From positions 2,108,001-2,172,000 of the forward strand of contig NZ_CP045740.1 in assembly GCF_009650765.1 (NCBI RefSeq): a stretch of 64,000 nt of DNA, read 5' to 3'. A program made the translations under genes and the position numbers. Shown piece by piece: positions 1 through 64,000 of the stretch. The notes under the pieces were generated by a model. That model had not been told where the DNA came from and ran no database searches. It worked only from the letters and a program-made list of their open reading frames with translations. Every line of letters begins with the position of its first letter. The stretch's first letter is position 1. The DNA is from Streptomyces sp. SUK 48 (lineage in GTDB: Bacteria; Actinomycetota; Actinomycetes; Streptomycetales; Streptomycetaceae).

Positions 1-700
1 CCGTCAGGCCGGCGGTCACCAGCACGACACCGGTCCAGTCGAGGCCCGTACGGCCCTCCGCGCGGGACTCGGGGACCACCTTCGGGGTGAGCAGCAGGAC
101 GACGGCGCCGATCGGGGCGTTGATCAGGAAGATGGTCCGCCAGTCCCAGCCGAAGAGGTCGGCCTTGATCAGCAGACCGCCGATCAGCTGGCCGAACACG
201 GCGGAGGCGCCCATCGTGATGCCGTACGCGTTGAACGCGGCGACCCTGGCCTTGCCCGTGTAGGCGGTGGTCAGGATGCCGAGGACCTGCGGGATCACCA
301 GCGCGGCCGCGGCACCCTGCACGGCGCGGGCCGCGATCAGCTCGGGCATGTTCGGCGCGATGCCGCAGGCCAGCGAGGCCAGCGCGAACAGGGCCAGGCC
401 GATGGCGAACACCTTGCGGCGGCCGTACAGGTCGCCGAGCCGGCCGCCGGTGATGAGCATGGCGGACAGGCCGATGTTGAAGGTCGCCGCCACCAGCTGG
501 ATCTCGGCGCTGGTGGCGTGCATGTCCCGCTGGAGGGAGGGGATGGCCACATTGACGATGAAGAAGTCGATGTTGGCGATGAACAGGCCGAGCAACACCA
601 CGAGGAGAGCACCCCAGGCGGGCTTGCCGCCGGTTTCCCCGTGGTCCGTTGCCGGCGCGGACTCGGCAGCTCTGCCGGTCGGTTCCGCTTCGGTGGTCAT
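1..700 (-). CDS. MFS drug-type efflux transporter (3' part outside window)
   Basis: Leftward frame read from ATG at 700 to the window edge without a stop, so only the N-terminal 233 or so residues are present. The start region is hydrophilic (MTTEAEPTGRAAES), followed by a first membrane segment ending in IDFFIVNVAIPSLQRD and the GGRLGDLYGRRK loop, which is the classical MFS motif A of the DHA2 (14-helix) multidrug family. It is closely similar in layout to the next gene upstream (800-2305), suggesting a duplicated exporter pair. It follows that gene after about 100 bp in the same direction and probably shares the KAS III-like operon promoter near 3,470. Likely role is export of the cluster product or self-resistance; the substrate is inferred from location only. 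Confidence 0.85.
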   Translation of the reverse strand, partial: MTTEAEPTGRAAESAPATDHGETGGKPAWGALLVVLLGLFIANIDFFIVNVAIPSLQRDMHATSAEIQLVAATFNIGLSAMLITGGRLGDLYGRRKVFAIGLALFALASLACGIAPNMPELIAARAVQGAAAALVIPQVLGILTTAYTGKARVAAFNAYGITMGASAVFGQLIGGLLIKADLFGWDWRTIFLINAPIGAVVLLLTPKVVPESRAEGRTGLDWTGVVLVTAGLT

Positions 701-799
701 GGACGTGACTCCTCTTGGTGCGCTGACGGCGCGTCCGTCGGCGGACACGCGGATCGGGGGCCGGCGGCCGGGCCCGCGAACGGGCCGCGGCCGCGCGGC

Positions 800-2305
800 T
801 CAGGACGTGGGCGCCTTCTTGGGCGGGCGCGGGAACAGCTGGACCAGGGCGGCCACTCCGAGCGCGAACGGCACCAGCAGATAGACGCTGGCCCGGAAGG
901 CGTCGGCGTAGGCGTCGGGGCCGGTGCCGCGGCCCAGGACGTGGTAGAAGACCACGCCCACCAGCGCGACGCCGATCGCGCCGCCGACCTGGTTGGCGGT
1001 GGACAGCACCCCGGAGGCCGCGCCCGCGTGGCGCGGGTCGGTGCCCGCGAGGGCCACGGTGGCCAGCGGCGCCATCACCATGGCCATGCCGGCGCCGCCG
1101 ACCAGCAGCCCGGGTACCAGCCAGGCGACCTCTCCGTGGGTGCCGATGTGCTCCACGGCGGCGTACAGGCCGATCAGACTGGCCGTCAGCACCAGCGCGC
1201 CGACCGCGAGGGTCTGCCGGCCGAGCGCCGCGGCGATCTGCTTGGCGGTCAGCGAGACCCCGAGGAAGCCCACGCCGAGCGGCAGGAAGACCAGGCCGGA
1301 GTCGAGCGCGCTGAGCCCGCAGCCCTGCTGGAGGTAGAGGGCGAGCACCAGGAAGAACGAGGCCATGCCCGAGTAGTAGACGAGGGCCGTGCTCACCCCG
1401 ACGGTGAAGGAACGCTGGCGGAACAGCGCCGGATCGACGAGCGGGCCGCGGTCGGCCGCCGCCAGCCGCCGCTGGTACAGCGCGAACAGGGCGAGCAGCA
1501 CCGGGGAGACGGCGAGGCACACCCAGGTCCACTCCGGCCAGCCCTTCTGCTGGCCCTCGGCGAGCGGCAGTACGACGGCGACCAGACCGGCGGAGACCAG
1601 CAGCATGCCGAGCGGGTCGAGGCGGGACTTGCCCTGTGCCTTGGACTCGGGCACCACGCGCGGCGCGAAGACCAGCGCGGCGACACCGATGGGCACATTG
1701 ACCAGGAAGCAGGTGCGCCAGCTGAGCCCGGCGATGTCCAGGTGGATCAGCACACCGCCGATGAGCTGGCCGAACACCCCGGCGAGACCCATCGTCAGGC
1801 CGAAGGCGTTGAAGGCGCGGATGCGGGCGGGCCCGCTGTAGACGGTGCCGATGATGGCGAGGACCTGGGGGCCCATCAGGGCGGAGGCGAGGCCCTGGGC
1901 GACGCGGGCCGCGACCAGTTGCCCGGCGGTGGGCGCGCTGCCGGCCCAGGCCGAGGAGAGGGTGAACAGGGCCACGCCGATCAGGAACATCCGGCGGCGG
2001 CCGTAGAGGTCGCCGAGCCGGCCGCCGGTGATCAGTCCGGCCGCGTACGCGAGCGCGTACCCGGCGACGATGAACTCCACGGCGGACGAACCGGCGTGCA
2101 GATCACGCTGGGTGGCGGGGATCGCCACATTGACGATGAACACGTCGAGGGTGATGACGAAGGTGCCGATCAGGATGATCGGCAGCATCGCCCAGTGCGG
2201 GGCCGCGGGCTCCTGCGGCGCGACGGCCCGCGGGGGGTCCGCGGTGGCGCCGGGCTGGTCGCCGTTGTGGTCCGGGGCGGCTTCCCGGGGTTCTTGTAGG
2301 GCCAT
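800..2305 (-). CDS. MFS transporter, DHA2 (14-helix) drug efflux family
   Basis: 501 residues from ATG at 2305. The N-terminal 40 residues are hydrophilic and proline-rich; then come membrane helices with DVFIVNVAIPATQRDLH in helix 1, motif A GGRLGDLYGRRR after helix 2, and about 14 hydrophobic segments in all, the expected length for DHA2 exporters. A much longer open frame runs upstream through the KAS III-like gene, but it is out of frame with that gene's protein and is a GC-rich shadow. The gene lies 53 bp after the KAS III-like gene and 100 bp before a second exporter, all leftward. Probable product export or self-protection; the substrate cannot be read from sequence. Confidence 0.9.
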   Translation of the reverse strand: MALQEPREAAPDHNGDQPGATADPPRAVAPQEPAAPHWAMLPIILIGTFVITLDVFIVNVAIPATQRDLHAGSSAVEFIVAGYALAYAAGLITGGRLGDLYGRRRMFLIGVALFTLSSAWAGSAPTAGQLVAARVAQGLASALMGPQVLAIIGTVYSGPARIRAFNAFGLTMGLAGVFGQLIGGVLIHLDIAGLSWRTCFLVNVPIGVAALVFAPRVVPESKAQGKSRLDPLGMLLVSAGLVAVVLPLAEGQQKGWPEWTWVCLAVSPVLLALFALYQRRLAAADRGPLVDPALFRQRSFTVGVSTALVYYSGMASFFLVLALYLQQGCGLSALDSGLVFLPLGVGFLGVSLTAKQIAAALGRQTLAVGALVLTASLIGLYAAVEHIGTHGEVAWLVPGLLVGGAGMAMVMAPLATVALAGTDPRHAGAASGVLSTANQVGGAIGVALVGVVFYHVLGRGTGPDAYADAFRASVYLLVPFALGVAALVQLFPRPPKKAPTS

Positions 2306-2358
2306 GACGGCCGTTCCTCTCTTCGTGCGATGGGGGGACTGGGGAGCCGCCCCTCCCG

Positions 2359-3369
2359 TCACCAGGACGGGGTGTGCAGGATCTCCAGTACGGCTGCGGA
2401 GAAGCTGAAGCCCGCGCCGGCCGCGACGACGAGGACGAGGTCGCCCGGTCCGACGGCGCGTTCCAGGACGAGGTGTTCGATGCCGAGGAACTGGTCGCCG
2501 GGGCCGACATGGCCGTACTTGCGGCCGACCTCCCAGGTGCTCTGCTTCTCGGTGAAGCCCAGCAGGTCGAAATTCTCGGGGGTCTTGTTGCGGTGGACGT
2601 GCGGGGTGACGACGCGGGCGATGTCCTCGGTCGACACGCCCGCCTCGGCCAGCACGCGCCGGGTGGTGGACATCAGGGCGGCCTCGTAGCGTTCCCAGGA
2701 GCCCTCGGCCTCCGGGGTGGCCGCGTGCTGCGCGCCGCGATCGATCAGCCGTACCTCGGGGCCGGGCTGGAGGGCGAAGGGCTCCAGGCCGCGGTTCCAG
2801 CGCTCCAGCGAGTTGTCGGCGCCCAGGGTGGCGGCGACCACCCGGGCGAAGCCGGTGCGGCCGGACAGCAGCAGGGCGCTGCCGCCGTCCGCGAAGATCA
2901 GGTTCATCTGGACGTTCCAGCGGTCCACCCAGGGCGGGGCGAACCGGTCGCCGGTGGTGAGCAGCACCTCGGTGGCGAGGCCGGAGGTGAGGTATCCGGC
3001 GGCCAGGCTCAGCGAGCCGACGGCCGCGTTGCAGCGCTGCTGGAGGTCGAAGGCGGGGGCGCCGGGGCCGACGGTCTCGTTCGCGACGTAGGCCGCGGCG
3101 GGCCACATGTCGTGGCCCTGGTAGCTGCCGGAGGAGTGCAGGACGAGGCCGACGTCCGCGGGCGCGACGCCGGAGCGCTCGACGGCGAGGCGGCCCGCGC
3201 GTACGGCCATCTCGGGGCCGGAGAGTTCGTCGGAGACGGCGATGTGCTCGAAGCCGAGGTCGCGGTGCTCCGCGTCCACCAGGCCCTCGGCGGTGGCCTG
3301 TGCCACGGTGATCGTGTCCGGTATCCACGACCCGGCCGACGCGATGAAGAGGTCGTTGTCGAATCTCAT
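2359..3369 (-). CDS. KAS III-like acyltransferase with atypical active site (CerJ/ChlB6-like)
   Basis: 336 residues with a thiolase fold. The nucleophile is the Cys in LQQRCNAAVG near residue 110, and the first histidine is in VTPHVHRNK near 245. The usual FabH Asn motif (GNT-S) is replaced by YGHVGPGD, so the triad Asn is a His with an Asp four residues on. From memory, KAS III homologues that transfer finished acyl groups to O, N or C acceptors (CerJ, ChlB6 group) show this change, so acyl transfer rather than malonyl condensation is likely. It has its own SARP-type promoter (3,453-3,484) and heads an operon with two exporters. A canonical KAS III is encoded separately at 19,853-20,860. The substrate is unknown; it may join or cap the pathway's acyl unit. 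Confidence 0.85.
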   Translation of the reverse strand: MRFDNDLFIASAGSWIPDTITVAQATAEGLVDAEHRDLGFEHIAVSDELSGPEMAVRAGRLAVERSGVAPADVGLVLHSSGSYQGHDMWPAAAYVANETVGPGAPAFDLQQRCNAAVGSLSLAAGYLTSGLATEVLLTTGDRFAPPWVDRWNVQMNLIFADGGSALLLSGRTGFARVVAATLGADNSLERWNRGLEPFALQPGPEVRLIDRGAQHAATPEAEGSWERYEAALMSTTRRVLAEAGVSTEDIARVVTPHVHRNKTPENFDLLGFTEKQSTWEVGRKYGHVGPGDQFLGIEHLVLERAVGPGDLVLVVAAGAGFSFSAAVLEILHTPSW

Positions 3370-3452
3370 ACTGCTGCTTCTCTCTCGGATGGGTGGCCTC
3401 GGCAGTACGTCGGGGAGAGACCGACGAGCGCCGTGTCGGCGGGCCGCCTTGC

Positions 3453-3484
3453 ACCATCTCGCGTCCCGCTGACACGGCGCTGAC
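3453..3484 (-). promoter_or_regulatory. SARP-type operator and promoter P1
   Basis: Reading leftward, two identical 7-mers GTCAGCG (3484-3478 and 3473-3467) are spaced 11 bp, followed exactly 8 bp later by the -10-like hexamer GATGGT (3458-3453). This is the known architecture of SARP-activated promoters, in which direct repeats replace the -35. The predicted start of transcription is about 77 nt before the KAS III-like gene. The same arrangement occurs at five other places in the cluster. Confidence 0.7.
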
Positions 3485-3502
3485 GCGCGCCGTTTCCCCC
3501 GG

Positions 3503-4303
3503 TCAGCTCACAGCGGTGGCCACGGTCCGCTGGAGCCGGTGTGCGAAGTGGGCGGTGACGGCCTGGGCGTGGGTGTCGATGTAGAAGTGGCCGCCCTCGT
3601 ACTCGTTGTGTCCCAGGTACGACGGGGTGCGCCCGGCCCAGTGGGTCATGGCGTCCGGGGCCTCCTGGAGCGGGTCGCTGCGGCCGCCGTAGGAGGCGAG
3701 CGGGCAGCTGACGCCGGCGCCGTCGTCGTCGTAGTCCCCGGCGACCCGCAGGTCGGAGCGCAGGGCGGGCACGACCAGGGCGAGCATCTCGGGGTTGTCG
3801 TAGACCTCGGCCGGGAAGGAGCCCAACTTCTTGATCCACTCGATCAGTTCGGGCTCGGGCATCCGGCTCTGCTCCTCCGTCGGCTTGAAGAAGCCGACCG
3901 GCGACCAGCCGGACATGCCAACCATCGCGGGGACCGGGCCGCCCTCCTCCTCCATGCGGATGGCGAGCCGGAAGGCCAGCTGGGCCCCGAGGCAGTGGCC
4001 GAAGAACGCGAACGGACGGTCGTCGAGGTCGTTCAGGACCGCCTCGTGCAGAGCTTCGAGCAGCGGCCAGAAGTTCTCGTAGGTCTCCTCCTCGCGCCGG
4101 TTGTGCCGGCCGGGGAGGGTGACGGCCTGCGGGGAGATGTCCGGCGGCAGCAGGCGTTCCCAGTCGCGGTAGATGATGGCGCCGCTGCCCGCGTGGGGCA
4201 GCAGGAACAGCCGGACGGAGGCGTCGGGCGAGGGCTCCACGGGGTGGAACCAGTGTCCCTCGCTGGACATCTGGCTGCCGATGGTGCCGATGGCGGTGGT
4301 CAC
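3503..4303 (-). CDS. Type II thioesterase
   Basis: 266-residue alpha/beta hydrolase of the type II thioesterase family that removes stalled or wrong acyl groups from carrier proteins. Visible: FLLPHAGSG near the N-terminus, the nucleophile elbow GHCLGA (GxSxG variant with Cys in place of Ser, near residue 105), and the C-terminal catalytic His in GGHFYID. The Cys nucleophile is unusual; type II thioesterases normally have GHSMGA. A GTG start at 4303 gives the overlap GTGA with the stop of the preceding luciferase-like gene; an internal ATG at 4270 is the alternative. It is the last gene of the leftward PKS operon. Editing of the PKS or stand-alone ACP is the probable role; use of the Cys nucleophile for an unusual release or transfer is also possible. 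Confidence 0.88.
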   Translation of the reverse strand: MTTAIGTIGSQMSSEGHWFHPVEPSPDASVRLFLLPHAGSGAIIYRDWERLLPPDISPQAVTLPGRHNRREEETYENFWPLLEALHEAVLNDLDDRPFAFFGHCLGAQLAFRLAIRMEEEGGPVPAMVGMSGWSPVGFFKPTEEQSRMPEPELIEWIKKLGSFPAEVYDNPEMLALVVPALRSDLRVAGDYDDDGAGVSCPLASYGGRSDPLQEAPDAMTHWAGRTPSYLGHNEYEGGHFYIDTHAQAVTAHFAHRLQRTVATAVS

Positions 4304-5340
4304 GACTGCGTACTCCCTACGGTGGGTGCGGTGCCGAGGGCGCGTACCGCGGGCAGCAGCACCTCGGCGATCTCCTTCAACTGGGGCTCCGGGTCGAGGG
4401 ATCCGATGCGGATCACCAGGTGCCGGGCGCCCGCGCGGACGTATCCGCCGAGCCATTCGGCGCACTTCTCGGCACTGCCCCAGGCGTATGCCTGGATGGT
4501 GCTCATCTGCTCCAGGGAGCGGCCGTAGTAGTGGCTGATGTAGTGCTCCAACTCGGCCTCGGCGGTAGCCTCGTCACTGTTCACGGTGACCGTGGCGTAC
4601 AGCCCGGGGACCACCGTGCGCCCCGCCTCCGCGGCGAGTTCGCCGAGCCGGGCGGCGGCCCGGCCGTAGGCGTCGACGTCGGGCAGGAAGGGCAGCCAGC
4701 CGTCGTAGCGGGTGGCGGCGCGGGCGAGCACCTTGGGGGTGTCGCTGCCGGCCAGCCACAGCGGCGGACCGCCGGGCACGGCGGGCGACGGCAGCCGGTC
4801 CAGGTTCTCCGCCTGCCAGAACCTGCCCTCGAACTCGCTGGGTTCGCCGTCCTCGCCGGCCCGCCAGGCGGCGCGCCACAGCGCGGCGATCTCGTCCAGG
4901 CGGCCGACGCGGCCCTGGAAGGAGGCGCCGACGGACTCGAACTCCGCCTCGGTCTCGGCCATCGGGAAGCCCGAACCCAGGCCCAGGATCAGCCGGTCGG
5001 CGGCCACATGGCTGAGGCTCGCGATCATGTTGGCGCCGATGAGGGGGTGGCGCAGGGCGGGGGTGAGCGCGGCGGTGCCGACGGTGATGCGCCGGGTCGC
5101 GGCGGCGGCGGCCGACAGCACGACCAGCGGGTCGAGGCGGGGGCGGGCGGTGAGCGAGTCGCCGGCCCACAGCGAGTCGAAGCCGAGCGCCTCGGCCTGG
5201 CGGGCGAAGTCCAGCAACGGGGCGGCCGCGTAGGCGCCGTTGATGGCCTGCTCGCGGGTGGGCAGGAGGATGCCGATCCGCAGCGGTTCGGTACTCATGG
5301 ACGTGTCACTCTCCGCGGGGAGGTCGGGGAACGTGGTCAT
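4300..5340 (-). CDS. Luciferase-like (LLM) flavin/F420-dependent oxidoreductase
   Basis: 346 residues from ATG at 5340, whose first bases overlap the stop of the AMP-ligase (ATGA). Recognised from RIGILLPTREQ at the start, ALGFDSLWAGDSL, RITVGTAALTPALRHP and LGLGSGFPMAETEAEFESVG, the usual landmarks of the bacterial luciferase-like TIM-barrel family. In PKS clusters such enzymes hydroxylate or epoxidise carrier-bound chains or oxidise C-C bonds. Translational overlap on both sides places it in the PKS operon, so a tailoring step on the extended chain is likely. The exact reaction and whether the cofactor is FMN or F420 cannot be told from sequence. A second LLM protein at 59,335-60,258 is unrelated to the cluster. 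Confidence 0.85.
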   Translation of the reverse strand: MTTFPDLPAESDTSMSTEPLRIGILLPTREQAINGAYAAAPLLDFARQAEALGFDSLWAGDSLTARPRLDPLVVLSAAAAATRRITVGTAALTPALRHPLIGANMIASLSHVAADRLILGLGSGFPMAETEAEFESVGASFQGRVGRLDEIAALWRAAWRAGEDGEPSEFEGRFWQAENLDRLPSPAVPGGPPLWLAGSDTPKVLARAATRYDGWLPFLPDVDAYGRAAARLGELAAEAGRTVVPGLYATVTVNSDEATAEAELEHYISHYYGRSLEQMSTIQAYAWGSAEKCAEWLGGYVRAGARHLVIRIGSLDPEPQLKEIAEVLLPAVRALGTAPTVGSTQS

Positions 5341-6938
5341 ACGGCACTCCCGGCGACGGCCCTGGTCTCCGCCGTCAGCCGCTCGCGCACCGCGCGGCGC
5401 AGGATCTTGCCCGAGGGGTTGCGGGGCAGGGAGCCGGCGAAGTGGTAGGTGCCGGGGATCTTGTAGTCGGCGATCCGGCCGCGCAGGGACAGCAGGAGTT
5501 CGCGGGGGGTCGCTCTGGCGCCGGGGCGCAGGACGACCACCGCGTGCACGCTCTCGCCCCAGCGGTCGTCGTGCAGCCCGACCACGGCCACGTCGGCGAC
5601 CGCCGGATGCGCGGCGAGGGCCTTCTCCACCTCGGCCGGGTAGATGTTCTGCCCGGCCACGATGATCGTGTCGTTGATGCGGTCGCACAGGTGGAGATAG
5701 CCGTCCTCGTCGAGGAATCCGGCGTCGCCCATGTGCAGCCACTCCCCCACCAGGGTGGTGGCGGTGGCCTCGGGCAGGTTCCAGTAGCCGAGCATCCGGG
5801 AGGGGGCGCGCACGCAGACCTGGCCGATGGCGCCGGGCGGCAGGACCGCGCCGTCGGGACCGACCACCTTGATCTCGTTGCCGGGGCAGGGCAGGCCCAC
5901 CGAGATGAGCCGGGTGCTGCCCGCGTGGTGGTCGCCGGGCGGCAGGCAGACCGCGACGCTGCCGGTCTCGGTGCTGGCGTAGATCTGCGCGAACTCGCAG
6001 CGGTAGGTCTCCAGGCACTGCTTGAGCAGCGTCTCGGACATCGGCGCCGCGCCGTAGGCGATCTTGCGCAGGGAGGTGAACGCCTCGGGTCCGGCGCCGC
6101 GTTCGGCGGCCATCGCCTGGAGCATCGCGGGTGCGGCGAAGGTGGTGGTGACGCCGTGCTCGCGGATGAGGCGGACGGCCTCCTGCGGGTCGAACTGCGG
6201 CATGATCACATTGGTGCCGCCGGCGTTGAAGGTGTGCAGGAACCAGCCGATGCCGGCGACGCCGAAGCCCGGCAGGGAGATCAGGGCGACGTCCTCGGGC
6301 AGCCAGTCGATCCAGTCCAGGCCCCGCTCGCGGCTGGCGTGCGGCAGGGTGAAGAAGCTGCGGTGGGCGAGGATGGCGCCCTTGGGCAGCCCGGTGGTGC
6401 CGCTGGTGTAGATCTGGATGACGGCGTCGTCGGGTCCGGTGCCGGGCGCCGGGTCGGTCTCGGGCTGGTCGGCGGCCCAGGCGAGCAGTCCGGCGCCGCG
6501 GGCGGGTTCGCCGTCCACGTCGGTGCCGTCGACCCGGATCACCTTGCGCAGGCCGCGCAGCTGGGGCCGTACGGCGGCGACGGTGTCCCAGAACTCGTCG
6601 TCCACGAAGATCAGCGTGGCGCCGGAGTCGCGCAGGATGTGGTCGACCTCGCCCGGGGTGAGCCGCCAGTTGACCGGCACCAGGACGGCGCCCGCCTTGG
6701 CGCAGGCGATCATCACGAGGTAGTAGTTCGCGGACTCGCGGCCGAGGTAGGCGACCCGGTCGCCGTGCCGTACCCCGCTGGTGTGCAGGGCGTGCGCGGC
6801 GCGGTTGCTGTCGCGGTGCAGCTTGTCGTAGGTGGTGACGTGCCCGTCGCAGATGATCGCCGGGTGGTCGGGGCGGGTGCCGGCGTGGGCACGGGCGGAG
6901 TGGTGGAGCGTCCAGCGCTCCCTCGGTATGTCGCTCAT
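5337..6938 (-). CDS. Acyl-AMP/acyl-CoA ligase (ANL superfamily)
   Basis: 533 residues. AMP-binding motifs are clear: YTSGTTGLPKGA near residue 175 (A3), YASTETG near 322 (A5), MGDAGFLDEDGYLHLCDR near 400-417 (A7/A8) and the C-terminal lysine region NPSGKILRR near 513. Length and motif spacing fit fatty-acid or aryl-CoA ligases. It follows the PKS by 34 bp and its stop overlaps the next gene. In this context it could activate the serine-derived carboxylate of the azoxy or hydrazine intermediate and load it onto the stand-alone ACP or the PKS, but that is inference; a generic fatty acid activator is the alternative. Confidence 0.88.
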   Translation of the reverse strand: MSDIPRERWTLHHSARAHAGTRPDHPAIICDGHVTTYDKLHRDSNRAAHALHTSGVRHGDRVAYLGRESANYYLVMIACAKAGAVLVPVNWRLTPGEVDHILRDSGATLIFVDDEFWDTVAAVRPQLRGLRKVIRVDGTDVDGEPARGAGLLAWAADQPETDPAPGTGPDDAVIQIYTSGTTGLPKGAILAHRSFFTLPHASRERGLDWIDWLPEDVALISLPGFGVAGIGWFLHTFNAGGTNVIMPQFDPQEAVRLIREHGVTTTFAAPAMLQAMAAERGAGPEAFTSLRKIAYGAAPMSETLLKQCLETYRCEFAQIYASTETGSVAVCLPPGDHHAGSTRLISVGLPCPGNEIKVVGPDGAVLPPGAIGQVCVRAPSRMLGYWNLPEATATTLVGEWLHMGDAGFLDEDGYLHLCDRINDTIIVAGQNIYPAEVEKALAAHPAVADVAVVGLHDDRWGESVHAVVVLRPGARATPRELLLSLRGRIADYKIPGTYHFAGSLPRNPSGKILRRAVRERLTAETRAVAGSAV

Positions 6939-6972
6939 GATGATGTGCCGTCTCTGTCGAACTGTCCGACCG

Positions 6973-9900
6973 TCACGCCGCGGGCGCCGGGGCGAGCTGC
7001 CCGTCGACGAACTGGGCCAGCGCGCGGACCGTGGGGTGGTCGTGGGTGAGGGAGGCCGGCAGGGGCAGCCGGAACGACTGCTCCAGTGCGGCCTTGACCT
7101 GCTGGGCCATCAGGGAGTCCAGGCCCAGCGACACGAACTCGCTGTTCAGATCCAGCTCGTCGCCCTCCTCCAGGTGCAGGACGGCGCCGACCTTCTCGCT
7201 CACCACGCCGGTGACGGCGGCGAGCCGTTCGGCGTCGGGGAGCGCGGTGAGGGCGGTGAGGTCGAGACCGGTGCCCTCCTCGCCGCCCCGGCGGGCGAGC
7301 CGGTCGAAGAAGAGGTCGCCGTTGACGCTGCCGGAGACGTAGCGGTCCCAGTCGAACTCGCCGACGATCCGCTGGGTGCGGGGCCGGCCCCAGAGCCGGG
7401 CCAGGGTGTCCAGGGCGCGGGTCGGGGAGAAGAAGCGGACGCCGCTGCGTTCGATCTCCTGGCTGAGGTGCTCCTCCAGCCGGGCGGACATGCCGACCCG
7501 GGCCCAGGCGCCCCAGTTGACCGACAGGCCCGGCACCCCGCGCCGGCCGCGCCATTCGGCGAGCGCGTCGAGCCCGGCGCTGGCGGCGGCGTAGTGGCCC
7601 TGGGTGGCGCCGCCGAGGACGGAGGCGATGGAGGAGTAGGTGACGAAGAACTCCAGGTCGGGGAAGGAGTTCTCGGCGGCCTCGTGCAGCAGCCAGCCGC
7701 CGTACGCCTTGGCCGCGAGCTGGGCGTCGATGGACTCCCAGGTCAGCTCGGAGACCAGCTTCTTGTCGTAGGAACCGGCGGCGTGCACGATCCCGCCGAG
7801 CGGACGCGAGCCCGCCGCCAGGTGCCGGACCAGCCGCTCGACGTCCCCCGGCCGGGAGATGTCGGCGCGTACGACGTCGATCTCGGTGTCGGCCGCGAGG
7901 TCGGCGAGGACCGGTGCGGCCTCCTCGGTGGCCTTGCCGCTGCGGCTGACCAGGGTGAGGTGGCGGGCGCCGAGCGCGGCCAGCTTGCGGGCGGTGACCA
8001 GACCGAGGCCGCCGAGACCGCCGGTGACCAGGTAGGTGCGGTCGGCGCGGAGCCCGGCGGGCCCCTCGTCGGCCGGCTCGGGCCGCTCCTGGAGGTCCGC
8101 GGGCAGGGTCACCCAGGCGGGTCCGGCCGGGTCGGACAGGGCGGTGCGCAGGGCCTCGCCGGTCTCGTCCAGGCCGAAGCGGAGGCCGGAGCCGTCCTCG
8201 CCGCCGGCCGGTACGACGGCGACCGCGGGCACGGTGAGCGTGGCACGGAAGGTCCCGTCATGGCGGACGAGGACCTCGTCACCCGGCGCGAACCCGGTGC
8301 CCTCGGCCGCCGCGAGGACCGAACCCCGGGCCAGCTGACCGAGCAGCGGCGGCAGTTCGGCCTCGCCCGTCTCCTCGGCGCGTTCGGCGCGCCCGGTGTC
8401 CAGGGCGGCGCGGGCGTCCTCGGCGGTCAGGCCGACGGCGCTCACCCGGACCTGGACCTCGTCCGCTCCCGGGGCCCGGTCGGCGACCGGCACGAGCACC
8501 AGGTCGGACAGGTCTCCGGAGTCGGGGGCGCGCAGCTCGAAGCCGCCGGACCAGGTGAGGCTGGTGTCACCGGCGAGCAGCCGGCGCACATAGCGGCGGC
8601 CGGGCCGGTGGGCGACCTGGTACTCGCCGGCCGGCTCGGTCCGCCACTCCTCGGCGAGCGGGGCGAGGCCGCTGCCGGGGGCGAGGTCGACCAGGGTGGC
8701 CCGGTACTGGGCGTACTCGGTGAGCAGCACCCGCCCGAAGCCCCACAGGGTGGCGGCCGCCAGGTGGCCGCCGTCGCCGGCCGGGTCGCCGGGCAGCCAC
8801 TGGGCGCCCTCGGTGACCAGCCACAGCCTCGGCGGGCGGTTCGCGCTCTCCAGCGCGGTCATGAGGGTGAGGAGTTCGCGGTAGTTGTCCTCGCACTCGG
8901 CGCGCATCCGCTCGGCGGACATCGGCCCGGAGCGCTGGTGCCACAGCCGGCAGATGTCGGTGACGGTGGGGTCCTCCAGGGCGGCCTTGAGATCGGTGAG
9001 ATCGGGCAGCCAGGTGACCTTGAGGCCGGGTTCGGCGGCCAGTTCGGCGGCGCGGGCGGCCGAGGGGTCGAGGAGGACGACGTGCCGGGCGGCGGGGGCG
9101 CCGCCGCGGGCGGGCAGGGCGCGCCGCACCCACTCGGGGCGGTGCAGGAACTGGCGGCGCCCGGCGCGGCCCTCGGGGCGGGCCATGCGCACCCCGAGGA
9201 GTTCGGCGACCGGGTCGCCGTTCTCCAGCAGCAGCACATCGGCGAGGCGCCGGTCCTGCTCGCCGCGGACCCGGGCGAGGACGCGCAGCTGCTCGCCGCG
9301 CGGCTTGCGGAAGTGCCGTACGGAGGCGATCTCGCGGGGCACGAACACCGGTCCCTCGGGGTCGAGGACGACCAGCGCCTGTACGGCGGCCTCCAGCAGC
9401 TCGGCCGGGACGTGCTCGACGGCACTGGCGTCGCGGCCGGTCAGCTCGCCGGAGACCAGGCCGTCGCCGTGCCGGGCGGCCCTGACCAGCAGGCGCATGC
9501 GGGGGCCCTGGGGGCGGCCGACGGAGGCGAGGTCGGTGTAGATGTCCTCGTCGTCGATGTGCTGGGCGGCCGGGGCGAGCCCCGCGTCCAGCTCGGCCAG
9601 CTCCGAGACCGGGACCAGGGGTTCGGGGTCGGCGGCGACCGTGGCGGTGGCGTGCAGGTTCTCCTCGCCGCCGACCAGCGTGTACACCTCGACCTCGGCG
9701 CCGCCGTCGGGGCGGGGCCGCCAGCGGGTGGTCAGCGCGGTGACCGTCTCGGCGGACAGCTCCAGGGGGGCCAGCAGCCTGAGGTCGCGGACGGCGTTGC
9801 GGGCGTGGCCCTGCACCGCGTCCTGCACCGCGAGCAGCAGGTCGACGTAGGCGCCGGCGGGCAGCACCGTGCGGTCCTCGGCGGCCAGGTCGGCGAGCGC

Positions 9901-12660
9901 GCCCAGCTCCTCGGGCATGAACTCGGCGGTGAACTCCCTTACCCCGCTGGCGAATCGCTCCTCGGTGCCGAGCAGCGGGTGGCGGGCGGTGCCGTTCGAC
10001 GCGGAGCGCCGCGGGGTGACGGAGGGCAGCCAGTAGCGCTTGCGCTGGAAGGCGTACGTCGGCAGGTCCACCCGGGCGGGGGCGGGGTGCCCGGCGTGGT
10101 AGCCGTCCCAGGCGACGGTGAGCCCGGCCGTGTAGCCCTCGGCGAGGGCGCCCAGCGTGGTCGCGGTGGTGGTGTCGCGGCGGCGCAGGCTGGCCAGCCA
10201 GACGTGGTCCTCGACGGTGACCGAGCGGCGGGCCAGCGCGGTGAGCCCGGCCTGCGGGCCGACCTCGATCAGGGCGTGCCGGCCGCGCTTGGCGACGGCG
10301 CGGATGCCGTCGAGGAAGCGCACGGGCTCGCCGATGTGCCGCACCCAGTAGCCGGGGTTGCCGATCTCGCGGAAGCGGGCGAGCCGGCCGGTGACGTTGG
10401 AGATGAGGCTGATCTTCGGCTCGTGGAACTCGATGCCGTCGAGGGCGGCGCGGAAGTCGTCGTAGACCTCGGCCATCAGCGGGGAGTGGAAGGCGTGGGA
10501 GACCTTGAGCCGCTCGACGCGCACGCCCCGCTCGGTGAGCGCGGCGCTCACCTCGTCCAGGGCCGCGGTGGCGCCCGATATCACCGTCTGGTCGGGGGCG
10601 TTGACCCCGGCGACGGCCAGGTCCGCGTGGCCCTCCAGGAGCGGGGCGACGTCCTCCAGCGGCGCGGAGACGGCGGCCATGCCGCCCTCGGCGGTGACGG
10701 CCTGCATCAGCCGGGCGCGGGCGGCGACCAGCCTGACCGCGTCCGGGAGGCTGAACAGCCCGGCCACGGCGGCGGCGACGACCTCGCCGATGCTGTGCCC
10801 GATGAGCACGTTGGGCTTGACGCCCCAGGCCATCCACTGCTGGGCGAGCGCGTACTCCAGGGTGAACAGGGCGGGCTGGGTGTACTCGGTGCGGTCGATG
10901 GCCTCGGGGTCGGCGGCGGTGCCGAGCAGCAGCTCGCGCACCGAGCGGCCGAGGTGGGCGGCGAACAGCTCGTCGCAGGCGTCGACCTCCGCGCGGAAGA
11001 CCGGGAGCGCCGCGTAGAGGGCGGCGCCCATGCCGGCGTACTGGGAGCCCTGGCCGGTGAACATGAATGCGGTCTTGCGGATGCCGGTCGGACCCTCGTG
11101 CTCGCGCTCGGCGGCCTTGTCGAGGAGCTTGACGAGGGCAGCACGGTCGGCGACGGGGGCGGCGACGCGGTACGGGTGGTGGGCGCGGGCGGTGTTGGCG
11201 CTGTGGCAGAGCGCGGCGACGGAGATCTCGGGCCGCCGCTCCAGCAACGCCCGGTAGTCCGCGGCGAGTTCACGAAGAGCGGTCGCGTTCTTCGCGGAGA
11301 GGGTGAACAGCGGTGCGGCGCCCGTCTGTTCGGTCTCTTCGGCGGGATGCTCCGGGGCCTCCTCCAGGACCACCGCGCCGATCGTCCCGGCGAACCCGAA
11401 GCTGTTGACGACGGCGCGCTTGACCTCCGCCTTCCAGGGCTCGGGGGCGGTGGGCACGCGCAGCGGGTACAGGTCCCAGGGGATGCGCCCGGAGGGGTTG
11501 TCGAGGTTGATGTGCGGGTAGATGGTGCCCGAGCGCAGCATGAGCACCGTCTTGATGACGCCGACGATGCCCGAGGCCGGCTCCATGTGGCCGAGGTTCG
11601 TCTTCACCGAACCGACCACCACGGGCTGGTCCTTGGTGTGCGAGTCCACGAACACATCGCCGATGGCGCCGAATTCGATGGGGTCGCCGAGCGGGGTGCC
11701 GGTGCCGTGCGCCTCGACGTAGCTGATGTCCTCGGGCGCGAGGTGGGCCGCGCTCAGCGCGCTGCGGATGACCTTCTCCTGGGCGGGCCCGTTGGGCACG
11801 GTCAGGCCGGCGCTGTCGCCGTCCTGGCCGACGGCGGTGCCGCGCACCAGGGCGAGCACCCGGTCGCCGTCGCGCTCGGCGTCGGAGAGCCGCTTGAGGA
11901 CGACGATGCCGCAGCCCTCGGCGCGGGCGTATCCGTCGGCCGCCTCGTCGAAGGTCTTGCACTGGCCGTCCGGGGCCAGCATCTGCGCGTTGGAGAACAT
12001 GACCGGGATGCGCGGGTGGTGCAGGGCGTTGACGCCGCCGCACAGCGCGATGTCCGTCTCGCCGCCGCGCAGCGCCTGCACGGCCAGGTGCAGGGCGACC
12101 AGCGAGGAGGAGCAGGCGGTGTCCACGCTCATGCTCGGACCGCGCCAGCCCAGGAAGTAGGAGAGCCGCCCGGACAGCGGGAACATGGTGATGCCGGAGG
12201 CGAGATGGCCGTCCAGCTCCTCGTACGGCAGCGAGTCCAGCTCGAGCGCGTAGTCGATGGAGCTGGCGCCGATGTACACGCCGCCGTTGCCGCGGCGCAG
12301 CGGGGCCGGGTCGATGCCGGCGTGCTCCAGCGCCTGCCAGGCGGTCTCCAGCAGCAGCCGCTGCTGGGGGTCCATGTACCGGGCTTCCTTCGGCGAGATG
12401 TTGAAGAAGCCCGCGTCGAACAGGTCGATGCGGTCGAGGAACCCGCCCGCCGAGGCGCGGATCTTGCCCTTGTCGTCGGGGCCCTCGGGGGTGAACGCCT
12501 CGACGTCCCAGCGATCGGTGGGGATGGGGCGGATTCCGCTGCGGCCCTCGCGCAGAAAGTCGTCGAACTCCTCGGGCGAGCCACTGCCGCCGGGGAACCG
12601 CAGACCGATTCCGACGATCGCTACCGGCTCGGGCGCCTGCGCTGATTCCTTACGCGGCAT
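6973..12660 (-). CDS. Single-module type I polyketide synthase, KS-AT-(DH)-(ER fragment)-KR-ACP
   Basis: 1,895 residues from ATG at 12660, preceded by GAGGAG at good spacing; a TTG five codons upstream is less likely. KS: VDTACSSSL (Cys near 181), EAHGTGT near 318, NLGHMEPASG near 356. AT: GHSIGE near 621 and HAFHSP near 722, the malonyl-CoA signature. The DH-like region starts near 896, but where HxxxGxxxxP should be it reads LAAEDRTVLP, lacking the catalytic His. An MDR-like stretch (GDEVLVRHDGTF) without its nucleotide-binding half follows, then a KR with GGLGGLG near 1550, TYSSIAS and GHYAAAS near 1690, where the usual Asn after Tyr-x3 is Ser. The ACP has GLDSLM near 1849. Probably one or a few malonyl extensions with ketoreduction at most. 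Operon order: ACP, PKS, ligase, LLM, thioesterase. Confidence 0.93.
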   Translation of the reverse strand: MPRKESAQAPEPVAIVGIGLRFPGGSGSPEEFDDFLREGRSGIRPIPTDRWDVEAFTPEGPDDKGKIRASAGGFLDRIDLFDAGFFNISPKEARYMDPQQRLLLETAWQALEHAGIDPAPLRRGNGGVYIGASSIDYALELDSLPYEELDGHLASGITMFPLSGRLSYFLGWRGPSMSVDTACSSSLVALHLAVQALRGGETDIALCGGVNALHHPRIPVMFSNAQMLAPDGQCKTFDEAADGYARAEGCGIVVLKRLSDAERDGDRVLALVRGTAVGQDGDSAGLTVPNGPAQEKVIRSALSAAHLAPEDISYVEAHGTGTPLGDPIEFGAIGDVFVDSHTKDQPVVVGSVKTNLGHMEPASGIVGVIKTVLMLRSGTIYPHINLDNPSGRIPWDLYPLRVPTAPEPWKAEVKRAVVNSFGFAGTIGAVVLEEAPEHPAEETEQTGAAPLFTLSAKNATALRELAADYRALLERRPEISVAALCHSANTARAHHPYRVAAPVADRAALVKLLDKAAEREHEGPTGIRKTAFMFTGQGSQYAGMGAALYAALPVFRAEVDACDELFAAHLGRSVRELLLGTAADPEAIDRTEYTQPALFTLEYALAQQWMAWGVKPNVLIGHSIGEVVAAAVAGLFSLPDAVRLVAARARLMQAVTAEGGMAAVSAPLEDVAPLLEGHADLAVAGVNAPDQTVISGATAALDEVSAALTERGVRVERLKVSHAFHSPLMAEVYDDFRAALDGIEFHEPKISLISNVTGRLARFREIGNPGYWVRHIGEPVRFLDGIRAVAKRGRHALIEVGPQAGLTALARRSVTVEDHVWLASLRRRDTTTATTLGALAEGYTAGLTVAWDGYHAGHPAPARVDLPTYAFQRKRYWLPSVTPRRSASNGTARHPLLGTEERFASGVREFTAEFMPEELGALADLAAEDRTVLPAGAYVDLLLAVQDAVQGHARNAVRDLRLLAPLELSAETVTALTTRWRPRPDGGAEVEVYTLVGGEENLHATATVAADPEPLVPVSELAELDAGLAPAAQHIDDEDIYTDLASVGRPQGPRMRLLVRAARHGDGLVSGELTGRDASAVEHVPAELLEAAVQALVVLDPEGPVFVPREIASVRHFRKPRGEQLRVLARVRGEQDRRLADVLLLENGDPVAELLGVRMARPEGRAGRRQFLHRPEWVRRALPARGGAPAARHVVLLDPSAARAAELAAEPGLKVTWLPDLTDLKAALEDPTVTDICRLWHQRSGPMSAERMRAECEDNYRELLTLMTALESANRPPRLWLVTEGAQWLPGDPAGDGGHLAAATLWGFGRVLLTEYAQYRATLVDLAPGSGLAPLAEEWRTEPAGEYQVAHRPGRRYVRRLLAGDTSLTWSGGFELRAPDSGDLSDLVLVPVADRAPGADEVQVRVSAVGLTAEDARAALDTGRAERAEETGEAELPPLLGQLARGSVLAAAEGTGFAPGDEVLVRHDGTFRATLTVPAVAVVPAGGEDGSGLRFGLDETGEALRTALSDPAGPAWVTLPADLQERPEPADEGPAGLRADRTYLVTGGLGGLGLVTARKLAALGARHLTLVSRSGKATEEAAPVLADLAADTEIDVVRADISRPGDVERLVRHLAAGSRPLGGIVHAAGSYDKKLVSELTWESIDAQLAAKAYGGWLLHEAAENSFPDLEFFVTYSSIASVLGGATQGHYAAASAGLDALAEWRGRRGVPGLSVNWGAWARVGMSARLEEHLSQEIERSGVRFFSPTRALDTLARLWGRPRTQRIVGEFDWDRYVSGSVNGDLFFDRLARRGGEEGTGLDLTALTALPDAERLAAVTGVVSEKVGAVLHLEEGDELDLNSEFVSLGLDSLMAQQVKAALEQSFRLPLPASLTHDHPTVRALAQFVDGQLAPAPAA

Positions 12661-12671
12661 GGAACGACTCC

Positions 12672-12971
12672 TCAAGCTTCCTGGACGGCCTGGGTCAGGT
12701 GGTCGACGAGGTGGGTGATGGTCGGCTCGTTGAAGAGCACATTGACGTTGATCGACAGATCCAGGAGCTGTTCCAGGCTCTGGCGTATCTCGGTCAGGCG
12801 CAGCGAGGTGAGCCCGAGATCGAAGTAGGAGATGTCGACGGGGAGGTCCTCGGAATCGTCCATGAGAAGAACGACCTTGAATTTCCTGAGGACGATTGTC
12901 TCGATTTCCTCGGTCAGTTCGCTGCGCGGCAGATCACGTAGCCGCTGGATGGTGCTGTCGACGGGTGACAT
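12672..12971 (-). CDS. Stand-alone acyl carrier protein
   Basis: About 99 residues, with phosphopantetheine site LGLTSLRLTEI (Ser near 55), a variant of the normal DSL that has Thr before Ser. The rest is acidic and helical, ending LTQAVQEA. It is the first gene of the leftward PKS operon, 11 bp before the PKS start, so it probably carries the starter or the ligase product into the module. Start choice: ATG at 12971 or ATG at 12980. The SARP-type promoter directly upstream predicts transcription to begin around 12,972, which would leave 12971 as a leaderless start; a GAGG lies only 3 nt before it. Confidence 0.85.
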   Translation of the reverse strand: MSPVDSTIQRLRDLPRSELTEEIETIVLRKFKVVLLMDDSEDLPVDISYFDLGLTSLRLTEIRQSLEQLLDLSINVNVLFNEPTITHLVDHLTQAVQEA

Positions 12972-12978
12972 GCGCCTC

Positions 12979-13010
12979 ATGCAAGCAGCGGCGGCTGACG
13001 CACCACTGAC
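12979..13010 (-). promoter_or_regulatory. SARP-type operator and promoter P2
   Basis: Leftward 7-mers GTCAGTG (13010-13004) and GTCAGCC (12999-12993) are spaced 11 bp, with a weaker -10-like hexamer TTGCAT 8 bp further on (12984-12979). It drives the ACP-PKS-ligase-LLM-thioesterase operon. It lies back to back with P3, so one 100-bp region feeds both main operons. Confidence 0.6.
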
Positions 13011-13035
13011 GGCGCGGGTGGGGCGGGTTGGCTGG

Positions 13036-13078
13036 ATCAGTCGGGTGTCAGCGCCGGATCAGATTCCGCTGTCACGCT
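13036..13078 (+). promoter_or_regulatory. SARP-type operator and promoter P3
   Basis: Rightward 7-mers ATCAGTC (13036), GTCAGCG (13047) and ATCAGAT (13058) repeat every 11 bp and are followed 8 bp later by CACGCT (13073-13078), a -10-like hexamer with A2 and T6. The predicted leader is about 40 nt before the ATG at 13124. It serves the long rightward operon through 22,346. Confidence 0.7.
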
Positions 13079-13123
13079 CGCATTGCTTCAAGAAATCCAC
13101 ACGCCATATCCGAAAGGCTGAAG

Positions 13124-14755
13124 ATGCTTCGCGAAGCCGCGCAGGAGGAGAGTGCTGAGGCACCTTCCGGATTGAAGAGTTACGACCTCTACATCGCGGG
13201 CAAAGACGTCGCCGGCGACGGCTGGGTGTACACCGTCAGCGGGCGTTCCCTGCTGGAAGACGTGTTCACCAGCGTGAGCCTGAAGCGCTCCCTCGAACAG
13301 GACCCCGAGTCCGAGGCGGCCAAGCACCCCTACGTCGTGGGGCGTTGTGCGATCGCGGACGACGCTTCCATCGACCTCGCCACGCAGGCCGCCGCGGCGG
13401 CCGCCGCCGAGTGGCAAGCCGTACCGCTGGAGCGGCGGATGAAGCTCGGCACCCGCTTCCGCGAGGAACTGATCAAGCACGAGGACGAGTTCCTGCGGAT
13501 GCTGGTCGCCGAGTCCCACCCCGTCAAGCTCGCTCGCTGGGAGCTGAGCTGCCTGCTCCAGATCTACGCGCCCGGATCGCTGCGCTGGTACGACAAGCAG
13601 ATGCGGGTCGAGAAGGAGTACAACGGCCGCCGCCTGATCCTCCACCGCCAGCCCGACGGAGTGGTCGCCTTCAACCCGCCGCAGAACGCCCCGCTGCCGA
13701 GTGCCGCGCTGTGCGTGCTGGCGCTGATGGCCGGCAACGCGGTGGTCGTGCGGGCCCCCCGCAGTATCGCGCTCTCCACCATGTGGCTGCTGCGCGACAT
13801 CGTCGCCCCGCTGCTGGAGGAGTTCGACGCGCCGCCCGGCGTGCTCAACGCGGTCTGCTCCAACCCGAAGCAGACCATGGACCGCTGGATAGCGGATCCG
13901 CTGATCAACGACATCTTCTACATCGGCGGCAGCCAGGAGGGCCTGCGCTTCGAGCAGCAGTGCGTCGCCCACGGCAAGAAGCCGATCCTCGAACTCGCCG
14001 GCAACGACGGCATCGTGGTCTGGAAGGACGCCGACGTGAAGTGGGCGGCCGAGGCGATCACGGAGGCGTTCTACGGCTCCGGGCAGATCTGCATGGTCCC
14101 CAACTACGTGCTGGCCCACCCGGATGTCGCCGAGGCGCTGATCGCCGAGGTCAAGGAGCAGGTCAAGGGCATCAAGCCGGGCCTGCCCGAGGAGGAGGAC
14201 GTGCTGCTGTCGCCGGTGCGGCGCAGTGAGCGCTTCTTCCGGCTGCTGCGGCAGGCGCTGGACAACGGTGCCGAGCTGGTCACCGGCGGCAACCGCACCG
14301 AGGTGGACGGCACGGTCTCGGAGACGGGCGTGTTCCTCCAGCCGACGGTGGTCCGGGTGGACGGCCTGGACCGGGCACGGACGTACGACGTGGTCCGCGA
14401 GGAGACCTTCTTCCCGCTGATCCCGATCGTGGTCGCCGAACGCGATCATGACGACGCCCTGCTCGAATCGTTCCTCCAGTTCGTCAACAGCAACGACTAC
14501 GGGCTGCGCAACTCGCTGTGGTCGCGCTCCGACCACGTGGTCGAGACCTTCGTGCGGCGCACCGTCAACGGCGGTCTGCTGAAGGTCAACGACTCCCACA
14601 TCGGCTTCCTGCCGTATCTGCCGAGCCACGGCGGCACCGGCCGCACCGGCGGCGCGTTCGGCGAGGCCAACTACCCGATGCTCAAGACCTCCCACGTCCA
14701 GGGAGTCAGCATCGCCCGCGACGTCAGCCCGTACGACGCGGTCTTCGGCGCCTGA
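13124..14755 (+). CDS. Aldehyde-dehydrogenase-superfamily acyl reductase (predicted aldehyde-forming)
   Basis: 543 residues from ATG at 13124, with GAAAGG six bases upstream; the open frame runs back to 13028 but without a better start. ALDH fold landmarks: the general-base Glu in ILELAGNDG near 289 and the nucleophilic Cys in SGQICMVPN near 323, plus PQNAPLPSAALCVLALMAGNAV in the cofactor domain. A roughly 40-residue N-terminal extension precedes the catalytic domain. It is the first gene of the operon and is followed by an aminotransferase and an N-hydroxylase, so I infer reduction of an acyl-ACP or acyl-CoA to the aldehyde that is then aminated. A conventional aldehyde oxidation cannot be excluded from sequence. 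Confidence 0.8.
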   Translation: MLREAAQEESAEAPSGLKSYDLYIAGKDVAGDGWVYTVSGRSLLEDVFTSVSLKRSLEQDPESEAAKHPYVVGRCAIADDASIDLATQAAAAAAAEWQAVPLERRMKLGTRFREELIKHEDEFLRMLVAESHPVKLARWELSCLLQIYAPGSLRWYDKQMRVEKEYNGRRLILHRQPDGVVAFNPPQNAPLPSAALCVLALMAGNAVVVRAPRSIALSTMWLLRDIVAPLLEEFDAPPGVLNAVCSNPKQTMDRWIADPLINDIFYIGGSQEGLRFEQQCVAHGKKPILELAGNDGIVVWKDADVKWAAEAITEAFYGSGQICMVPNYVLAHPDVAEALIAEVKEQVKGIKPGLPEEEDVLLSPVRRSERFFRLLRQALDNGAELVTGGNRTEVDGTVSETGVFLQPTVVRVDGLDRARTYDVVREETFFPLIPIVVAERDHDDALLESFLQFVNSNDYGLRNSLWSRSDHVVETFVRRTVNGGLLKVNDSHIGFLPYLPSHGGTGRTGGAFGEANYPMLKTSHVQGVSIARDVSPYDAVFGA

Positions 14756-14782
14756 ACCCACCCCGTCCCCGGAGGTTTTCCC

Positions 14783-15925
14783 GTGCGTACCCTCGATGTC
14801 GCCCGGACCGTGTGCGAGCGGTTCCACCCAGGACTGCTCAAGGAAATCGAGCAACTCCCTTACGAAGAGCGGGAGAAACCCGGCAGTCCGGTGATCGACC
14901 TGTTCCGCATCCACGGCGGTGTGGGCCTGCTGATCCCCGAGACGTACGGCGGTCACGGCGCGGCTCCGCTGGAGGCGCTGCGGGTGCAGCTGGCGCTCGG
15001 CGCCCTGTCGCCCTCGCTGGTCGCGGCCGTCTCCATGCACCACTTCACCGCGGCCATGCTGTACTCGCTCGCCGTCAAGTCGGGGCGGCTCACCGACGCG
15101 CAGACCCAGCTCCTGCACCAGATCGTGCCCGACCAGCAGGTGCTGGCCTCCGGCTGGTCGGAGGGCCGTACCGCCGCGAACATCCTCAAGCCGGCCGTGA
15201 CCGCGCGCCCGGTGGAGGGCGGCTTCCTGCTCTCCGGCTCCAAGAAGCCGTGCAGCCTGTCGCGTTCGATGAGCCTGCTGACCGCGTCCACGGCGATCCA
15301 CGGCGAGGACGGCGGCGAGCCCGAGCTGGCGCTCGCGCTGGTGCCGGCCGACGCGCCGGGCCTGACCGTGCAGCGGTTCTGGGCCAACGACCTGCTGGCC
15401 GGCGCCGAGAGCGACGAGGTGCGCCTGGAGGACGTGTTCGTGCCCAGCGAGATGGTGGTGCGGGCCGGCGCGGACGATCCCACGCGCCTGGACGACCTCC
15501 AGTCCGCCGGGTTCGTCTGGTTCGAGATGCTGATCTCGGCGGGGTACGCGGGCGCCGCGGCCGCGCTGGTCGAGCAGGTGCTGACCCGCAAGCGGGGCAG
15601 CGCGGACGAGCGGGCCGCGCTCGCCGTCGACATGGAGGCCGCGCTGGCCCTCCTCGAAGGCGTGGCCCGGGGCACCGGCCGCGAGCCGGGCGACGAGGAG
15701 TCGGTGGCGCGGGTGCTGGTGGCGCGCTACGCGGTGCAGAACGCGCTGCCGGGGATCGTGGCACGGGCGCTGGAGCTGCTCGGCGGGATGGACTTCATCA
15801 CGAACTCCGCGTCCGCGCAGGCCGCGGCCGCCACGAGGGCGCTGGCCTTCCACCCGCCGTCGCGGATCGCCGCGTCGGAGCCGCTGCTGACGTACTTCGA
15901 CGGAGGGCCGCTGGTTCTCGCGTAG
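14783..15925 (+). CDS. Acyl-CoA-dehydrogenase-like flavin monooxygenase, predicted alkylamine N-hydroxylase (VlmH-like)
   Basis: 380 residues, GTG start at 14783 with GGAGG upstream. The fold is that of acyl-CoA dehydrogenases (IHGGVGLLIPETYGGHGA, WSEGRTAANI, LSGSKKPCSLS), but the C-terminal YEGTxE region with the catalytic Glu is missing; it ends PPSRIAASEPLLTYFDGG. ACAD-fold monooxygenases such as the isobutylamine N-hydroxylase VlmH use reduced flavin from a separate reductase, and a flavin reductase gene lies three genes downstream. In this setting it should oxidise the fatty amine to the hydroxylamine, the acceptor for seryl transfer. The family assignment is firm; the substrate is inferred from neighbours. 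Confidence 0.8.
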   Translation: MRTLDVARTVCERFHPGLLKEIEQLPYEEREKPGSPVIDLFRIHGGVGLLIPETYGGHGAAPLEALRVQLALGALSPSLVAAVSMHHFTAAMLYSLAVKSGRLTDAQTQLLHQIVPDQQVLASGWSEGRTAANILKPAVTARPVEGGFLLSGSKKPCSLSRSMSLLTASTAIHGEDGGEPELALALVPADAPGLTVQRFWANDLLAGAESDEVRLEDVFVPSEMVVRAGADDPTRLDDLQSAGFVWFEMLISAGYAGAAAALVEQVLTRKRGSADERAALAVDMEAALALLEGVARGTGREPGDEESVARVLVARYAVQNALPGIVARALELLGGMDFITNSASAQAAAATRALAFHPPSRIAASEPLLTYFDGGPLVLA

Positions 15926-15999
15926 TGCGGCCCCGCGCCCCTTCGGGGCGCTCCCCTGAACGGCATTGAAAAGTCCCCCTCTCTTGGAGTGAGTGACAC

Positions 16000-17295
16000 G
16001 TGACCGTCTTGCACGATTCCCCCCACGCGCCCGTCGTCGACGACGAGGCCGAGATCCTCAACCTCTACCGGGCCCACCTGAGCAAGGGCCGGGCCACGCT
16101 CGCCGAGCTGTTCGGCAGCCACATGGAGGTGGCGTCCGAGGGCGCCTGGCTCACCACCAGCGACGGTGAGCGCTTCCTGAACGCGGGCGGCTACGGCGTG
16201 TTCATCATGGGCGCCCGGCACCCGATCGTCATGGAGGAGGTGGAGCGCCAGCTGCGCACCCACCCCACCGCGACCCGCATCCTGCTGGAGCCGACGGTGG
16301 CCCGCGCCGCCGAGGCGCTGGTGTCGGTGATGCCCACCGGCCTGGACCGGGTGCACTTCGCGCTCTCCGGCGCCGAGGCGGTGGAGACCGGTCTGAAGCT
16401 GGCCCGCGCGGGCGGCTTCAAGCGGACCATCTCGATGCGCGGCGGCTACCACGGCAAGACGCTGGGCGCCCTGTCGGCGACCGCGAAGGACGTCTACCAG
16501 GCGCCGTTCCGGCCGCTGATCCCCGACTTCCAGCACCTGCCGTTCGGCGACGCCGACGCCCTGGAGGCCGAGCTGCGCGCCCACCCGGGCGAGGTCTGCG
16601 TGATCCTGGAGCCGGTCCAGGGCGAGGGCGGCGTGATCATCCCGCCCAAGGGCTACCTCAAGCGGGTCGAGGAACTGGTCCGCGAGTACGAGGGCTTCCT
16701 CATCCTCGACGAGGTGCAGTCCGGCTTCGGACGGCTCGGCGAGTGGTGGGGCGCCGACCTCGAAGGCGTCGTACCGGACGTGCTGCTGGCCGGCAAGGCG
16801 CTCGGCGGCGGTGTGATGCCGGTGTCCGCGGCCGTCGCCACCCGCAAGGCGTTCCGCCCCTTCGACAAGGACCCCTACGTCCACACCGCCACCTTCTCCG
16901 GGCAGCCGGTGCTGATGGCCTCGGTGCTGGGCGCGGTCCGTGCCGTCAAGGAGGAGCGCCTGGTCACCCGCTCCCTGGACCTCGGCGCCCGGCTGCTGCC
17001 GCGGATCGCGGAGGTCGCCCACCGCAACATCCCCGAGCTGGTCGTGGACGTCCGCGGCCAGGGGCTGCTCATCGGCGTGGAGCTGGTCGAGGCGGGCCTC
17101 GCCGGCGAGCTGCTGATCGAGCTGTTCAACCACGGCGTGGTCGCCAACCACTCCATGAACGGCAGCTCGGTGGTCCGGTTCACCCCGCCCGCCGTGCTGA
17201 GCGACACCGACCTCGACTACCTCGTCAACTCCTTCGATCTGGCCACCCGGGATCTCATCAAGGGCGCGGCCACTATGCCGGAAGGCGGTAACTGA
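16000..17295 (+). CDS. Class III PLP-dependent aminotransferase
   Basis: 431 residues from GTG at 16000, with TTGGAG about 10 nt upstream. Fold-type I landmarks: YGVFIMGARHP, ALSGAEAVETGLKLAR, RGGYHGKTLGALS, the Asp in LILDEVQSGFGRLG that pairs with the PLP ring nitrogen, and the Schiff-base Lys in LAGKALGGGVMPVS near 267. It is similar in length to 4-aminobutyrate and omega-amino aminotransferases. It lies between the N-hydroxylase and the SRPBCC gene (2-bp gap downstream). The expected role is amination of the long-chain aldehyde from the ALDH-type reductase to give the primary amine. The amino donor is unknown. Confidence 0.9.
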   Translation: MTVLHDSPHAPVVDDEAEILNLYRAHLSKGRATLAELFGSHMEVASEGAWLTTSDGERFLNAGGYGVFIMGARHPIVMEEVERQLRTHPTATRILLEPTVARAAEALVSVMPTGLDRVHFALSGAEAVETGLKLARAGGFKRTISMRGGYHGKTLGALSATAKDVYQAPFRPLIPDFQHLPFGDADALEAELRAHPGEVCVILEPVQGEGGVIIPPKGYLKRVEELVREYEGFLILDEVQSGFGRLGEWWGADLEGVVPDVLLAGKALGGGVMPVSAAVATRKAFRPFDKDPYVHTATFSGQPVLMASVLGAVRAVKEERLVTRSLDLGARLLPRIAEVAHRNIPELVVDVRGQGLLIGVELVEAGLAGELLIELFNHGVVANHSMNGSSVVRFTPPAVLSDTDLDYLVNSFDLATRDLIKGAATMPEGGN

Positions 17296-17297
17296 TC

Positions 17298-17780
17298 GTG
17301 CGGCACGTAGAACTCGAATCCCTGATTCCCGCGGCGCAGGCCGAGGAGGTCCTGCACGCCGTACGGCGCTTTGAGAAGTACCCGGACCTCGCGCCGCACG
17401 TGAACGCGACCACCGTGCACTCCGCGTACCCCGAGCCCAAGCCCTCCTCCAGCTGGGAGCTGCACTTCCGCAGCGGTCTGCTGCGCTGGACCGAGGACGA
17501 CACGGTGCTGCCGGAGGCGGGCGAGATCCGCTTCGAGCAGTCCGACGGCGACTTCGACTCCTTCACCGGTGTCTGGTCGGTCAAGCAGAAGGGCGAGGAC
17601 GTCGTCGTCCGCTTCGACGCCGACTTCGACTTCGGCATCCCGAGCCTGGAGGGCATCCTCGACCCGATCGCCGAGCGGGTCATCAAGGAGACGGTCGCCT
17701 GGGCCCTGACCGGTCTGTACCCGGCCGTGCGCATCCAGGGCGGCATCGAGCTGAACACGCCCGCCACGGTCGGCGCGTAG
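17298..17780 (+). CDS. SRPBCC (START/COQ10-type) small-molecule-binding protein
   Basis: 160 residues, GTG start 2 bp after the aminotransferase stop. The sequence begins RHVELESLIPAAQAEEVLHAV, with RFEKYPDLAPHV, WELHFRSGLLRW, FDSFTGVWSV and a C-terminal amphipathic helix, the pattern of aromatase/cyclase and coenzyme Q-binding helix-grip proteins. These bind hydrophobic ligands in a deep cavity; some are polyketide cyclases, others carry lipids without catalysis. No catalytic set can be named. Tight coupling inside the N-N bond operon suggests it holds the lipophilic hydroxylamine or hydrazine intermediate for the membrane enzyme encoded next, but this is speculation. Confidence 0.75.
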   Translation: MRHVELESLIPAAQAEEVLHAVRRFEKYPDLAPHVNATTVHSAYPEPKPSSSWELHFRSGLLRWTEDDTVLPEAGEIRFEQSDGDFDSFTGVWSVKQKGEDVVVRFDADFDFGIPSLEGILDPIAERVIKETVAWALTGLYPAVRIQGGIELNTPATVGA

Positions 17781-17800
17781 CACCGCCGAAGGAGCTGACC

Positions 17801-18334
17801 ATGGACCAGGCGAATCCCTTCGAGACCCCACGGACCTACTCGCTGCACCGCGCCGAGTACCTGGTGGGCCTCGCCGTCACCACCGGGATGATCATCTACC
17901 ACTTCGGTGACATCCGCTGGCTGCCGGCGCTCGGGCTGTTCCTCTACATCGACCTGATCGGCTACATCCCCGGCGCCATCGCCTTCCGCAAGAGCGGCGG
18001 GCAGCCGATCCACAAGGCGTACTACGTCCTGTACAACGTCATGCACAGCCTCATCACCCAGGGCGCGGTCGCCGCGCTGTGGTGCCTGCTGGTCAAGCCG
18101 GAGTGGGCGCTGCTGGTGCTGCCGTTCCATCTCTTCGGCGACCGGGGCCTGTTCGGCAACTTCATGAAGTCCTTCGCGCTGCCCTTCGAGCCGGTGCGCC
18201 AGGAGGGGTACCTCCGCCTCCTGGACGACCTGGGGCTGCCGCATCCCAAGCCGGTGGGGCACGCGATGGACCCGGTGCCGGTCGGGCACGTCCCCGCGCG
18301 GCCCGTCGTCCGCGAGACGGAGGCCGTGCGATGA
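17801..18334 (+). CDS. Small integral membrane protein, candidate N-N bond-forming enzyme (VlmO-like)
   Basis: 177 residues with about four hydrophobic segments: YLVGLAVTTGMIIYHF, LPALGLFLYIDLIGYIPGAIAF, SLITQGAVAALWCLLV and WALLVLPFHLFGDRGLFGN. Polar and His-containing loops (HRAEY, QPIHKAYY, FHLFGDRG) could bind metal or substrate. SD AAGGAG precedes the ATG at 17801, and the stop overlaps the flavin reductase start (ATGA). In valanimycin biosynthesis, as I recall, the membrane protein VlmO rearranges the O-seryl hydroxylamine to the hydrazine and the diiron VlmB then oxidises it to azoxy. This gene and the diiron gene two positions later match that pairing by position and type; I cannot confirm sequence homology. 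Confidence 0.65.
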   Translation: MDQANPFETPRTYSLHRAEYLVGLAVTTGMIIYHFGDIRWLPALGLFLYIDLIGYIPGAIAFRKSGGQPIHKAYYVLYNVMHSLITQGAVAALWCLLVKPEWALLVLPFHLFGDRGLFGNFMKSFALPFEPVRQEGYLRLLDDLGLPHPKPVGHAMDPVPVGHVPARPVVRETEAVR

Positions 18335-18879
18335 CCACCGCCGCGACCCCGGTACGCCGGGCGGTGCGCCAGGACCCGGCCGAGCGCCGGCGGGCCCTGT
18401 ACCACCTGGCCTCCGCGGTGTCCGTGCTCACCACGGGCCCCGAGGAACGGATGCACGGCACCACCGCGAGCACCGTCACCCTGGTCTCGCGCTCGCCGCT
18501 GCTGGTCGGGGTGGTGCTGCGGGCGGGCTCGTCCTTCGGCCGCCGCGCCGCCGCCGAGGGCCGGTTCGCGATCAATGTGCTCGGCGGCGAACAGGCCGAC
18601 GTGGCACGGCGGTTCGCGGTCAGCTCGCGGCCCGAGGGCAGCGCGGCCTTCGCCGGCCTCGCCTGGACCACCGACCGCTACGCCCAGGCCCCGCTGCTCG
18701 CGGGCGCCCTCGCCCACTATGTCTGCCGGTTCCACTCCGCGCACACCGCGGGCGACAGCGAGCTGCTGCTCGGCCATGTCGTCCGGGCCACCGCGGACGA
18801 GGGCCTGCCGCTGCTGAGCTACACCGGCGGGCTGTACGCCGGTTCCCTGCGTCCGGCGAAGGAGACCGCCGCATCATGA
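18331..18879 (+). CDS. Flavin reductase (FMN-binding split barrel, VlmR-like)
   Basis: 182 residues. Typical of the flavin reductase component of two-component monooxygenases: ALYHLASAVSVLTTG, MHGTTASTVTLVSRSPLLVGVVLR, FAINVLGGEQADVARRF and the C-terminal LSYTGGLYAGSL. ATGA overlaps at both ends tie it to the membrane protein and the diiron protein. It should supply reduced flavin to the ACAD-like N-hydroxylase, as VlmR does for VlmH. No other flavin reductase is present in the cluster. Confidence 0.9.
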   Translation: MTTAATPVRRAVRQDPAERRRALYHLASAVSVLTTGPEERMHGTTASTVTLVSRSPLLVGVVLRAGSSFGRRAAAEGRFAINVLGGEQADVARRFAVSSRPEGSAAFAGLAWTTDRYAQAPLLAGALAHYVCRFHSAHTAGDSELLLGHVVRATADEGLPLLSYTGGLYAGSLRPAKETAAS

Positions 18880-19856
18880 CCGCACCCGTTGCCCCCGAGG
18901 CCGACTGGGAGAAAGCCCCCGGCCTGCTGGACGGCGCGAAGGAACTCACCCTCGGCCCCGAGGAGTGCGACCTCGCCTACTGGTTCACCTCCGTCGCCCA
19001 GGGCACCCTGCGCGACCGAGGTGCCACCGGCCACCATGTGGACGCCCTCACCCCCGACTTCCTGAAGGCCCCCGGCCCGCTGCGCGAGGCCCTGATCCTG
19101 GAGTTCGGCTTCCGGGCCCTCTCCGAGGAGCTCGCCACCCGGCTGCTCGGCCACTACGTGACCATCGCGCCCTCCATCCCCGAGATGGAGTTCTACGCCA
19201 CCCAGCTGATCGACGAGGCCCGGCACGCCCGTGTCTTCCGCCAGCACCTGGTGGATCTCGGCATCCCGCAGAGCGCCCTGCTGCGGGAGATCGAGGAGAT
19301 GACCCAGGACTACCGCAAGCGGGTCCTGAACCCGGTGGTGGACTTCACGCTGGACATCGTCCGCGACAAGGCCGACTTCCCCGGCGGCGTGGGGGTGTTC
19401 GCCATCATCATCGAGGGCGTCCTCGCCCCCGCCGCCGAGCTCAGCGAGCGCAAGTGGACCCCGCTGTCCCCGGCGACCGGCGAGATCTCCCGCGGCACCG
19501 CCATCGACGAGATCCGCCACCTCACCGTGGCCAGCACCATCCTGCGCGACCACCTCGTCGAGCACCCCGAGTACACCCCCCGGCTCCTGGAGATCCTGCG
19601 CTCGGGCGTCAAGCTGTGGGACGAGCTGCCGGACCGCGAGTTCGTCATCCACCGCGAGGAGCTGTTCCAGGAAGGCATGTTCAAGCACGCCGACCTGATC
19701 GGCGACTACGAGGTCTGGCCGGGCGTCCGCCTCCTCGACACCACTCCCGACCAGCGCTACGACATGGCCGAGCAGTGGACCGACGAGATGGCCGAGGTCC
19801 GGATGGAGTACATGGGCCTGCCCGTCGAGGTCCTCGCCTCGGAGGCCGGCGCATGA
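18876..19856 (+). CDS. Ferritin-like non-heme diiron oxygenase, candidate azoxy-forming enzyme (VlmB-like)
   Basis: 326 residues, mostly helical, with the two diiron ligand sets visible: Glu in FRALSEELATR (helix 1), ExxH in YATQLIDEARHARVF (helix 2), Glu in AIIIEGVLAP (helix 3) and ExxH in TAIDEIRHLTVAS (helix 4). This is the pattern of AurF/VlmB-type N-oxygenases and related ferritin-like oxidases. It is coupled by ATGA overlaps to the flavin reductase before it and the KAS III gene after it. By analogy with VlmB it could oxidise a hydrazine by four electrons to the azoxy group. Electrons may come from the ferredoxin at 26,026-26,352. Confidence 0.82.
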   Translation: MTAPVAPEADWEKAPGLLDGAKELTLGPEECDLAYWFTSVAQGTLRDRGATGHHVDALTPDFLKAPGPLREALILEFGFRALSEELATRLLGHYVTIAPSIPEMEFYATQLIDEARHARVFRQHLVDLGIPQSALLREIEEMTQDYRKRVLNPVVDFTLDIVRDKADFPGGVGVFAIIIEGVLAPAAELSERKWTPLSPATGEISRGTAIDEIRHLTVASTILRDHLVEHPEYTPRLLEILRSGVKLWDELPDREFVIHREELFQEGMFKHADLIGDYEVWPGVRLLDTTPDQRYDMAEQWTDEMAEVRMEYMGLPVEVLASEAGA

Positions 19857-20860
19857 GTACCGGGCGGGCGGCGGTCGTCACCGGGATCGGCTCGTACGTC
19901 CCGCCCAACATCGTCACCAACGAGGACCTCTCACGGCGCCTCGACACCTCCGACGAGTGGATCCGCACCCGTACCGGCATCGCCGAGCGGTTCTACATCA
20001 CCCCCGGAACCACCACCGGCGACCTCGCGGTGGAGGCGGGCCTGCGGGCCCTGAAGTCGGCGGGCGACGAGCAGGTCGGCGCGGTGGTGCTCGCCACCAC
20101 CACCCCGGACCAGCCCTGCCCCGCGACCGCCCCCCAGGTGGCCGCGCGGCTCGGGCTCGGCCAGGTGCCCGCCTTCGACGTGGCGGCCGTCTGCTCCGGG
20201 TTCCTGTACGGCCTCGCGTCCGCCGCCGGGCTGATCGCCTCCGGGGTCGCCGACAGCGTGCTCCTGATCGCCGCCGACGCCTTCACCACGATCATCAACC
20301 CGGAGGACCGCACCACCGCCGTGATCTTCGCGGACGGCGCGGGCGCGGTGGTACTGCGGGCCGGCTCGCCGGACGAACCCGGCGCGCTCGGACCGCTGGT
20401 GCTCGGCAGCGACGGCGAGCTGAGCCATCTGATCGAGGTCCCGGCGGGCGGCTCCAAGCAGCGCTCCTCGGGCCGCCCGGCCGCCCCGGAGGACCACTAC
20501 TTCCGGATGCTCGGGCGGGAGACCTACCGGCACGCGGTGGAGCGGATGACCAGCGCGTCCACCGAGGCCGTCGAACGGGCCGGCTGGCGCCTGGAGGACG
20601 TCGACCGGTTCGCGGCACACCAGGCCAACGCCCGCATCCTGGAGGCCGTCTCGGACCGGCTCGACATCCCCGAGGAGCGGCGGCTCAGCAATATCGCGCG
20701 GGTCGGCAACACCGGTGCCGCCTCGATCCCGCTGCTGCTCGCCGAGGCCACCGCCGACGGGCGGCTGACCGCGGGGAACCGGGTGCTGCTCACCGCGTTC
20801 GGCGGCGGGCTCTCCTGGGGCGCGGCCACGGTCGTCTGGCCCGAACTCCAGACCATCTGA
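19853..20860 (+). CDS. 3-oxoacyl-ACP synthase III (FabH-like)
   Basis: 335 residues from ATG at 19853, which overlaps the diiron gene's stop. The complete FabH triad is present: Cys in AAVCSGFLYG near 113, His in FAAHQANARI near 254 and Asn in RVGNTGAAS near 284. It begins RAAVVTGIGSYVPPNIVTN and has the SDEWIRTRTGI substrate loop. It is followed by an ACP and a KAS II, so the three make a small dissociated fatty acid elongation set, presumably to build the alkyl chain that becomes the fatty amine. Chain length cannot be predicted by eye. Compare the active-site-altered KAS III-like protein at 2,359-3,369. Confidence 0.92.
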   Translation: MSTGRAAVVTGIGSYVPPNIVTNEDLSRRLDTSDEWIRTRTGIAERFYITPGTTTGDLAVEAGLRALKSAGDEQVGAVVLATTTPDQPCPATAPQVAARLGLGQVPAFDVAAVCSGFLYGLASAAGLIASGVADSVLLIAADAFTTIINPEDRTTAVIFADGAGAVVLRAGSPDEPGALGPLVLGSDGELSHLIEVPAGGSKQRSSGRPAAPEDHYFRMLGRETYRHAVERMTSASTEAVERAGWRLEDVDRFAAHQANARILEAVSDRLDIPEERRLSNIARVGNTGAASIPLLLAEATADGRLTAGNRVLLTAFGGGLSWGAATVVWPELQTI

Positions 20861-20895
20861 CCGATCGTCAGAAAAGACCTTCGAAAGGAATCGTC

Positions 20896-21126
20896 ATGCT
20901 GGAGCAGCTCAAGGAAATCCTGTCCAACAAGCTCAAGGTGTCGCCCGAGGCCATCACCCCCGAGGCCACCCGGGAGGACATCGAGCTGGACTCGCTGGCC
21001 GTCGTGGAGCTGTCGCTGCTGCTGAAGTCCGAGCTGGACCTGGACGTCAGCGACGACGACCTCCTGGAAGCCGAGACCGTGGCCGACATGGTCTCGCTGA
21101 TGGAGGAGCGGAGCGCGAAGGTCTGA
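20896..21126 (+). CDS. Acyl carrier protein (FAS/type II)
   Basis: 76 residues from ATG at 20896 with GAAAGGAA upstream. The phosphopantetheine attachment site is ELDSLAVVEL (Ser near 36) within an acidic four-helix sequence. Its stop overlaps the KAS II start (TGATG). Flanked by KAS III and KAS II genes, it should be the carrier for the fatty chain. It differs clearly from the longer ACP at 12,672-12,971, which serves the PKS operon. Confidence 0.95.
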   Translation: MLEQLKEILSNKLKVSPEAITPEATREDIELDSLAVVELSLLLKSELDLDVSDDDLLEAETVADMVSLMEERSAKV

Positions 21127-22346
21127 TGGCCGCGATGGACATCGCCGTCACCGGGCTCGGTCTGATCACCCCCGGCGGGATCGGGGTCGGACCGAGCTGG
21201 GCGGCGGTCTGCGACGGCAGGCCGGCCGCGGCCCTCGATCCGGTGCTGGCCGACAACCCCGTACAGCTCTCCTGCCGGGTGCCCGGCTTCGATCCCGAGA
21301 GCCTGCTGAGCGCGCGCCGGGCCCACCGCCTGGACCGGTTCGTGCAGTTCGCGCTGGTCGCCGCGCACGAGGCGGTGGCCGACGCGGGTCTCGACCCGAG
21401 GACCTGGGACGGCGCCCGGGTGGGCGTGGTCCTCGGCTGCGCCGACGGCGGCCCTGGCACGGTCGAGGAACAGCACCATGTGCTGCGCGAGCAGGGCGCG
21501 GACCGGGTGTCACCCCTGCTGCTGCCGATGCAGCTGCCGAACATGCTGGCCGGTCAGACGGCCATCGAGTTCGGGGCGACCGGTCCCAACCTGGTGGTGG
21601 CCACCGCGTGCGCGTCCGGCGCGACGGCCATCGGCACCGCCCGGGATCTGCTGGCGCTCGGCCGCTGCGACATCGTGCTGGCCGGCGGCAGCGAAGCCAT
21701 GATCACCCCGCTGGTCATGGCCGGGTTCGCCCAGATGGGCGCGCTGTCCAAGCGGCACGACGACCCGGCGTCCGCCTCCCGCCCCTTCGACGCCGACCGC
21801 GACGGGTTCGTGGCCGGCGAGGGGGCCGGAATCCTGGTGATGGAGCGCGTCGCCGACGCGCGGGCCCGTGGGGCGCACATCCACGGGCGGATCATCGGGT
21901 ACGGCGCCACGGCCGACGCCCACCACATGACGTCGCCGCATCCCGACGGCGCCGGCATCGAGGCGGCGGTCCGCGCCGCGCTCGCCGACGCGGGCGCCGA
22001 CCCCGACGACGTCGAGCACGTCAACGCGCACGGTACGTCGACGCCGCTGAACGACCTGTCCGAGGCACGGATGATCCAGCGGACGCTGCGCGGCGATCCG
22101 GTGGTGACGTCCACCAAGGGGGTCACCGGGCATCTGCTGGGCGCGGCGGGCGCGGTCGAGGCCGCGTTCACCGTGCTCAGCGTCGAGCACGAAATCATCC
22201 CGCCCACCGCCAACCTGGTGATGCCGGACGCCCGGATGGAGATCAAGCTGGCACAGACCCTGACCGAGATGCCGATCGATCTGGCGCTGAGCAATTCCCT
22301 CGGGTTCGGCGGGCAGAACACCGCTCTGGCGATCGCGCCCGCCTGA
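21126..22346 (+). CDS. 3-oxoacyl-ACP synthase II (FabF-like)
   Basis: 406 residues. Cys-His-His active site: Cys in VATACASGATA near 163, His in VNAHGTSTPLND near 301 and His in GVTGHLLGAAG near 337; also FDADRDGFVAGEGAG and NSLGFGGQN at the C-terminus. The ATG shares a base with the ACP stop. It is the last gene of the rightward operon; a strong hairpin follows 16 bp later. It extends the ACP-bound alkyl chain together with the KAS III and, presumably, the InhA-like reductase. Keto-reductase and dehydratase activities are not encoded nearby and must come from primary metabolism. Confidence 0.94.
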   Translation: MAAMDIAVTGLGLITPGGIGVGPSWAAVCDGRPAAALDPVLADNPVQLSCRVPGFDPESLLSARRAHRLDRFVQFALVAAHEAVADAGLDPRTWDGARVGVVLGCADGGPGTVEEQHHVLREQGADRVSPLLLPMQLPNMLAGQTAIEFGATGPNLVVATACASGATAIGTARDLLALGRCDIVLAGGSEAMITPLVMAGFAQMGALSKRHDDPASASRPFDADRDGFVAGEGAGILVMERVADARARGAHIHGRIIGYGATADAHHMTSPHPDGAGIEAAVRAALADAGADPDDVEHVNAHGTSTPLNDLSEARMIQRTLRGDPVVTSTKGVTGHLLGAAGAVEAAFTVLSVEHEIIPPTANLVMPDARMEIKLAQTLTEMPIDLALSNSLGFGGQNTALAIAPA

Positions 22347-22362
22347 GCAGACGCCCCGCATT

Positions 22363-22404
22363 CCAACAGCCGTCCGCTGAGCACGTTCCGCGGGCGGCTG
22401 TTGG
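22363..22404 (+). terminator. Rho-independent-type hairpin after the rightward operon
   Basis: Arms CCAACAGCCGTCCGC and GCGGGCGGCTGTTGG pair over 15 bp with one mismatch around a 12-nt loop, 16 bp after the KAS II stop. There is no U-tract, which is common in Streptomyces terminators. It separates the biosynthetic operon from the permease-SerRS pair. Confidence 0.8.
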
Positions 22405-22456
22405 CCTTGACCCACCCCCCACAGTCCCCACCCCACTCCCCATATCTGGAGCACCC

Positions 22457-23941
22457 ATGTCCACCACCAGTGGTTCGCCGCCCGTCTCGGGGCGGCTCGG
22501 TACCGCGCACATCCTGTTCCTCATCGTCGCCGCCGCGGCCCCGCTCTCCGCGATGGTCGGCACCGTCCCGCTCGCGTTCGCGTTCGGCGACGGGGCCGGA
22601 GTGCCGGCGGCGTTCCTGTTCGCCGGGGTGACCCTGCTCTGCTTCTCGGCCGGGTACGCGGTCAGCGCGCGGCGCACCGGCGGGTCCGGCGGGTTCTACG
22701 CCTCCGTCGCCGACGGACTCGGCAGACCCCCGGCGGTCGCGGCCGGGTACATGGCCCTGCTGTCGTACAACTGCGCGACCATCGGGCTGGCCGGCGCGCT
22801 CGGGTACTTCACCCAGCTCGTGCTCGCCGCCCATGGGCTGACGGTGTCCTGGGAGTGGTGCGCGGCGGTCGGGCTGGTGCTGACCGCGGTGCTCGGCTAC
22901 CGGGAGATCGCGCTGAGCGCCCGGGTGCTGGCCCTGCTGATGCTGGGCGAGATCGGGGTGCTGGCGGCGCTGGACGTGTCGATCCTCGTCCGGCACGGGG
23001 TGCACGCGCTGCCCGCCGCCTCGTTCTCCCCGCACACCGCCGCGGGCCCCGGCGTCGGTGTCTCGCTGATGTTCGCGTTCGTGTCCTTCATCGGGTTCGA
23101 GTCGGCGGCGCTGTACGGCAAGGAGGCGCGCAACCCGGAGCGCAGTGTGCCCCGGGCGACGTACGCGGCCGCCGCGCTGATCGCCGGGTTCTACGCGCTG
23201 ACCAGCTGGCTGGCGGTGGGCGCGATCGGCCCGGACCACGTGCGCGAGGTCGCCGGCAAGCAGATGGGCGACCTGTTCTTCGGGCTCGGCGACGACTTCC
23301 TCGGCTCGGCGGGCAGCACACTGCTCCAAGTCCTGCTGTGCACCAGCCTGTTCGCGGCGACGCTGGCCCTGCACAGCGCCGCCAACCGCTACGCCCAGGT
23401 CCTCGCCCAGGACGGGCTGCTCCCCCGCACGCTGGCCGCCGAGCACGCCCGGCACGGCTCCCCGCACCGGGCGAGCGTGTGGCAGAGCATGCTGACCGCG
23501 CTGGTGCTGGCCGGGTTCGCGGTGGCGGGCCTGGACCCGTACGCCGACCTGACCACCAGCATGCTCGGCCTGGGCACCCTCGGCATCGTCACCCTCCAGG
23601 CGCTGGCCGCGCTGTCGGTGCTCGGGCTGCGGCTGCGCGCCGGGCACGGGCACTGGTGGAAGGAGACCCTCGCCCCGCTGCTGGGCTTCGCCGGGCTCGC
23701 CACCTCCGTCTGGCTGGTGGTCGGCAACTTCGACATGCTCACCGGCTCCCCCTCCCAGGTGATCGCCGCGCTGCCCTGGCTGCTGCCGCTGGTCGCGCTC
23801 GGCGGGCTCCTCTACGCGGCCCGGCTGCGCGGCGCCCACCCGCTGCGCTACCGGCAGCTCGGCACCCGGCACACCGCCACCCCCGCCGCCCCCGACCTCA
23901 CCCTCACCCCGTCAGGAGACCGCCATGCACGATCCCAATGA
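22457..23941 (+). CDS. APC-family amino acid permease
   Basis: 494 residues with about 12 hydrophobic segments. It begins GRLGTAHILFLIVAAAAPLSAMVGTVPLAFAFG and carries FVSFIGFESAALYGKEARNPERSVPRA, the conserved loop of APC permeases. The C-terminal 40 residues are hydrophilic. ATG at 22457 follows CTGGAG. Its last 17 bp overlap the SerRS gene, so the two are co-translated. It may import or export an amino acid such as serine, or the product itself; pairing with SerRS makes serine attractive but nothing in the sequence proves it. Confidence 0.88.
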   Translation: MSTTSGSPPVSGRLGTAHILFLIVAAAAPLSAMVGTVPLAFAFGDGAGVPAAFLFAGVTLLCFSAGYAVSARRTGGSGGFYASVADGLGRPPAVAAGYMALLSYNCATIGLAGALGYFTQLVLAAHGLTVSWEWCAAVGLVLTAVLGYREIALSARVLALLMLGEIGVLAALDVSILVRHGVHALPAASFSPHTAAGPGVGVSLMFAFVSFIGFESAALYGKEARNPERSVPRATYAAAALIAGFYALTSWLAVGAIGPDHVREVAGKQMGDLFFGLGDDFLGSAGSTLLQVLLCTSLFAATLALHSAANRYAQVLAQDGLLPRTLAAEHARHGSPHRASVWQSMLTALVLAGFAVAGLDPYADLTTSMLGLGTLGIVTLQALAALSVLGLRLRAGHGHWWKETLAPLLGFAGLATSVWLVVGNFDMLTGSPSQVIAALPWLLPLVALGGLLYAARLRGAHPLRYRQLGTRHTATPAAPDLTLTPSGDRHARSQ

Positions 23942-25202
23942 GCTGATCGAGGCCGGCGAGGACGCCAAGCGCCGCCTGGCCCGCCGCCGTTACGAGCTCG
24001 ACCTGGACGCCGTGGGCGGTGCGCTGCGCGCCCGTACGGCCGCCAACGCCGAGGTGACCCGGCTGCGCACCGAGCTGAACAGGACGGCCAAGGCCCGCCG
24101 TTCGGGCCCGCCCAGCGAGGCCGAGAAGGAGGCTGCCCGCGCGCTGCGCGCCGAGGTACAGCAGGCGGAGGGCGTCGCCCGGGTGGCCGCGGCGGACCTG
24201 ACCGAACTGCTGCTGGGCATCCCCAACCTGCCCCTGGACAGCGTCCCGGACGGCGACTCCGAGAAGGAGGCCGTGGAGGTGCGCCGGGGCGGTCCCGCGC
24301 CGCGCCCGGCCGAGGGCGCCCGGCACCACGCGGAGATCGGCGAGGCCCTCGGCATCCTGGACCCGCAGGCCGCGGCCAAGCTGTCCGGCGCCCGGTTCAG
24401 CGTGGCGCACGGCGCCGGGGCCCGCCTGGAGCGCGCCCTCGCCGACTTCTTCCTCGACCTGCACACCCGCGAGCACGGCTACACCGAGCAGTCGGTGCCG
24501 TACCTGGTCTCCCGGGACACCATGACCGGCACCGGGCAGCTGCCCAAGTTCGAGGAGGACCTCTTCCGCACCCAGGTCGGCGAGCGGGAGCTGTTCCTGA
24601 TCCCGACCGCGGAGGTGCCGCTGACCAACCTGGTCTCCGGCGAGCTGCTGGACGCGCGGGCGCTGCCGTACGCCTTCACCGCCCGCACCCCCTGCTTCCG
24701 CGCGGAGGCGGGCGCGTACGGCCGCGACACCCGCGGTGTGCTGCGGCTGCACCAGTTCGAGAAGGTGGAGCTGGTGCGGATCTGCGCCCCCGAAGAGGCG
24801 CAGGAGCAGCTGGAGTTGATGGTCGGGCACGCCGAGGAGTGCCTGCGCCGGCTCGAACTGTCCTTCCGCACCGTGCTGCTGCCCGCGGGCGACATGGGCT
24901 TCTCGGCGCGGATGACGTACGACATCGAGGTGTGGCTGCCGGGCGGTGACGCCTTCCGGGAGATCTCCTCGGTGTCCGACTGCGGCACCTTCCAGGCGCG
25001 CCGCGCGGACATCCGGGTCAAGCGGGCCGACGGCCGCAAGTCGCCGGCCGCCACGCTGAACGGCTCGGCGCTGCCGATCGGCCGGACGGTGGCCGCGCTC
25101 TTGGAGCAGGGCGTGCAGGACGACGGTTCGGTGCTGCTGCCGGCGGCGCTCCAGCCGTACACCGGGTTCCGGCGCATCCTGCCGGGCGGCATCACCGAGT
25201 GA
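23925..25202 (+). CDS. serS: Seryl-tRNA synthetase (pathway copy, VlmL-like)
   Basis: 425 residues. An N-terminal charged helical arm (about residues 1-110) is the coiled coil that grips the long variable arm of tRNA-Ser. The class II catalytic core shows PYLVSRDTMTGTGQLPKFEEDLF, motif 2 FRAEAGAYGRDTRGVLRLHQFEK, EISSVSDCGTFQARRADIR and motif 3 LNGSALPIGRTVAALLEQ. Every bacterium already has a housekeeping SerRS, and a second copy in a biosynthetic cluster is the hallmark of seryl-tRNA-consuming pathways (VlmL in valanimycin). The C-terminal end is short, with no extra domain. SerRS does not read the anticodon, so it could charge the anticodon-defective tRNA at 30,694. Confidence 0.93.
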   Translation: MHDPNELIEAGEDAKRRLARRRYELDLDAVGGALRARTAANAEVTRLRTELNRTAKARRSGPPSEAEKEAARALRAEVQQAEGVARVAAADLTELLLGIPNLPLDSVPDGDSEKEAVEVRRGGPAPRPAEGARHHAEIGEALGILDPQAAAKLSGARFSVAHGAGARLERALADFFLDLHTREHGYTEQSVPYLVSRDTMTGTGQLPKFEEDLFRTQVGERELFLIPTAEVPLTNLVSGELLDARALPYAFTARTPCFRAEAGAYGRDTRGVLRLHQFEKVELVRICAPEEAQEQLELMVGHAEECLRRLELSFRTVLLPAGDMGFSARMTYDIEVWLPGGDAFREISSVSDCGTFQARRADIRVKRADGRKSPAATLNGSALPIGRTVAALLEQGVQDDGSVLLPAALQPYTGFRRILPGGITE

Positions 25203-25205
25203 CAC

Positions 25206-25252
25206 CACGGGAAGGGGGCGGGTGCCGGTCCGGCACCCGCCCCCTTCCCGTG
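25206..25252. terminator. Perfect 23-bp palindrome between convergent operons
   Basis: Two 23-nt arms (25206-25228 and 25230-25252) are perfect inverse complements with one base between them, lying 3 bp after the SerRS stop and 9 bp before the enoyl-reductase stop on the other strand. Best read as a bidirectional terminator. Confidence 0.88.
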
Positions 25253-25261
25253 TGCGCGCCG

Positions 25262-26029
25262 TCAGGCGCCCATCATGTGCACCCCGCCGTCCACATGGAC
25301 GATCTCGCCCGTGGTGCGCGGGAAGAAGTCCGAGAGCAGGGCGACGACCCCGCGGGCGGCCGGCTCCGGGTCGGTGAGGTCCCAGCCGGCCGGGGCCCGC
25401 CCGGTGGTCCAGACGTCGGCCAGTTCACCGAAGCCGGGGATGGACTTGGCGGCCATGGAGCGCAGCGGGCCCGCCGCGACCAGGTTGCTGCGGATGCCGA
25501 ACTCGCCGAGGTCGCGGGCGAGATAGCGGCTGGTGGACTCCAGGGCGGCCTTGGCGACGCCCATCCAGTCGTAGTGCGGCCAGGCCACGGCCGCGTCGAA
25601 GGTGAGCCCGACGACCGAGCCGCCGCGCTGCTTGAGCAGCGGAAGGCAGGCGGTGGTCAGGGACTTGAGGGAGTACGCCGAGACGTGCACGGCGGTCGAG
25701 ACGTCGTCCCAGGTGCCGTCGAGGAAGTTGAAGGCGCCCTGGGGGCCGAAGGCGATGGAGTGCACCACGCCGTCGAGGCCGTCGGTGTGCGCGCCGAGCC
25801 GCTCGGCCAGGGTGTCCAGGTGGTCCTGGTCGGTGACGTCCAGCTCGATGACGGGGGCGGGCTTGGGCAGCTTCGCCGCGAACCGCTCGATCAGGGAGAG
25901 CCGCCCGAACCCGGTGAGCAGCACCTCGGCGCCCTCCTCCTGGGCGATCCGGGCCACATGGAAGGCGATGGAGGCGTCCGTGACCACGCCGGTCACCAGG
26001 ATGCGCTTGCCCGCGAGGATGCCGCTCAT
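25262..26029 (-). CDS. fabI: Enoyl-ACP reductase, FabI/InhA type
   Basis: 255 residues from ATG at 26029, overlapping the ferredoxin stop (ATGA). Short-chain dehydrogenase fold with the cofactor segment GKRILVTGVVTDASIAFHVA, HSIAFGP, and the catalytic pair YDWMGVAK (Tyr and Lys seven residues apart). The wording around the cofactor and active site is closest to mycobacterial InhA as I remember it. InhA types prefer long acyl chains, fitting a long-alkyl product. It would finish each elongation round with the KAS enzymes. As an extra copy it could alternatively protect against an enoyl-reductase-inhibiting product. Confidence 0.9.
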   Translation of the reverse strand: MSGILAGKRILVTGVVTDASIAFHVARIAQEEGAEVLLTGFGRLSLIERFAAKLPKPAPVIELDVTDQDHLDTLAERLGAHTDGLDGVVHSIAFGPQGAFNFLDGTWDDVSTAVHVSAYSLKSLTTACLPLLKQRGGSVVGLTFDAAVAWPHYDWMGVAKAALESTSRYLARDLGEFGIRSNLVAAGPLRSMAAKSIPGFGELADVWTTGRAPAGWDLTDPEPAARGVVALLSDFFPRTTGEIVHVDGGVHMMGA

Positions 26030-26352
26030 GCCGACACCTTCTTCGGCAGGGTGCTCACCAGCGGGGAGTCGTGGTCCTGGGGACCGGCCGCGCTGCCGCC
26101 GCCGGGCGAGCCGAGGGTGGCGAAGAAGTCGGCGTTGGAGGCGGCGTGGTCGTCGCCCCACTCCTCGGGCAGGTCGTCCGCGAAGTAGATGGCGTCGACC
26201 GGGCAGACCGGTTCGCAGGCTCCGCAGTCCACGCATTCCTCCGGATGGATGTACAGGGCGCGGCGGCCCTCGTAGATGCAGTCCACGGGGCATTCGTCGA
26301 CACAGGAGCGGTCCTTGATGTCGACGCAGGGCAGTCCTATGACGTAGGCCAT
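26026..26352 (-). CDS. Seven-iron type ferredoxin
   Basis: 108 residues. The Cys pattern is that of bacterial 3Fe-4S/4Fe-4S ferredoxins: Cys in GLPCVDIKDRSCVDECPVDCIYEG and CVDCGACEPVCPVDAIYF, followed by EEW and a variable tail. ATG at 26352 is chosen because GGAG lies 6 nt upstream; a TTG two codons earlier has no SD. Its stop overlaps the enoyl-reductase start. It probably donates electrons to the desaturase encoded upstream in the same direction or to the diiron oxidase of the main operon. Confidence 0.93.
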   Translation of the reverse strand: MAYVIGLPCVDIKDRSCVDECPVDCIYEGRRALYIHPEECVDCGACEPVCPVDAIYFADDLPEEWGDDHAASNADFFATLGSPGGGSAAGPQDHDSPLVSTLPKKVSA

Positions 26353-26380
26353 GCTCAACTCCTTGATCGATAGGGGTTGT

Positions 26381-27754
26381 TCACTTCAGGGACACACCGG
26401 TGGTGCGCTCGCCGAGGGACAGCACGGTGACGGCGAGGACGGCCATGGCGGCGGCGATGACGGCGAACAGCGCGCCGGGGCCGTGCGCGTCGAGGACCGG
26501 GAGCAGCGCGAACGGCAGTGCGCCGGCGCTGAGTTTGGACAGCGAGTACGCGGCGCCCGCGGCGGTGGCCCGGATCTCGGTCGGGTACTGCTCGGAGAGG
26601 TACACGTGCGAGACGCTGGAGAAGACGTTGCTGAACAGGGTGTAGGCGAAGCCGCACAGCACGATGAGCTCCGCGGACCCGGCGTAGGCGAAGCCGAGCC
26701 CCGCGACCACCATCGCGCCGGCCGAGAGGGCGACGAGGGTACGGCGCTCCATGCGGTCCACGATCGGCAGGACCAGCGCGGAGCCCACCGGGTAGCCGAG
26801 GAAGGACAGCGCGGTGAAGCCGAGTCCGGCGACGACGCCGTAGCCCTTGGCGGCGACGATCTGCGGGGCGAGGGTGCCGAAGCCGTAGTAGCCGACGACG
26901 GACAGGACGCAGAACACCCACAGCACGAGGGTGCGGCGCAGCAGTCCGGGCCGGAAGATGTCACGGAGGCGGGCCTGCCGCGCGGGGGCCCCGGTGTCCT
27001 GCCGCGGGGCGGGCGGCTCCAGGGGCAGTCCCGCTCCGGCCGCCTCGGCCTCCATGCGGGCGACCAGGCGGTCGGCCTCCTCGGTGCGGCCGGTGGCGGC
27101 GAGCCAGCGCGGGGACTCGATCAGCTGGCGGCGCAGCACCCACACGGCGGCGGAGCCGAGGGCGCCGAGCACGAACAGCCAGCGCCAGCCGGCCACGCCG
27201 AGCGGGGACAGCGGCACCAGCCACAGGGCGGCGAAGCCGACCGCGGGCACCCCGCAGAAGGCGAGGGTGTAGGCCCAGGCGATGAACCGGCCGCGCTTGG
27301 AGGCGGGCAGGACGTCCGCCAGGTAGCAGTCGGAGAGGGCCTGTTCGGCGCCGATGCCGAGACCGGCGAGGAAGCGGGTGACGATCAGCCAGGCGGCGTT
27401 CGGCGCGAAGGCGCCGAGCAGTGAACAGGCCGAGTAGATCGCCAGGTTGACCAGGAAGGCCCGACGCCGGCCGAACCGGTCCGCGATCCGGCCGAGCGTC
27501 AGGGATCCGATGAACTGGCCGACGAACGCGGAGGCCAGGACGAGTTTGAGCGAGGTCGTGCCGAAGCCGAAGTCGCTCTGCAGCACTTTTCCGATGGTGC
27601 CGGAGAGGTTGTTCTCGAAGGTGTCGAAGAACAGGCCGACTCCGATGACCGCGGTGAGTCTTCGGTGCAGGGGAGTGATCGGCATGCGGTCCAGGCGGGC
27701 GCCGATCGGGACGGGAGCGGTGCGACCGCCGGCCGCGGCGGTGGTCTGGGACAT
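26381..27754 (-). CDS. MFS transporter (sugar porter/AAHS-like)
   Basis: 457 residues with 12 hydrophobic segments. The start carries FFDTFENNLSGTIG in helix 1 and GRIADRFGRRRAF (motif A) after helix 2, with SERGR-like ASKRGRFIAW between halves, placing it in the metabolite:proton symporter group rather than the drug DHA2 group at the left end. It lies between the ferredoxin (28 bp) and the desaturase (144-bp gap with a hairpin). The substrate is unknown; it may take up a precursor or export the product. Confidence 0.87.
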   Translation of the reverse strand: MSQTTAAAGGRTAPVPIGARLDRMPITPLHRRLTAVIGVGLFFDTFENNLSGTIGKVLQSDFGFGTTSLKLVLASAFVGQFIGSLTLGRIADRFGRRRAFLVNLAIYSACSLLGAFAPNAAWLIVTRFLAGLGIGAEQALSDCYLADVLPASKRGRFIAWAYTLAFCGVPAVGFAALWLVPLSPLGVAGWRWLFVLGALGSAAVWVLRRQLIESPRWLAATGRTEEADRLVARMEAEAAGAGLPLEPPAPRQDTGAPARQARLRDIFRPGLLRRTLVLWVFCVLSVVGYYGFGTLAPQIVAAKGYGVVAGLGFTALSFLGYPVGSALVLPIVDRMERRTLVALSAGAMVVAGLGFAYAGSAELIVLCGFAYTLFSNVFSSVSHVYLSEQYPTEIRATAAGAAYSLSKLSAGALPFALLPVLDAHGPGALFAVIAAAMAVLAVTVLSLGERTTGVSLK

Positions 27755-27814
27755 GGGGCTGGCTCCTTGGAAACTGCTGTCGCACGCTGTCGCTGTGCTG
27801 CTGGGGAAGGAACC

Positions 27815-27839
27815 GCCCGGGTCACCGGCGGACCCGGGC
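27815..27839 (-). terminator. Hairpin between desaturase and MFS genes
   Basis: GCCCGGGTC and GACCCGGGC form a perfect 9-bp stem with a 7-nt loop in the 144-bp gap after the desaturase stop. It may end the desaturase transcript or attenuate readthrough into the MFS-ferredoxin-enoyl-reductase genes, for which no separate promoter was recognised. Confidence 0.5.
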
Positions 27840-27898
27840 GTGCGGCCCGGGGGCCAGGTGTGGGGGTGAGGAGGAGGTGGACAAGGGGGGTGGGGGGA

Positions 27899-28999
27899 TC
27901 AGGCCGCTTCCATGGCCTGGCGGCGGATCTGCTCGTCGACGTCACCGCGGCGCACCGGGGCGCTGACCTTGTGGAGGAAGGAGGCGACCTCGCGGTACGA
28001 GCGCCAGAAGCCGACCTCGTGGTACGGCACCCCGCGTTCGGCGCAGTACTCCATGGTCAGCTCGCGGGCGCGGGGCAGGCTCTTCTGCGGCATGGCCGGG
28101 AACAGATGGTGCTCGACCTGGTAGTTGAGGCCGCCGTACAGGAAGTCGATGAACAGGCTGGGGCGGATGTTGCGGGAGGTGAGCACCTGGCGCTGCAACC
28201 AGTCCAGGGTCTCCACCTCGCCGTCGCGGACCTCCATGCCCTTGTGGTTCGGGGCGAAGATCATGCCGAAGTACACGCCGAGGGCGGCGTGCTGGACGAC
28301 GATGAAGGCGACCGCGAGGCCCGGGGACAGGACGGTGAAGACGCAGGTGAGGTAGACGGCGGCGCGCAGCAGGATGAGGGAGGTCTCCAGCAGCGGGCGC
28401 TTGGTCTTGCCGCCGGTGATGGACACCACCGCGGTCTTCAGCATCTTGAAGCCCTCGAGGACCAGCAGCACGAAGAACATCACGCTCTGGTAGCGCACCA
28501 CGAGCTTCTGGGTGCCCGTGCGGGTCGGGTACTGCTTGATGTCGAAGATGGCGGTGCGCCGGCCGATGTCCGGGTCCATGTCGAGGTGGTTGGGGTTGGA
28601 GTGGTGCCGGTTGTGGTGGTTGACCCACCAGCCGTAGCTGACCCCGTTGACCAGGTTGGCGTGCACGTAACCGACGGCGGACGCGGCCTTCTTGCTGCGG
28701 AACATGGCCTTGTGACCGGCGTCGTGCCACATGAACGCCGACTGGCCGCCGCACAGGCCCATCCACACGGCGGTGAGCAACTGCCACCAGCTGTTGCCCA
28801 GTTCGAAGAACGCGGCGAACCCGATCGCCAGCAGGGCGGTGTTGAGGGCGAGCTTGCCCACGTAGTAGCGCGGGTCCAGATCGAGGAGGCCCTCGGCCTT
28901 GACCCGCTTGAGCAGTTCGGCGAAGGTGGCCGACGCGCCGGTGCGTTCGCCGCCCGGCGCGGCCGCGGCCACGGCTTCCTGTATGTGCGGACGCTGCAT
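27899..28999 (-). CDS. Membrane fatty acid desaturase
   Basis: 366 residues with the three histidine boxes of acyl-lipid desaturases: HDAGH near 92, HHNRHH near 128 and QVEHH near 297, between about four hydrophobic segments (LALNTALLAIGFAAFF, SVMFFVLLVL and others). QxxHH in the last box is typical of front-end and acyl-lipid delta desaturases. A SARP-type promoter (P4) lies about 200 nt upstream, so the long untranslated leader is notable. In alkenyl-azoxy compounds the alkyl chain carries a double bond next to nitrogen; this enzyme is a good candidate to introduce it, or an earlier chain double bond. Confidence 0.9.
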   Translation of the reverse strand: MQRPHIQEAVAAAAPGGERTGASATFAELLKRVKAEGLLDLDPRYYVGKLALNTALLAIGFAAFFELGNSWWQLLTAVWMGLCGGQSAFMWHDAGHKAMFRSKKAASAVGYVHANLVNGVSYGWWVNHHNRHHSNPNHLDMDPDIGRRTAIFDIKQYPTRTGTQKLVVRYQSVMFFVLLVLEGFKMLKTAVVSITGGKTKRPLLETSLILLRAAVYLTCVFTVLSPGLAVAFIVVQHAALGVYFGMIFAPNHKGMEVRDGEVETLDWLQRQVLTSRNIRPSLFIDFLYGGLNYQVEHHLFPAMPQKSLPRARELTMEYCAERGVPYHEVGFWRSYREVASFLHKVSAPVRRGDVDEQIRRQAMEAA

Positions 29000-29201
29000 G
29001 CGTTGCTCTCCTTGGGAGAAAGTGCCCGATAGCGGGCGGCGGCGCCGCTGCCCCGCGGACCTGCGGACCGGCGGGCGCCGCGAGTCGACTTCAGCTCCCG
29101 CGTGGCGTCACCGCCGCGGGCTGTGGCCCGCCCGGCGGACCCGGGCGACGGGAGTACAGTGCGGCACTCCCGGACCCGGACCACCGGGCGAACGTAGTTC
29201 C

Positions 29202-29244
29202 AGCGTTCCGTGCACCACTGATGTGGCACTGATACCGGTCTGAT
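29202..29244 (-). promoter_or_regulatory. SARP-type operator and promoter P4
   Basis: Leftward 7-mers ATCAGAC (29244-29238), ATCAGTG (29233-29227) and ATCAGTG (29222-29216) repeat every 11 bp, followed 8 bp later by AACGCT (29207-29202). Predicted transcription starts near 29,195 and runs into the desaturase, leaving a leader of about 195 nt with several GC-rich inverted segments but no ORF I would defend (29,001-29,201). Confidence 0.7.
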
Positions 29245-29293
29245 CGGGCCAGGCGGGCCCCGACGGCCGGCACCCGGGCCGCCCGTCGGCCAC

Positions 29294-29443
29294 TCAGGCG
29301 GTCGCCTCGGCGCGCAGGCGGTCGTCCAGGGCGCGCACGGCGGCGTCGGCGGTCTCGGCGACCTGGGCGTCGTCGGGGGCGCCGATGACGGCCATCAGCT
29401 GCTCGACCACGGCGTGCGAGAGGTCCTCGGTGGACTGGCTCAT
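29294..29443 (-). CDS. Small acidic protein, unknown function
   Basis: 49 residues (MSQSTEDLSHAV...LRAEATA), from ATG at 29443 with a strong AGGAG eight bases upstream. It is entirely helical in appearance, alanine- and aspartate-rich, without Cys, signal or membrane segment. It follows the seryl-transferase gene by 66 bp on the same strand, and the gap holds only short G-rich repeats. Codon bias is that of a real gene. It might be a partner or chaperone of the transferase; no family is recognised. Confidence 0.65.
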   Translation of the reverse strand: MSQSTEDLSHAVVEQLMAVIGAPDDAQVAETADAAVRALDDRLRAEATA

Positions 29444-29509
29444 TTCATCGTCTCCTGTCGGTGCGGGGCGGTGTGGTGCGGTGCGGTGCGGGACCGTGCG
29501 GGGCGGGTG

Positions 29510-30517
29510 TCAGAACGCCTTGCAGGCACGGAAGATGTGCGCGAAGCCGGGCAGCGACGCCTGCGGCCCGTCGAAGGCGACGTACTCGGGGATCAGCACG
29601 TCCGGGGCCCACTTCTGCTTGTACGACAGCTGGGTCTGCGCCGGGTACAGCGCCGCGCCCTCGGCCCACAGGGCGTGCATCAACCACTGGAACCCCGGGC
29701 TGTGGCCGTCGAGTTCGTGTCCGGCGTCGAGCCCGGTGAACGGCGTGAAGCCGAAGTGCAGCCACTCGACGCCCTCGGCGCGGAAGACCTCGATGGCGTG
29801 CGCGTTGATGGCCTCCATCAGGCCCGGCGAGCCCTCGGGGATGCGCCGGCTGAGGTCGTGCATCCAGCCGGCCCGGCTGCCGTAGACCGGCGAGTACGAG
29901 ATGTAGGCGACCGGCTCGCCGTCGATGGTGCCGCTGAACAGCCGGCGCTGCGCCTGGGCGGGCCCGCCGATCTGGCCGACCAGGAACTCCAGCTGCTGCG
30001 CGCCGCCCTTGGAGCCGAGCCACGCCCTGTCGATCACGGCGATGTCGTCGGCGACCTCGGTCGCGTCGACCTCCTGGATCTGGAGGCCGTTGCGCAGCGC
30101 GCGGGAGATCTTGTTGCGCAGCTGCATGAACTTGGTGCCGCGCAGCGTGAAGTCCGCGAGGCTCACCGCCCAGGAGGCGCCGATCTGGTTGACGACGCAG
30201 CCGCGCGCCGCGTACCGCTCGGCGTCGGCCCGCTGGAGCTGCACGCCGACCAGGCTCAGGCCCTCGTCGCGGACGTAGGTCCGGAAGGCGTCCAGGAGGG
30301 TGTCGTAGTCGCCCTCGGCCGCGAACGGGCCGCCGAACTGCACGGCCCAGCGGCCGGTGCGGCGGTAGACGACGACACCGTCCACGCCCGGGACGGTGAA
30401 GGCACTGTTTCCGCTGTTGAGAGCGAGGAAGGAACTCGGGTTCTCGCTCGTGGTGTGGGCTCGTACGGCGTCGAGAATCAGCCTGTCCGTACCGGTCTCG
30501 GTGGTGATCGCGGTCAT
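29510..30517 (-). CDS. Seryl-tRNA-dependent acyltransferase of the MprF/LPG-synthase C-terminal fold (VlmA-like)
   Basis: 335 residues from ATG at 30517 with AAAGGGG seven bases upstream; a further ATG at 30598 would add 27 residues but has no SD. The tandem GNAT-like fold is read from SSFLALNSGNSAFTVPGVDGVVVYRR, GCVVNQIGASWAVSLADFTLRG, MQLRNKISRALRNG, FSGTIDGEPVAYISYSPVYG and the C-terminal WLHFGFTPFTGLD. This is the soluble domain of lysylphosphatidylglycerol synthases that takes an amino acid from aminoacyl-tRNA; VlmA of valanimycin uses seryl-tRNA to esterify isobutylhydroxylamine. With a dedicated SerRS and a tRNA-Ser-like gene adjacent, the same reaction on a long-chain hydroxylamine is strongly suggested. 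Confidence 0.82.
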   Translation of the reverse strand: MTAITTETGTDRLILDAVRAHTTSENPSSFLALNSGNSAFTVPGVDGVVVYRRTGRWAVQFGGPFAAEGDYDTLLDAFRTYVRDEGLSLVGVQLQRADAERYAARGCVVNQIGASWAVSLADFTLRGTKFMQLRNKISRALRNGLQIQEVDATEVADDIAVIDRAWLGSKGGAQQLEFLVGQIGGPAQAQRRLFSGTIDGEPVAYISYSPVYGSRAGWMHDLSRRIPEGSPGLMEAINAHAIEVFRAEGVEWLHFGFTPFTGLDAGHELDGHSPGFQWLMHALWAEGAALYPAQTQLSYKQKWAPDVLIPEYVAFDGPQASLPGFAHIFRACKAF

Positions 30518-30610
30518 TTCCTGACCCCTTTCGGGAGCGTTTTCCGTCAAAGGGAGTACAGCACCGTAACGTTGCCCCGGAAAAGAGCAGTTGGGCATTC
30601 ATTTACCTGT

Positions 30611-30653
30611 GTCAGAACCGCGTCAGCATTCCGTCAGCCGTTACTGCCAAAGT
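30611..30653 (+). promoter_or_regulatory. SARP-type operator and promoter P5, driving the tRNA-like gene
   Basis: Rightward 7-mers GTCAGAA (30611), GTCAGCA (30622) and GTCAGCC (30633) repeat exactly every 11 bp; CAAAGT (30648-30653) follows after 8 bp and matches four of six bases of TAGAGT. Transcription should begin near 30,660, giving a leader of about 34 nt before the tRNA 5' end for RNase P to remove. The repeats point toward the tRNA, away from the seryl-transferase gene; the transferase's own promoter (30,518-30,610) was not identified. Confidence 0.7.
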
Positions 30654-30693
30654 AGTTGACGTGAACGGCGCCGGAATCCGGAGCCGGACACGG

Positions 30694-30787
30694 GGAGAGG
30701 TGCCCGGAGTGGCCGATCGGGGACCACGTGCACCGCGCTGGTCGGGCCCAACAGCCCACGCAGGTTCAAATCCTGCCCTCTCCGCCA
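30694..30787 (+). tRNA. Serine-type tRNA with a non-standard anticodon arm, possible non-decoding seryl donor
   Basis: 94 nt with CCA encoded. Acceptor stem GGAGAGG (30694-30700) pairs perfectly with CCTCTCC (30777-30783), then discriminator G784 and CCA. D arm: CCCG (30703-706) with CGGG (718-721) and a loop containing GAGTGG. Long class II variable arm: GGGC (744-747) with GCCC (754-757), two bases before the T arm. T arm: GCAGG/CCTGC (760-764, 772-776) with loop TTCAAAT. These are the SerRS identity elements. The anticodon arm is abnormal: GACCA (722-726) pairs with TGGTC (739-743) around a 12-nt loop, or the stem extends by three imperfect pairs to a 5-nt loop GCACC. No 7-nt loop with T33 forms without mismatches; forcing one gives anticodon GCA (Cys) with two stem mismatches. 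Likely chargeable with serine but not able to decode. Confidence 0.78.
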
Positions 30788-30869
30788 CGGCCGGAACCAT
30801 GGCTGGACGCGCTTCCCGCCCCGGACGGTGGGACATCGCAGGCGTCCGTCCATGAATTCGGCACCACCA

Positions 30870-30903
30870 GCCGGTGCTCCTCCGAACGCATTCGGGCACC
30901 GGC
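30870..30903 (+). other. Long RNA hairpin downstream of the tRNA-like gene
   Basis: GCCGGTGC (30870-30877) pairs with GCACCGGC (30896-30903), and inside it CCGAA (30882-30886) pairs with TTCGG (30891-30895) around CGCA; only TCCT is unpaired on one side. It lies 83 nt after the tRNA CCA and before the terminator, in a stretch (30,788-30,948) with no gene. It could protect or process the tRNA 3' trailer. Confidence 0.5.
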
Positions 30904-30948
30904 ACCACCCAGAAGCCGCCGGCCGCCCCCCGTCCCGGCGGAGCTAAC

Positions 30949-30988
30949 GCCCCGGCGGGCCGCGGTACAGGTCGAGGCCCGCCGGGGC
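30949..30988 (+). terminator. Terminator hairpin after the tRNA-like transcript
   Basis: GCCCCGGCGGGCC and GGCCCGCCGGGGC form a perfect 13-bp stem with a 14-nt loop, followed by a T-rich run at about 31,005-31,013. It lies 161 nt after the tRNA 3' end and 85 nt before the SARP gene, so it would end the tRNA transcript and insulate the regulator. Confidence 0.75.
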
Positions 30989-31073
30989 AAGGCGCGTTCG
31001 GACATTCTTTCTTTCACGGCAGCACCACTCCGGAAACACCGTCGGCGAGGAATTGTCATCTAGGGGGAAAGAT

Positions 31074-31871
31074 ATGCTGAGGTTCTCCGTTCTCGGAGCG
31101 CTGGAGATACGCACCACCGCCGGCGAGGCGGACGTGTGCGGCGATCTCCAGCGCACTCTGGTGCAGACCCTGCTGGTCAGTGAGGGCCGGCCGGTGTCCG
31201 GGGAGAGCCTGGCGGAGGAGATGTGGGGCGAGACCCTGCCCGACCATCGGGCCAACGCCCTCCAGGCGCACATCAGCCGGCTGCGGCGCAGGCTGCGGGC
31301 GCTGGAGCCGGACCGCCCCGCCTCCCGGGTGACCATCCATCCGGCCGGCTACCGGCTCAGCGTCGGCGAGGGCGAGCTGGACGCGGCGGAGTTCGTACGG
31401 GCCGTACGGCAGGCCGAGTCGGCCGGGCCCAAGGACCCGGAGCGCACCGCCCGGATGCTCGGCGAGGCCCTCGCGCTGTGGCGGGGCCCGGTGTTCGGCG
31501 GCTTCCCCGGCGGCACCATGTGCCAGCTCGCCGGGGCCCGGTACGAGGAGTACCGGATGCGCGCGATGGAACTGCGCTTCGACGCCGAACTGCGCCTGGG
31601 CAGACATGCCTCGGTGCTCGCGGAGCTGGCCGAGGCGCACACCAACCACTCGCTGCGCGAGCGCTTCTGCGAGCAGCTGATGGTCGCCCTGTACTGCTCG
31701 GGCCGGCAGGCCGACGCGCTCGACGTGTTCCGCCGGATGCGCCGCAGGCTGGACGAGGAGCTGGGCATCCAGCCGTCGCCCGCGCTGCGCAAGGTGGAGC
31801 TGGCGATCCTCTCGCACGATCCGGCGCTCACCGGCGATCACCTGGTCCCGACGGCGTTGCAGCCGGTGTGA
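31074..31871 (+). CDS. SARP-family transcriptional activator
   Basis: 265 residues, the size of the small SARPs (ActII-ORF4 class). It has an N-terminal winged-helix OmpR-like DNA-binding domain (LRFSVLGALEIRT, TLLVSEGRPVSGESLAEEMWG, RANALQAHISRLRRRL, GYRLSV), then a bacterial transcriptional activation domain (ELDAAEFVRAV, ALALWRGPVFGG, LRERFCEQLMVALYCSGRQADALDVFRRMRRRL, LGIQPSPALRKVE). ATG at 31074 is preceded by AGGGGG. No ATPase or sensor domain is present. The six RTCAGNN repeat promoters in the cluster are its probable targets. Its own upstream region lacks such repeats, so it is probably controlled from outside. Confidence 0.93.
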   Translation: MLRFSVLGALEIRTTAGEADVCGDLQRTLVQTLLVSEGRPVSGESLAEEMWGETLPDHRANALQAHISRLRRRLRALEPDRPASRVTIHPAGYRLSVGEGELDAAEFVRAVRQAESAGPKDPERTARMLGEALALWRGPVFGGFPGGTMCQLAGARYEEYRMRAMELRFDAELRLGRHASVLAELAEAHTNHSLRERFCEQLMVALYCSGRQADALDVFRRMRRRLDEELGIQPSPALRKVELAILSHDPALTGDHLVPTALQPV

Positions 31872-31930
31872 GCGCGGGGGGCGGTCGGGTGAGCGCGAGA
31901 GGCGGTCGGGTGAGCGCGGGGGGCGGTCCG
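31868..31930 (+). repeat. Three tandem copies of a 21-bp G-rich unit
   Basis: Units starting at 31868, 31889 and 31910 begin GTGAGCGCG and end GGCGGTC(G/C)G; the first includes the SARP stop codon. They differ at only a few bases and are likely a recent slippage expansion. No function can be assigned. Confidence 0.75.
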
Positions 31931-31959
31931 GGTGCGGCGGTGCGGACCGTAAGCGGCCC

Positions 31960-31991
31960 GTCAGTGCCCGGTCAGACCGCGTTGCCACGAT
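31960..31991 (+). promoter_or_regulatory. SARP-type operator and promoter P6
   Basis: GTCAGTG (31960) and GTCAGAC (31971) are spaced 11 bp, followed 8 bp later by CACGAT (31986-31991). It places the acyl-CoA carboxylase pair in the cluster regulon and extends the cluster to 33,827. Predicted leader about 70 nt. Confidence 0.68.
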
Positions 31992-32070
31992 CGTGTCCGG
32001 ATCACCCCGGCGACGGTCCGGCGCGGGCAGCGTCCGATGTCACGTCACCTCACCACAGAGGCAGGCAGAG

Positions 32071-33615
32071 ATGAAGTCCCATATCGCGGAACTGGCCGGC
32101 ATACGCGAGAGCGTGCTCGCCGGCCCGAGCGAGAAGGCGACCGCGGCGCAGCACGCCAAGGGCAAGCTGACGGCACGGGAGCGGATCGAACTGCTCCTGG
32201 ACCCCGGTTCCTTCCAAGAGGTCGAGCCGCTGCGCCGGCACCGGGCGACCGGTTTCGGCCTGGAGGCGAAGAAGCCCTACACCGACGGTGTGATCACCGG
32301 CTGGGGCACGGTCGACGACCGTACGGTCTTCGTCTACGCGCACGACTTCCGCATCTTCGGCGGCGCGCTGGGCGAGGCCCACGCCACCAAGATCCACAAG
32401 ATCATGGACATGGCCATCGCGGCCGGCGCACCGCTCGTGTCCCTGAACGACGGCGCGGGCGCCCGCATCCAGGAGGGCGTGACCGCGCTCGCCGGCTACG
32501 GCGGCATCTTCCGCCGGAACACGGCCGCCTCCGGAGTGATCCCGCAGATCTCCGTGATGCTCGGCCCGTGCGCGGGCGGCGCCGCCTACTCCCCCGCGCT
32601 GACCGACTTCGTGTTCATGGTCCGCGAGACCTCGCAGATGTTCATCACCGGACCTGACGTGGTCAAGGCGGTCACCGGCGAGGAGATCACCCAGAACGGC
32701 CTGGGCGGCGCGGACGTGCACGCCGAGACGAGCGGGGTCTGCCACTTCGCCTACGACGACGAGGAGACCTGCCTGGAGGAGGTCCGATACCTCCTGTCGC
32801 TGCTCCCGGGCAACAACCGGGAGAACCCGCCGCGGACGGAGTGCTCCGACCCGGCCGACCGGCGCTGCGAGGCGCTGGCCGATCTGGTGCCGGAGGACGG
32901 CAACCGGCCGTACGACATGACGAAGGTGATCGAGGAGATCGTCGACGACGGCGAGTTCCTGGAGGTCCACCAGCGCTGGGCCCGCAACATCATCTGCGCG
33001 CTCGCCCGCCTCGACGGCCAGGTCGTCGGCATCATCGCCAACCAGCCGCAGTCCCTCGCGGGCGTCCTCGACATCGAGGCGTCCGAAAAGGCCGCGCGCT
33101 TCGTGCAGATGTGCGACGCCTTCAGCATCCCGCTGGTCACCCTGCTGGACGTGCCGGGCTTCCTGCCGGGCGTCGGCCAGGAGCACGGCGGCATCATCCG
33201 CCGCGGCGCGAAGCTGCTGTACGCCTACTGCAACGCGACCGTGCCGCGCATCTCGCTGATCCTGCGCAAGGCGTACGGCGGCGCGTACATCGTCATGGAC
33301 TCCCAGTCGATCGGCGCGGACCTGACGTTCGCGTGGCCGACGAACGAGATCGCGGTGATGGGCGCGGAGGGCGCGGCCAATGTCATCTTCCGCCGCCAGA
33401 TCGCCGACGCCGAGGACCCCGAGGCCATGCGCGCGCGGCTGGTCAAGGAGTACAAGTCCGAGCTGATGCACCCCTATTACGCCGCCGAGCGCGGCCTCGT
33501 CGACGACGTCATCGATCCCGCCGAGACCCGTGAGGTCCTGGTGCGGTCGCTGGCGATGCTCCGCACGAAGCACGCGGAGAGCCCCGCCCGCAAGCACGGC
33601 AACCCCCCTCAATGA
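32071..33615 (+). CDS. Acyl-CoA carboxylase beta (carboxyltransferase) subunit
   Basis: 514 residues from ATG at 32071; the frame continues upstream to 31993, inside the promoter. Crotonase-fold carboxyltransferase landmarks: KLTARERIELLLDPGSFQE, GARIQEGVTALAGYGGIFRRN, the oxyanion GPCAGGAAYSPALTDF and, in the C-terminal half, DVPGFLPGVGQEHGGIIRRGAKLLYAY and RKAYGGAYIVMDSQSIGADL. It matches the PccB/AccB group that carboxylates acetyl- or propionyl-CoA when paired with a biotinylated alpha subunit encoded elsewhere. Asp in the substrate pocket (as I recall, near 420) separates propionyl from acetyl specificity, but I cannot place it by eye. It should raise malonyl- or methylmalonyl-CoA supply for the KAS and PKS enzymes; the AT motif suggests malonyl. 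Confidence 0.93.
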   Translation: MKSHIAELAGIRESVLAGPSEKATAAQHAKGKLTARERIELLLDPGSFQEVEPLRRHRATGFGLEAKKPYTDGVITGWGTVDDRTVFVYAHDFRIFGGALGEAHATKIHKIMDMAIAAGAPLVSLNDGAGARIQEGVTALAGYGGIFRRNTAASGVIPQISVMLGPCAGGAAYSPALTDFVFMVRETSQMFITGPDVVKAVTGEEITQNGLGGADVHAETSGVCHFAYDDEETCLEEVRYLLSLLPGNNRENPPRTECSDPADRRCEALADLVPEDGNRPYDMTKVIEEIVDDGEFLEVHQRWARNIICALARLDGQVVGIIANQPQSLAGVLDIEASEKAARFVQMCDAFSIPLVTLLDVPGFLPGVGQEHGGIIRRGAKLLYAYCNATVPRISLILRKAYGGAYIVMDSQSIGADLTFAWPTNEIAVMGAEGAANVIFRRQIADAEDPEAMRARLVKEYKSELMHPYYAAERGLVDDVIDPAETREVLVRSLAMLRTKHAESPARKHGNPPQ

Positions 33616-33626
33616 CGGAGGTCCCC

Positions 33627-33827
33627 ATGTCCGTGTCCACGCCCTCCCCCACTCCCCCCATCCGGGTCGAGAGGGGCGAAGCCACCGCCGAGGAACTGGC
33701 CGCCCTGACCGTCCTCCTGCTCAGCCGCAGCGCCCTCGCGGGCCCCGGCACCGACGCGTCCTCCCCGGGCACGACGGCCTGGCGCCCGCACTCCTTCCAC
33801 GCGCCGCACAGCTGGCAGCGGGCGTAA
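33627..33827 (+). CDS. Acyl-CoA carboxylase epsilon subunit
   Basis: 66 residues. ATG at 33627 with GGAGG just upstream is preferred over an ATG at 33612 that overlaps the beta-subunit stop. It carries the family signature RVERGEATAEELAALTVLLLSR, which binds the beta subunit, and ends WRPHSFHAPHSWQRA, typical of actinobacterial AccE/PccE. The short epsilon subunit is needed for full activity of many Streptomyces acyl-CoA carboxylases. Confidence 0.88.
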   Translation: MSVSTPSPTPPIRVERGEATAEELAALTVLLLSRSALAGPGTDASSPGTTAWRPHSFHAPHSWQRA

Positions 33828-33900
33828 CCCCCGCACGGCCCAGGGGGCGCACCACCGGTACGGGTGCGCCTGCCCTGGGCCCCGGCTCCGACTCCTGCTC

Positions 33901-33975
33901 CGGATGCGGCTTCGGCTGCGGCTGCGGCTGCGGCTGCGGCTGCGGCATCGGCTGCGGCTTCGGCTCCTGCGTGGC
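33901..33975. repeat. GGCTGC-type simple repeat
   Basis: About 12 near-perfect 6-bp units (GGCTGC with GGCTTC and GGCATC variants) lie between the carboxylase genes and the next leftward gene. Low-complexity slippage sequence; no coding use on either strand is convincing. Confidence 0.8.
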
Positions 33976-33984
33976 CGCCCCGGA

Positions 33985-34518
<534 letters not shown>

Positions 34519-34537
34519 TCACCCGGGCGGTGGCGCG

Positions 34538-34936
34538 TCACGGCAGTACGGCGAACCCGTCCAGCTCCACGAGCGCCGTTTCGTCCCACAGTCGTACGAC
34601 CTGAACGACGGCCATCGCCGGATAGACCCGGCCCGCCGCCTCCTGCCACAGCCGCCCCAGTTCCCCCGCCCGCGCGCGGTACTCGGCGATGTCCGTGGCG
34701 TACACCGTGACCCGGGCCAGGTCCTCGGGGGTGCCGCCGGCCGCGCGCAGGGCGGTGAGCAGATTGCCCAGGGCCCGCTCGAACTGCTCGGCCAGCGTGT
34801 CGCCGGTGATCTTCCCCGTGCCGTCGAGCGCGGTCTGCCCGGCTAGGAACACCACCTTGGACCCGGCCGCGACGACGGCGTGCGAGAACCCCGTGGCCGG
34901 GGACAGCTCGGGCGGGTTGACACGTTCGGTCGTCAC
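34538..34936 (-). CDS. RidA-family (YjgF) protein
   Basis: 132 residues from GTG at 34936, overlapping the acyl-CoA dehydrogenase stop (GTGA). RidA landmarks: VVFLAGQTALDGTGKITGD, AEQFERALGNLLTALRAAGGTPEDLARVTVYATD and the C-terminal ALVELDGFAVLP. RidA proteins hydrolyse reactive enamines and imines; some in aromatic catabolic operons act on ring-cleavage products. Translational coupling to the dehydrogenase implies a role in the same pathway, such as removing ammonia from a 2-aminobenzoate-derived enamine. Confidence 0.9.
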   Translation of the reverse strand: MTTERVNPPELSPATGFSHAVVAAGSKVVFLAGQTALDGTGKITGDTLAEQFERALGNLLTALRAAGGTPEDLARVTVYATDIAEYRARAGELGRLWQEAAGRVYPAMAVVQVVRLWDETALVELDGFAVLP

Positions 34937-36066
34937 CGTGCGTCCTCCTCGTATGCGGCGTACAACTCCTTGGCGATGATGCCCCGTTGGACCTCGCTCG
35001 CACCCTCGTAGATACGCGGCGCGCGCACCTCGCGGTAGAGGTGCTCCAGCAGATGACCGCGCTCCAGGGCGCGCGCGCCGTGCAACTGCACCGCGGTGTC
35101 GACGACATACTGCGCGGTCTCCGTCGCGAGCAGCTTGGCCATCGCGGAGCGGCGGGGCACATCGGGCGCGCCCTCGTCGTACGCGCTCGCCGCCGCGTAC
35201 ACCATCAGCCGGGCCGCCTCGGTGCGCAGCGCCATCTCCGCAACCTGGTGCGCCACCGCCTGGAGGTCCATCAACCGACCCTTGAAAGCCTGACGTTGAC
35301 GCGTGTGTGCCACGGTCGCGTCCAGTGCCGCCTGCGCCATGCCCACCGCGAACGCCCCGACGCTGGGCCGGAAGAGGTTGAGCGTCCCCATGGCGACGGC
35401 GAAGCCCCGGCCGACCTCGCCGAGCACATCGTCTGAGGTGACGGGCACGGCGTCGAAGTCGAGCGCGCCGATGGGGTGCGGGGAGATCATCTCCAGGGCG
35501 CGGCCGGTGAGTCCGGGCCGGTCGGCGGGGACGAGGAACGCCGTCACGCCCCGGGCGCCGGCCCGCGGCCCGGTGCGCGCGAAGACGGTGTAGAAGTCGG
35601 CCTCGGGCGCGTTGGAGATCCAGCACTTCTCCCCCGTCAGCCGCCACTCCCCCGCCCCGCGCTCCTCGGCCGCGAGCGCCAGCGCGGCCGCGTCCGAACC
35701 GGCGCCCGGCTCGCTCAGCGCGAAGGCCGCGACCGCACCGCCGTCGGCGACCTTCGGCAGCCAGCGCTCCCGTTGGGCCGGGGTGCCGTGCGCGTGCACG
35801 GGGTGGGCGCCGAGCCCCTGGAGGGCGAGGGCGGTCTCCGCCTCCGTGCAGCCCTGCGCCAACGACTCCCGCATCAGGCACAGATCGAGCGCGCCGGACG
35901 TGAACAGCCTGCCCAGCAGGCCGAGTTGACCGAGCGCCGCCAGCAGGGGCCGGTTGACACGGCCGGGGGCGCCCTTGTCGGCGAGCGGGCGCAGCTCCTC
36001 GGCGGCGAGCGAGCGCAGTCGCGCGCACCAGGCCAGCCGATCCGGGTCGAGTGAGAATGCGGGCAC
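34933..36066 (-). CDS. Acyl-CoA dehydrogenase
   Basis: 377 residues from GTG at 36066. It carries FALSEPGAGSDAAAL and LTGEKCWISNAPEADFYTVFARTG (flavin-binding region), LFRPSVGAFAVGMAQAALD and the C-terminal APRIYEGASEVQRGIIAKEL with the catalytic-base Glu, all typical of functional dehydrogenases. This contrasts with the ACAD-like N-hydroxylase at 14,783, which lacks that Glu. Its upstream region shares a promoter and operator with the enoyl-CoA hydratase at 48,286. It probably acts on an alicyclic or beta-oxidation CoA ester of the aromatic pathway. Confidence 0.9.
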   Translation of the reverse strand: MPAFSLDPDRLAWCARLRSLAAEELRPLADKGAPGRVNRPLLAALGQLGLLGRLFTSGALDLCLMRESLAQGCTEAETALALQGLGAHPVHAHGTPAQRERWLPKVADGGAVAAFALSEPGAGSDAAALALAAEERGAGEWRLTGEKCWISNAPEADFYTVFARTGPRAGARGVTAFLVPADRPGLTGRALEMISPHPIGALDFDAVPVTSDDVLGEVGRGFAVAMGTLNLFRPSVGAFAVGMAQAALDATVAHTRQRQAFKGRLMDLQAVAHQVAEMALRTEAARLMVYAAASAYDEGAPDVPRRSAMAKLLATETAQYVVDTAVQLHGARALERGHLLEHLYREVRAPRIYEGASEVQRGIIAKELYAAYEEDAR

Positions 36067-36116
36067 TGCCGGTCCTCCCTCCGGGACGGACCACGGCGAC
36101 CGTCCACCCGTACGAC

Positions 36117-36144
36117 GTTATCGCGCACAGTTGACTGCCGTCAC
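36117..36144 (-). promoter_or_regulatory. Promoter and operator for the acyl-CoA dehydrogenase, shared with 48,338
   Basis: Leftward -35-like GTGACG (36144-36139) and -10-like GATAAC (36122-36117) are spaced 16 bp, with the inverted repeat TGAC-N4-GTCA (36132-36143) over the -35. The same two elements with identical spacing occur at 48,338-48,365. Both lie about 51 bp before their start codons. The divergent ligase begins at 36220. A PaaX- or TetR-type repressor is likely to bind here. Confidence 0.6.
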
Positions 36145-36219
36145 CAACACGATACGCTCGAACCGCGAGCCCGCCAGGAATGCCCGTCCGGACGTCCGTC
36201 ACGGCAAGGGGGCAAGGCC

Positions 36220-37812
36220 ATGCATCTCTCGGCGCATGTGGACACCTTCGCGCGCGACCACCTGCCGCCGCCGGAGGACTGGCCCGAGCTGCGCTTCGAC
36301 CTGCCGGAGCTGCGCTACCCCGCCCGGCTGAACTGCGCGGTGGAGCTCCTCGACCACGCCGACGGCGCCCGCCCGGCCTTCCGCACCCCGGACGGGCCCG
36401 GGTGGACGTACGCCGAACTGCGCGCCCGGGTCGACCGGATCGCGCACCTGCTCACCGGCGAGCTGGGCGTCGTCCCCGGCAACCGGGTGCTGCTGCGCGG
36501 CCCCACCACCCCCTGGCTCGCGGCCTGCTGGCTCGCGGTGCTGAAGGCGGGCGCGGTCGCGGTCACCGTGCTGGCCCAGCAGCGCCCGCACGAACTGGCG
36601 ACCATCTGCGAGATCGCCCGGGTGAGCCACGCGCTGTGCGACGCCCGTGCGGTGGACGACCTGGCGAAGGCCGAGATCCCCGGGCTGCGCATCACGACGT
36701 ACGGCGGCGACAGCCCCGACGACCTGCTGCGCCGCACCGCGCCCGCGACCCCCTACCCGGCGGTCGACACCGCCAGCGACGACGTGGCCCTGATCGCCTT
36801 CACCTCGGGCACCACGGGACGCCCGAAGGGGTGCATGCACTTCCACCGGGACGTGCTGGCCATCGCCGACACCTTCTCCCGGCACGTCCTGCGCCCCCGC
36901 GCCGACGACGTCTTCGCGGGCAGCCCCCCGCTCGGCTTCACCTTCGGCCTCGGCGGCCTGGTGATCTTCCCGCTGCGGGCCGGCGCGAGCGCCCTCCTGC
37001 TGGAACAGTCCGGCCCGCGCCGGCTGCTCCCCGCGATAGCCGAGCACCGCGTCTCCGTCCTGTTCACCGCCCCGACCGCCTATCGCGCGATGCTGGACGA
37101 CCTGGACGGCCACGACGTCTCCTCGCTACGGCGCTGCGTGTCGGCCGGGGAGAACCTGCCCGCGGCGACCTGGCGGGCGTGGCACGAGCGCACCGGAGTG
37201 CGGATCATCAACGGGATCGGCGCGACCGAGCTGCTGCACATCTTCGTCTCCGCCGCCGACGACGGCATAAGACCGGGCGCCACGGGCGTGCCGGTGCCGG
37301 GCTGGCAGGCGCGGGTGCAGCGGCCGGACGGCACCCCGCTGCCGGACGGCGAGCCCGGACTGCTGGCCGTGCGCGGCCCGGTCGGCTGCCGCTATCTGGC
37401 GGACCCCCGCCAGCGCCAGTACGTGCGCGGCGGCTGGAACATCACCGGCGACACGTACATCCGCGAGGCCGACGGCTACTTCCGCTATGTGGCCCGCGCC
37501 GACGACATGATCATCTCGGCCGGGTACAACATCGCGGGGCCCGAGGTGGAGGACGCCCTGCTGCGCCATCCGGACGTGATGGAGACGGCGGTGGTCGGCC
37601 GCCCGGACGCGGTCCGCGGTCAGGTGGCGGTCGCCTACACGGTGCTGCGCGAGGGCGCGACCCGCGACCCGGAGGCGCTGCGCGCGTTCCTGACCGCCGA
37701 ACTGGCGCCGTACAAGTGTCCGCGCGAGTTCGTCTTCCTGTCCGCCCTCCCCCGCACCGCCACCGGCAAGTTGCAGAGGTTCCGCCTGCGCATCCCAGGT
37801 GACCAGCAGTGA
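36220..37812 (+). CDS. Benzoate/2-aminobenzoate-type CoA ligase
   Basis: 530 residues. ANL motifs: AFTSGTTGRPKGCMHFHRD near 195, INGIGATELLHIF near 330, WNITGDTYIREADGYFRYVARADD near 405-425 and the lysine motif TATGKLQRFRL near 515. The N-terminal PPPEDWPELRFDLPELRYPARLNCAVELLD and the motif TELLHIF are typical of benzoate-, 2-aminobenzoate- and 4-hydroxybenzoate-CoA ligases. It starts divergently from the acyl-CoA dehydrogenase and is followed 15 bp later by the PaaX-like regulator. It activates the aromatic acid whose CoA ester the fused monooxygenase at 45,161 would attack. Confidence 0.85.
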   Translation: MHLSAHVDTFARDHLPPPEDWPELRFDLPELRYPARLNCAVELLDHADGARPAFRTPDGPGWTYAELRARVDRIAHLLTGELGVVPGNRVLLRGPTTPWLAACWLAVLKAGAVAVTVLAQQRPHELATICEIARVSHALCDARAVDDLAKAEIPGLRITTYGGDSPDDLLRRTAPATPYPAVDTASDDVALIAFTSGTTGRPKGCMHFHRDVLAIADTFSRHVLRPRADDVFAGSPPLGFTFGLGGLVIFPLRAGASALLLEQSGPRRLLPAIAEHRVSVLFTAPTAYRAMLDDLDGHDVSSLRRCVSAGENLPAATWRAWHERTGVRIINGIGATELLHIFVSAADDGIRPGATGVPVPGWQARVQRPDGTPLPDGEPGLLAVRGPVGCRYLADPRQRQYVRGGWNITGDTYIREADGYFRYVARADDMIISAGYNIAGPEVEDALLRHPDVMETAVVGRPDAVRGQVAVAYTVLREGATRDPEALRAFLTAELAPYKCPREFVFLSALPRTATGKLQRFRLRIPGDQQ

Positions 37813-37827
37813 TGCCGACGACCTAAG

Positions 37828-38646
37828 ATGATCATCGTGTCCGAGCAGCACGCCCCCAGATCCCTCATCGTCACGCTCTACGGCGCGTACGGCCGCTCCC
37901 TGCCCGGCCCGGTGCCCGTCGCCGAGCTGATCCGGCTGCTGGCCGCGGTCGGCGTGGACGCGCCATCCGTCCGCTCCTCGGTGTCCCGCCTCAAGCGCCG
38001 CGGCCTGCTGCTGCCCGCCCGCACGGAGGCCGGTGCCGCCGGATACGAACTCTCCTCCGAGGCACTTCAGTTGATGGAGGACGGCGACCGCCGCATCTAC
38101 GCCGCCGCGCCGCCCGAGGACGCGGGCTGGGTGCTGGCGGTCTTCTCGGTGCCGGAGACGGAGCGCCAGAAGCGCCATGTGCTGCGCTCCCGCCTGTCCG
38201 CGCTGGGCTTCGGTACGGCCGCCCCCGGCGTCTGGATCGCCCCGTCCCGTCTCTACGACGAGACCGAACACACCCTGCGCCGCCTCCACTTGGACCCGTA
38301 CGTCGATTTCTTCCGCGGCGACCACCTGGGCTTCGCCCCCACCCCGGAGGCGGTCGCCCGCTGGTGGGACCTCGCCTCGATCGCCAAGGAGCACATCCGC
38401 TTCCTGGACACCCACGCCCCGCTGCTGCACGCCTGGGAACACCGCGCGGACACCCCGCCGCAGGACGCCTACCGCGACTACCTGCTCACCCTCGACTCCT
38501 GGCGCCACCTGCCGTACACCGACCCCGGCCTGCCCACCGACCTGCTCCCGGCCGACTGGCCGGGCGTGCGCTCCTCGGAGGTCTTCCGGGCGCTGCACGA
38601 GCGACTCCGGAACGCGGGCGCGGAGTTCGCGCGACAGCAGCCCTGA
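37828..38646 (+). CDS. PaaX-family transcriptional repressor
   Basis: 272 residues. N-terminal winged helix (PRSLIVTLYGAYGR, VAELIRLLAAVGVDAPSVRSSVSRLKRRGLL), then the PaaX core (RIYAAAPPEDAGWVLAVFSVPETERQKRHVLRSRLSALGFGTAAPGVWIAP) and C-terminal LTLDSWRHLPYTDPGLPTDLLPADWPG. PaaX repressors respond to aryl-CoA thioesters such as phenylacetyl-CoA. Its position right after an aryl-CoA ligase fits control by the ligase product. A GTG at 37837 is an alternative start. Its probable operators are the TGAC-N4-GTCA sites at 36,132 and 48,353. Confidence 0.9.
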   Translation: MIIVSEQHAPRSLIVTLYGAYGRSLPGPVPVAELIRLLAAVGVDAPSVRSSVSRLKRRGLLLPARTEAGAAGYELSSEALQLMEDGDRRIYAAAPPEDAGWVLAVFSVPETERQKRHVLRSRLSALGFGTAAPGVWIAPSRLYDETEHTLRRLHLDPYVDFFRGDHLGFAPTPEAVARWWDLASIAKEHIRFLDTHAPLLHAWEHRADTPPQDAYRDYLLTLDSWRHLPYTDPGLPTDLLPADWPGVRSSEVFRALHERLRNAGAEFARQQP

Positions 38647-38739
38647 ACCTTCGCCGGCCCGCTGCCGCTCGGGCCGCGGGCCGGGGGCGCTCAGCCGGAG
38701 CCGACGAGAGCCGCCCTTGGCCCGACGTCCTGACGCCCC

Positions 38740-39150
38740 TCAGATCCGGCCGCCGGTCAGCCGGGTGATCGGTCCGAGGGTACGGCGCCCGGCCCGATGC
38801 CCCGCGAGGTACGAGGCCGCCCCCAGCGCCGACAGGCCGACACCCGCCCCGGCGGCGATGGCCTTCCGTCGGGCGACCACGGTCCACGCCGTCTTGGCGA
38901 AGCCCACGGCGTGCCCCGACGCGGCGACGACCGCCTCCCGGCCGGCCTGCACCCGCTCGGCCGTACCCCGCACCACCGAGGCGCCCGCCCCGGCCGCACG
39001 CTCCGCCACCCCGGCGGCCTCCGAGGCCACCTCGTCCGACTTCTCCGCCGCCTTCCCGGCCGCCTTCGCCGCCGGCGCGGTCACCTTGGCGGTCGCCCGC
39101 CGGGTCTTGTTCACGGATGCCTTGTTGGTGCCACTGTTCGTCTGAGTCAT
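38740..39150 (-). CDS. Alanine-rich phasin-like or histone-like small protein, unknown
   Basis: 136 residues from ATG at 39150. A Lys/Ala/Thr-rich N-terminal part (KTRRATAKVTAPAAKAAGKAAEKSDEVASEAAGVAERAAG) is followed by a helical middle and a hydrophobic stretch (AIAAGAGVGLSALGAASYLAG) before a basic tail. The repeated Ala-Lys helices resemble phasins and membrane- or DNA-associated small proteins. It has no recognised family and no operon partner. The gap to 39,343 (193 bp) holds no gene. Confidence 0.6.
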   Translation of the reverse strand: MTQTNSGTNKASVNKTRRATAKVTAPAAKAAGKAAEKSDEVASEAAGVAERAAGAGASVVRGTAERVQAGREAVVAASGHAVGFAKTAWTVVARRKAIAAGAGVGLSALGAASYLAGHRAGRRTLGPITRLTGGRI

Positions 39151-39343
39151 GAACTCCGCGTTGCCGCTGGCGCGGAGGGCAAACACATCCGGACGGAAGC
39201 CGGGACCTGATGACTCCTCGTTCGAGGCCGGTGACTCACCTCAGCGGGCCACTGTTGACGGTTGATCGGGACCTTGAGCCGGCTCCAGCCAGAGACCCTT
39301 TAAGGTAAACAGCGCTGTGGCCGCATGGCCTCTCCGGACCATG

Positions 39344-42300
39344 TCAATACTGTTCAACATGGAGTCTGAGCACCATGACGCCCTGGCTGAGGCCGACGGC
39401 GAGACGGCCATCGGCCTCGATGACGGAGAATGCTTCCCGGCGTACGGGGATATTGAGCACCGGTCGTAGGTTTTCGTCTGCCCACAGGCCCACGCAGCGC
39501 CCGGTCTGACCAGCGCTCGCGAGCAGCTCCCGACTCCCGAACTCTACGCGGCTGACACTGTTCACCCACCCGTTGTGCAGCTCCCGCGCATTGACCCTGT
39601 GGCCCGTCTCGGGATCCAGGACCCACACCGAACCGACGCCCCAGCTGTCCTCCTCGTCCGTGCTCACTTGCCGTTTCACCACCAGGAGATCTTTGCCGCC
39701 CGTGTCGAGTGCGCACAGGCATCCCATTTCAGCGTCTGGGATCCGCAGGGAAAAGATCACTTTCGACTGGCCCACATCCCACACGGTGACCGTGCCGAAG
39801 TCGTCCATCACGTTACTTTGAAGGACTCCAAGCCCGGCGCCGCCTCCAGTACGGAGACCACAGAGGTCATCAACTCGTCCCAGGTCACCGCCATCAAAGC
39901 AATTGATCCGCTCCCCGGACGACGGATCCAAAATCAGAACCCGATTTGCATTTTCCTCACTGAAAGCCAATGCGAGGCACGTCCTGCCACTCACATTAAT
40001 CGGAGAAATTTTCCGAGGCCAGCCCTCGATCTTAATTTCCTTGACTGCCTCCGATACGGGATCCCAGACCTGGAGCGCCCCCTCTTTCAGACTGCCGCTG
40101 GCGATGGCCAGACAGGAACGGTCGTCCACCTGTACCATACATAGATCCAGAACGCGAGCATAAGGGGCGCCTACCACCTTAACGAGTTCACCCGTCGCGA
40201 TGTCGTGTATCCGGACAGCACCGGGTAACCCATTGTCGGCGAGAGCCTCGCGATCGCCGAGCCTGAGTGTGCACAATGAATCGACCCAACCGCCCGCTTC
40301 GTCGTAACGTTGAGCAACCGGTTGTCGGTCGAGGTCCCAGAGGCGCACGGTGCGGTCCTCGCCAGCACTGGCCAGAAGCCATTCACCTTCCGATCGCACC
40401 CCGCACACATCTCCCACCCAGCCGTCATGGCCTTCCAGAGAGTGAGTCCGCACACCTGTGACCGGATCCCAGATCACGATGGTCCCGGCCTCCTCCTGAC
40501 CGTATCCGGCTACCACAAGAGGACCGTGGGCGCTGTGCACAGTGGCGAGAGTGAAAATGTCGCTTTCTTCCATGCCGTCGAGCAGCCGGATGGGCTTTCC
40601 GCTACAAGGGTCGAGGAGCAGGATGTCTTCTCCATGATTAGTGGCCAGAAGAGGTCCGTCCAGGCAGGGCACCGCGGTGAGCTTTCGGCTGAACAGGCTG
40701 CTACTGCACGCCGAGAACACCCGGACCGTTTTCCCGGTCGCTGGATCCCACACACGTATCTGGTCGTACTTCTTCGAGCGTTGCGCAACGCTGATCGCCA
40801 GCAGTGGACGCTCGTTCTCGTCAAAAGCACATACGCTGTTGATACGACTGCCCCGGGTGCGGAAAGTACGCCGAGCCTCTCCTGTTCGAGGATCCCAGAT
40901 CGTCAATCGGCCGTCACGTCCGGCACTCACCAAACAGGGGTGGGACGCCATGTCGACGACGCACAGATGGTCGATCGGCGCGTCATGACCCTTCATCTCA
41001 CGGACGACGACGCCGGTCTCCGGGTCCCAGAGTCGCACGGTGCCATCGCTTCCAGCGCCGGCCAGCAGCGTGCTGTCATCCACTACCACCCCGCACAAAG
41101 CCCCAACCCAGCTTGAATACCCACCAAGGCTGCGGACGGCTTCGCCCGTCACCGCGTCCCAGAGCCGAATGGATTGCTCGTCAGCGCTCGCGACGAGGCT
41201 GCGCTCAGCAGTACGCATCGAACAGAGCGCGTTCACCTGCTTGTTGTGTCCCTCGAAGACGGCCACCTCCAACAACGGTGGTGCGGTCGACCAGAGGGCC
41301 TGGTAGGGAGCCGCCTTGTCGCTGTGCCTGTACGTTGTTCCAAGGTCTTCCTGTACCTCGGTCACACTGAACAAGGCCGCCCGTTCGGATGCCGTGGCGT
41401 CGAGGGCGCGCGGTGTCCGTCGTAGTAGCTCTGCGCGCTGACGGCCGCTGCCCGTGACCGCGGAACGCGCTTGCGGGATGAGGCGACGCAGGTCGGCGTG
41501 GAGCAGGTATTCGTCCTCTTGTAGCAGCCGGTCGATCATGCCACCGCGTTTCGCGTGCGTGGCCAGGGACCGCAAGAGATAGCGGGGTGCGTTTACCCAA
41601 CCGCGCTCAACTCCCTCCTCGATGAATGCGCGTGCGATGGCCAGCTCGTCCGAGGCGAGCAGCGCCAGGTCGGCCCGTGAGGCACGCAGTGCGTCGTTCA
41701 ATGCTTGATGGAAGAGTCGGAAACTGATGTCGGGCGAGTCGTCAGTGGTGGACTCGAGGAGAAAGTTCGCCGCAGAGGACCGTGCGAAGGCGAGCAACTC
41801 GTCCTCGGCAGGAGCTGTCCGGAACAGTGCGGTGAGAGCTGTCCGCCACAGACGGGGCGGAAGGCCAGGGCTTTCGGCGTGTGCGAGCGGGATGAGTAGT
41901 TTCTCGGCAGACAGCCCCGCGAGGTCGGGCAGATAGCGCAGGTATTCGCGCAGCGAGGTCTCCACCGTCACCGGGAAGGACACCTCGTCCAGGTCAACGG
42001 CCTCTGGATCATGCATTCCGTGTGCCCGGGCTACCAGCCCGGCCACCAGGAAGTTGCCGTCGGCCAGTTCGGCAATACGTTCCGCGACCGGGAAGGCCAA
42101 TGCACCGTCCGCGTAAGGGTTCCTACCACGCTCGTCGCCCCGGAGCTGAAGCGTGGCCAACGCATATGCGACCAGATCCGAGTGCTCTGAAAGTTCAGGT
42201 CCGTTGAGATCGAGGACCCGCGCCGAGTGTCCGAAGCTGGCCAGCAGGTCGCCCGCGTCGTCACGACGTCGGGTTCCCACTACCAGGCGTGCTCCTGCGC

Positions 42301-43513
42301 CTGTGCACGTCTCCGCGAGGGGTACCAGTATGTGGTTGATGATGGCACGTGCATCGGCCGGTGAGGCCGCTTCGTCGAGTGCGTCGATGACGAGTGCGAA
42401 GGAACGGGCGGGGCGTTCCTGCAAGACTTCCCGCAAGAACGGTGGCAGATCGATGACCTGGCTCGGCAAAGCAGTGGAAGCGGCGCGGGCGATTTCCTGA
42501 GCCACCTCCAAAGCGGTCTTGCCCTTGGCGTGCACAGCGCAGGCTACGGCTCCCAACGGCGCGCGTAGAGCCGTGTCATATGGCGGCAGCGACGAGGCGA
42601 TATCGGGGTCCGCGGTTGTGATGACCCGGCCCAGCACCGCAGACTTGCCGGAGCCTGGTGTGCCAGTGACTACCAGCACCTTGCGCTGAGGTGGAGCGGC
42701 GCTGATCCACCGACTGATCTCACCCAGTACAGCGGTACGGCCTTGGAACCGAAAGCCGCGTTCCGCGTCGGTGTTCACCCCACGAGCGCGCGGTCGCCAG
42801 TGCCTCCCGGCTTCCAGATCGGTGTTCAGGGACCAGCCCCATGCGGACAGGGCCGGCTCGTCGGCGGCTTCAAGCGACCACTCAGTGAGCTCACGCAGCT
42901 TCTCAGCCGGCAGAAGCCGGTCGATCTGGCGCACGGTAATGGCCAGCGCATCCCCCGTGCCGCTGTGCGCCTGCCCTATCAGACCGACAACGGCTTCGTA
43001 CGCCGCCGACCACACAGCGGAACCACTGTAACCGCCTTTGACCGGATACCGAGACCGATGGGCATCGAGTCGCATCCAGCCGTGCCCGAGCGTCTCTCCC
43101 ACGTCCCCGCTCGCGGAATTGCCGAGTACTCCCTCGGGAAAGCCGAACGACCACCACTCCGTGCCGACCAGATCGCCGGGAGCCGCTCGCCTCAGCCGTG
43201 CTGCGAGGTCCTTGGGCAATTCCTCGGCAAGGTGCAGCACCGCCGCGTCCCGGACCTCGTGGACACCACCCGGAGGCAGCACCACATCAGCAACCTGGAC
43301 ACGGTGATCGACGGCCTCCTCGGCCTTGGGAAAGGCAGCCCACAGAACTCCGCTTCGCTCCCAGACCGTCTGCACCACATGAGCGCAGGTCAGCACGCGC
43401 CGCTCATCGATCAGAACGCCGGAGCCCAGCGGGCGCATGTCCTGCTCAGTGGCGTGGAGCGCCGCCACCCAAGTGTCGCGTTGGGGCCGGATTCCTTGCG
43501 AAGTCGCCCTCAT
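39344..43513 (-). CDS. Trypsin-STAND NTPase-WD40 conflict protein
   Basis: 1,389 residues. Residues about 1-210 are a trypsin-like protease: His in VLTCAHVVQ, Asp in EVRDAAVLHL, Ser in KGGYSGSAVW. Residues about 255-550 are a STAND P-loop NTPase: Walker A GTPGSGKSA near 291 and Walker B FALVIDALDEA near 381. A helical linker follows, then from about 760 to 1,380 a WD40 propeller with repeated SIRLWD, TVRLWD, TIWDP, IRVWDP and TVRLWDL blades. Such triads are described as NTP-dependent biological-conflict (immune-type) systems in which the propeller senses and the protease is the effector. ATG at 43513 overlaps the stop of the small partner gene. GC is visibly lower than in its neighbours, suggesting transfer. 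Confidence 0.88.
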   Translation of the reverse strand: MRATSQGIRPQRDTWVAALHATEQDMRPLGSGVLIDERRVLTCAHVVQTVWERSGVLWAAFPKAEEAVDHRVQVADVVLPPGGVHEVRDAAVLHLAEELPKDLAARLRRAAPGDLVGTEWWSFGFPEGVLGNSASGDVGETLGHGWMRLDAHRSRYPVKGGYSGSAVWSAAYEAVVGLIGQAHSGTGDALAITVRQIDRLLPAEKLRELTEWSLEAADEPALSAWGWSLNTDLEAGRHWRPRARGVNTDAERGFRFQGRTAVLGEISRWISAAPPQRKVLVVTGTPGSGKSAVLGRVITTADPDIASSLPPYDTALRAPLGAVACAVHAKGKTALEVAQEIARAASTALPSQVIDLPPFLREVLQERPARSFALVIDALDEAASPADARAIINHILVPLAETCTGAGARLVVGTRRRDDAGDLLASFGHSARVLDLNGPELSEHSDLVAYALATLQLRGDERGRNPYADGALAFPVAERIAELADGNFLVAGLVARAHGMHDPEAVDLDEVSFPVTVETSLREYLRYLPDLAGLSAEKLLIPLAHAESPGLPPRLWRTALTALFRTAPAEDELLAFARSSAANFLLESTTDDSPDISFRLFHQALNDALRASRADLALLASDELAIARAFIEEGVERGWVNAPRYLLRSLATHAKRGGMIDRLLQEDEYLLHADLRRLIPQARSAVTGSGRQRAELLRRTPRALDATASERAALFSVTEVQEDLGTTYRHSDKAAPYQALWSTAPPLLEVAVFEGHNKQVNALCSMRTAERSLVASADEQSIRLWDAVTGEAVRSLGGYSSWVGALCGVVVDDSTLLAGAGSDGTVRLWDPETGVVVREMKGHDAPIDHLCVVDMASHPCLVSAGRDGRLTIWDPRTGEARRTFRTRGSRINSVCAFDENERPLLAISVAQRSKKYDQIRVWDPATGKTVRVFSACSSSLFSRKLTAVPCLDGPLLATNHGEDILLLDPCSGKPIRLLDGMEESDIFTLATVHSAHGPLVVAGYGQEEAGTIVIWDPVTGVRTHSLEGHDGWVGDVCGVRSEGEWLLASAGEDRTVRLWDLDRQPVAQRYDEAGGWVDSLCTLRLGDREALADNGLPGAVRIHDIATGELVKVVGAPYARVLDLCMVQVDDRSCLAIASGSLKEGALQVWDPVSEAVKEIKIEGWPRKISPINVSGRTCLALAFSEENANRVLILDPSSGERINCFDGGDLGRVDDLCGLRTGGGAGLGVLQSNVMDDFGTVTVWDVGQSKVIFSLRIPDAEMGCLCALDTGGKDLLVVKRQVSTDEEDSWGVGSVWVLDPETGHRVNARELHNGWVNSVSRVEFGSRELLASAGQTGRCVGLWADENLRPVLNIPVRREAFSVIEADGRLAVGLSQGVMVLRLHVEQY

Positions 43514-43836
43514 GACCGGGGAGCGTCTTGTTCCGTCACGGTCTGTGGATTCCAGGTAAGGGCGATCTCGAAGTTGGCCTCAGTGGCCGCCCTGGCCACG
43601 ACCCAGTTCGCAGTGCCGTTGACCTTGATGCCGAATTTGACCTGTACCTGATCCGGCTGCAATGCGGCGACTCTGGCCAGCACGGTTCGAGCGGCTTCGA
43701 CCGCAGGACCCACTGCCTCCCGGACTCGTCCGGCCGCTTCGTCCGCGCTGACGGGATGCCAGTCTCCCGTCGGCTCGACCTCGAACTGGACCGCCGTCTC
43801 GTCGTCCAGCAAATACGACACGATCTGCGTAGTCAC
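43510..43836 (-). CDS. Trypsin-co-occurring domain (trypco1/CU044_2847-type) protein
   Basis: 108 residues: beta strands IVSYLLDDETAVQFEVEP, a helix AAGRVREAVGPAVEAARTVLARVAAL and strands VQVKFGIKVNGTANWVVARAATEANFEIALTW, matching as I recall the small domain found beside trypsin-containing conflict systems. It is translationally coupled (ATGA) to the trypsin-STAND-WD40 gene, making a two-gene unit. Probably the regulator or target of the protease; its mechanism is unknown. Confidence 0.75.
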   Translation of the reverse strand: MTTQIVSYLLDDETAVQFEVEPTGDWHPVSADEAAGRVREAVGPAVEAARTVLARVAALQPDQVQVKFGIKVNGTANWVVARAATEANFEIALTWNPQTVTEQDAPRS

Positions 43837-44174
43837 TCCGCCCCCCTCACCACGCGTGAGCGAAGATTCTACTTGGCGTTTCCGGCTCGCCGCCCGGAGC
43901 TTCTCCGTCCGGGGGCGAACAGGCTAGGCCGCCCTGGGGCGTGGCCTGCGGGTGTGCGGGGCGGGTGGCTGGGCGTCGTCCGGCGGGAAGGTGTCGGCCT
44001 CACCGAAGTCGGGGGCCTGGAAGGGGTTGGTCGCCGGCGGCGGGGAGGCCGCGGTGGGGCAGCGGGGCTGCCCTTCCGGAGCGGAGAACAGCGAGGAGGA
44101 ATCGATGGGAGGGCTCTCTTTCGTGACAGGTCCCCGAGTGGGGTCCTGGGGTGCCGTGACCGGGCACCGCGGTA
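43837..44174. other. Intergenic region without recognised gene
   Basis: 338 bp. It should hold the leftward promoter of the trypco1-STAND unit. A short inverted repeat (GGTGCC at 44150, GGCACC at 44163) before the stop of the next gene could be a weak terminator. Reading frames here are not convincing. Confidence 0.4.
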
Positions 44175-44396
44175 CTACAGCTTGGTCATCTTGCTGTACG
44201 GGCTCAAGATCCGCATCTGCGAGGAGCCGAAGTCCACCAGGGCCGCGACGCCCTCCTCGATGCCGATCACCCGGCCGAGGCCGTACATGTCATGCGTGAC
44301 CTGATCACCCAGGGCGAAGTGCTTGGGAACCGGTGCGACCGGGGCCTTGAAGGGGCTCGTCGGCAGGTGTCGCTTCGGCGCAGGAGGCTTTGTCAT
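44175..44396 (-). CDS. Small conserved protein with CarD/KOW-like fold, unknown
   Basis: 73 residues from ATG at 44396. After a basic proline-rich tail comes FALGDQVTHDMYGLGRVIGIEEGVAALVDFGSSQMRILSPYSKMTKL, which has the look of a small Tudor/KOW or CarD-like N-terminal barrel (GDxVxHxxxGxGxVxxI). Proteins of this type are common and conserved in Streptomyces. A nucleic-acid or RNA-polymerase contact is plausible but unproved. Confidence 0.75.
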   Translation of the reverse strand: MTKPPAPKRHLPTSPFKAPVAPVPKHFALGDQVTHDMYGLGRVIGIEEGVAALVDFGSSQMRILSPYSKMTKL

Positions 44397-44509
44397 GGCT
44401 CATTATGCGCCTTCGCGCAACCCGTTCGCTGTGGTCGTCGGCACAATTCCGGGCCGGCGGACCCGCATCACGCCGCTGACCTGGTGTTTCGTGCGGCGGC
44501 GGGGAGAAA

Positions 44510-45106
44510 ATGGACCGCAGGTCTAAGCTCACGGGTGGCGATCAGCCGGGGGTCGGGCCATGGGGGGCGTGCGTGATGGTGAGGCGGGGTGCGGTGCCGC
44601 GCGGTCTGCGGTTCGGGATACGGGTCGGGGTGATTCCGGCCGCCTTCTGGGGTGTGCTGTTCCTGGTCCTGACGGTGGCCTCGGCCCGGTACGGCCCGCT
44701 CGCCGTGCTCGGTCGGGGCCTCATCGTCGTGGTGGGCAGCCTCGGGGTGGGCGCACTGCTCGGCGTGGCGACGGGAGCGGTACTGGCGGTCGCACCGGAC
44801 TGGCTGGTCTCCCGCGGTCCGCTTCGGGGAGTGCTGGCAGCGGTCGTCGCGGGAGGGCTGTTCCAGGCCGAGGTGGTGCTCGTTCTCGTGGCCATGTACG
44901 GCGGCTACGGCCAGACCCTGCTGGCCTTTCTGGCGACACCGGCGGTGGCCGTCGCGGCGGCGGCGCACAGCGGCGACATCGCGGGGCGAAGCCGCCGCCA
45001 CCCCTGGCTGTGGTCCCCCGGCACGGTCCGGACCCTGATCGACCTCGCCTCCTCGCCCGGGAGTTGGGAAAGCAAGGGACGGCGGCTGCTCCGCATGCTG
45101 TGGTAG
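44510..45106 (+). CDS. Integral membrane protein, unknown
   Basis: 198 residues if started at ATG 44510 (GGGGAG just upstream); ATG 44576 is the alternative. Four hydrophobic segments: IRVGVIPAAFWGVLFLVLTVA, GRGLIVVVGSLGVGALLGVATGAVLAV, GVLAAVVAGGLFQAEVVLVLVAMYG and LLAFLATPAVAVAAAAH. The C-terminus is basic and cytosolic in appearance. No family is recognised and no operon partner is apparent. Confidence 0.65.
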   Translation: MDRRSKLTGGDQPGVGPWGACVMVRRGAVPRGLRFGIRVGVIPAAFWGVLFLVLTVASARYGPLAVLGRGLIVVVGSLGVGALLGVATGAVLAVAPDWLVSRGPLRGVLAAVVAGGLFQAEVVLVLVAMYGGYGQTLLAFLATPAVAVAAAAHSGDIAGRSRRHPWLWSPGTVRTLIDLASSPGSWESKGRRLLRMLW

Positions 45107-45160
45107 CCGGGAGCAGCGCCGTCGGCCTCGGAGACAGCCCGCGGGCGGCTGCCGGTGTTC

Positions 45161-47452
45161 TCAGTCGCTCAGCGACAGGCGGGGTTTGGGGGTGTCCGCG
45201 CGGCCCGTACGGGGGCGGCGGCTGCCGGCGCGGTACGGGGTGGGCCAGTGGATGCCGGGGCCCTCGTAGGACTGTTCGGCGGCGGCGTGCAGGGTCCAGT
45301 GGGGGTCGTAGAGGTGGGGACGGGCCAGGGCGCACAGGTCGGTGCGGCCCGCCAGGATCAGGGAGTTGACGTCGTCCCAGGAGGAGATCGCGCCCACCGC
45401 GATCACCGGGACCCGGATCTCGTGGCGGATACGGTCGGCGAACGGCGTCTGGTACGAGCGGCCGAAGTCCGGCTGCTCCTCGGAGACGACCTGGCCGGTG
45501 GAGACGTCGATCGCGTCGGCGCCGTGGGCGGCGAAGGCGCGGGCGATCTCGACCGCGTCCTCGGCACTCGTACCGCCCTCGGCCCAGTCGGTCGCGGAGA
45601 TGCGGACCGTCATGGGGCGTTCGCCGGGCCACACCGAGCGGACGGCGTCGAAGACCTCCAGCGGGAAGCGCAGTCGCCGCTCCAGTGAGCCGCCGTACGC
45701 GTCGGTGCGGCGGTTGGTCAGGGGCGAGAGGAAGCCGGAGAGCAGGTAGCCGTGGGCGCAGTGGAGTTCGAGGAGGTCGAAGCCGGCGCGGGCGGCGCGC
45801 CAGGCGGCCGAGGTGAACTGCTCGCGGATGTCGGTGAGCTGGGCGCGGGAGAGTTCACGCGGGGTCTGGCTGCCCGGGCGGTACGGCAGCGGGGAGGGGG
45901 CCACGACCGGCCAGTTCCCGCTGGGCAGCGGCTCGTCGATGCCCTCCCACATCAGCTTGGTCGAGCCCTTGCGGCCCGAGTGGCCGAGCTGGACGCCGAT
46001 CGCCGTGCCCGGCGCCTGCCGGTGCACGAAGTCGGTGACGCGCCGCCACGCCTCCGCCTGGCGGCCGTTGTAGAGGCCCGCGCAGCCGGGGGTGATGCGG
46101 CCCTGCTCGCTCACGCACACCATCTCGGTCATCACCAGCGCCGCGCCGCCGAGCGCGCGGGCGCCGAGGTGCACGAGGTGGAAGTCGCCGGGGACGCCCT
46201 CGGCGGCCGAGTACATGTCCATCGGGGAGACGACGACGCGGTTGCGCAGGGTCAGGCCGCGCAGCCGGAACGGGGTGAACATCGGGGGCGTGCCGGGCGG
46301 GCAGCCGAACTCGCGTTCCACGGACCCGGTGAAGCGGGCGTCGCGCAGCCGGAGGTTGTCATGGGTGACACGGCGGCTGCGGGTGAGCAGGTTGAACGCG
46401 AACTGGCGGGACGGCTGGTCCCGGTACCGGTCCAGGTCCTCGAACCATTCCAGGCTCGCCCGCGCGGCCCGCTGGGTGGAGGCGACGACGGGCCTGCGCT
46501 CCGCCTCGTACGCCGTCAACGCGGCCGGTACGTCCGGCTGTTCGCGCAGGCACGCGGCCAGGGCCAGCGCGTCCTCGACGGCCAGCTTGGTGCCGGAGCC
46601 GATGGAGAAGTGGGCGGTGTGGGCAGCGTCGCCGAGCAGGACGAGGTGGCCGTGCGACCAGCGCTCGTTGACCACCGTACGGAACGTCGTCCAGGCGGAG
46701 TTGTTGGAGCGCAGCGGGCGGCCTCGTAGCGCCTCCGCGAAGATCTTGGCGCAGCGGTCGGTCGATTCGCGCGGGTCCAGCTCGTCGAATCCGGCCGCCC
46801 GCCAGACCTCCTCGCGCATCTCGACGATGACGGTGGAGGCGTCGGGCGCATACGGGTAGCCGTGCAGCTGCATCACGCCGTGCTCGGTCTCGGCGATCTC
46901 GAAGCGGAAGGCGTCGAAGGCGAAGTCGGCGGCGAGCCAGATGTAGCGGCAGCGGTGGCCGGTGATCCTGGGGCGGAAGACGTCGGCGTGGGCCTCACGG
47001 GTGGCGCTGTGGACCCCGTCGGCGGCGACGACCAGGTCGTACTCGGCGAGGAGCCGGTCGACGGGCGGGGCCTCGGTGCGGAACTCGATACGGACGCCCA
47101 GGTCCGCGCAGCGGGTGTGCAGGATCTCCAGGAGGCGGTGCCGGCCGAGGGCCGCGAAGCCGTGGCCGCCTGAGGTGTACCGGGTGCCGCGGTGCACGAT
47201 GTCGATGTCGTCCCAGCGGACGAAGTGCCGTCGCAGGGCCTCGTAGACGACCGGGTCGGCGTGTTCGATGCCGCCCAGGGTCTCGTCGGAGAGGACCACG
47301 CCGAAGCCGAAGGTCTCGTCGGGGGCGTTGCGCTCCCAGACGGTCACCTCACGGGTGGGGTCGAGGCGTTTGAGGAGGGCGGCGGCGTAGAGACCGCCGG
47401 GGCCGCCGCCGATGATCGCGATGCGCGGGGGCTGGTTGCTCGCGGTGGGCAT
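45161..47452 (-). CDS. FAD monooxygenase/old-yellow-enzyme fusion (2-aminobenzoyl-CoA or salicylyl-CoA type)
   Basis: 763 residues from ATG at 47452. The N-terminal half is a group A flavin monooxygenase: GGGPGGLYAAALLKR near 14, the DG motif in LVVAADGVHSATREAHA and the GD motif in LLGDAAHTAHFSIGSGTKLA. From about 390 on is an old-yellow-enzyme barrel: FRLRGLTLRNRVVVSPMDMYSA, GYLLSGFLSPLTNRRTDAYGGSLERR. This domain order and size match 2-aminobenzoyl-CoA monooxygenase/reductase and the related salicylyl-CoA 5-hydroxylase. It is followed upstream by an enoyl-CoA hydratase six bp away. With the CoA ligase, RidA and dehydrogenase on the other side of the insertion it suggests aerobic aromatic degradation via CoA esters. 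Confidence 0.87.
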   Translation of the reverse strand: MPTASNQPPRIAIIGGGPGGLYAAALLKRLDPTREVTVWERNAPDETFGFGVVLSDETLGGIEHADPVVYEALRRHFVRWDDIDIVHRGTRYTSGGHGFAALGRHRLLEILHTRCADLGVRIEFRTEAPPVDRLLAEYDLVVAADGVHSATREAHADVFRPRITGHRCRYIWLAADFAFDAFRFEIAETEHGVMQLHGYPYAPDASTVIVEMREEVWRAAGFDELDPRESTDRCAKIFAEALRGRPLRSNNSAWTTFRTVVNERWSHGHLVLLGDAAHTAHFSIGSGTKLAVEDALALAACLREQPDVPAALTAYEAERRPVVASTQRAARASLEWFEDLDRYRDQPSRQFAFNLLTRSRRVTHDNLRLRDARFTGSVEREFGCPPGTPPMFTPFRLRGLTLRNRVVVSPMDMYSAAEGVPGDFHLVHLGARALGGAALVMTEMVCVSEQGRITPGCAGLYNGRQAEAWRRVTDFVHRQAPGTAIGVQLGHSGRKGSTKLMWEGIDEPLPSGNWPVVAPSPLPYRPGSQTPRELSRAQLTDIREQFTSAAWRAARAGFDLLELHCAHGYLLSGFLSPLTNRRTDAYGGSLERRLRFPLEVFDAVRSVWPGERPMTVRISATDWAEGGTSAEDAVEIARAFAAHGADAIDVSTGQVVSEEQPDFGRSYQTPFADRIRHEIRVPVIAVGAISSWDDVNSLILAGRTDLCALARPHLYDPHWTLHAAAEQSYEGPGIHWPTPYRAGSRRPRTGRADTPKPRLSLSD

Positions 47453-47458
47453 GAGAGG

Positions 47459-48286
47459 TCACCTTCCCTGCCACTTGGGAGGCCGCTTCGCCATGAACGA
47501 CGCGTGGAACTCCCGGTAGTCCTCGCCGTTCATCAGCAGCGCCTGGGTCGCCGCGTCCAGTTCGACCGAGGCGGCCAGCGGCATGTCCAGCTCGGCCGTC
47601 AGCAGGGCCTTCGTCTGGGCGTGGGCCAGGGCCGGGCCCTCGGCCAGGCGGCGGGCCAGCGCGCTCGCGGCCTCGTCGGCGTGGCCCTCCTCGGTCAGTT
47701 CGCTGATCAGGCCGATCCGCTCGGCCTCGGGCGCGCGGACCGGCTCGCCCAGCATCAGCAGCCGGGTGGCGTGGCCGAGGCCGACGACCCGGGGCAGCAG
47801 ATAGGCCGCGCCCATGTCGCCGCCGGACAGGCCGACCCGGGTGAAGAGGAAGGCGAAGCGGGCACTCGGGTCGGCGACCCGGAAGTCCGACGCGAGGGCG
47901 AGGACGGCGCCGGCGCCCGCCGCGACCCCGTGGACGGCGGCGATCACCGGGAACGGGCATTCGCGGATCGCGCGCACCACCTGCCCGGTCATCCGGTTGA
48001 AGTCGAGCAGCTGGGCGGTGTCCAGGGCGAGGGTGGCGCCGATGATCTCGTCCACGTCGCCGCCGGAGCAGAACCCGCGCCCCTCCCCGGCCAGCACCAG
48101 GGCGCGCACCGCGCGCTCCCGGGACAGCTCGGCCAGCAGATCGCGCAGGTCGGCGTAGGCGCCGAAGGTGAGGGCGTTGAGCTTGTCGGGGCGGGCGAGG
48201 GTGACCGTGGCGACCCCGTCGGCGATCTGGAGGCGCAGATGCTCCCAGTCGGCGGTGCGGCGGGCGGAGCCGGTGAAGGGACTCAT
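47459..48286 (-). CDS. Enoyl-CoA hydratase/isomerase
   Basis: 275 residues. Crotonase fold: VTLARPDKLNALTF, LAGEGRGFCSGGDVDEI (oxyanion hole), FPVIAAVHGVAAGAGAVLALASDFRVA and RFAFLFTRVGLSGGDMGAAYLLPRVVGL, with the C-terminal SVELDAATQALLMNGEDYREFHASFMAKRPPKWQGR. The final FxxKRxPxWxGR is typical of hydratases beside the aryl-CoA monooxygenase. It starts at 48286 under the same promoter and operator pattern as the acyl-CoA dehydrogenase at 36,066 and runs directly into the monooxygenase gene. Confidence 0.9.
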   Translation of the reverse strand: MSPFTGSARRTADWEHLRLQIADGVATVTLARPDKLNALTFGAYADLRDLLAELSRERAVRALVLAGEGRGFCSGGDVDEIIGATLALDTAQLLDFNRMTGQVVRAIRECPFPVIAAVHGVAAGAGAVLALASDFRVADPSARFAFLFTRVGLSGGDMGAAYLLPRVVGLGHATRLLMLGEPVRAPEAERIGLISELTEEGHADEAASALARRLAEGPALAHAQTKALLTAELDMPLAASVELDAATQALLMNGEDYREFHASFMAKRPPKWQGR

Positions 48287-48337
48287 GACGTGCGGCCTCC
48301 TTGGGCGGCGGTGCCGTACGTTGCGCGGTCCTCCGAA

Positions 48338-48365
48338 GTTATCACCCGTTTGTGACTGTCGTCAC
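48338..48365 (-). promoter_or_regulatory. Promoter and operator for enoyl-CoA hydratase, shared with 36,117
   Basis: -35-like GTGACG (48365-48360) and -10-like GATAAC (48343-48338), with TGAC-N4-GTCA (48353-48364), at spacing identical to the site at 36,117-36,144 and 52 bp before the start codon. The rest of the 48,287-48,591 gap shows no gene. Confidence 0.6.
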
Positions 48366-48591
48366 GGGCACGCGACAAGCCGAGGTGTCGATGGTCTCTT
48401 TTCGGCCGGACCGTGCCGACTGTCACCGGTCGGCTCCAGCCCCGTAACAGAGGGCCCCGGCGCGCGGGGCGGGGCGCCGGGACGGGTAGGGCGTCCGGTA
48501 CCGGGGCGAGGGTCCCGGGCGAAGCCCGCCGGCCATTTCGGACGACCGGGCCCGTACCATTCCTACAGTCGAAAGCAGGACAGCCTGCTCC

Positions 48592-49044
48592 ATGAACGGA
48601 CTCGCCTTGCACGAACGCCCCACCGAATCGGCCTCCTGGCGCATGGCGCTGCCGCACACCGCCGCGGCGGTGCCGGTGGCCCGCGCCATGGTGCGTACGG
48701 CCTTTTCCGAGGTGGAGCACGCGGCCGACCGCGACACGGCGGAGCTGCTCACGGCGGAGCTGGTGGCCAACGCGGTGGAGCACACCGCGGGCCGCGGCCC
48801 GATAGAGCTGGTGGTGGAGCTGCTGCCGACCGGCTGCCAGGTCGAGGTGCACGACCCCGACCCCGCGCCGCCCGGCCAGCTGACCCGGCCGGTGCTGGAG
48901 GAGCCCGACCTGTGGCAGGAGGGCGGGCGCGGGCTGCTGCTGATCCGCGCCCTGAGCGCCTCCTGCGGACACCGCCCCACCCCGAGGGGCAAGGCGGTGT
49001 GGTTCACGCTTCCCGCGGTTCCCGCTCCGCGCCGGCCGCTGTGA
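48592..49044 (+). CDS. Anti-sigma-type histidine-kinase-like ATPase
   Basis: 150 residues. A single GHKL ATPase domain: AELVANAVEHTAGRGPIELVVE (N box), VEVHDPDPAPPGQ (G1-like), QEGGRGLLLIRALSASCGHRPT (G2) and a short C-terminal tail. Streptomyces has many such RsbW/SpoIIAB relatives, which bind sigma or anti-sigma antagonists. An inverted repeat AGCAGG-ACAG-CCTGCT ends 2 bp before the ATG. Its 3' end overlaps the convergent permease gene by 41 bp. Confidence 0.87.
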   Translation: MNGLALHERPTESASWRMALPHTAAAVPVARAMVRTAFSEVEHAADRDTAELLTAELVANAVEHTAGRGPIELVVELLPTGCQVEVHDPDPAPPGQLTRPVLEEPDLWQEGGRGLLLIRALSASCGHRPTPRGKAVWFTLPAVPAPRRPL

Positions 49045-50506
49045 CGCCGACCCGGTCCGCCTCGGCGGCTCCGGCTTCGACCGCGTCCCCGGCCTTGGCC
49101 CCGGCCGCCAGCTCGCGGCCCAGCGTGGAGTGCCGGCGCCCGTAGGCGACGTAGACGAGGAAGCCCACCGCGAGGAACAGCGCGAACTGCACCCAGGTGA
49201 ACCAGCCGGTCTCGTAGATCAGGTACAGACAGAAGGCGATGCCGAGCAGCGGGCCCACCGGGTAGAGCGGCACCCGGAAGCTGCGGTCCAGGTCCGGCTC
49301 GCGGCGGCGCAGGGTCATCACCGCGACGTTCACCACGGCCATGATCGCCAGCGTGCCGATGGTGCACAGGTTCATCACCGCGTCGAGCGAGGCGAAGGCC
49401 GCCGGGAGCGCGAAGACGGCGGCGACGATCAGGGTGCCGGCGACCGGCGTGGAGGTCTTCGGGGAGACCTTCTCGAAGACGCGCGGGATCAGGCCGTCCC
49501 GGGACATCGACATCAGGATGCGCGTCTGGCCGTACATCACCGCGAGGACCACGGAGGCGATGGCGACGACCGCGCCGAAGGCGATCACGCCGCCGCCGAT
49601 GGTGGAGCCGGTGACCTCGTTGACGACGTAGGACAGGGCGGCCGGGCGGCCCGCGACCTGCTTGCCGCCGATGGCGCCGATGGCCGCGAGCGCGACGGCG
49701 CAGTACAGCAGCGTCACGATGCCCATGCAGACCATGATCGCCACGGGGATGTCGCGGCGCGGGTTCTTGGCCTCCTCGCCGGCGGTGGTGATCGCGTCGA
49801 AGCCGATGTACGAGAAGAACGCGGCGGTGGTGCCCGCGCCGATGCCGCCGAGGCCGGCCGGGGAGAACGGGGTCAGGTTGCCGTGCTTGAAGGCGCTGTA
49901 GCCGATGGCGCAGAAGGCGATCAGGATCACCAGCTTGACGGCGGCCATGGCGGCGGTCGCGCCGGCGCTCTCGCGCACGCCGCGCACCAGCAGCACGGAG
50001 GCCATGGCGATCACCAGCACCGCCGGGAGGTTGACGATGCCGCCGTCGCTCGGGCCCGCCGACAGGGCGGCGGGCAGCTGCCAGCCGATGAGGCTGTGCA
50101 GCAGCTCGTTGACGTACTGGCTCCAGCCGACCGCGACGGCCGAGATGGAGATGCCGTACTCCAGCAGCAGGCACCAGCCGACCAGGAAGGCGGTGGACTC
50201 GCCGAGGCCGGCGTAGGCGAAGGAGTACGAGGAGCCGGAGACCGGGATCGCGCCGCCCAGCTCCGCGAAGGAGAAGGCGGTGAACACGCAGGTGAGCGCG
50301 GCGAGGACGAAGGAGACGACGACGGCGGGGCCGGCCTGGGCGACGGAGTCGGAGAGGCCGACGAAGATGCCGGTGCCGACGATGGCGCCGACGCCGAAGC
50401 AGATGAGCTGGAAGAGCCCCATCGTGCGCTTCAGGCCGTGTCCCTCGCGGTCGGCGCCGGATTCGGCGACGAGCAGGTGGGGGGACTTGATGCGGGGAGC
50501 GGGCAT
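49004..50506 (-). CDS. Cationic amino acid/APC-family permease
   Basis: 500 residues, about 12 to 14 hydrophobic segments. APC and CAT-type landmarks: MGLFQLICFGVGAIVGTGIFVGL at helix 1, FAELGGAIPVSGSSYSFAYAGLGE, FFSYIGFDAITTAGEEAKNPRRDIPVAI and FRVPLYPVGPLLGIAFCLYLI. The C-terminal tail is acidic. It lies leftward with ornithine carbamoyltransferase (183-bp gap) and arginine deiminase, so arginine/ornithine exchange is a reasonable guess. Confidence 0.88.
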   Translation of the reverse strand: MPAPRIKSPHLLVAESGADREGHGLKRTMGLFQLICFGVGAIVGTGIFVGLSDSVAQAGPAVVVSFVLAALTCVFTAFSFAELGGAIPVSGSSYSFAYAGLGESTAFLVGWCLLLEYGISISAVAVGWSQYVNELLHSLIGWQLPAALSAGPSDGGIVNLPAVLVIAMASVLLVRGVRESAGATAAMAAVKLVILIAFCAIGYSAFKHGNLTPFSPAGLGGIGAGTTAAFFSYIGFDAITTAGEEAKNPRRDIPVAIMVCMGIVTLLYCAVALAAIGAIGGKQVAGRPAALSYVVNEVTGSTIGGGVIAFGAVVAIASVVLAVMYGQTRILMSMSRDGLIPRVFEKVSPKTSTPVAGTLIVAAVFALPAAFASLDAVMNLCTIGTLAIMAVVNVAVMTLRRREPDLDRSFRVPLYPVGPLLGIAFCLYLIYETGWFTWVQFALFLAVGFLVYVAYGRRHSTLGRELAAGAKAGDAVEAGAAEADRVGVTAAGAEREPREA

Positions 50507-50689
50507 TGCGGGTGGTGCTCGTTTCTGGCGGTGGCGGGCGGCCGGGTGACGGCCGCCGGTGCGAGCGGCGGGTGCGACGGGTGGCGTCGCGGGTGCGAGC
50601 GACGGGATGACGGTCGCGCCGACGGCCCCGGAATGGGTGGTTCCGAGGCCGCCGATCAGGATAATCCCTGGTCGGGGACGGGAACAGAC

Positions 50690-51700
50690 TCAGCGGCCGA
50701 GTGTGGCGACCAGCACGGCCTTGATGGTGTGCAGCCGGTTCTCGGCCTCGTCGAAGACGACGGAGTACGTCGATTCGAACACCTCGTCGGTGACCTCCAG
50801 GGAGGTCAGGCCGTACGCCTCGTGGATCTCCTGGCCGACCTTGGTGCCGAGGTCGTGGAAGGCGGGCAGGCAGTGCAGGAATCTGACGTCCGGGTTGCCG
50901 GTGGCGCGCAGCACGTCCATGGTCACGGCGTACGGCGCGAGCGCCTTGATCCGCTCGGCCCAGACCTCCTTGGGCTCGCCCATGGAGACCCACACGTCGG
51001 TGGCGACGAAGTCGGCGCCGCGGACGCCCTCCGCGATGTCCTCGGTCAGGGTGATCACCGCGCCGCTGGTCCTCGCCAGCTCGCGGGCGCGGGCCACGAT
51101 CGCGGGGGCGGGCCAGTACTCCTCGGGCGCGACGATCCGTACGTCCATGCCGAGCAGGGCGCCGGTGACCAGGTAGGAGTTGCCCATGTTGAAGCGGGCG
51201 TCGCCGAGGTAGGCGAAGGCCGTCTCCGTCAGCGGCTTGGCGCAGTGCTCGGTCATGGTGAGCACGTCGGCCAGCATCTGGGTGGGGTGCCAGTCGTCGG
51301 TGAGCCCGTTGTAGACGGGCACCCCGGCCCGGGCGGCCAGCTCCTCGACCTTGGCCTGGCTGTCGCCGCGGTACTCGATGCCGTCGAACATCCGGCCGAG
51401 CACCCGGGCGGTGTCCCCCACGGACTCCTTGTGCCCGATCTGCGAGCCGGACGGGTCGAGGTAGGTGGTGTGGGCACCCTGGTCGGCGGCCGCGACCTCG
51501 AACGCGCAGCGGGTGCGCGTCGAGGTCTTCTCGAAGATCAGTGCGATATTACGACCCCGGAGGTGCTGGATCTCGGTCCCGGCGCGCTTGGCGGCCTTCA
51601 GCTCCGCGGCCAGCTCGACCAGGCCGCGAAACTCCTCCCCGGTGAGGTCCAGCTCCTTGAGGAAGTGGCGGCCGGCGAGGGCGGTCGGGACTGTCGCCAT
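50690..51700 (-). CDS. arcB: Ornithine carbamoyltransferase (catabolic-type position)
   Basis: 336 residues. Carbamoyl phosphate site [20 protein letters not shown] near 55, [18 protein letters not shown] near 100, [23 protein letters not shown] near 133 (HPTQ) and the ornithine loop [10 protein letters not shown] near 270. Length fits catabolic OTCs. It sits between the permease and arginine deiminase, so it probably breaks down citrulline to ornithine and carbamoyl phosphate. Carbamate kinase is not in the window. Biosynthetic ArgF is the alternative. Confidence 0.92.
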
Positions 51701-51795
51701 GGGGGCGCTCCAGGGGTACGGGGGTACGACTACAGAGACTCTGGAATTCTATACGACCCTCAGTAAACTTATGCATCCCCCTGACGTGCGGGTTC
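51701..51795 (-). promoter_or_regulatory. AT-rich gap upstream of ornithine carbamoyltransferase, possible ArgR site
   Basis: 95 bp, clearly AT-richer than its surroundings, containing leftward ATGCATAAG and TATAGAAT. The ATGCAT core resembles actinobacterial ARG boxes as I remember them, and TATAGAAT could be a -10. Offered only as a candidate. Confidence 0.3.
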
Positions 51796-53019
51796 TCACA
51801 CAGGATCTCTCTCCACCGGACAGCTCATGCACCGGGGTCCGCCCCTGCCCCGCCCGAGCTCGCTGCCCGGGATCTCGATGACCTCGATGCCCTGCTTGCG
51901 CAGATGGGTGTTGGTGGTGGAGTTCCGTTCATAGGCGACGACGACGCCGGGTTCGACGGCGAGCACGTTGCAGCCGTCGTCCCACTGCTCGCGCTCGGCC
52001 GCGTGCACGTCCTGGGTGGCGGTCAGCACCCGGATCTCGCCGAGCCCGAGGGCGGCGGCGATCGCGCGGTGCATGTGCTCCGGCGGGTGGTCGGTGACCT
52101 TCAGCTCCTTCTCGCTCACGCCCGGTTCGATGGTGTACGAGCGCAGCATGCCGAGCCCGGCGTACTGGGTGAAGGTGTCGCCGTCGACCATCGTCATCAC
52201 CGTGTCGAGGTGCATGAAGGCGCGCCGCTTGGGCATGTCGAGCGCGACGATCGTCCGGGCGGAGCCGGCCGCGAACAGCTTGTGCGCGAGCATCTCCACG
52301 GCCTGCGGGGTGGTGCGCTCGCTCATCCCGACGAGGACCGCGCCGTTGCCGATCACCAGGACGTCCCCGCCCTCGATGGTGGAGGGGTAGTCGGCCTGGC
52401 CCTGGGACCAGATGTGGAAGCGCTCGTCACGGAAGAGCGGATGGTGCCGGTAGATCGCCTCGAAGTGGACGGTCTCGCGCTGCCGGGCGGGCAGCCGCAT
52501 GGCGTTGATGGAGACCCCGTCGTAGATCCAGGCGGAGGTGTCGCGGGTGAAGAGGTGGTTGGGCAGCGGGGCGAGGAGGAATTCGTCCAGGTCCATCACA
52601 TGGAAGCGGACGGAGGTCGGCTCCGCGTGGGCCGCCAGGAACTCCCGTTTGGTCATGCCGCCGACGAGGGCCTCGGCCAGTTCGCGGGCGGGCAGGTTCT
52701 CGAAGGCGGCGCGCAGATGGGAGGTGGCGAGGGGGCCGTACTCCCGCTCGTCGAAGACGCGGTCGAGGACCAGGGTGCGGGCCTCGGGCAGCTCCAGGGT
52801 CTCGACCAGCAGCTCGCCGAAGAGGTGGACGGCGACGCCCCGGTCGCGCAGGACGTCGGCGAACCCGTCGTGTTCGGCGCGGGCCCGGCGCACCCAGAGG
52901 ACGTCGTCGAAGAGGAGGGCGTCCTTGTTGCTGGGGGTGAGCCTTTTGAGCTCGAGATCAGGCCGGTGCAGGATGACGCGGCGCAGCCGCCCGGCCTCGG
53001 AGTCGACTTGGAATCCCAT
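51796..53019 (-). CDS. arcA: Arginine deiminase
   Basis: 407 residues from ATG at 53019 (AGGA upstream); earlier in-frame starts are less likely. Pentein-fold landmarks: [70 protein letters not shown], the catalytic His in [11 protein letters not shown] and the catalytic Cys in [14 protein letters not shown] at the very end. It converts arginine to citrulline and ammonia. With OTC and the permease it forms an arginine deiminase set on one strand. Confidence 0.95.
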
Positions 53020-53121
53020 GTGACCATCCTGACCACCGGGGACCGGATTCACCCGCCTGTCGGCCATTTCGGAGCGCTCTTGTTGCGACTTCAGTTCGAT
53101 CACCCGACCGGGGGGTGCTTT

Positions 53122-53170
53122 TCGTCCACTTGACGACAACGGGGAGTTCCGCTTATCGTCTTGACGACGA
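53122..53170 (+). promoter_or_regulatory. Paired inverted repeats upstream of the SPFH gene
   Basis: Two copies of TCGTC-Nx-GACGA (starting near 53123 with a 5-nt spacer and near 53157 with a 2-nt spacer) contain the direct repeat CTTGACGAC at 53129 and 53160. They lie 20 to 70 bp before the SPFH start and look like operators for an unknown regulator. Confidence 0.4.
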
Positions 53171-53191
53171 AAAGAAGCGAGGGGGAGCCCC

Positions 53192-54322
53192 ATGGCCGAC
53201 ATCACCCGGCGCCTCGGCTGGCGCCATCTGCGGGGCACACCGACCGCGCACATCCGCCACCACCGCTCCGGGACACTGCTGCACGACGGCCCCGGACTCA
53301 GCTTCTGGTTCCGCTCGCTGACGGCGGCGCTCTCCGAAGTGCCGGTGGACGACCGTGAATTGGCGATGACCTTCCACGCCCGTACGGCCGACTTCCAGGA
53401 CGTGACGGTGCAGGCGACGGTCACCTACCGCATCGGCGACCCGGCACTCGCCGCCGCCCGGCTCGACTTCTCGGTCGACCCGGACACCGGCGCCTGGCGG
53501 GGCACACCGCTGGAGCAACTGGCCACCCTGCTCACGGAGACGGCGCAGGAGCACGCCCTGGACGTACTGGCCCGTACGCCGCTGTCGGCCGCGCTGACCG
53601 ACGGGGTGAGCGCGGTGCGCGAACGGCTCGCGGCCGGGCTCGCGGCGCAGCCCCGGCTGCCGGAGACCGGGGTGGAGGTGGTCGCGGTGCGCGTGGTGGC
53701 CGTACGCCCGGAGCCCGAGGTGGAACGGGCGCTGCGCACCCCCGCGCGGGAGCAGATCCAGCAGGAGGCGGACCGGGCGACGTACGAGCGGCGCGCGGTG
53801 GCCGTCGAGCGGGAGCGCACGATCGCCGAGAACGAGCTGGCCAGCCGCATCGAACTCGCCCGGCGCGAGGAGCAGTTGGTGGAGCAGCGTGGCACCAACG
53901 CACGGCGCGAGGCGGAGGAGCAGGCGGCCGCGGACGCGGTACGGGCGGACGCCGAGGCGGCACGCACGGTACGGCTGGCCGAGGCGGAGGCGACGCGTAC
54001 GGTACGGCTCGCCGAGGCCGAGGCGGACAAGGCGGTACGGCTGGCGCGCGCGACGGCGGAGCGGGAGCGCGAGGTGGGAGAGGCGCAAGCGCAGGCGCGG
54101 GCGGCGTGGCTGCGGGTGCACGGCGAGGCGGACGTGGCGACGCTGCACGCGCTGGCGGCGATGCGGGTGGCGGAGAACCTGCCGGACATCGAGAGCGTGA
54201 CGATCTCGCCGGATGTGCTGACGGGGCTGCTGGCGAAGCTCGGCGGGGCGGGCTCCGGACCGGGAACGGCCTCCGGCTCCGGCTCGGCCTCGGGCTCCGG
54301 CTCCGGTGGGGCCGGGGCGTGA
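53192..54322 (+). CDS. SPFH/band 7 domain protein
   Basis: 376 residues. The band 7 domain spans about 10-190 ([81 protein letters not shown]). A long charged coiled coil follows (about 175-310) with repeats [25 protein letters not shown], then a Gly/Ser-rich tail. There is no N-terminal membrane segment, so association with membranes would be peripheral. Its stop overlaps the next gene (GTGA). Conserved in Streptomyces beside Pnkp; role unknown. Confidence 0.85.
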
Positions 54323-55209
54323 GTCTCGCGCCGCGGGCCGTGCTGGTCCATCGCACCACGGAGTACGCGGAGTTGGTCGCCCGGTACGGCACCCACGGCC
54401 AGGCCGCGTTCGTGCTCGCCTCCCGGGGCCGGGACATCGAGGAGATCGCGGCCCGGCACCAGGGGACGCGGCGGGCGCTGGCGGAGGTGGCGGCGGCCGT
54501 GCCGCTCACCTGGCGGCAGGCCCGGGTGGAACGCGCGGACCTGGAACGGTTCCTGTTCGCGCCCGAGGACGTCGTCGTGGTCGTCGGCCAGGACGGGCTG
54601 GTCGCCAATGTGGCCAAGTACCTGACCGGGCAGCCGGTGATCGGCATCGACACCGACCCGGGACGCAACCCGGGGGTGCTGGTGCGGCACCGGCCGCGGG
54701 ACGCGGCGAAGCTGCTCGCGGCGCCGGGCGGCGGGTGCGAGGAGCTGACGATGGTGGCGGCGGAGGCCGACGACACGCAGCGGCTGGTCGCGCTCAACGA
54801 GGTCTACCTCGGCGCCCCGGGCCACCAGACCGCCCGGTACCGCCTGGGTCTCGACGGCGACAGGGGTGCCGTCGAGGCCCAGGCATCCTCCGGGGTCCTG
54901 GTGGGCACGGGCACGGGCGCCACCGGCTGGCTGCGCTCCCTGTGGCAGGAGCGGGGCGCACAGCTCCCCCTGCCCGCCCCCACCGAGCCCCGCCTCCTGT
55001 GGTACGTCCGCGAGGCATGGCCCTCCCCGGCCACCGGCACGACCCTGGTCTCCGGACAACTGGACGCGTCCGCCGCGCTGACCCTCACCGTGGAGTCCGA
55101 CCACCTGATCGCCTTCGGCGACGGCATCGAGACCGACGCACTCCAGCTGACGTGGGGCCAGCGGGTGCGGGTCGGGGTGTGGGGTGAGCGGCTGCGCCTG
55201 GTGGGGTGA
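54319..55209 (+). CDS. NAD kinase-like protein
   Basis: 296 residues from GTG at 54319, overlapping the SPFH stop. The NAD kinase fold is read from VVVVGQDGLVANVAKYLTGQPVIGIDTDPGRNPGVLV, where GGDG appears as GQDG, and from SSGVLVGTGTGATGWLRSL. It differs from housekeeping NAD kinases in lacking the usual NE/D motif spacing. Translational coupling to the SPFH gene suggests a joint job. Specificity for NAD is not certain. Confidence 0.7.
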   Translation: MSLAPRAVLVHRTTEYAELVARYGTHGQAAFVLASRGRDIEEIAARHQGTRRALAEVAAAVPLTWRQARVERADLERFLFAPEDVVVVVGQDGLVANVAKYLTGQPVIGIDTDPGRNPGVLVRHRPRDAAKLLAAPGGGCEELTMVAAEADDTQRLVALNEVYLGAPGHQTARYRLGLDGDRGAVEAQASSGVLVGTGTGATGWLRSLWQERGAQLPLPAPTEPRLLWYVREAWPSPATGTTLVSGQLDASAALTLTVESDHLIAFGDGIETDALQLTWGQRVRVGVWGERLRLVG

Positions 55210-55230
55210 GGCCACCAGGCGCGGGCCGCG

Positions 55231-57771
55231 TCACAGCCGGGGGTCCACCGGTTCGGATTCCAGGGACAGGATGCCGAAGACCGCCTCGTGGACCCGCCAC
55301 AGCGGCTCGCCGGCGGAGAGGCGGTCCAGTGCTTCCAGGCCGAGGGCGTACTCGCGCAGGGCGAGGGAGCGCTTGTGGTTGAGGAAGCGGCGGCGCAGCC
55401 GGGCGAGGTTGTCGGGGCGGGTGTACTCCGGGCCGTAGATGATCCGGAGGTACTCGCGGCCCCGGCACTTGATGCCGGGCTGGACCAGGCGGCCGTCCGG
55501 GCGGTGGGCCAGGGCGGTGAGGGGCTTGACGACCATGCCCTCGCCGCCGCGGCCGGTCATCTCCAGCCACCAGTCGATGCCCGCCCGTACCGATTCCGGG
55601 TCGCCCGTGTCGACGTAGAGGCGTCGGGTGGTGGCCAGGAGACCGGTTCCGTCGTGCTCCACCAGGCGGTCCAGCAGGGCCAGTTGCTCGTCGTGCGGGA
55701 GCGCGGCGAGGCTGCGGCCCTCGGCGGCGAGGATCTGGAAGGGGGCCAGGCGGACGCCGGCGAGGCCGTCGGTGGTCCAGCAGTAGCGCCGGTACGCGGC
55801 GGTGAACGCGGCCGCGTCCGCCGCGCGTTCCCGCTGCCGGTCGAGCAGCTCGCCCACCTCCGCGCCCCGGGACGCCGCCGCCTCCAGCGCGGCCAGCGCA
55901 CCCGGGAACACCGCCCCGGACGCCGCGCCGACGGCCGCGTACTGACTGCGCAGCAGCCCCGCCGCCTTCAGCGACCACGGCATCAGCTCGGCGTCCAGCA
56001 GCAGCCAGTCCGTGTCCAGTTCGGACCAGAGACCGGCGTCGGAGACCGCCGTGCGCAGCCGGGCCAGGATCTCCTCCGTGGTCTTCTCGTCGTCGAGGAA
56101 GGGGCGCCCGGTACGCGTGTACAGCGCGCCCGTCGGCCCGTCCACACCGAACCGCTTCGTCGCCGCCGAAGCGTCCCGGCACACCAGGACCACGGCCCGC
56201 GAGCCCATGTGCTTCTCCTCGCACACCACCCGCGCGACCCCGTCCGCCGCGTACTGCGCGAACGCCTCCCGCGGGTGCTCCAGATAGCCGTCCACCCCGG
56301 AGGTGGCCGTCGGCGCCATGGTCGGCGGGAGATACGGCAGCAGGCGCGGGTCGATCGCGAAGCGGCTCATGACCTCCAGGGCAGCCGCCGCGTTCTCCTC
56401 GCGGACCGCGACCATGCCGGCGTGCCGGGTCTCGACCGCCCGGCGGCCCCGCACATCGGCGAGGTCCAGCGGCCGCCCGTCCGCCCCGCCGGGCGCCTCG
56501 GTGCGCAGCGGGCGCGTCGGCTCGTACCAGACCCGCTCGGCCGGTACGCCGACCAGTTCCCGCTCCGGCCAGCGCAGCGCGGTCAGCCTGCCGCCGAAGA
56601 CGGCGCCGGTGTCCAGGCAGATGGTGTTGTTGAGCCAGGTCGCCTCCGGCACCGGGGTGTGGCCGTAGACGACCGCCGCCCGGCCCCGGTAGTCCTCCGC
56701 CCACGGGTAGCGCACGGGCAGGCCGAACTCGTCGGTCTCGCCCGTGGTGTCGCCGTACAGGGCGTGTGAGCGGACCCGGCCGGAGGTGCGGCCGTGGTAC
56801 TTCTCGGGCAGTCCGGCGTGGCAGACGACGAGCCCGCCGCCGTCCAGGACGTAGTGGCTGACCAGCCCGTCGAGGAACGTCCGTACCCGCGCCCGGAACT
56901 CCTCGCTCTCGCCCTCCATCTGGGCGATGGTCTCGGCGAGGCCGTGGGTGTGCTGGACCTTGCGGCCCTTGAGGTAACGGCCGTACTTGTTCTCGTGGTT
57001 GCCCGGCACGCACAGCGCCCGGCCGGACTCGACCATCGACATCACCCGGCGCAGCACCCCCGGGGAGTCCGGGCCGCGGTCGACCAGGTCGCCGACGAAG
57101 ACGGCGGTACGGCCCTCGGGGTGGACGCCGTCCACGTAGCCCAGCTTGCCCAGCAGCGAATCCAGTTCGGCGGAGCAGCCGTGGATGTCGCCGATGATGT
57201 CGAAGGGGCCGGTGAGGTGCGTGAGGTCGTTGAAGCGCTTCTCGGTGACGACGGTGGCGCTCTCGGCCTCCTCGGCGCCGCGCAGCACATGCACCTTGCG
57301 GAAGCCCTCGCGCTCCAGGTGGCGCAGCGAGCGGCGCAGTTCGCGGATGTGCCGCTGGATGACCCGGCGCGGCATGTCGGCGCGGTCGGTGCGGGCCGCG
57401 TTGCGCTCGGCGCACACCTCCTCCGGCACGTCCAGGACGATGGCGATGGGCAGCACGTCGTGCTTCCTGGCCAGTTCGATCAGCTGGCGGCGGCTGTCCT
57501 GCTGCACGCTGGTGGCGTCCACGACGGTGCGGCGCCCGGCGGCGAGCCGCTTGCCGGCGATGTAGTGCAGGACGTCGAAGGCGTCGCGGGTGGCGCCCTG
57601 GTCGTTCTCGTCGTCGGAGACCAGGCCGCGGCAGAAGTCGGAGGAGATCACCTCGGTGGGCTTGAAGTTCCGGCGGGCGAAGGTGGACTTGCCGGAGCCG
57701 GAGGCGCCGATCAGGACCACGAGGGAGAGGTCGGTGACGGGCAGGGCCCGCCCCTTGCGTGTCTCGGTCAT
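55231..57771 (-). CDS. pnkp: Bacterial polynucleotide kinase-phosphatase-ligase (Pnkp)
   Basis: 846 residues from ATG at 57771, overlapping the Hen1 stop (ATGA). Three modules in order: 5' kinase with P-loop GASGSGKST near 24; a calcineurin-type phosphatase with FDIIGDIHGC, VFVGDLVDRG, CVPGNHENKYG and VYGHTPVP between about 185 and 400; and a ligase-like adenylyltransferase with EEKHMGSRAV near 510 and EGMVVKPL near 740. This is the RNA-repair enzyme that seals cut tRNAs after Hen1 methylation. A longer open frame extends rightwards but is an in-frame shadow. Confidence 0.93.
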   Translation of the reverse strand: MTETRKGRALPVTDLSLVVLIGASGSGKSTFARRNFKPTEVISSDFCRGLVSDDENDQGATRDAFDVLHYIAGKRLAAGRRTVVDATSVQQDSRRQLIELARKHDVLPIAIVLDVPEEVCAERNAARTDRADMPRRVIQRHIRELRRSLRHLEREGFRKVHVLRGAEEAESATVVTEKRFNDLTHLTGPFDIIGDIHGCSAELDSLLGKLGYVDGVHPEGRTAVFVGDLVDRGPDSPGVLRRVMSMVESGRALCVPGNHENKYGRYLKGRKVQHTHGLAETIAQMEGESEEFRARVRTFLDGLVSHYVLDGGGLVVCHAGLPEKYHGRTSGRVRSHALYGDTTGETDEFGLPVRYPWAEDYRGRAAVVYGHTPVPEATWLNNTICLDTGAVFGGRLTALRWPERELVGVPAERVWYEPTRPLRTEAPGGADGRPLDLADVRGRRAVETRHAGMVAVREENAAAALEVMSRFAIDPRLLPYLPPTMAPTATSGVDGYLEHPREAFAQYAADGVARVVCEEKHMGSRAVVLVCRDASAATKRFGVDGPTGALYTRTGRPFLDDEKTTEEILARLRTAVSDAGLWSELDTDWLLLDAELMPWSLKAAGLLRSQYAAVGAASGAVFPGALAALEAAASRGAEVGELLDRQRERAADAAAFTAAYRRYCWTTDGLAGVRLAPFQILAAEGRSLAALPHDEQLALLDRLVEHDGTGLLATTRRLYVDTGDPESVRAGIDWWLEMTGRGGEGMVVKPLTALAHRPDGRLVQPGIKCRGREYLRIIYGPEYTRPDNLARLRRRFLNHKRSLALREYALGLEALDRLSAGEPLWRVHEAVFGILSLESEPVDPRL

Positions 57772-59231
57772 GCCGCCTTCGCCTCCTTCTCGGCGCGGAG
57801 AGTGAACAGGGCCAGCTGGGTGGGCGGTCCCACCTCGGGGTCGTCGGGTCCGACGGGCGCGAACTCGACCTCGTACGCGTGCCGTTCGGCGACCTCGGCG
57901 GCCCAGGCGCGGAACTCGGCGCGGGTCCACTCGAAGCGGTGGTCGCCGTGCCGGACGTGTCCCGCGGGCAGGGTCTCCCAGCGGACGTTGTACTCGACGT
58001 TCGGGGTGGTCACGACGACCGTGCGGGGACGGGCGTGCCCGAACACGGCGTACTCCAGGGCGGGCAGCCGGGGCAGGTCGAGGTGTTCGATGACCTCGCT
58101 GAGCACGGCGGCGTCGTAGCCCTTGAGCCGCTGGTCGGTGTAGGCGAGCGAGCCCTGCGTCAACTGGACGCGGGACGCCTGCCGTTCGCCCATCCGGTCG
58201 AGCCCCAGCCGACGGGCGGCGATGGTGAGGGCCCGGACGGAGACATCCACCCCGACGATCTCGGTGAACCGGACGTCCTTGAGCAGTTCCTGCACCAACT
58301 GCCCCTGGCCGCAGCCGAGATCGAGCACCCGGGCGGCGCCGCGGGCGCGCAGCGCGGTGAGGATCGCCTCCCGGCGCAGCACCGCGAGCGGGGTCGGCTT
58401 CTCCTCCGCCTCGGTCTCCTCGCCGACCGCGTTGTCGATCGACTCGACCTCGCTGTCGTCGGCCTCGGCGAGCCGCACCAGTTCCAGTGCCTCGCGCGCC
58501 TGCCGGGTCAGCGACCAGCGGCGGGAGAGATAGCGGCTGGTGATCAGCTGCTGCTCCGGGTGGCCGGGCAGCCAGCCCTCGCCGGCCCGCAGCAGCTTGT
58601 CGACCTCGTCGGCGGAGACCCAGTAGTGCTTGGCGTCGTCGAGGACCGGCAGCAGGACGTACAGGTGGCGCAGCGCCTCGGCGAGGGTCAGCGTCTCGGA
58701 CTCCAGCACGAGCCGGACGTACCGCGAGTCGCCCCACTGCGGGAACTCCGTGTCCAGCGGCACCGGTTCGGCGTCCACGGTCCAGCCCAGCGGCTCGAAC
58801 AGCCGCCGTACGAGCGCGGCGCCGCCGCGGGCGGGCAGGGCCGGGACCTCGATGCGCAGCGGCAGCGGCGCGGCGGCCCGCTCGGGGCGGGCGGCGCAGA
58901 TCCCGCGCATGGCGCTGGAGAAGACGCCGCTCAGCGCGACGGCGAGGAGGGAGGAGGCGGCGTACGGGCGGTCGTTGACGTACTGCGCGAGGGCCGCGTC
59001 GGGGGCGCCGCCGCGGCCCTTGCCCTTGCCGCGCCGCACCAGCGCCGCGGGGTCGGTCTCCAGCAGCAGGGCGGCCGTGCAGCGCGCGTCGTCCGCCTCC
59101 GGGTAGAAGACGTGCGCGGTGCCGTAGGACGTGGAGAAGCGCTGTGCCTTGCCCGGGTGCTTGTGCAGCAGGTACCCGAGGTCGGTGGCCGGGTGGGCGG
59201 CGTCGCCGCGGAGAGAGATCGTCAGGAACAC
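57768..59231 (-). CDS. hen1: 3'-terminal RNA ribose 2'-O-methyltransferase Hen1
   Basis: 487 residues from GTG at 59231, giving the standard start VFLTISLRGDAAHPATDLGYLLHKHP; the frame extends 30 codons further upstream without the family's sequence. The N-terminal ligase-activating domain (about 1-240) is followed by an SAM methyltransferase: RVLDLGCGQGQLVQEL near 300, VGVDVS, the metal-binding AVLSEVIEHLD near 365 and HVRHGDHRFEWTRAEF near 420. It marks the 3' ribose at the break before sealing by Pnkp. The two genes overlap by 4 bp. Confidence 0.93.
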   Translation of the reverse strand: MFLTISLRGDAAHPATDLGYLLHKHPGKAQRFSTSYGTAHVFYPEADDARCTAALLLETDPAALVRRGKGKGRGGAPDAALAQYVNDRPYAASSLLAVALSGVFSSAMRGICAARPERAAAPLPLRIEVPALPARGGAALVRRLFEPLGWTVDAEPVPLDTEFPQWGDSRYVRLVLESETLTLAEALRHLYVLLPVLDDAKHYWVSADEVDKLLRAGEGWLPGHPEQQLITSRYLSRRWSLTRQAREALELVRLAEADDSEVESIDNAVGEETEAEEKPTPLAVLRREAILTALRARGAARVLDLGCGQGQLVQELLKDVRFTEIVGVDVSVRALTIAARRLGLDRMGERQASRVQLTQGSLAYTDQRLKGYDAAVLSEVIEHLDLPRLPALEYAVFGHARPRTVVVTTPNVEYNVRWETLPAGHVRHGDHRFEWTRAEFRAWAAEVAERHAYEVEFAPVGPDDPEVGPPTQLALFTLRAEKEAKAA

Positions 59232-59334
59232 GTGTCCGAGTCTGGCCGCCCGGGCACCCCGCTGACCACCGGTTTTCACGCCTCCGGACGGCTTTGTACA
59301 GGGTTGCGCGCGCAACGGCATGCATCATGGACGC

Positions 59335-60258
59335 ATGGATCTTCGAGTCTTCACCGAACCTCAGCAGGGCGCGACCTACGACACGCTTCTGCGTGTCGCC
59401 AAGACCGCCGAAGAGCTGGGCTACGACGCGTTCTTCCGCTCCGACCACTATCTCCACATGGGTGGCGCGGACGGCCTGCCCGGCCCCACCGACGCCTGGA
59501 TCACCCTCGCCGGCATCGCCCGGGAGACCAGCCGTATCCGGCTCGGCACCCTGATGACGGCCGGTACCTTCCGCCTCCCCGGCGTGCTGGCCATCCAGGT
59601 GGCGCAGGTCGACCAGATGTCCGGCGGCCGGGTGGAGCTGGGCCTCGGCTCCGGGTGGTACGAGGAGGAGCACAAGGCGTACGGCATCCCGTTCCCGAAG
59701 GAGAAGTTCGGGCGGCTGGAGGAGCAGCTGGCGATCGTCACGGGGCTGTGGGAGACGCCGATCGGCGAGCGCTTCGACTACGACGGCACCTTCTACCAGT
59801 TGCAGGACTCCCCCGCGCTGCCGAAGCCGGCGCAGAGCCGGGTGCCGGTGCTCATCGGCGGTCACGGCGCCAAGCGCACGCCGGCGCTGGCGGCGGAGTA
59901 CGCCACCGAGTTCAACATCCCCTTCGCCTCCGTCGAGGACAGCGAGCGGCAGTTCGACCGGGTGCGGGCGGCGGCCGAGGAGCGCGGGCGCAAGGGCGAC
60001 GACCTGGTGTACTCCGCCGCGCTGGTCGCCTGTGTCGGCAAGGACGACGCCGAGGTCGCGCGGCGGGCGGCGGCCATCGGCCGCGAGGTGGACGAGCTGA
60101 AGGCGAACGGTCTCGCGGGTTCTCCGGCGGAGGTGGTGGACAAGCTGGGGCGCTATGCCGCGGTGGGTTCGGGGCGGGTCTACCTGCAGATGCTGGACCT
60201 GGACGACCTGGCCCACCTGGAGCTGATCGCGTCCGAGGTCATGCCGCACGTGGCCTGA
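59335..60258 (+). CDS. LLM-class F420-dependent oxidoreductase
   Basis: 307 residues, ATG at 59335 (ATG 59320 is alternative). Luciferase-like barrel: LRVFTEPQQGATYDTLLRVAKTAEELGYDAFFRSDHYLHM, RLGTLMTAGTFRLPGVLAIQVAQVDQMSGGRVELGLGSGWYEEEHKAYGIPFP and PVLIGGHGAKRTPALAAEYA. This subgroup (TIGR03560-like, as I recall) commonly uses F420. It is divergent from hen1 with a 14-bp palindrome in between. Conserved and probably unrelated to the neighbouring repair genes. Confidence 0.88.
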   Translation: MDLRVFTEPQQGATYDTLLRVAKTAEELGYDAFFRSDHYLHMGGADGLPGPTDAWITLAGIARETSRIRLGTLMTAGTFRLPGVLAIQVAQVDQMSGGRVELGLGSGWYEEEHKAYGIPFPKEKFGRLEEQLAIVTGLWETPIGERFDYDGTFYQLQDSPALPKPAQSRVPVLIGGHGAKRTPALAAEYATEFNIPFASVEDSERQFDRVRAAAEERGRKGDDLVYSAALVACVGKDDAEVARRAAAIGREVDELKANGLAGSPAEVVDKLGRYAAVGSGRVYLQMLDLDDLAHLELIASEVMPHVA

Positions 60259-60349
60259 CGGGGCGACCGGCACCGTCGCCCGCGGGCGGTGCCGCGCGCC
60301 GCTCCGGGAACCTTGGCGCGAACCGTCGTACCCGACTCCCGCGCGGCGG

Positions 60350-60850
60350 CTACGCGCAGGGGGCGCCCCCGAAGGGGCTGCGCTGGTTGTCGTCCGCCGA
60401 TAACACCTCCTCCCGCGCGGCCAGCTTGCGCAGCATCTCGCGGACCCGGTCGCGGGATTCGTCGGCCGCGTCGATGGCCTCCATGCACTGCCAGTACGTC
60501 GTCTCGTCCGCCGCGCCGCTGGCCATGCCGACCAGGGCCATGCCGACCTCGGCGAGCAGTCCGCCGAGGCAGAGCAGGGTCTCGCGGGCGTCGTCCAGCC
60601 GGGTGAGCTGGGCGGCGCGCAGATCGCCGAGGTCCAGCTCGGGCGGGTCGAGGACACCGCAGCCCCGGCCCGCCAGCTCGGTCAGCCCGAGCGCCTCGCC
60701 GCGCAGCTCCGGCGGTCCGGAGACCGCGAGTCTGCTGCCGATCGCCTGCGCGAGGGCCCCTGCCTGCCACACCTCCGCCATCAACTCGCGCGTGTCCGCG
60801 CCGTTCGCCAGGGCTCGTCTGCCGGTGAGGATGAGTCGTACCGCGTCCAT
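60350..60850 (-). CDS. Conserved actinobacterial protein, unknown
   Basis: 166 residues from ATG at 60850. All-helical: AVRLILTGRRALANGADTRELMAEVWQAGALAQAIG, LTRLDDARETLLCLGGLLAEVGMALVGMASGA, YWQCMEAIDAADESRDRVREMLRKLAAREEVL. No catalytic motif, signal or membrane segment. It looks like a family peculiar to Streptomyces. The upstream gap (60,851-61,032) is AT-richer and holds its promoter. Confidence 0.72.
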   Translation of the reverse strand: MDAVRLILTGRRALANGADTRELMAEVWQAGALAQAIGSRLAVSGPPELRGEALGLTELAGRGCGVLDPPELDLGDLRAAQLTRLDDARETLLCLGGLLAEVGMALVGMASGAADETTYWQCMEAIDAADESRDRVREMLRKLAAREEVLSADDNQRSPFGGAPCA

Positions 60851-61032
60851 CCGTCGCCCCCGTCCCTCCACGCACTCGCTCGTACGTTCACTGACTCTCC
60901 TGTCCACTACCCAGAGTGAGGGCCGTTGGTGCGAAAAGCTAGAGGAAGCCCGAAATCTGGGGACAACAATTCGGATTCGGTAGATGAATTGACAGCGGAG
61001 AGTGATAACGGAACCGGGGAATCCGCCTGTTG

Positions 61033-61365
61033 TCAGTCTTCGGGCGCCGGAAAGCGGTGTTCGTTGCGGTCGATCTTCTCGGAGAGCGCGGTCAGCGGAT
61101 CGATGTCCAGGGCCGCGCAGAACTGGAGGAGATAGGCGAGGACATCGGCGACCTCGTCGCGGACGCGGTGCGCGGTGGCGGGGTCGGACATCACCCGGGC
61201 CGACTCCTCGGGGGTCAGCCACTGGAAGATCTCGACCAGTTCGGAGCTCTCCACGCTCAGCGCGGAGGCGAGGTTCTTGGGGGTGTGGTACCGCCCCCAG
61301 TCGCGGGCGGCGGCGAACTCGGCGAGCCTGCGCTGGAGTCGGGGGAGGTCAGGGTGTTCCGTCAC
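61033..61365 (-). CDS. MazG-like nucleotide pyrophosphohydrolase
   Basis: 110 residues. The all-alpha NTP pyrophosphatase signature is present: LASALSVESSELVEIFQWLTPEE (ExxE) and VRDEVADVLAYLLQFC (ExxD), the magnesium ligands of dCTP pyrophosphatase/MazG proteins. It removes non-canonical or surplus nucleoside triphosphates. It overlaps the upstream ATPase gene by 17 bp, so the two are co-translated. Confidence 0.92.
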   Translation of the reverse strand: MTEHPDLPRLQRRLAEFAAARDWGRYHTPKNLASALSVESSELVEIFQWLTPEESARVMSDPATAHRVRDEVADVLAYLLQFCAALDIDPLTALSEKIDRNEHRFPAPED

Positions 61366-62557
61366 GGTTCAGGTGTACCACTGTGACGCCCTCGGCCCCC
61401 GCGCACCAGGAGGCGTCGTTCACCGCCGCGACGAGCCGGATGTGCCCGGACTCGCCCATGGCGGCCGCGAGGCGCAGCAGGGACCGGCGCTGGCCCGGGT
61501 CGAGGGAGCGGTCGAAGCCGTCGGCGAGGACGGTGAGGGAGCGCAGGGCGTCGGGGACCTCGCCCGGCGGGTCCATGTCCAGCACACCGGGACCGGTCAG
61601 CAGCACCAGGGTGTGGGCGAGGTAGCGGAGTTCGCCGTCGCCGAGGCGGGCCAGCTCCGTGCGGTGGCCGTCGCCGCGGTCGAGCAGGGCGCGCACCATG
61701 CCGTCGAAGAGGGGTTCGGCGATCAGGTCGTACACCGGTCCCGCGCAGCCCGCGCGCAGCGCCTCGACCAGCCGGCCGTGCCTGCGGGCGCACTCGGCGC
61801 GGGTGCGCCAGACCACGTCCGCGAGGTTGTCGCAGCCGGGCATCAGCCGGCCGGAGCCGGTGGGCACGGGGGTGCGCATGCAGTCGGGGCGGGGATCGCA
61901 GACGAAGACCGAGCGCAGGGCGACGACCATCTGCTCGGCGGCGGCCAGCACCCGGCGCTGGCCGTCGGTCTTGCCGGCCACCCGCAGCGGGAGCAGCGCG
62001 GTGCCGAGGCGGTCGTCGGGCAGGGGCGCGCGGGTCACCGGCGCGGTGCCCGCGGTGTGCCAGGCGGCCTGCACGGCGCGCCGCCCCGGGTCCCGTAACG
62101 CGGTCTGGAGCAGGACGGTGCCGCCCGCGCTCAGCCGCTCGCCCACGATCCGCGGCTGCGGTTCGGCCTGTACGGCGAGGTCGAGCCGTACCGGGCCCTC
62201 GGCGCCGTCGGCCGTGCAGCCGATCCTGAAGCCGCGCCGGCCCTCGCCGTCGGGCCGGGCCCGGTCGGGCACGCAGGCGACGGGATCGGGGAACGCCTCC
62301 CCGAGCGGCGCGCCGCCGGCGAGCCGGGCCAGCGCCTCGTAGGCCGCCAGCGCCGTCGTCTTCCCCGATCCGCTGGGGCCGGCGAACAGCGTGACCGCCC
62401 CCAGCGGGAATCCCGCGCCCCGGTGCCCGGCGAACGCCGACAACCGCAGCTCGGTGACCCGGGGCCGCACATCGAGGGGCTCGCGGGACTCCGGCGGGAG
62501 GGTCCCGCCGAGCCCGTCGACCACCGGCGGCTCAGCGGACGCGAAAGGCATGGCCAT
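61349..62557 (-). CDS. AAA ATPase (SMC/RecF-like ABC ATPase fold)
   Basis: 402 residues from ATG at 62557, or ATG at 62551. P-loop VTLFAGPSGSGKTTALAAYEALARLAGG near 65; later YLAHTLVLLTGPGVLDMD and FDRSLDPGQRRSLLRLAAAMGESGHIRLVAAVNDASW provide Walker B and the switch region, as in single-domain OLD/RecF-type ATPases. There are no coiled-coil arms long enough for an SMC. Overlap with the MazG gene suggests a common function in nucleotide stress or DNA metabolism, unproved. Confidence 0.78.
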   Translation of the reverse strand: MAMPFASAEPPVVDGLGGTLPPESREPLDVRPRVTELRLSAFAGHRGAGFPLGAVTLFAGPSGSGKTTALAAYEALARLAGGAPLGEAFPDPVACVPDRARPDGEGRRGFRIGCTADGAEGPVRLDLAVQAEPQPRIVGERLSAGGTVLLQTALRDPGRRAVQAAWHTAGTAPVTRAPLPDDRLGTALLPLRVAGKTDGQRRVLAAAEQMVVALRSVFVCDPRPDCMRTPVPTGSGRLMPGCDNLADVVWRTRAECARRHGRLVEALRAGCAGPVYDLIAEPLFDGMVRALLDRGDGHRTELARLGDGELRYLAHTLVLLTGPGVLDMDPPGEVPDALRSLTVLADGFDRSLDPGQRRSLLRLAAAMGESGHIRLVAAVNDASWCAGAEGVTVVHLNRDGTP

Positions 62558-62683
62558 GCCCGGAACGTAGGGCTCCGCCGGGCGGGCGAACCGTTTACCC
62601 GGCGGATGTTCCCACGATCGGGGGCGTTCACGGCAACAACGGGGACCGGGCCTCACTCCGGGGAGCTACGGGGGCCGGGGAGA

Positions 62684-62738
62684 GCCATGGGACGCCGGGG
62701 GCGCCATGGACGCCGTGGGTGCCATGGACGCCGCGGGT
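62684..62738. repeat. Three tandem 18-bp units
   Basis: GCCATGGACGCCG(T/C)GGGT repeats (units at 62684, 62703 and 62721, the first with one extra base) in the 210-bp gap upstream of the ATPase gene. Likely slippage repeats; no gene seen. Confidence 0.7.
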
Positions 62739-62767
62739 GCCGCCGGTGCCGCGGGGAGAGCCCGCGC

Positions 62768-63145
62768 TCACCCCGCCCCCTCCAGCAGCCCGCTGACCTC
62801 CGTACCCGGCGGGGTCAGCAGGAAGACGTTGCGGTCCACCCGGTGCATCCCGCTGCCCAGGCCGAAGACGACGCCCGTGCTGAAGTCGAGGACGCGCTTG
62901 GCGACATCCCCCTCGGCGCCGGAGAGGTCGAGGAGGACGGGCGCGCCCGCCATCACCGTCTCGGCGACCTCCCGGGCATCGGCGAAGACGTTGACGCGGA
63001 GGACCACGAAACGGCGCCGGGTCTCGGTCTCGTCGTCCGGTAGGGAACGGTGGTTGACCGCCGAGGGCCACGCGTCGCGGCCCCGTAGTGGCACGACCTG
63101 GGCGAGCCCTTCCCACTGTTCATCGGTGACGTCATAACGGCTCAC
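62768..63145 (-). CDS. SepF-like cell division protein
   Basis: 125 residues from GTG at 63145. The core FVVLRVNVFADAREVAETVMAGAPVLLDLSGAEGDVAKRVLDFSTGVVFGLGSGMHRVDRNVFLLTPPG is the DUF552/SepF fold, which polymerises and anchors FtsZ. The N-terminal membrane-binding helix of classical SepF is replaced by a short variable segment, and the protein lacks a yggT or ylm-type neighbour, so it is one of the SepF-like (Sfl) paralogues of Streptomyces rather than SepF itself. Confidence 0.87.
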   Translation of the reverse strand: MSRYDVTDEQWEGLAQVVPLRGRDAWPSAVNHRSLPDDETETRRRFVVLRVNVFADAREVAETVMAGAPVLLDLSGAEGDVAKRVLDFSTGVVFGLGSGMHRVDRNVFLLTPPGTEVSGLLEGAG

Positions 63146-63389
63146 CGGCTCCCCCGACCTTGCTCGCTTTCCATGCCTGCACCAGCCAATTCTTACGCCA
63201 AGTCACCCGTTCGGCCCAACAACGACACACAACGACACGGAGTCGATCGGTCCGGTGGCGCCCGCCCCGCCCCAACCCCGCCCCTTCTCTGGGCAGATGT
63301 GCGAATATGCCCGCTTCTTACCGCCCTCATACCGGACTCTTCACCGCTGGTCGCGCGCCGGTCACGCACCGCCGCTAGCGTCCGGTCCC

Positions 63390-64000
63390 GTGCACTTGGC
63401 AGAAACACAGCAGGTGACGCCCGGCCGGCGGACGCAGTCGGCGGTGTCCGCCGTACCCGGACCGCGCGCGCAGGCGCCCGGCGGGCCCGCGCAGTGGCAC
63501 CGCGTCCTCACGCTCCTGGCCGACGTGAGCCTCTTCATCGGTACCCGTTCCGTCTGGACACAGGCGGCCACGCACCGTCTCGTCCTCGCCGCGGTCATCT
63601 CGCTGTGCTACGCGGCGATCCTGGTGACCGGCGTGCTCGCGCTGACGGTCCGCCGGGCCCGCTCACTGGCCCGCCTGGACCTGGTGGTGCTGGTGACCGC
63701 GGTCGTCCTCGCCCTGTGCGCGTGGGCGCTGAACCACGGCGGCGGCGACGAGGCGCTCCTGACCACACAGGCCGCGCGGGAACTCGTCCACGGTCACCAC
63801 CTGTACGAGCATCCATGGCCCTGGCTGTTCCGCATCAAGGGCGTCGCCCTGACCGCGACGACGACCGGCGGATACGACTACACGTACGGCTATCCCCCGC
63901 TCGCGCCGCTGCTCACCGTCCCGTTCCTGTGGCTGGGCCACGGCGGCGCCCCGGCGACGGCGGTGGGCACCCTCGCCCTGATCACGGGCGCGATCGCGCT
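63390..64000 (+). CDS. Integral membrane protein, glycosyltransferase-87/39-like (3' part outside window)
   Basis: Open from GTG at 63390 to the window edge, at least 203 residues. A hydrophilic N-terminus of about 55 residues precedes membrane segments such as LVLAAVISLCYAAILVTGVLALTV and LDLVVLVTAVVLALCAWALN. Then comes an extracytoplasmic loop with ELVHGHHLYEHPWPW and GGYDYTYGYPPLAPLLTVPFLWLG. The YGYPPLxPLL pattern recalls membrane mannosyl- and arabinosyltransferases of the GT-C class. The start is not certain and no catalytic Asp can be assigned. Confidence 0.6.
   Translation, partial: MHLAETQQVTPGRRTQSAVSAVPGPRAQAPGGPAQWHRVLTLLADVSLFIGTRSVWTQAATHRLVLAAVISLCYAAILVTGVLALTVRRARSLARLDLVVLVTAVVLALCAWALNHGGGDEALLTTQAARELVHGHHLYEHPWPWLFRIKGVALTATTTGGYDYTYGYPPLAPLLTVPFLWLGHGGAPATAVGTLALITGAIA

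Follow-up and report, generated by a model that had tools for sequence, protein, structure and literature searches.

A tmRNA folds like a tRNA and is aminoacylated, but has no anticodon; it enters the ribosome and brings its own reading frame for a tag. The specialized tRNAGly of Staphylococcus retain the anticodon loop and are encoded within ordinary sets of tRNA genes. These tRNAGly isoacceptors are described as specialized for peptidoglycan in the accessible part of the source (PMC4810233). In the valanimycin system, comprising the transferase VlmA, the seryl-tRNA synthetase (SerRS) VlmL and the SARP VlmI, VlmA makes O-seryl-isobutylhydroxylamine with Ser-tRNA and has been characterized with Ser-tRNASer (PMC12945691, available excerpt). 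The reviews, in the sections available, speak of Ser-tRNASer and mention no dedicated tRNA, and one from 2014 states in its accessible part that it is unknown how valanimycin-type pathways divert Ser-tRNA from translation (PMC4052509).

Here, we analyzed a window of 64,000 nucleotides from Streptomyces sp. SUK 48, the term referring to the whole stretch of DNA under study. At 30694–30787 on the forward strand, it harbors a gene for a tRNASer-like RNA that lacks a usable anticodon and of which the host genome has 13 copies. This RNA is probably a serine carrier dedicated to the VlmA-like transferase that belongs to a predicted azoxy pathway. Like the valanimycin system, the locus combines genes for a VlmA-like transferase, an additional SerRS and a SARP in a single cluster, and O-seryl hydroxylamine chemistry is predicted here; it differs from the accounts of that system consulted in the presence of the RNA itself. 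Like the Staphylococcus tRNAGly, the RNA would be a separate tRNA supplying an amino acid outside translation, a role suggested here by association; unlike them, it lacks the anticodon loop, occurs in many copies and has operator-like repeats in common with a secondary-metabolite pathway. It resembles tRNAOther of Bacillus cereus as a tRNA-like RNA outside translation, but the latter has retained a Trp anticodon, accepts its amino acid poorly and forms part of a larger regulatory RNA (PMC3399842). With tmRNA, it has the tRNA-like fold without an anticodon in common, but ARAGORN finds no tmRNA with a tag frame in the window. A search of the open-access literature, in the portions of text available, found no description of the RNA. 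Each known kind considered fails one of the features tested; for the principle of a dedicated, non-translational tRNA, there is a precedent in Staphylococcus.

The gene consists of 91 bases plus an encoded CCA, and inspection of its sequence confirms all the tRNA elements listed in the original prediction: a GGAGAGG/CCTCTCC acceptor, discriminator G, CCA, D arm, a variable arm GGGC/GCCC and a T arm. GACCA/TGGTC indeed encloses a 12-nt stretch, as had been noted, and in the minimum free energy (MFE) fold, this stretch is predicted to pair on via GUGC/GCGC with one bulged C, resulting in a 9-bp arm closed by a 3-nt loop. The MFE cloverleaf reaches −46.1 kcal/mol (z −2.28), compared with −39.4 kcal/mol for a plain 12-nt loop. 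A normal 7-nt loop in a more favorable fold, named in the original prediction as a refuting result, was looked for and not found; the single 7-nt-loop alternative evaluated (−41.8) is 4.3 kcal/mol worse than the MFE and lacks U33. The Rfam tRNA model RF00005, suggested earlier as a check for a class II tRNA, aligns end to end with the RNA at 28.5 bits (E 0.00038), just below the gathering score of 29, a value that refers to the window copy alone, and an Rfam scan of the window gave no match at gathering level. A model of the RNA family (R1, see below) assigns 94.1 bits to the gene. ARAGORN labels it “tRNA-Cys gca” and assigns conflicting anticodons to its relatives, e.g. Val, Ala, Ile, Leu, Arg, SeC or “???”. 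The RNA gene is real and part of a large family unnamed by the tools used.

A transferase search yielded 64 related loci in named genomes. The covariance model of the family, built on 54 distinct RNAs, produces 76 matches of at least 79 bits in 50 of these 64 loci, plus the window copy; two of the 76, each ~190 bases long, resemble damaged copies merged into one match, another is truncated by the end of its contig, and a partial match of 42.7 bits was left out. Host tRNASer and tRNATyr score 41.7–49.3 bits under the same model. Homologs are therefore present in related clusters, where the original prediction had proposed to look for them and where their absence would have refuted it, and the RNA is more than a chance occurrence. 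Tandem arrays contain up to five copies per locus. Intermediate model scores in three genomes (G047, G105, and G184) turned out to be ordinary tRNASer(TGA) and one in G008 to be a tRNATyr, and an ARAGORN “tRNA-Pro” in locus L221 does not fold as a tRNA.

Conservation was analyzed in 140 distinct sequences, collected with a sequence pattern that misses some copies, including a host copy with one mismatch (L116). The same pattern underlies the upstream-repeat, identity and counterpart comparisons below; the locus table derived from it undercounts copies, and labels of RNA presence were taken from the family model. Acceptor, D and T arms are near-invariant, with the acceptor closed in the MFE fold of all 140 sequences. 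Predicted anticodon-arm loops measure 4 nt in 78 sequences, 5 nt in 30, 3 nt in 21, 6 nt in 4 and 7 nt in 2; in the MFE folds of the remaining five, the D arm is fused with the anticodon arm, and no loop is assigned. A 7-nt loop with U33 is predicted in none of the 135 assigned arms, both 7-nt loops lacking this base, and known stable tetraloops recur in the hairpin (GCAA 15 times, UUCG eight times). In the 54-sequence alignment, 96.6% of the cells are paired, 11 of 27 pairs have changed on both sides, and covariation is as high in none of 500 shuffles. The covariation proposed as a further check is thus found, including double changes in six of the seven anticodon-arm pairs; acceptor and T stems, being invariant in this alignment, are uninformative by themselves. 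Covariation and loop census together indicate that the anticodon arm is maintained as a hairpin and not as an anticodon loop. Given this census and the alternative folds of the window copy, we rejected an ordinary tRNA whose anticodon is out of place. A decayed duplicate was rejected in view of the near-invariant arms of the 140 sequences and of covariation, and an integration-site remnant in view of the full length of the RNA, its multiple copies and its own upstream repeats.

The family keeps G1-C72, G2-C71, G73 and the long variable arm. Serine identity draws on these features and is independent of the anticodon, as described in the available part of the literature (PMC9976931), and charging of the RNA by SerRS is proposed on these grounds. 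The host possesses a normal serine set of four tRNASer genes (GCT, TGA, CGA, and GGA), to which the window RNA is 62.5–66.0% identical; identity amounts to 62.4% with tRNATyr and 52.9–57.1% with three tRNALeu. Overall identity thus does not settle whether the RNA originated from tRNASer or tRNATyr. The discriminator G is common to the RNA and tRNASer, and tRNATyr and tRNALeu have an A.

The VlmA-like transferase of the window (PF09924, 224.8 bits) is encoded at 29510–30517 on the reverse strand, divergent from the RNA. The reading frame used here starts at 30517, 176 bases from position 30694, so that the predicted proximity holds with a distance one base short of the 177 bp given before; in most clusters, RNA and transferase lie within ~300 bases of each other. 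Across 392 Streptomyces genomes, surveyed with cut-offs of E under 1e-11 for the best RNA match and E ≤ 1e-20 for the transferase and with ten RNA candidates scored per genome, the RNA is found in 51, all of them (51/51) among the 82 with transferase (Fisher 9.6e-43, shared ancestry being ignored). Deeper rescoring of four of the 31 transferase-positive, RNA-negative genomes (G073, G086, G133, and G337) revealed nothing above normal-tRNA scores, and the other 27 were covered by the ten-candidate survey together with ARAGORN and the model over the transferase loci. A class-wide sample of 394 genomes, overlapping with the genus sample in at least G000 and G133, contains the RNA in five and the transferase in nine, with all five RNA genomes having the transferase. 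Matches with E ≤ 1e-9 occur in ten of 70 Kitasatospora genomes; nine are strong, and all nine belong to the 11 genomes with transferase. One Kitasatospora genome (G810, L289:1501–1592) harbors a lone 64-bit RNA copy with a broken fold and upstream TCAG repeats kept, and no transferase at E ≤ 1e-20. It is an exception to a strict RNA–transferase rule, yet it fits decay after loss of use. In one genome, two RNA copies are located 16 kb from a transferase that adjoins VlmH-, VlmO- and VlmB-like genes, a PLP decarboxylase, SerRS and SARP.

The distribution also follows the phylogeny of the transferase. In a quick tree of 120 transferases, which leaves 40 of its 116 inner branches open, the RNA state (assigned per genome; 86 plus, 31 minus, three unlabeled) needs three changes, compared with a shuffled mean of 27.6, and 28 of the 31 RNA-minus rows form one group, the other three standing apart. 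A SerRS homolog is present in 43 of 86 RNA-positive and none of 32 RNA-negative loci, and an Ady1-like (azodyrecin-type) methyltransferase (PF04072) in one and 20, respectively; corresponding numbers are 55 and three for a SARP, 68 and 13 for an AurF-like protein, and 56 and six for a desaturase, in loci that differ in length, absences being lower bounds. As SARP, AurF-like and desaturase frequencies differ too, RNA-positive and RNA-negative loci represent generally different cluster types. The azodyrecin paper, in its accessible part, proposes that Ady7 uses alanyl-tRNA (PMC9379638). This proposal and the azodyrecin-type genes of the RNA-negative clade suggest that the RNA accompanies transferases that likely use serine and is absent where alanine is the presumed substrate.

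In the window, the transferase adjoins azoxy-type genes, whose labels are in part assigned indirectly. On the forward strand, these encode an acyl-CoA-dehydrogenase-fold protein (14783–15925, PF02770/PF02771), which we take to be VlmH-like, a class III aminotransferase (16000–17295, PF00202), a 177-aa protein without Pfam match (17801–18334), putatively VlmO-like by place and size, and a diiron-oxygenase-like protein (18876–19856) with a weak AurF match below cut-off, putatively VlmB-like. The cluster SerRS (23925–25202, forward strand; PF00587, PF02403; TIGR00414 at 401.9 bits with a cut-off of 301.65) is 38% identical to the other SerRS of the host. A SARP-type activator with BTAD and Trans_reg_C domains is encoded at 31074–31871 on the forward strand, AfsR/SARP models scoring below cut-off. 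On the reverse strand, a ketosynthase III gene (2359–3369) and a carrier-protein/large PKS-like gene pair (6973–12980) carry SARP-type repeats upstream, and these genes may extend the azoxy cluster leftwards.

Upstream of the RNA gene, three TCAG repeats with 11-bp spacing form a predicted SARP-type operator (30612–30637, forward strand). Further SARP-type repeats of the window precede the ketosynthase III gene (3469–3484, reverse), the carrier-protein gene 12672–12980 (12995–13010, reverse) and a carboxyltransferase gene with the reading frame 31993–33615 (31960–31975, forward), and triple repeats are located before the desaturase gene 27899–28999 (29218–29243, reverse) and at the start of the operon 13028–25202 (13037–13062, forward), the latter inside the longest reading frame called, for which a later start codon is likely. 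These six places contain nine overlapping matches compared with 1.5 expected from 30 Markov resamples, and five matches of the stricter GTCAG form compared with 0.07. TCAG-N7-TCAG occurs within 150 bp upstream in 118 of 125 distinct lead-copy regions, compared with 2.8% of 150-bp windows drawn at random from these loci and 9/125 on the opposite strand, with spacings of 11 and 22 dominating; seven of the 125 lead copies are without the repeats, and all 13 host copies are preceded by them. The direct-repeat form matches described SARP sites, including that of the valanimycin activator VlmI, in the excerpt at hand (PMC10972967). We thus consider the TCAG repeats predicted SARP-type operators, common to RNA genes and cluster operons, to which binding is putative. 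A predicted 5′ leader (30661–30693, forward strand) with GTGAACGG and a short predicted hairpin, recognized from leader folds of host copies and by-eye alignment of upstream regions, is conserved before many RNA copies. As a regulatory box on its own, GTGAACGG was rejected, with two matches in the window compared with 2.38 expected, whereas the TCAG repeats did stand out. Just after seven of 12 host copies examined, hairpins are more stable than shuffles (z below −2).

Twelve of the 13 host copies match the T-arm pattern exactly, and the thirteenth deviates from it at one position; CCA is encoded in four. Apart from the window copy, all lie toward the ends of the 8.34-Mb chromosome, within its first 1.3 Mb or its last 0.75 Mb, and the 11–15-kb stretches inspected around these 12 yielded no homolog of the transferase or of SerRS. 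The idea of a seryl donor inside the cluster hence holds in part: the RNA recurs in related clusters, but 12 of 13 host copies lie outside. For most host copies, S. griseofuscus has a counterpart at the corresponding position, with flanks that are 81–95% identical in the matched pieces. The counterpart RNAs are 91.7–100% identical in nine comparisons, leaving out the pairs L124/L275 and L118/L268 that are not true counterparts, and this is not clearly above the flanks. Fourteen transferase loci have no local RNA. Thirteen of them belong to genomes with T-arm matches elsewhere, 12 of which contain at least one such copy at 79 bits or more, the only match in G399 being cut by a contig end; the remaining locus (L020) comes from a draft genome with a short cluster contig. 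S. griseofuscus harbors 15 T-arm matches and a truncated cluster copy. Partial deletion of the cluster copy is seen in this species and in S. murinus (L008 near 9830, L002 near 7203), where the cluster genes remain and other genome copies exist. RNA matches are also found in 13 Streptomyces plasmid records (large plasmids), including pSA3239 of S. lavendulae and one of S. griseofuscus, and one of the 13 covers only 35% of the RNA.

The simplest reading of these sequence comparisons is that the RNA would supply a separate seryl pool that is induced with the pathway. The cluster SARP would bind the TCAG repeats, switching on biosynthetic operons and scattered RNA genes together. After tRNA-like processing, the RNA would receive serine from the cluster SerRS, or from the housekeeping SerRS where none is nearby, which may apply to some genomes given that only half of the RNA-positive loci (43/86) encode a SerRS in the stretch examined. 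Once charged, it would be unable to decode on the ribosome, and its seryl group would be passed on by the transferase to a hydroxylamine as the entry to N–N bond formation. Transcription, charging, exclusion from translation and transfer of the seryl group are thus what we infer for this RNA. Characterization of VlmA with Ser-tRNASer, as far as described in the available excerpt, implies that ordinary Ser-tRNA can serve a relative of the window transferase, at least in that assay. In the genomes searched, the RNA recurs almost only where the transferase is present, which makes it a likely private serine carrier separating antibiotic from protein making. The original prediction of a dedicated, non-decoding seryl donor working with cluster SerRS and transferase gains strong comparative support from the 51/51 association, the tree, the repeats and covariation; it requires amendment in that there is not one RNA kept in the cluster and that a SerRS was found in part of the loci, in the stretches examined.

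A regulator that is no bulk donor, for example one that senses serine charging or acts as its decoy and thereby titrates SerRS or reports the supply to the pathway, would likewise have operator-like repeats in common with the pathway, and regulatory pseudo-tRNAs do exist, as exemplified by tRNAOther of Bacillus cereus (PMC3399842, accessible part). We regard this as unlikely, however, as a regulator would need neither the near-invariant full acceptor, T arm and G73 nor such a close match with the transferase clade, and arrays and scattered copies look like dosage. The scattered copies away from any transferase homolog might also point to a donor for another seryl- or aminoacyl-transfer step, the VlmA-like gene merely occurring in the same clusters. 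All 51 RNA-positive Streptomyces genomes nevertheless contain the transferase, including those whose clusters have no local copy, and most clusters place the RNA within ~300 bases of it, rendering this explanation quite improbable.

We consider it very improbable that the copies are duplicates of tRNASer in decay or have been carried along by mobile DNA, although some are truncated or damaged and those of the host lie toward the chromosome ends: the arms are near-invariant in 140 distinct sequences, covariation is seen, the genes have their own operator-like repeats and occupy the same places in two species, and the samples show one decayed copy in a genome without transferase. We attach even less probability to a translating tRNA with an enlarged loop that would serve frameshifting or recoding for cluster genes. 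ARAGORN forces an anticodon on many copies, as might be expected for such a tRNA, but these anticodons vary between copies, 129 of 140 predicted arms close with 3–5-nt loops, and the two 7-nt loops are devoid of U33.

A dedicated serine carrier as proposed here would offer a direct answer to how Ser-tRNA is diverted, namely by a separate pool that is chargeable, non-decoding and pathway-induced. If true, the RNA family would be an orthogonal carrier of aminoacyl groups that occurs in nature, and it would mark azoxy clusters that use serine. Genes of this type are mislabeled or passed over by ARAGORN, and cluster transfer to other hosts may require the scattered RNA genes too.

A transferase contig from another family of the same class (G486) bears an extra class II tRNA (L310:2075–2162) with a predicted 8-bp arm and a GUGA loop. 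Identity of this tRNA amounts to 76.1% with the tRNASer(CGA) of its own genome and to 63.9% with the window RNA. The contig carries VlmH- and VlmO-like genes, and neither TCAG repeats nor a SerRS were found on it. Judged from sequence, this single case is a possible independent origin from tRNASer(CGA). Taken together, Actinobacteria probably operate a private seryl-tRNA economy for secondary metabolism, in which an anticodon-less tRNASer family of up to 15 genes per genome would be switched on by the SARP of the pathway itself and provide a serine pool beyond the reach of ribosomes, and a second family appears to have built the same independently (G486, one case).

Elsewhere in the window, the region 39344–43513 on the reverse strand encodes a 1389-aa protein with a trypsin-type protease-like start and WD40-like repeats, accompanied by a small partner gene, which by eye resembles a bacterial conflict system.
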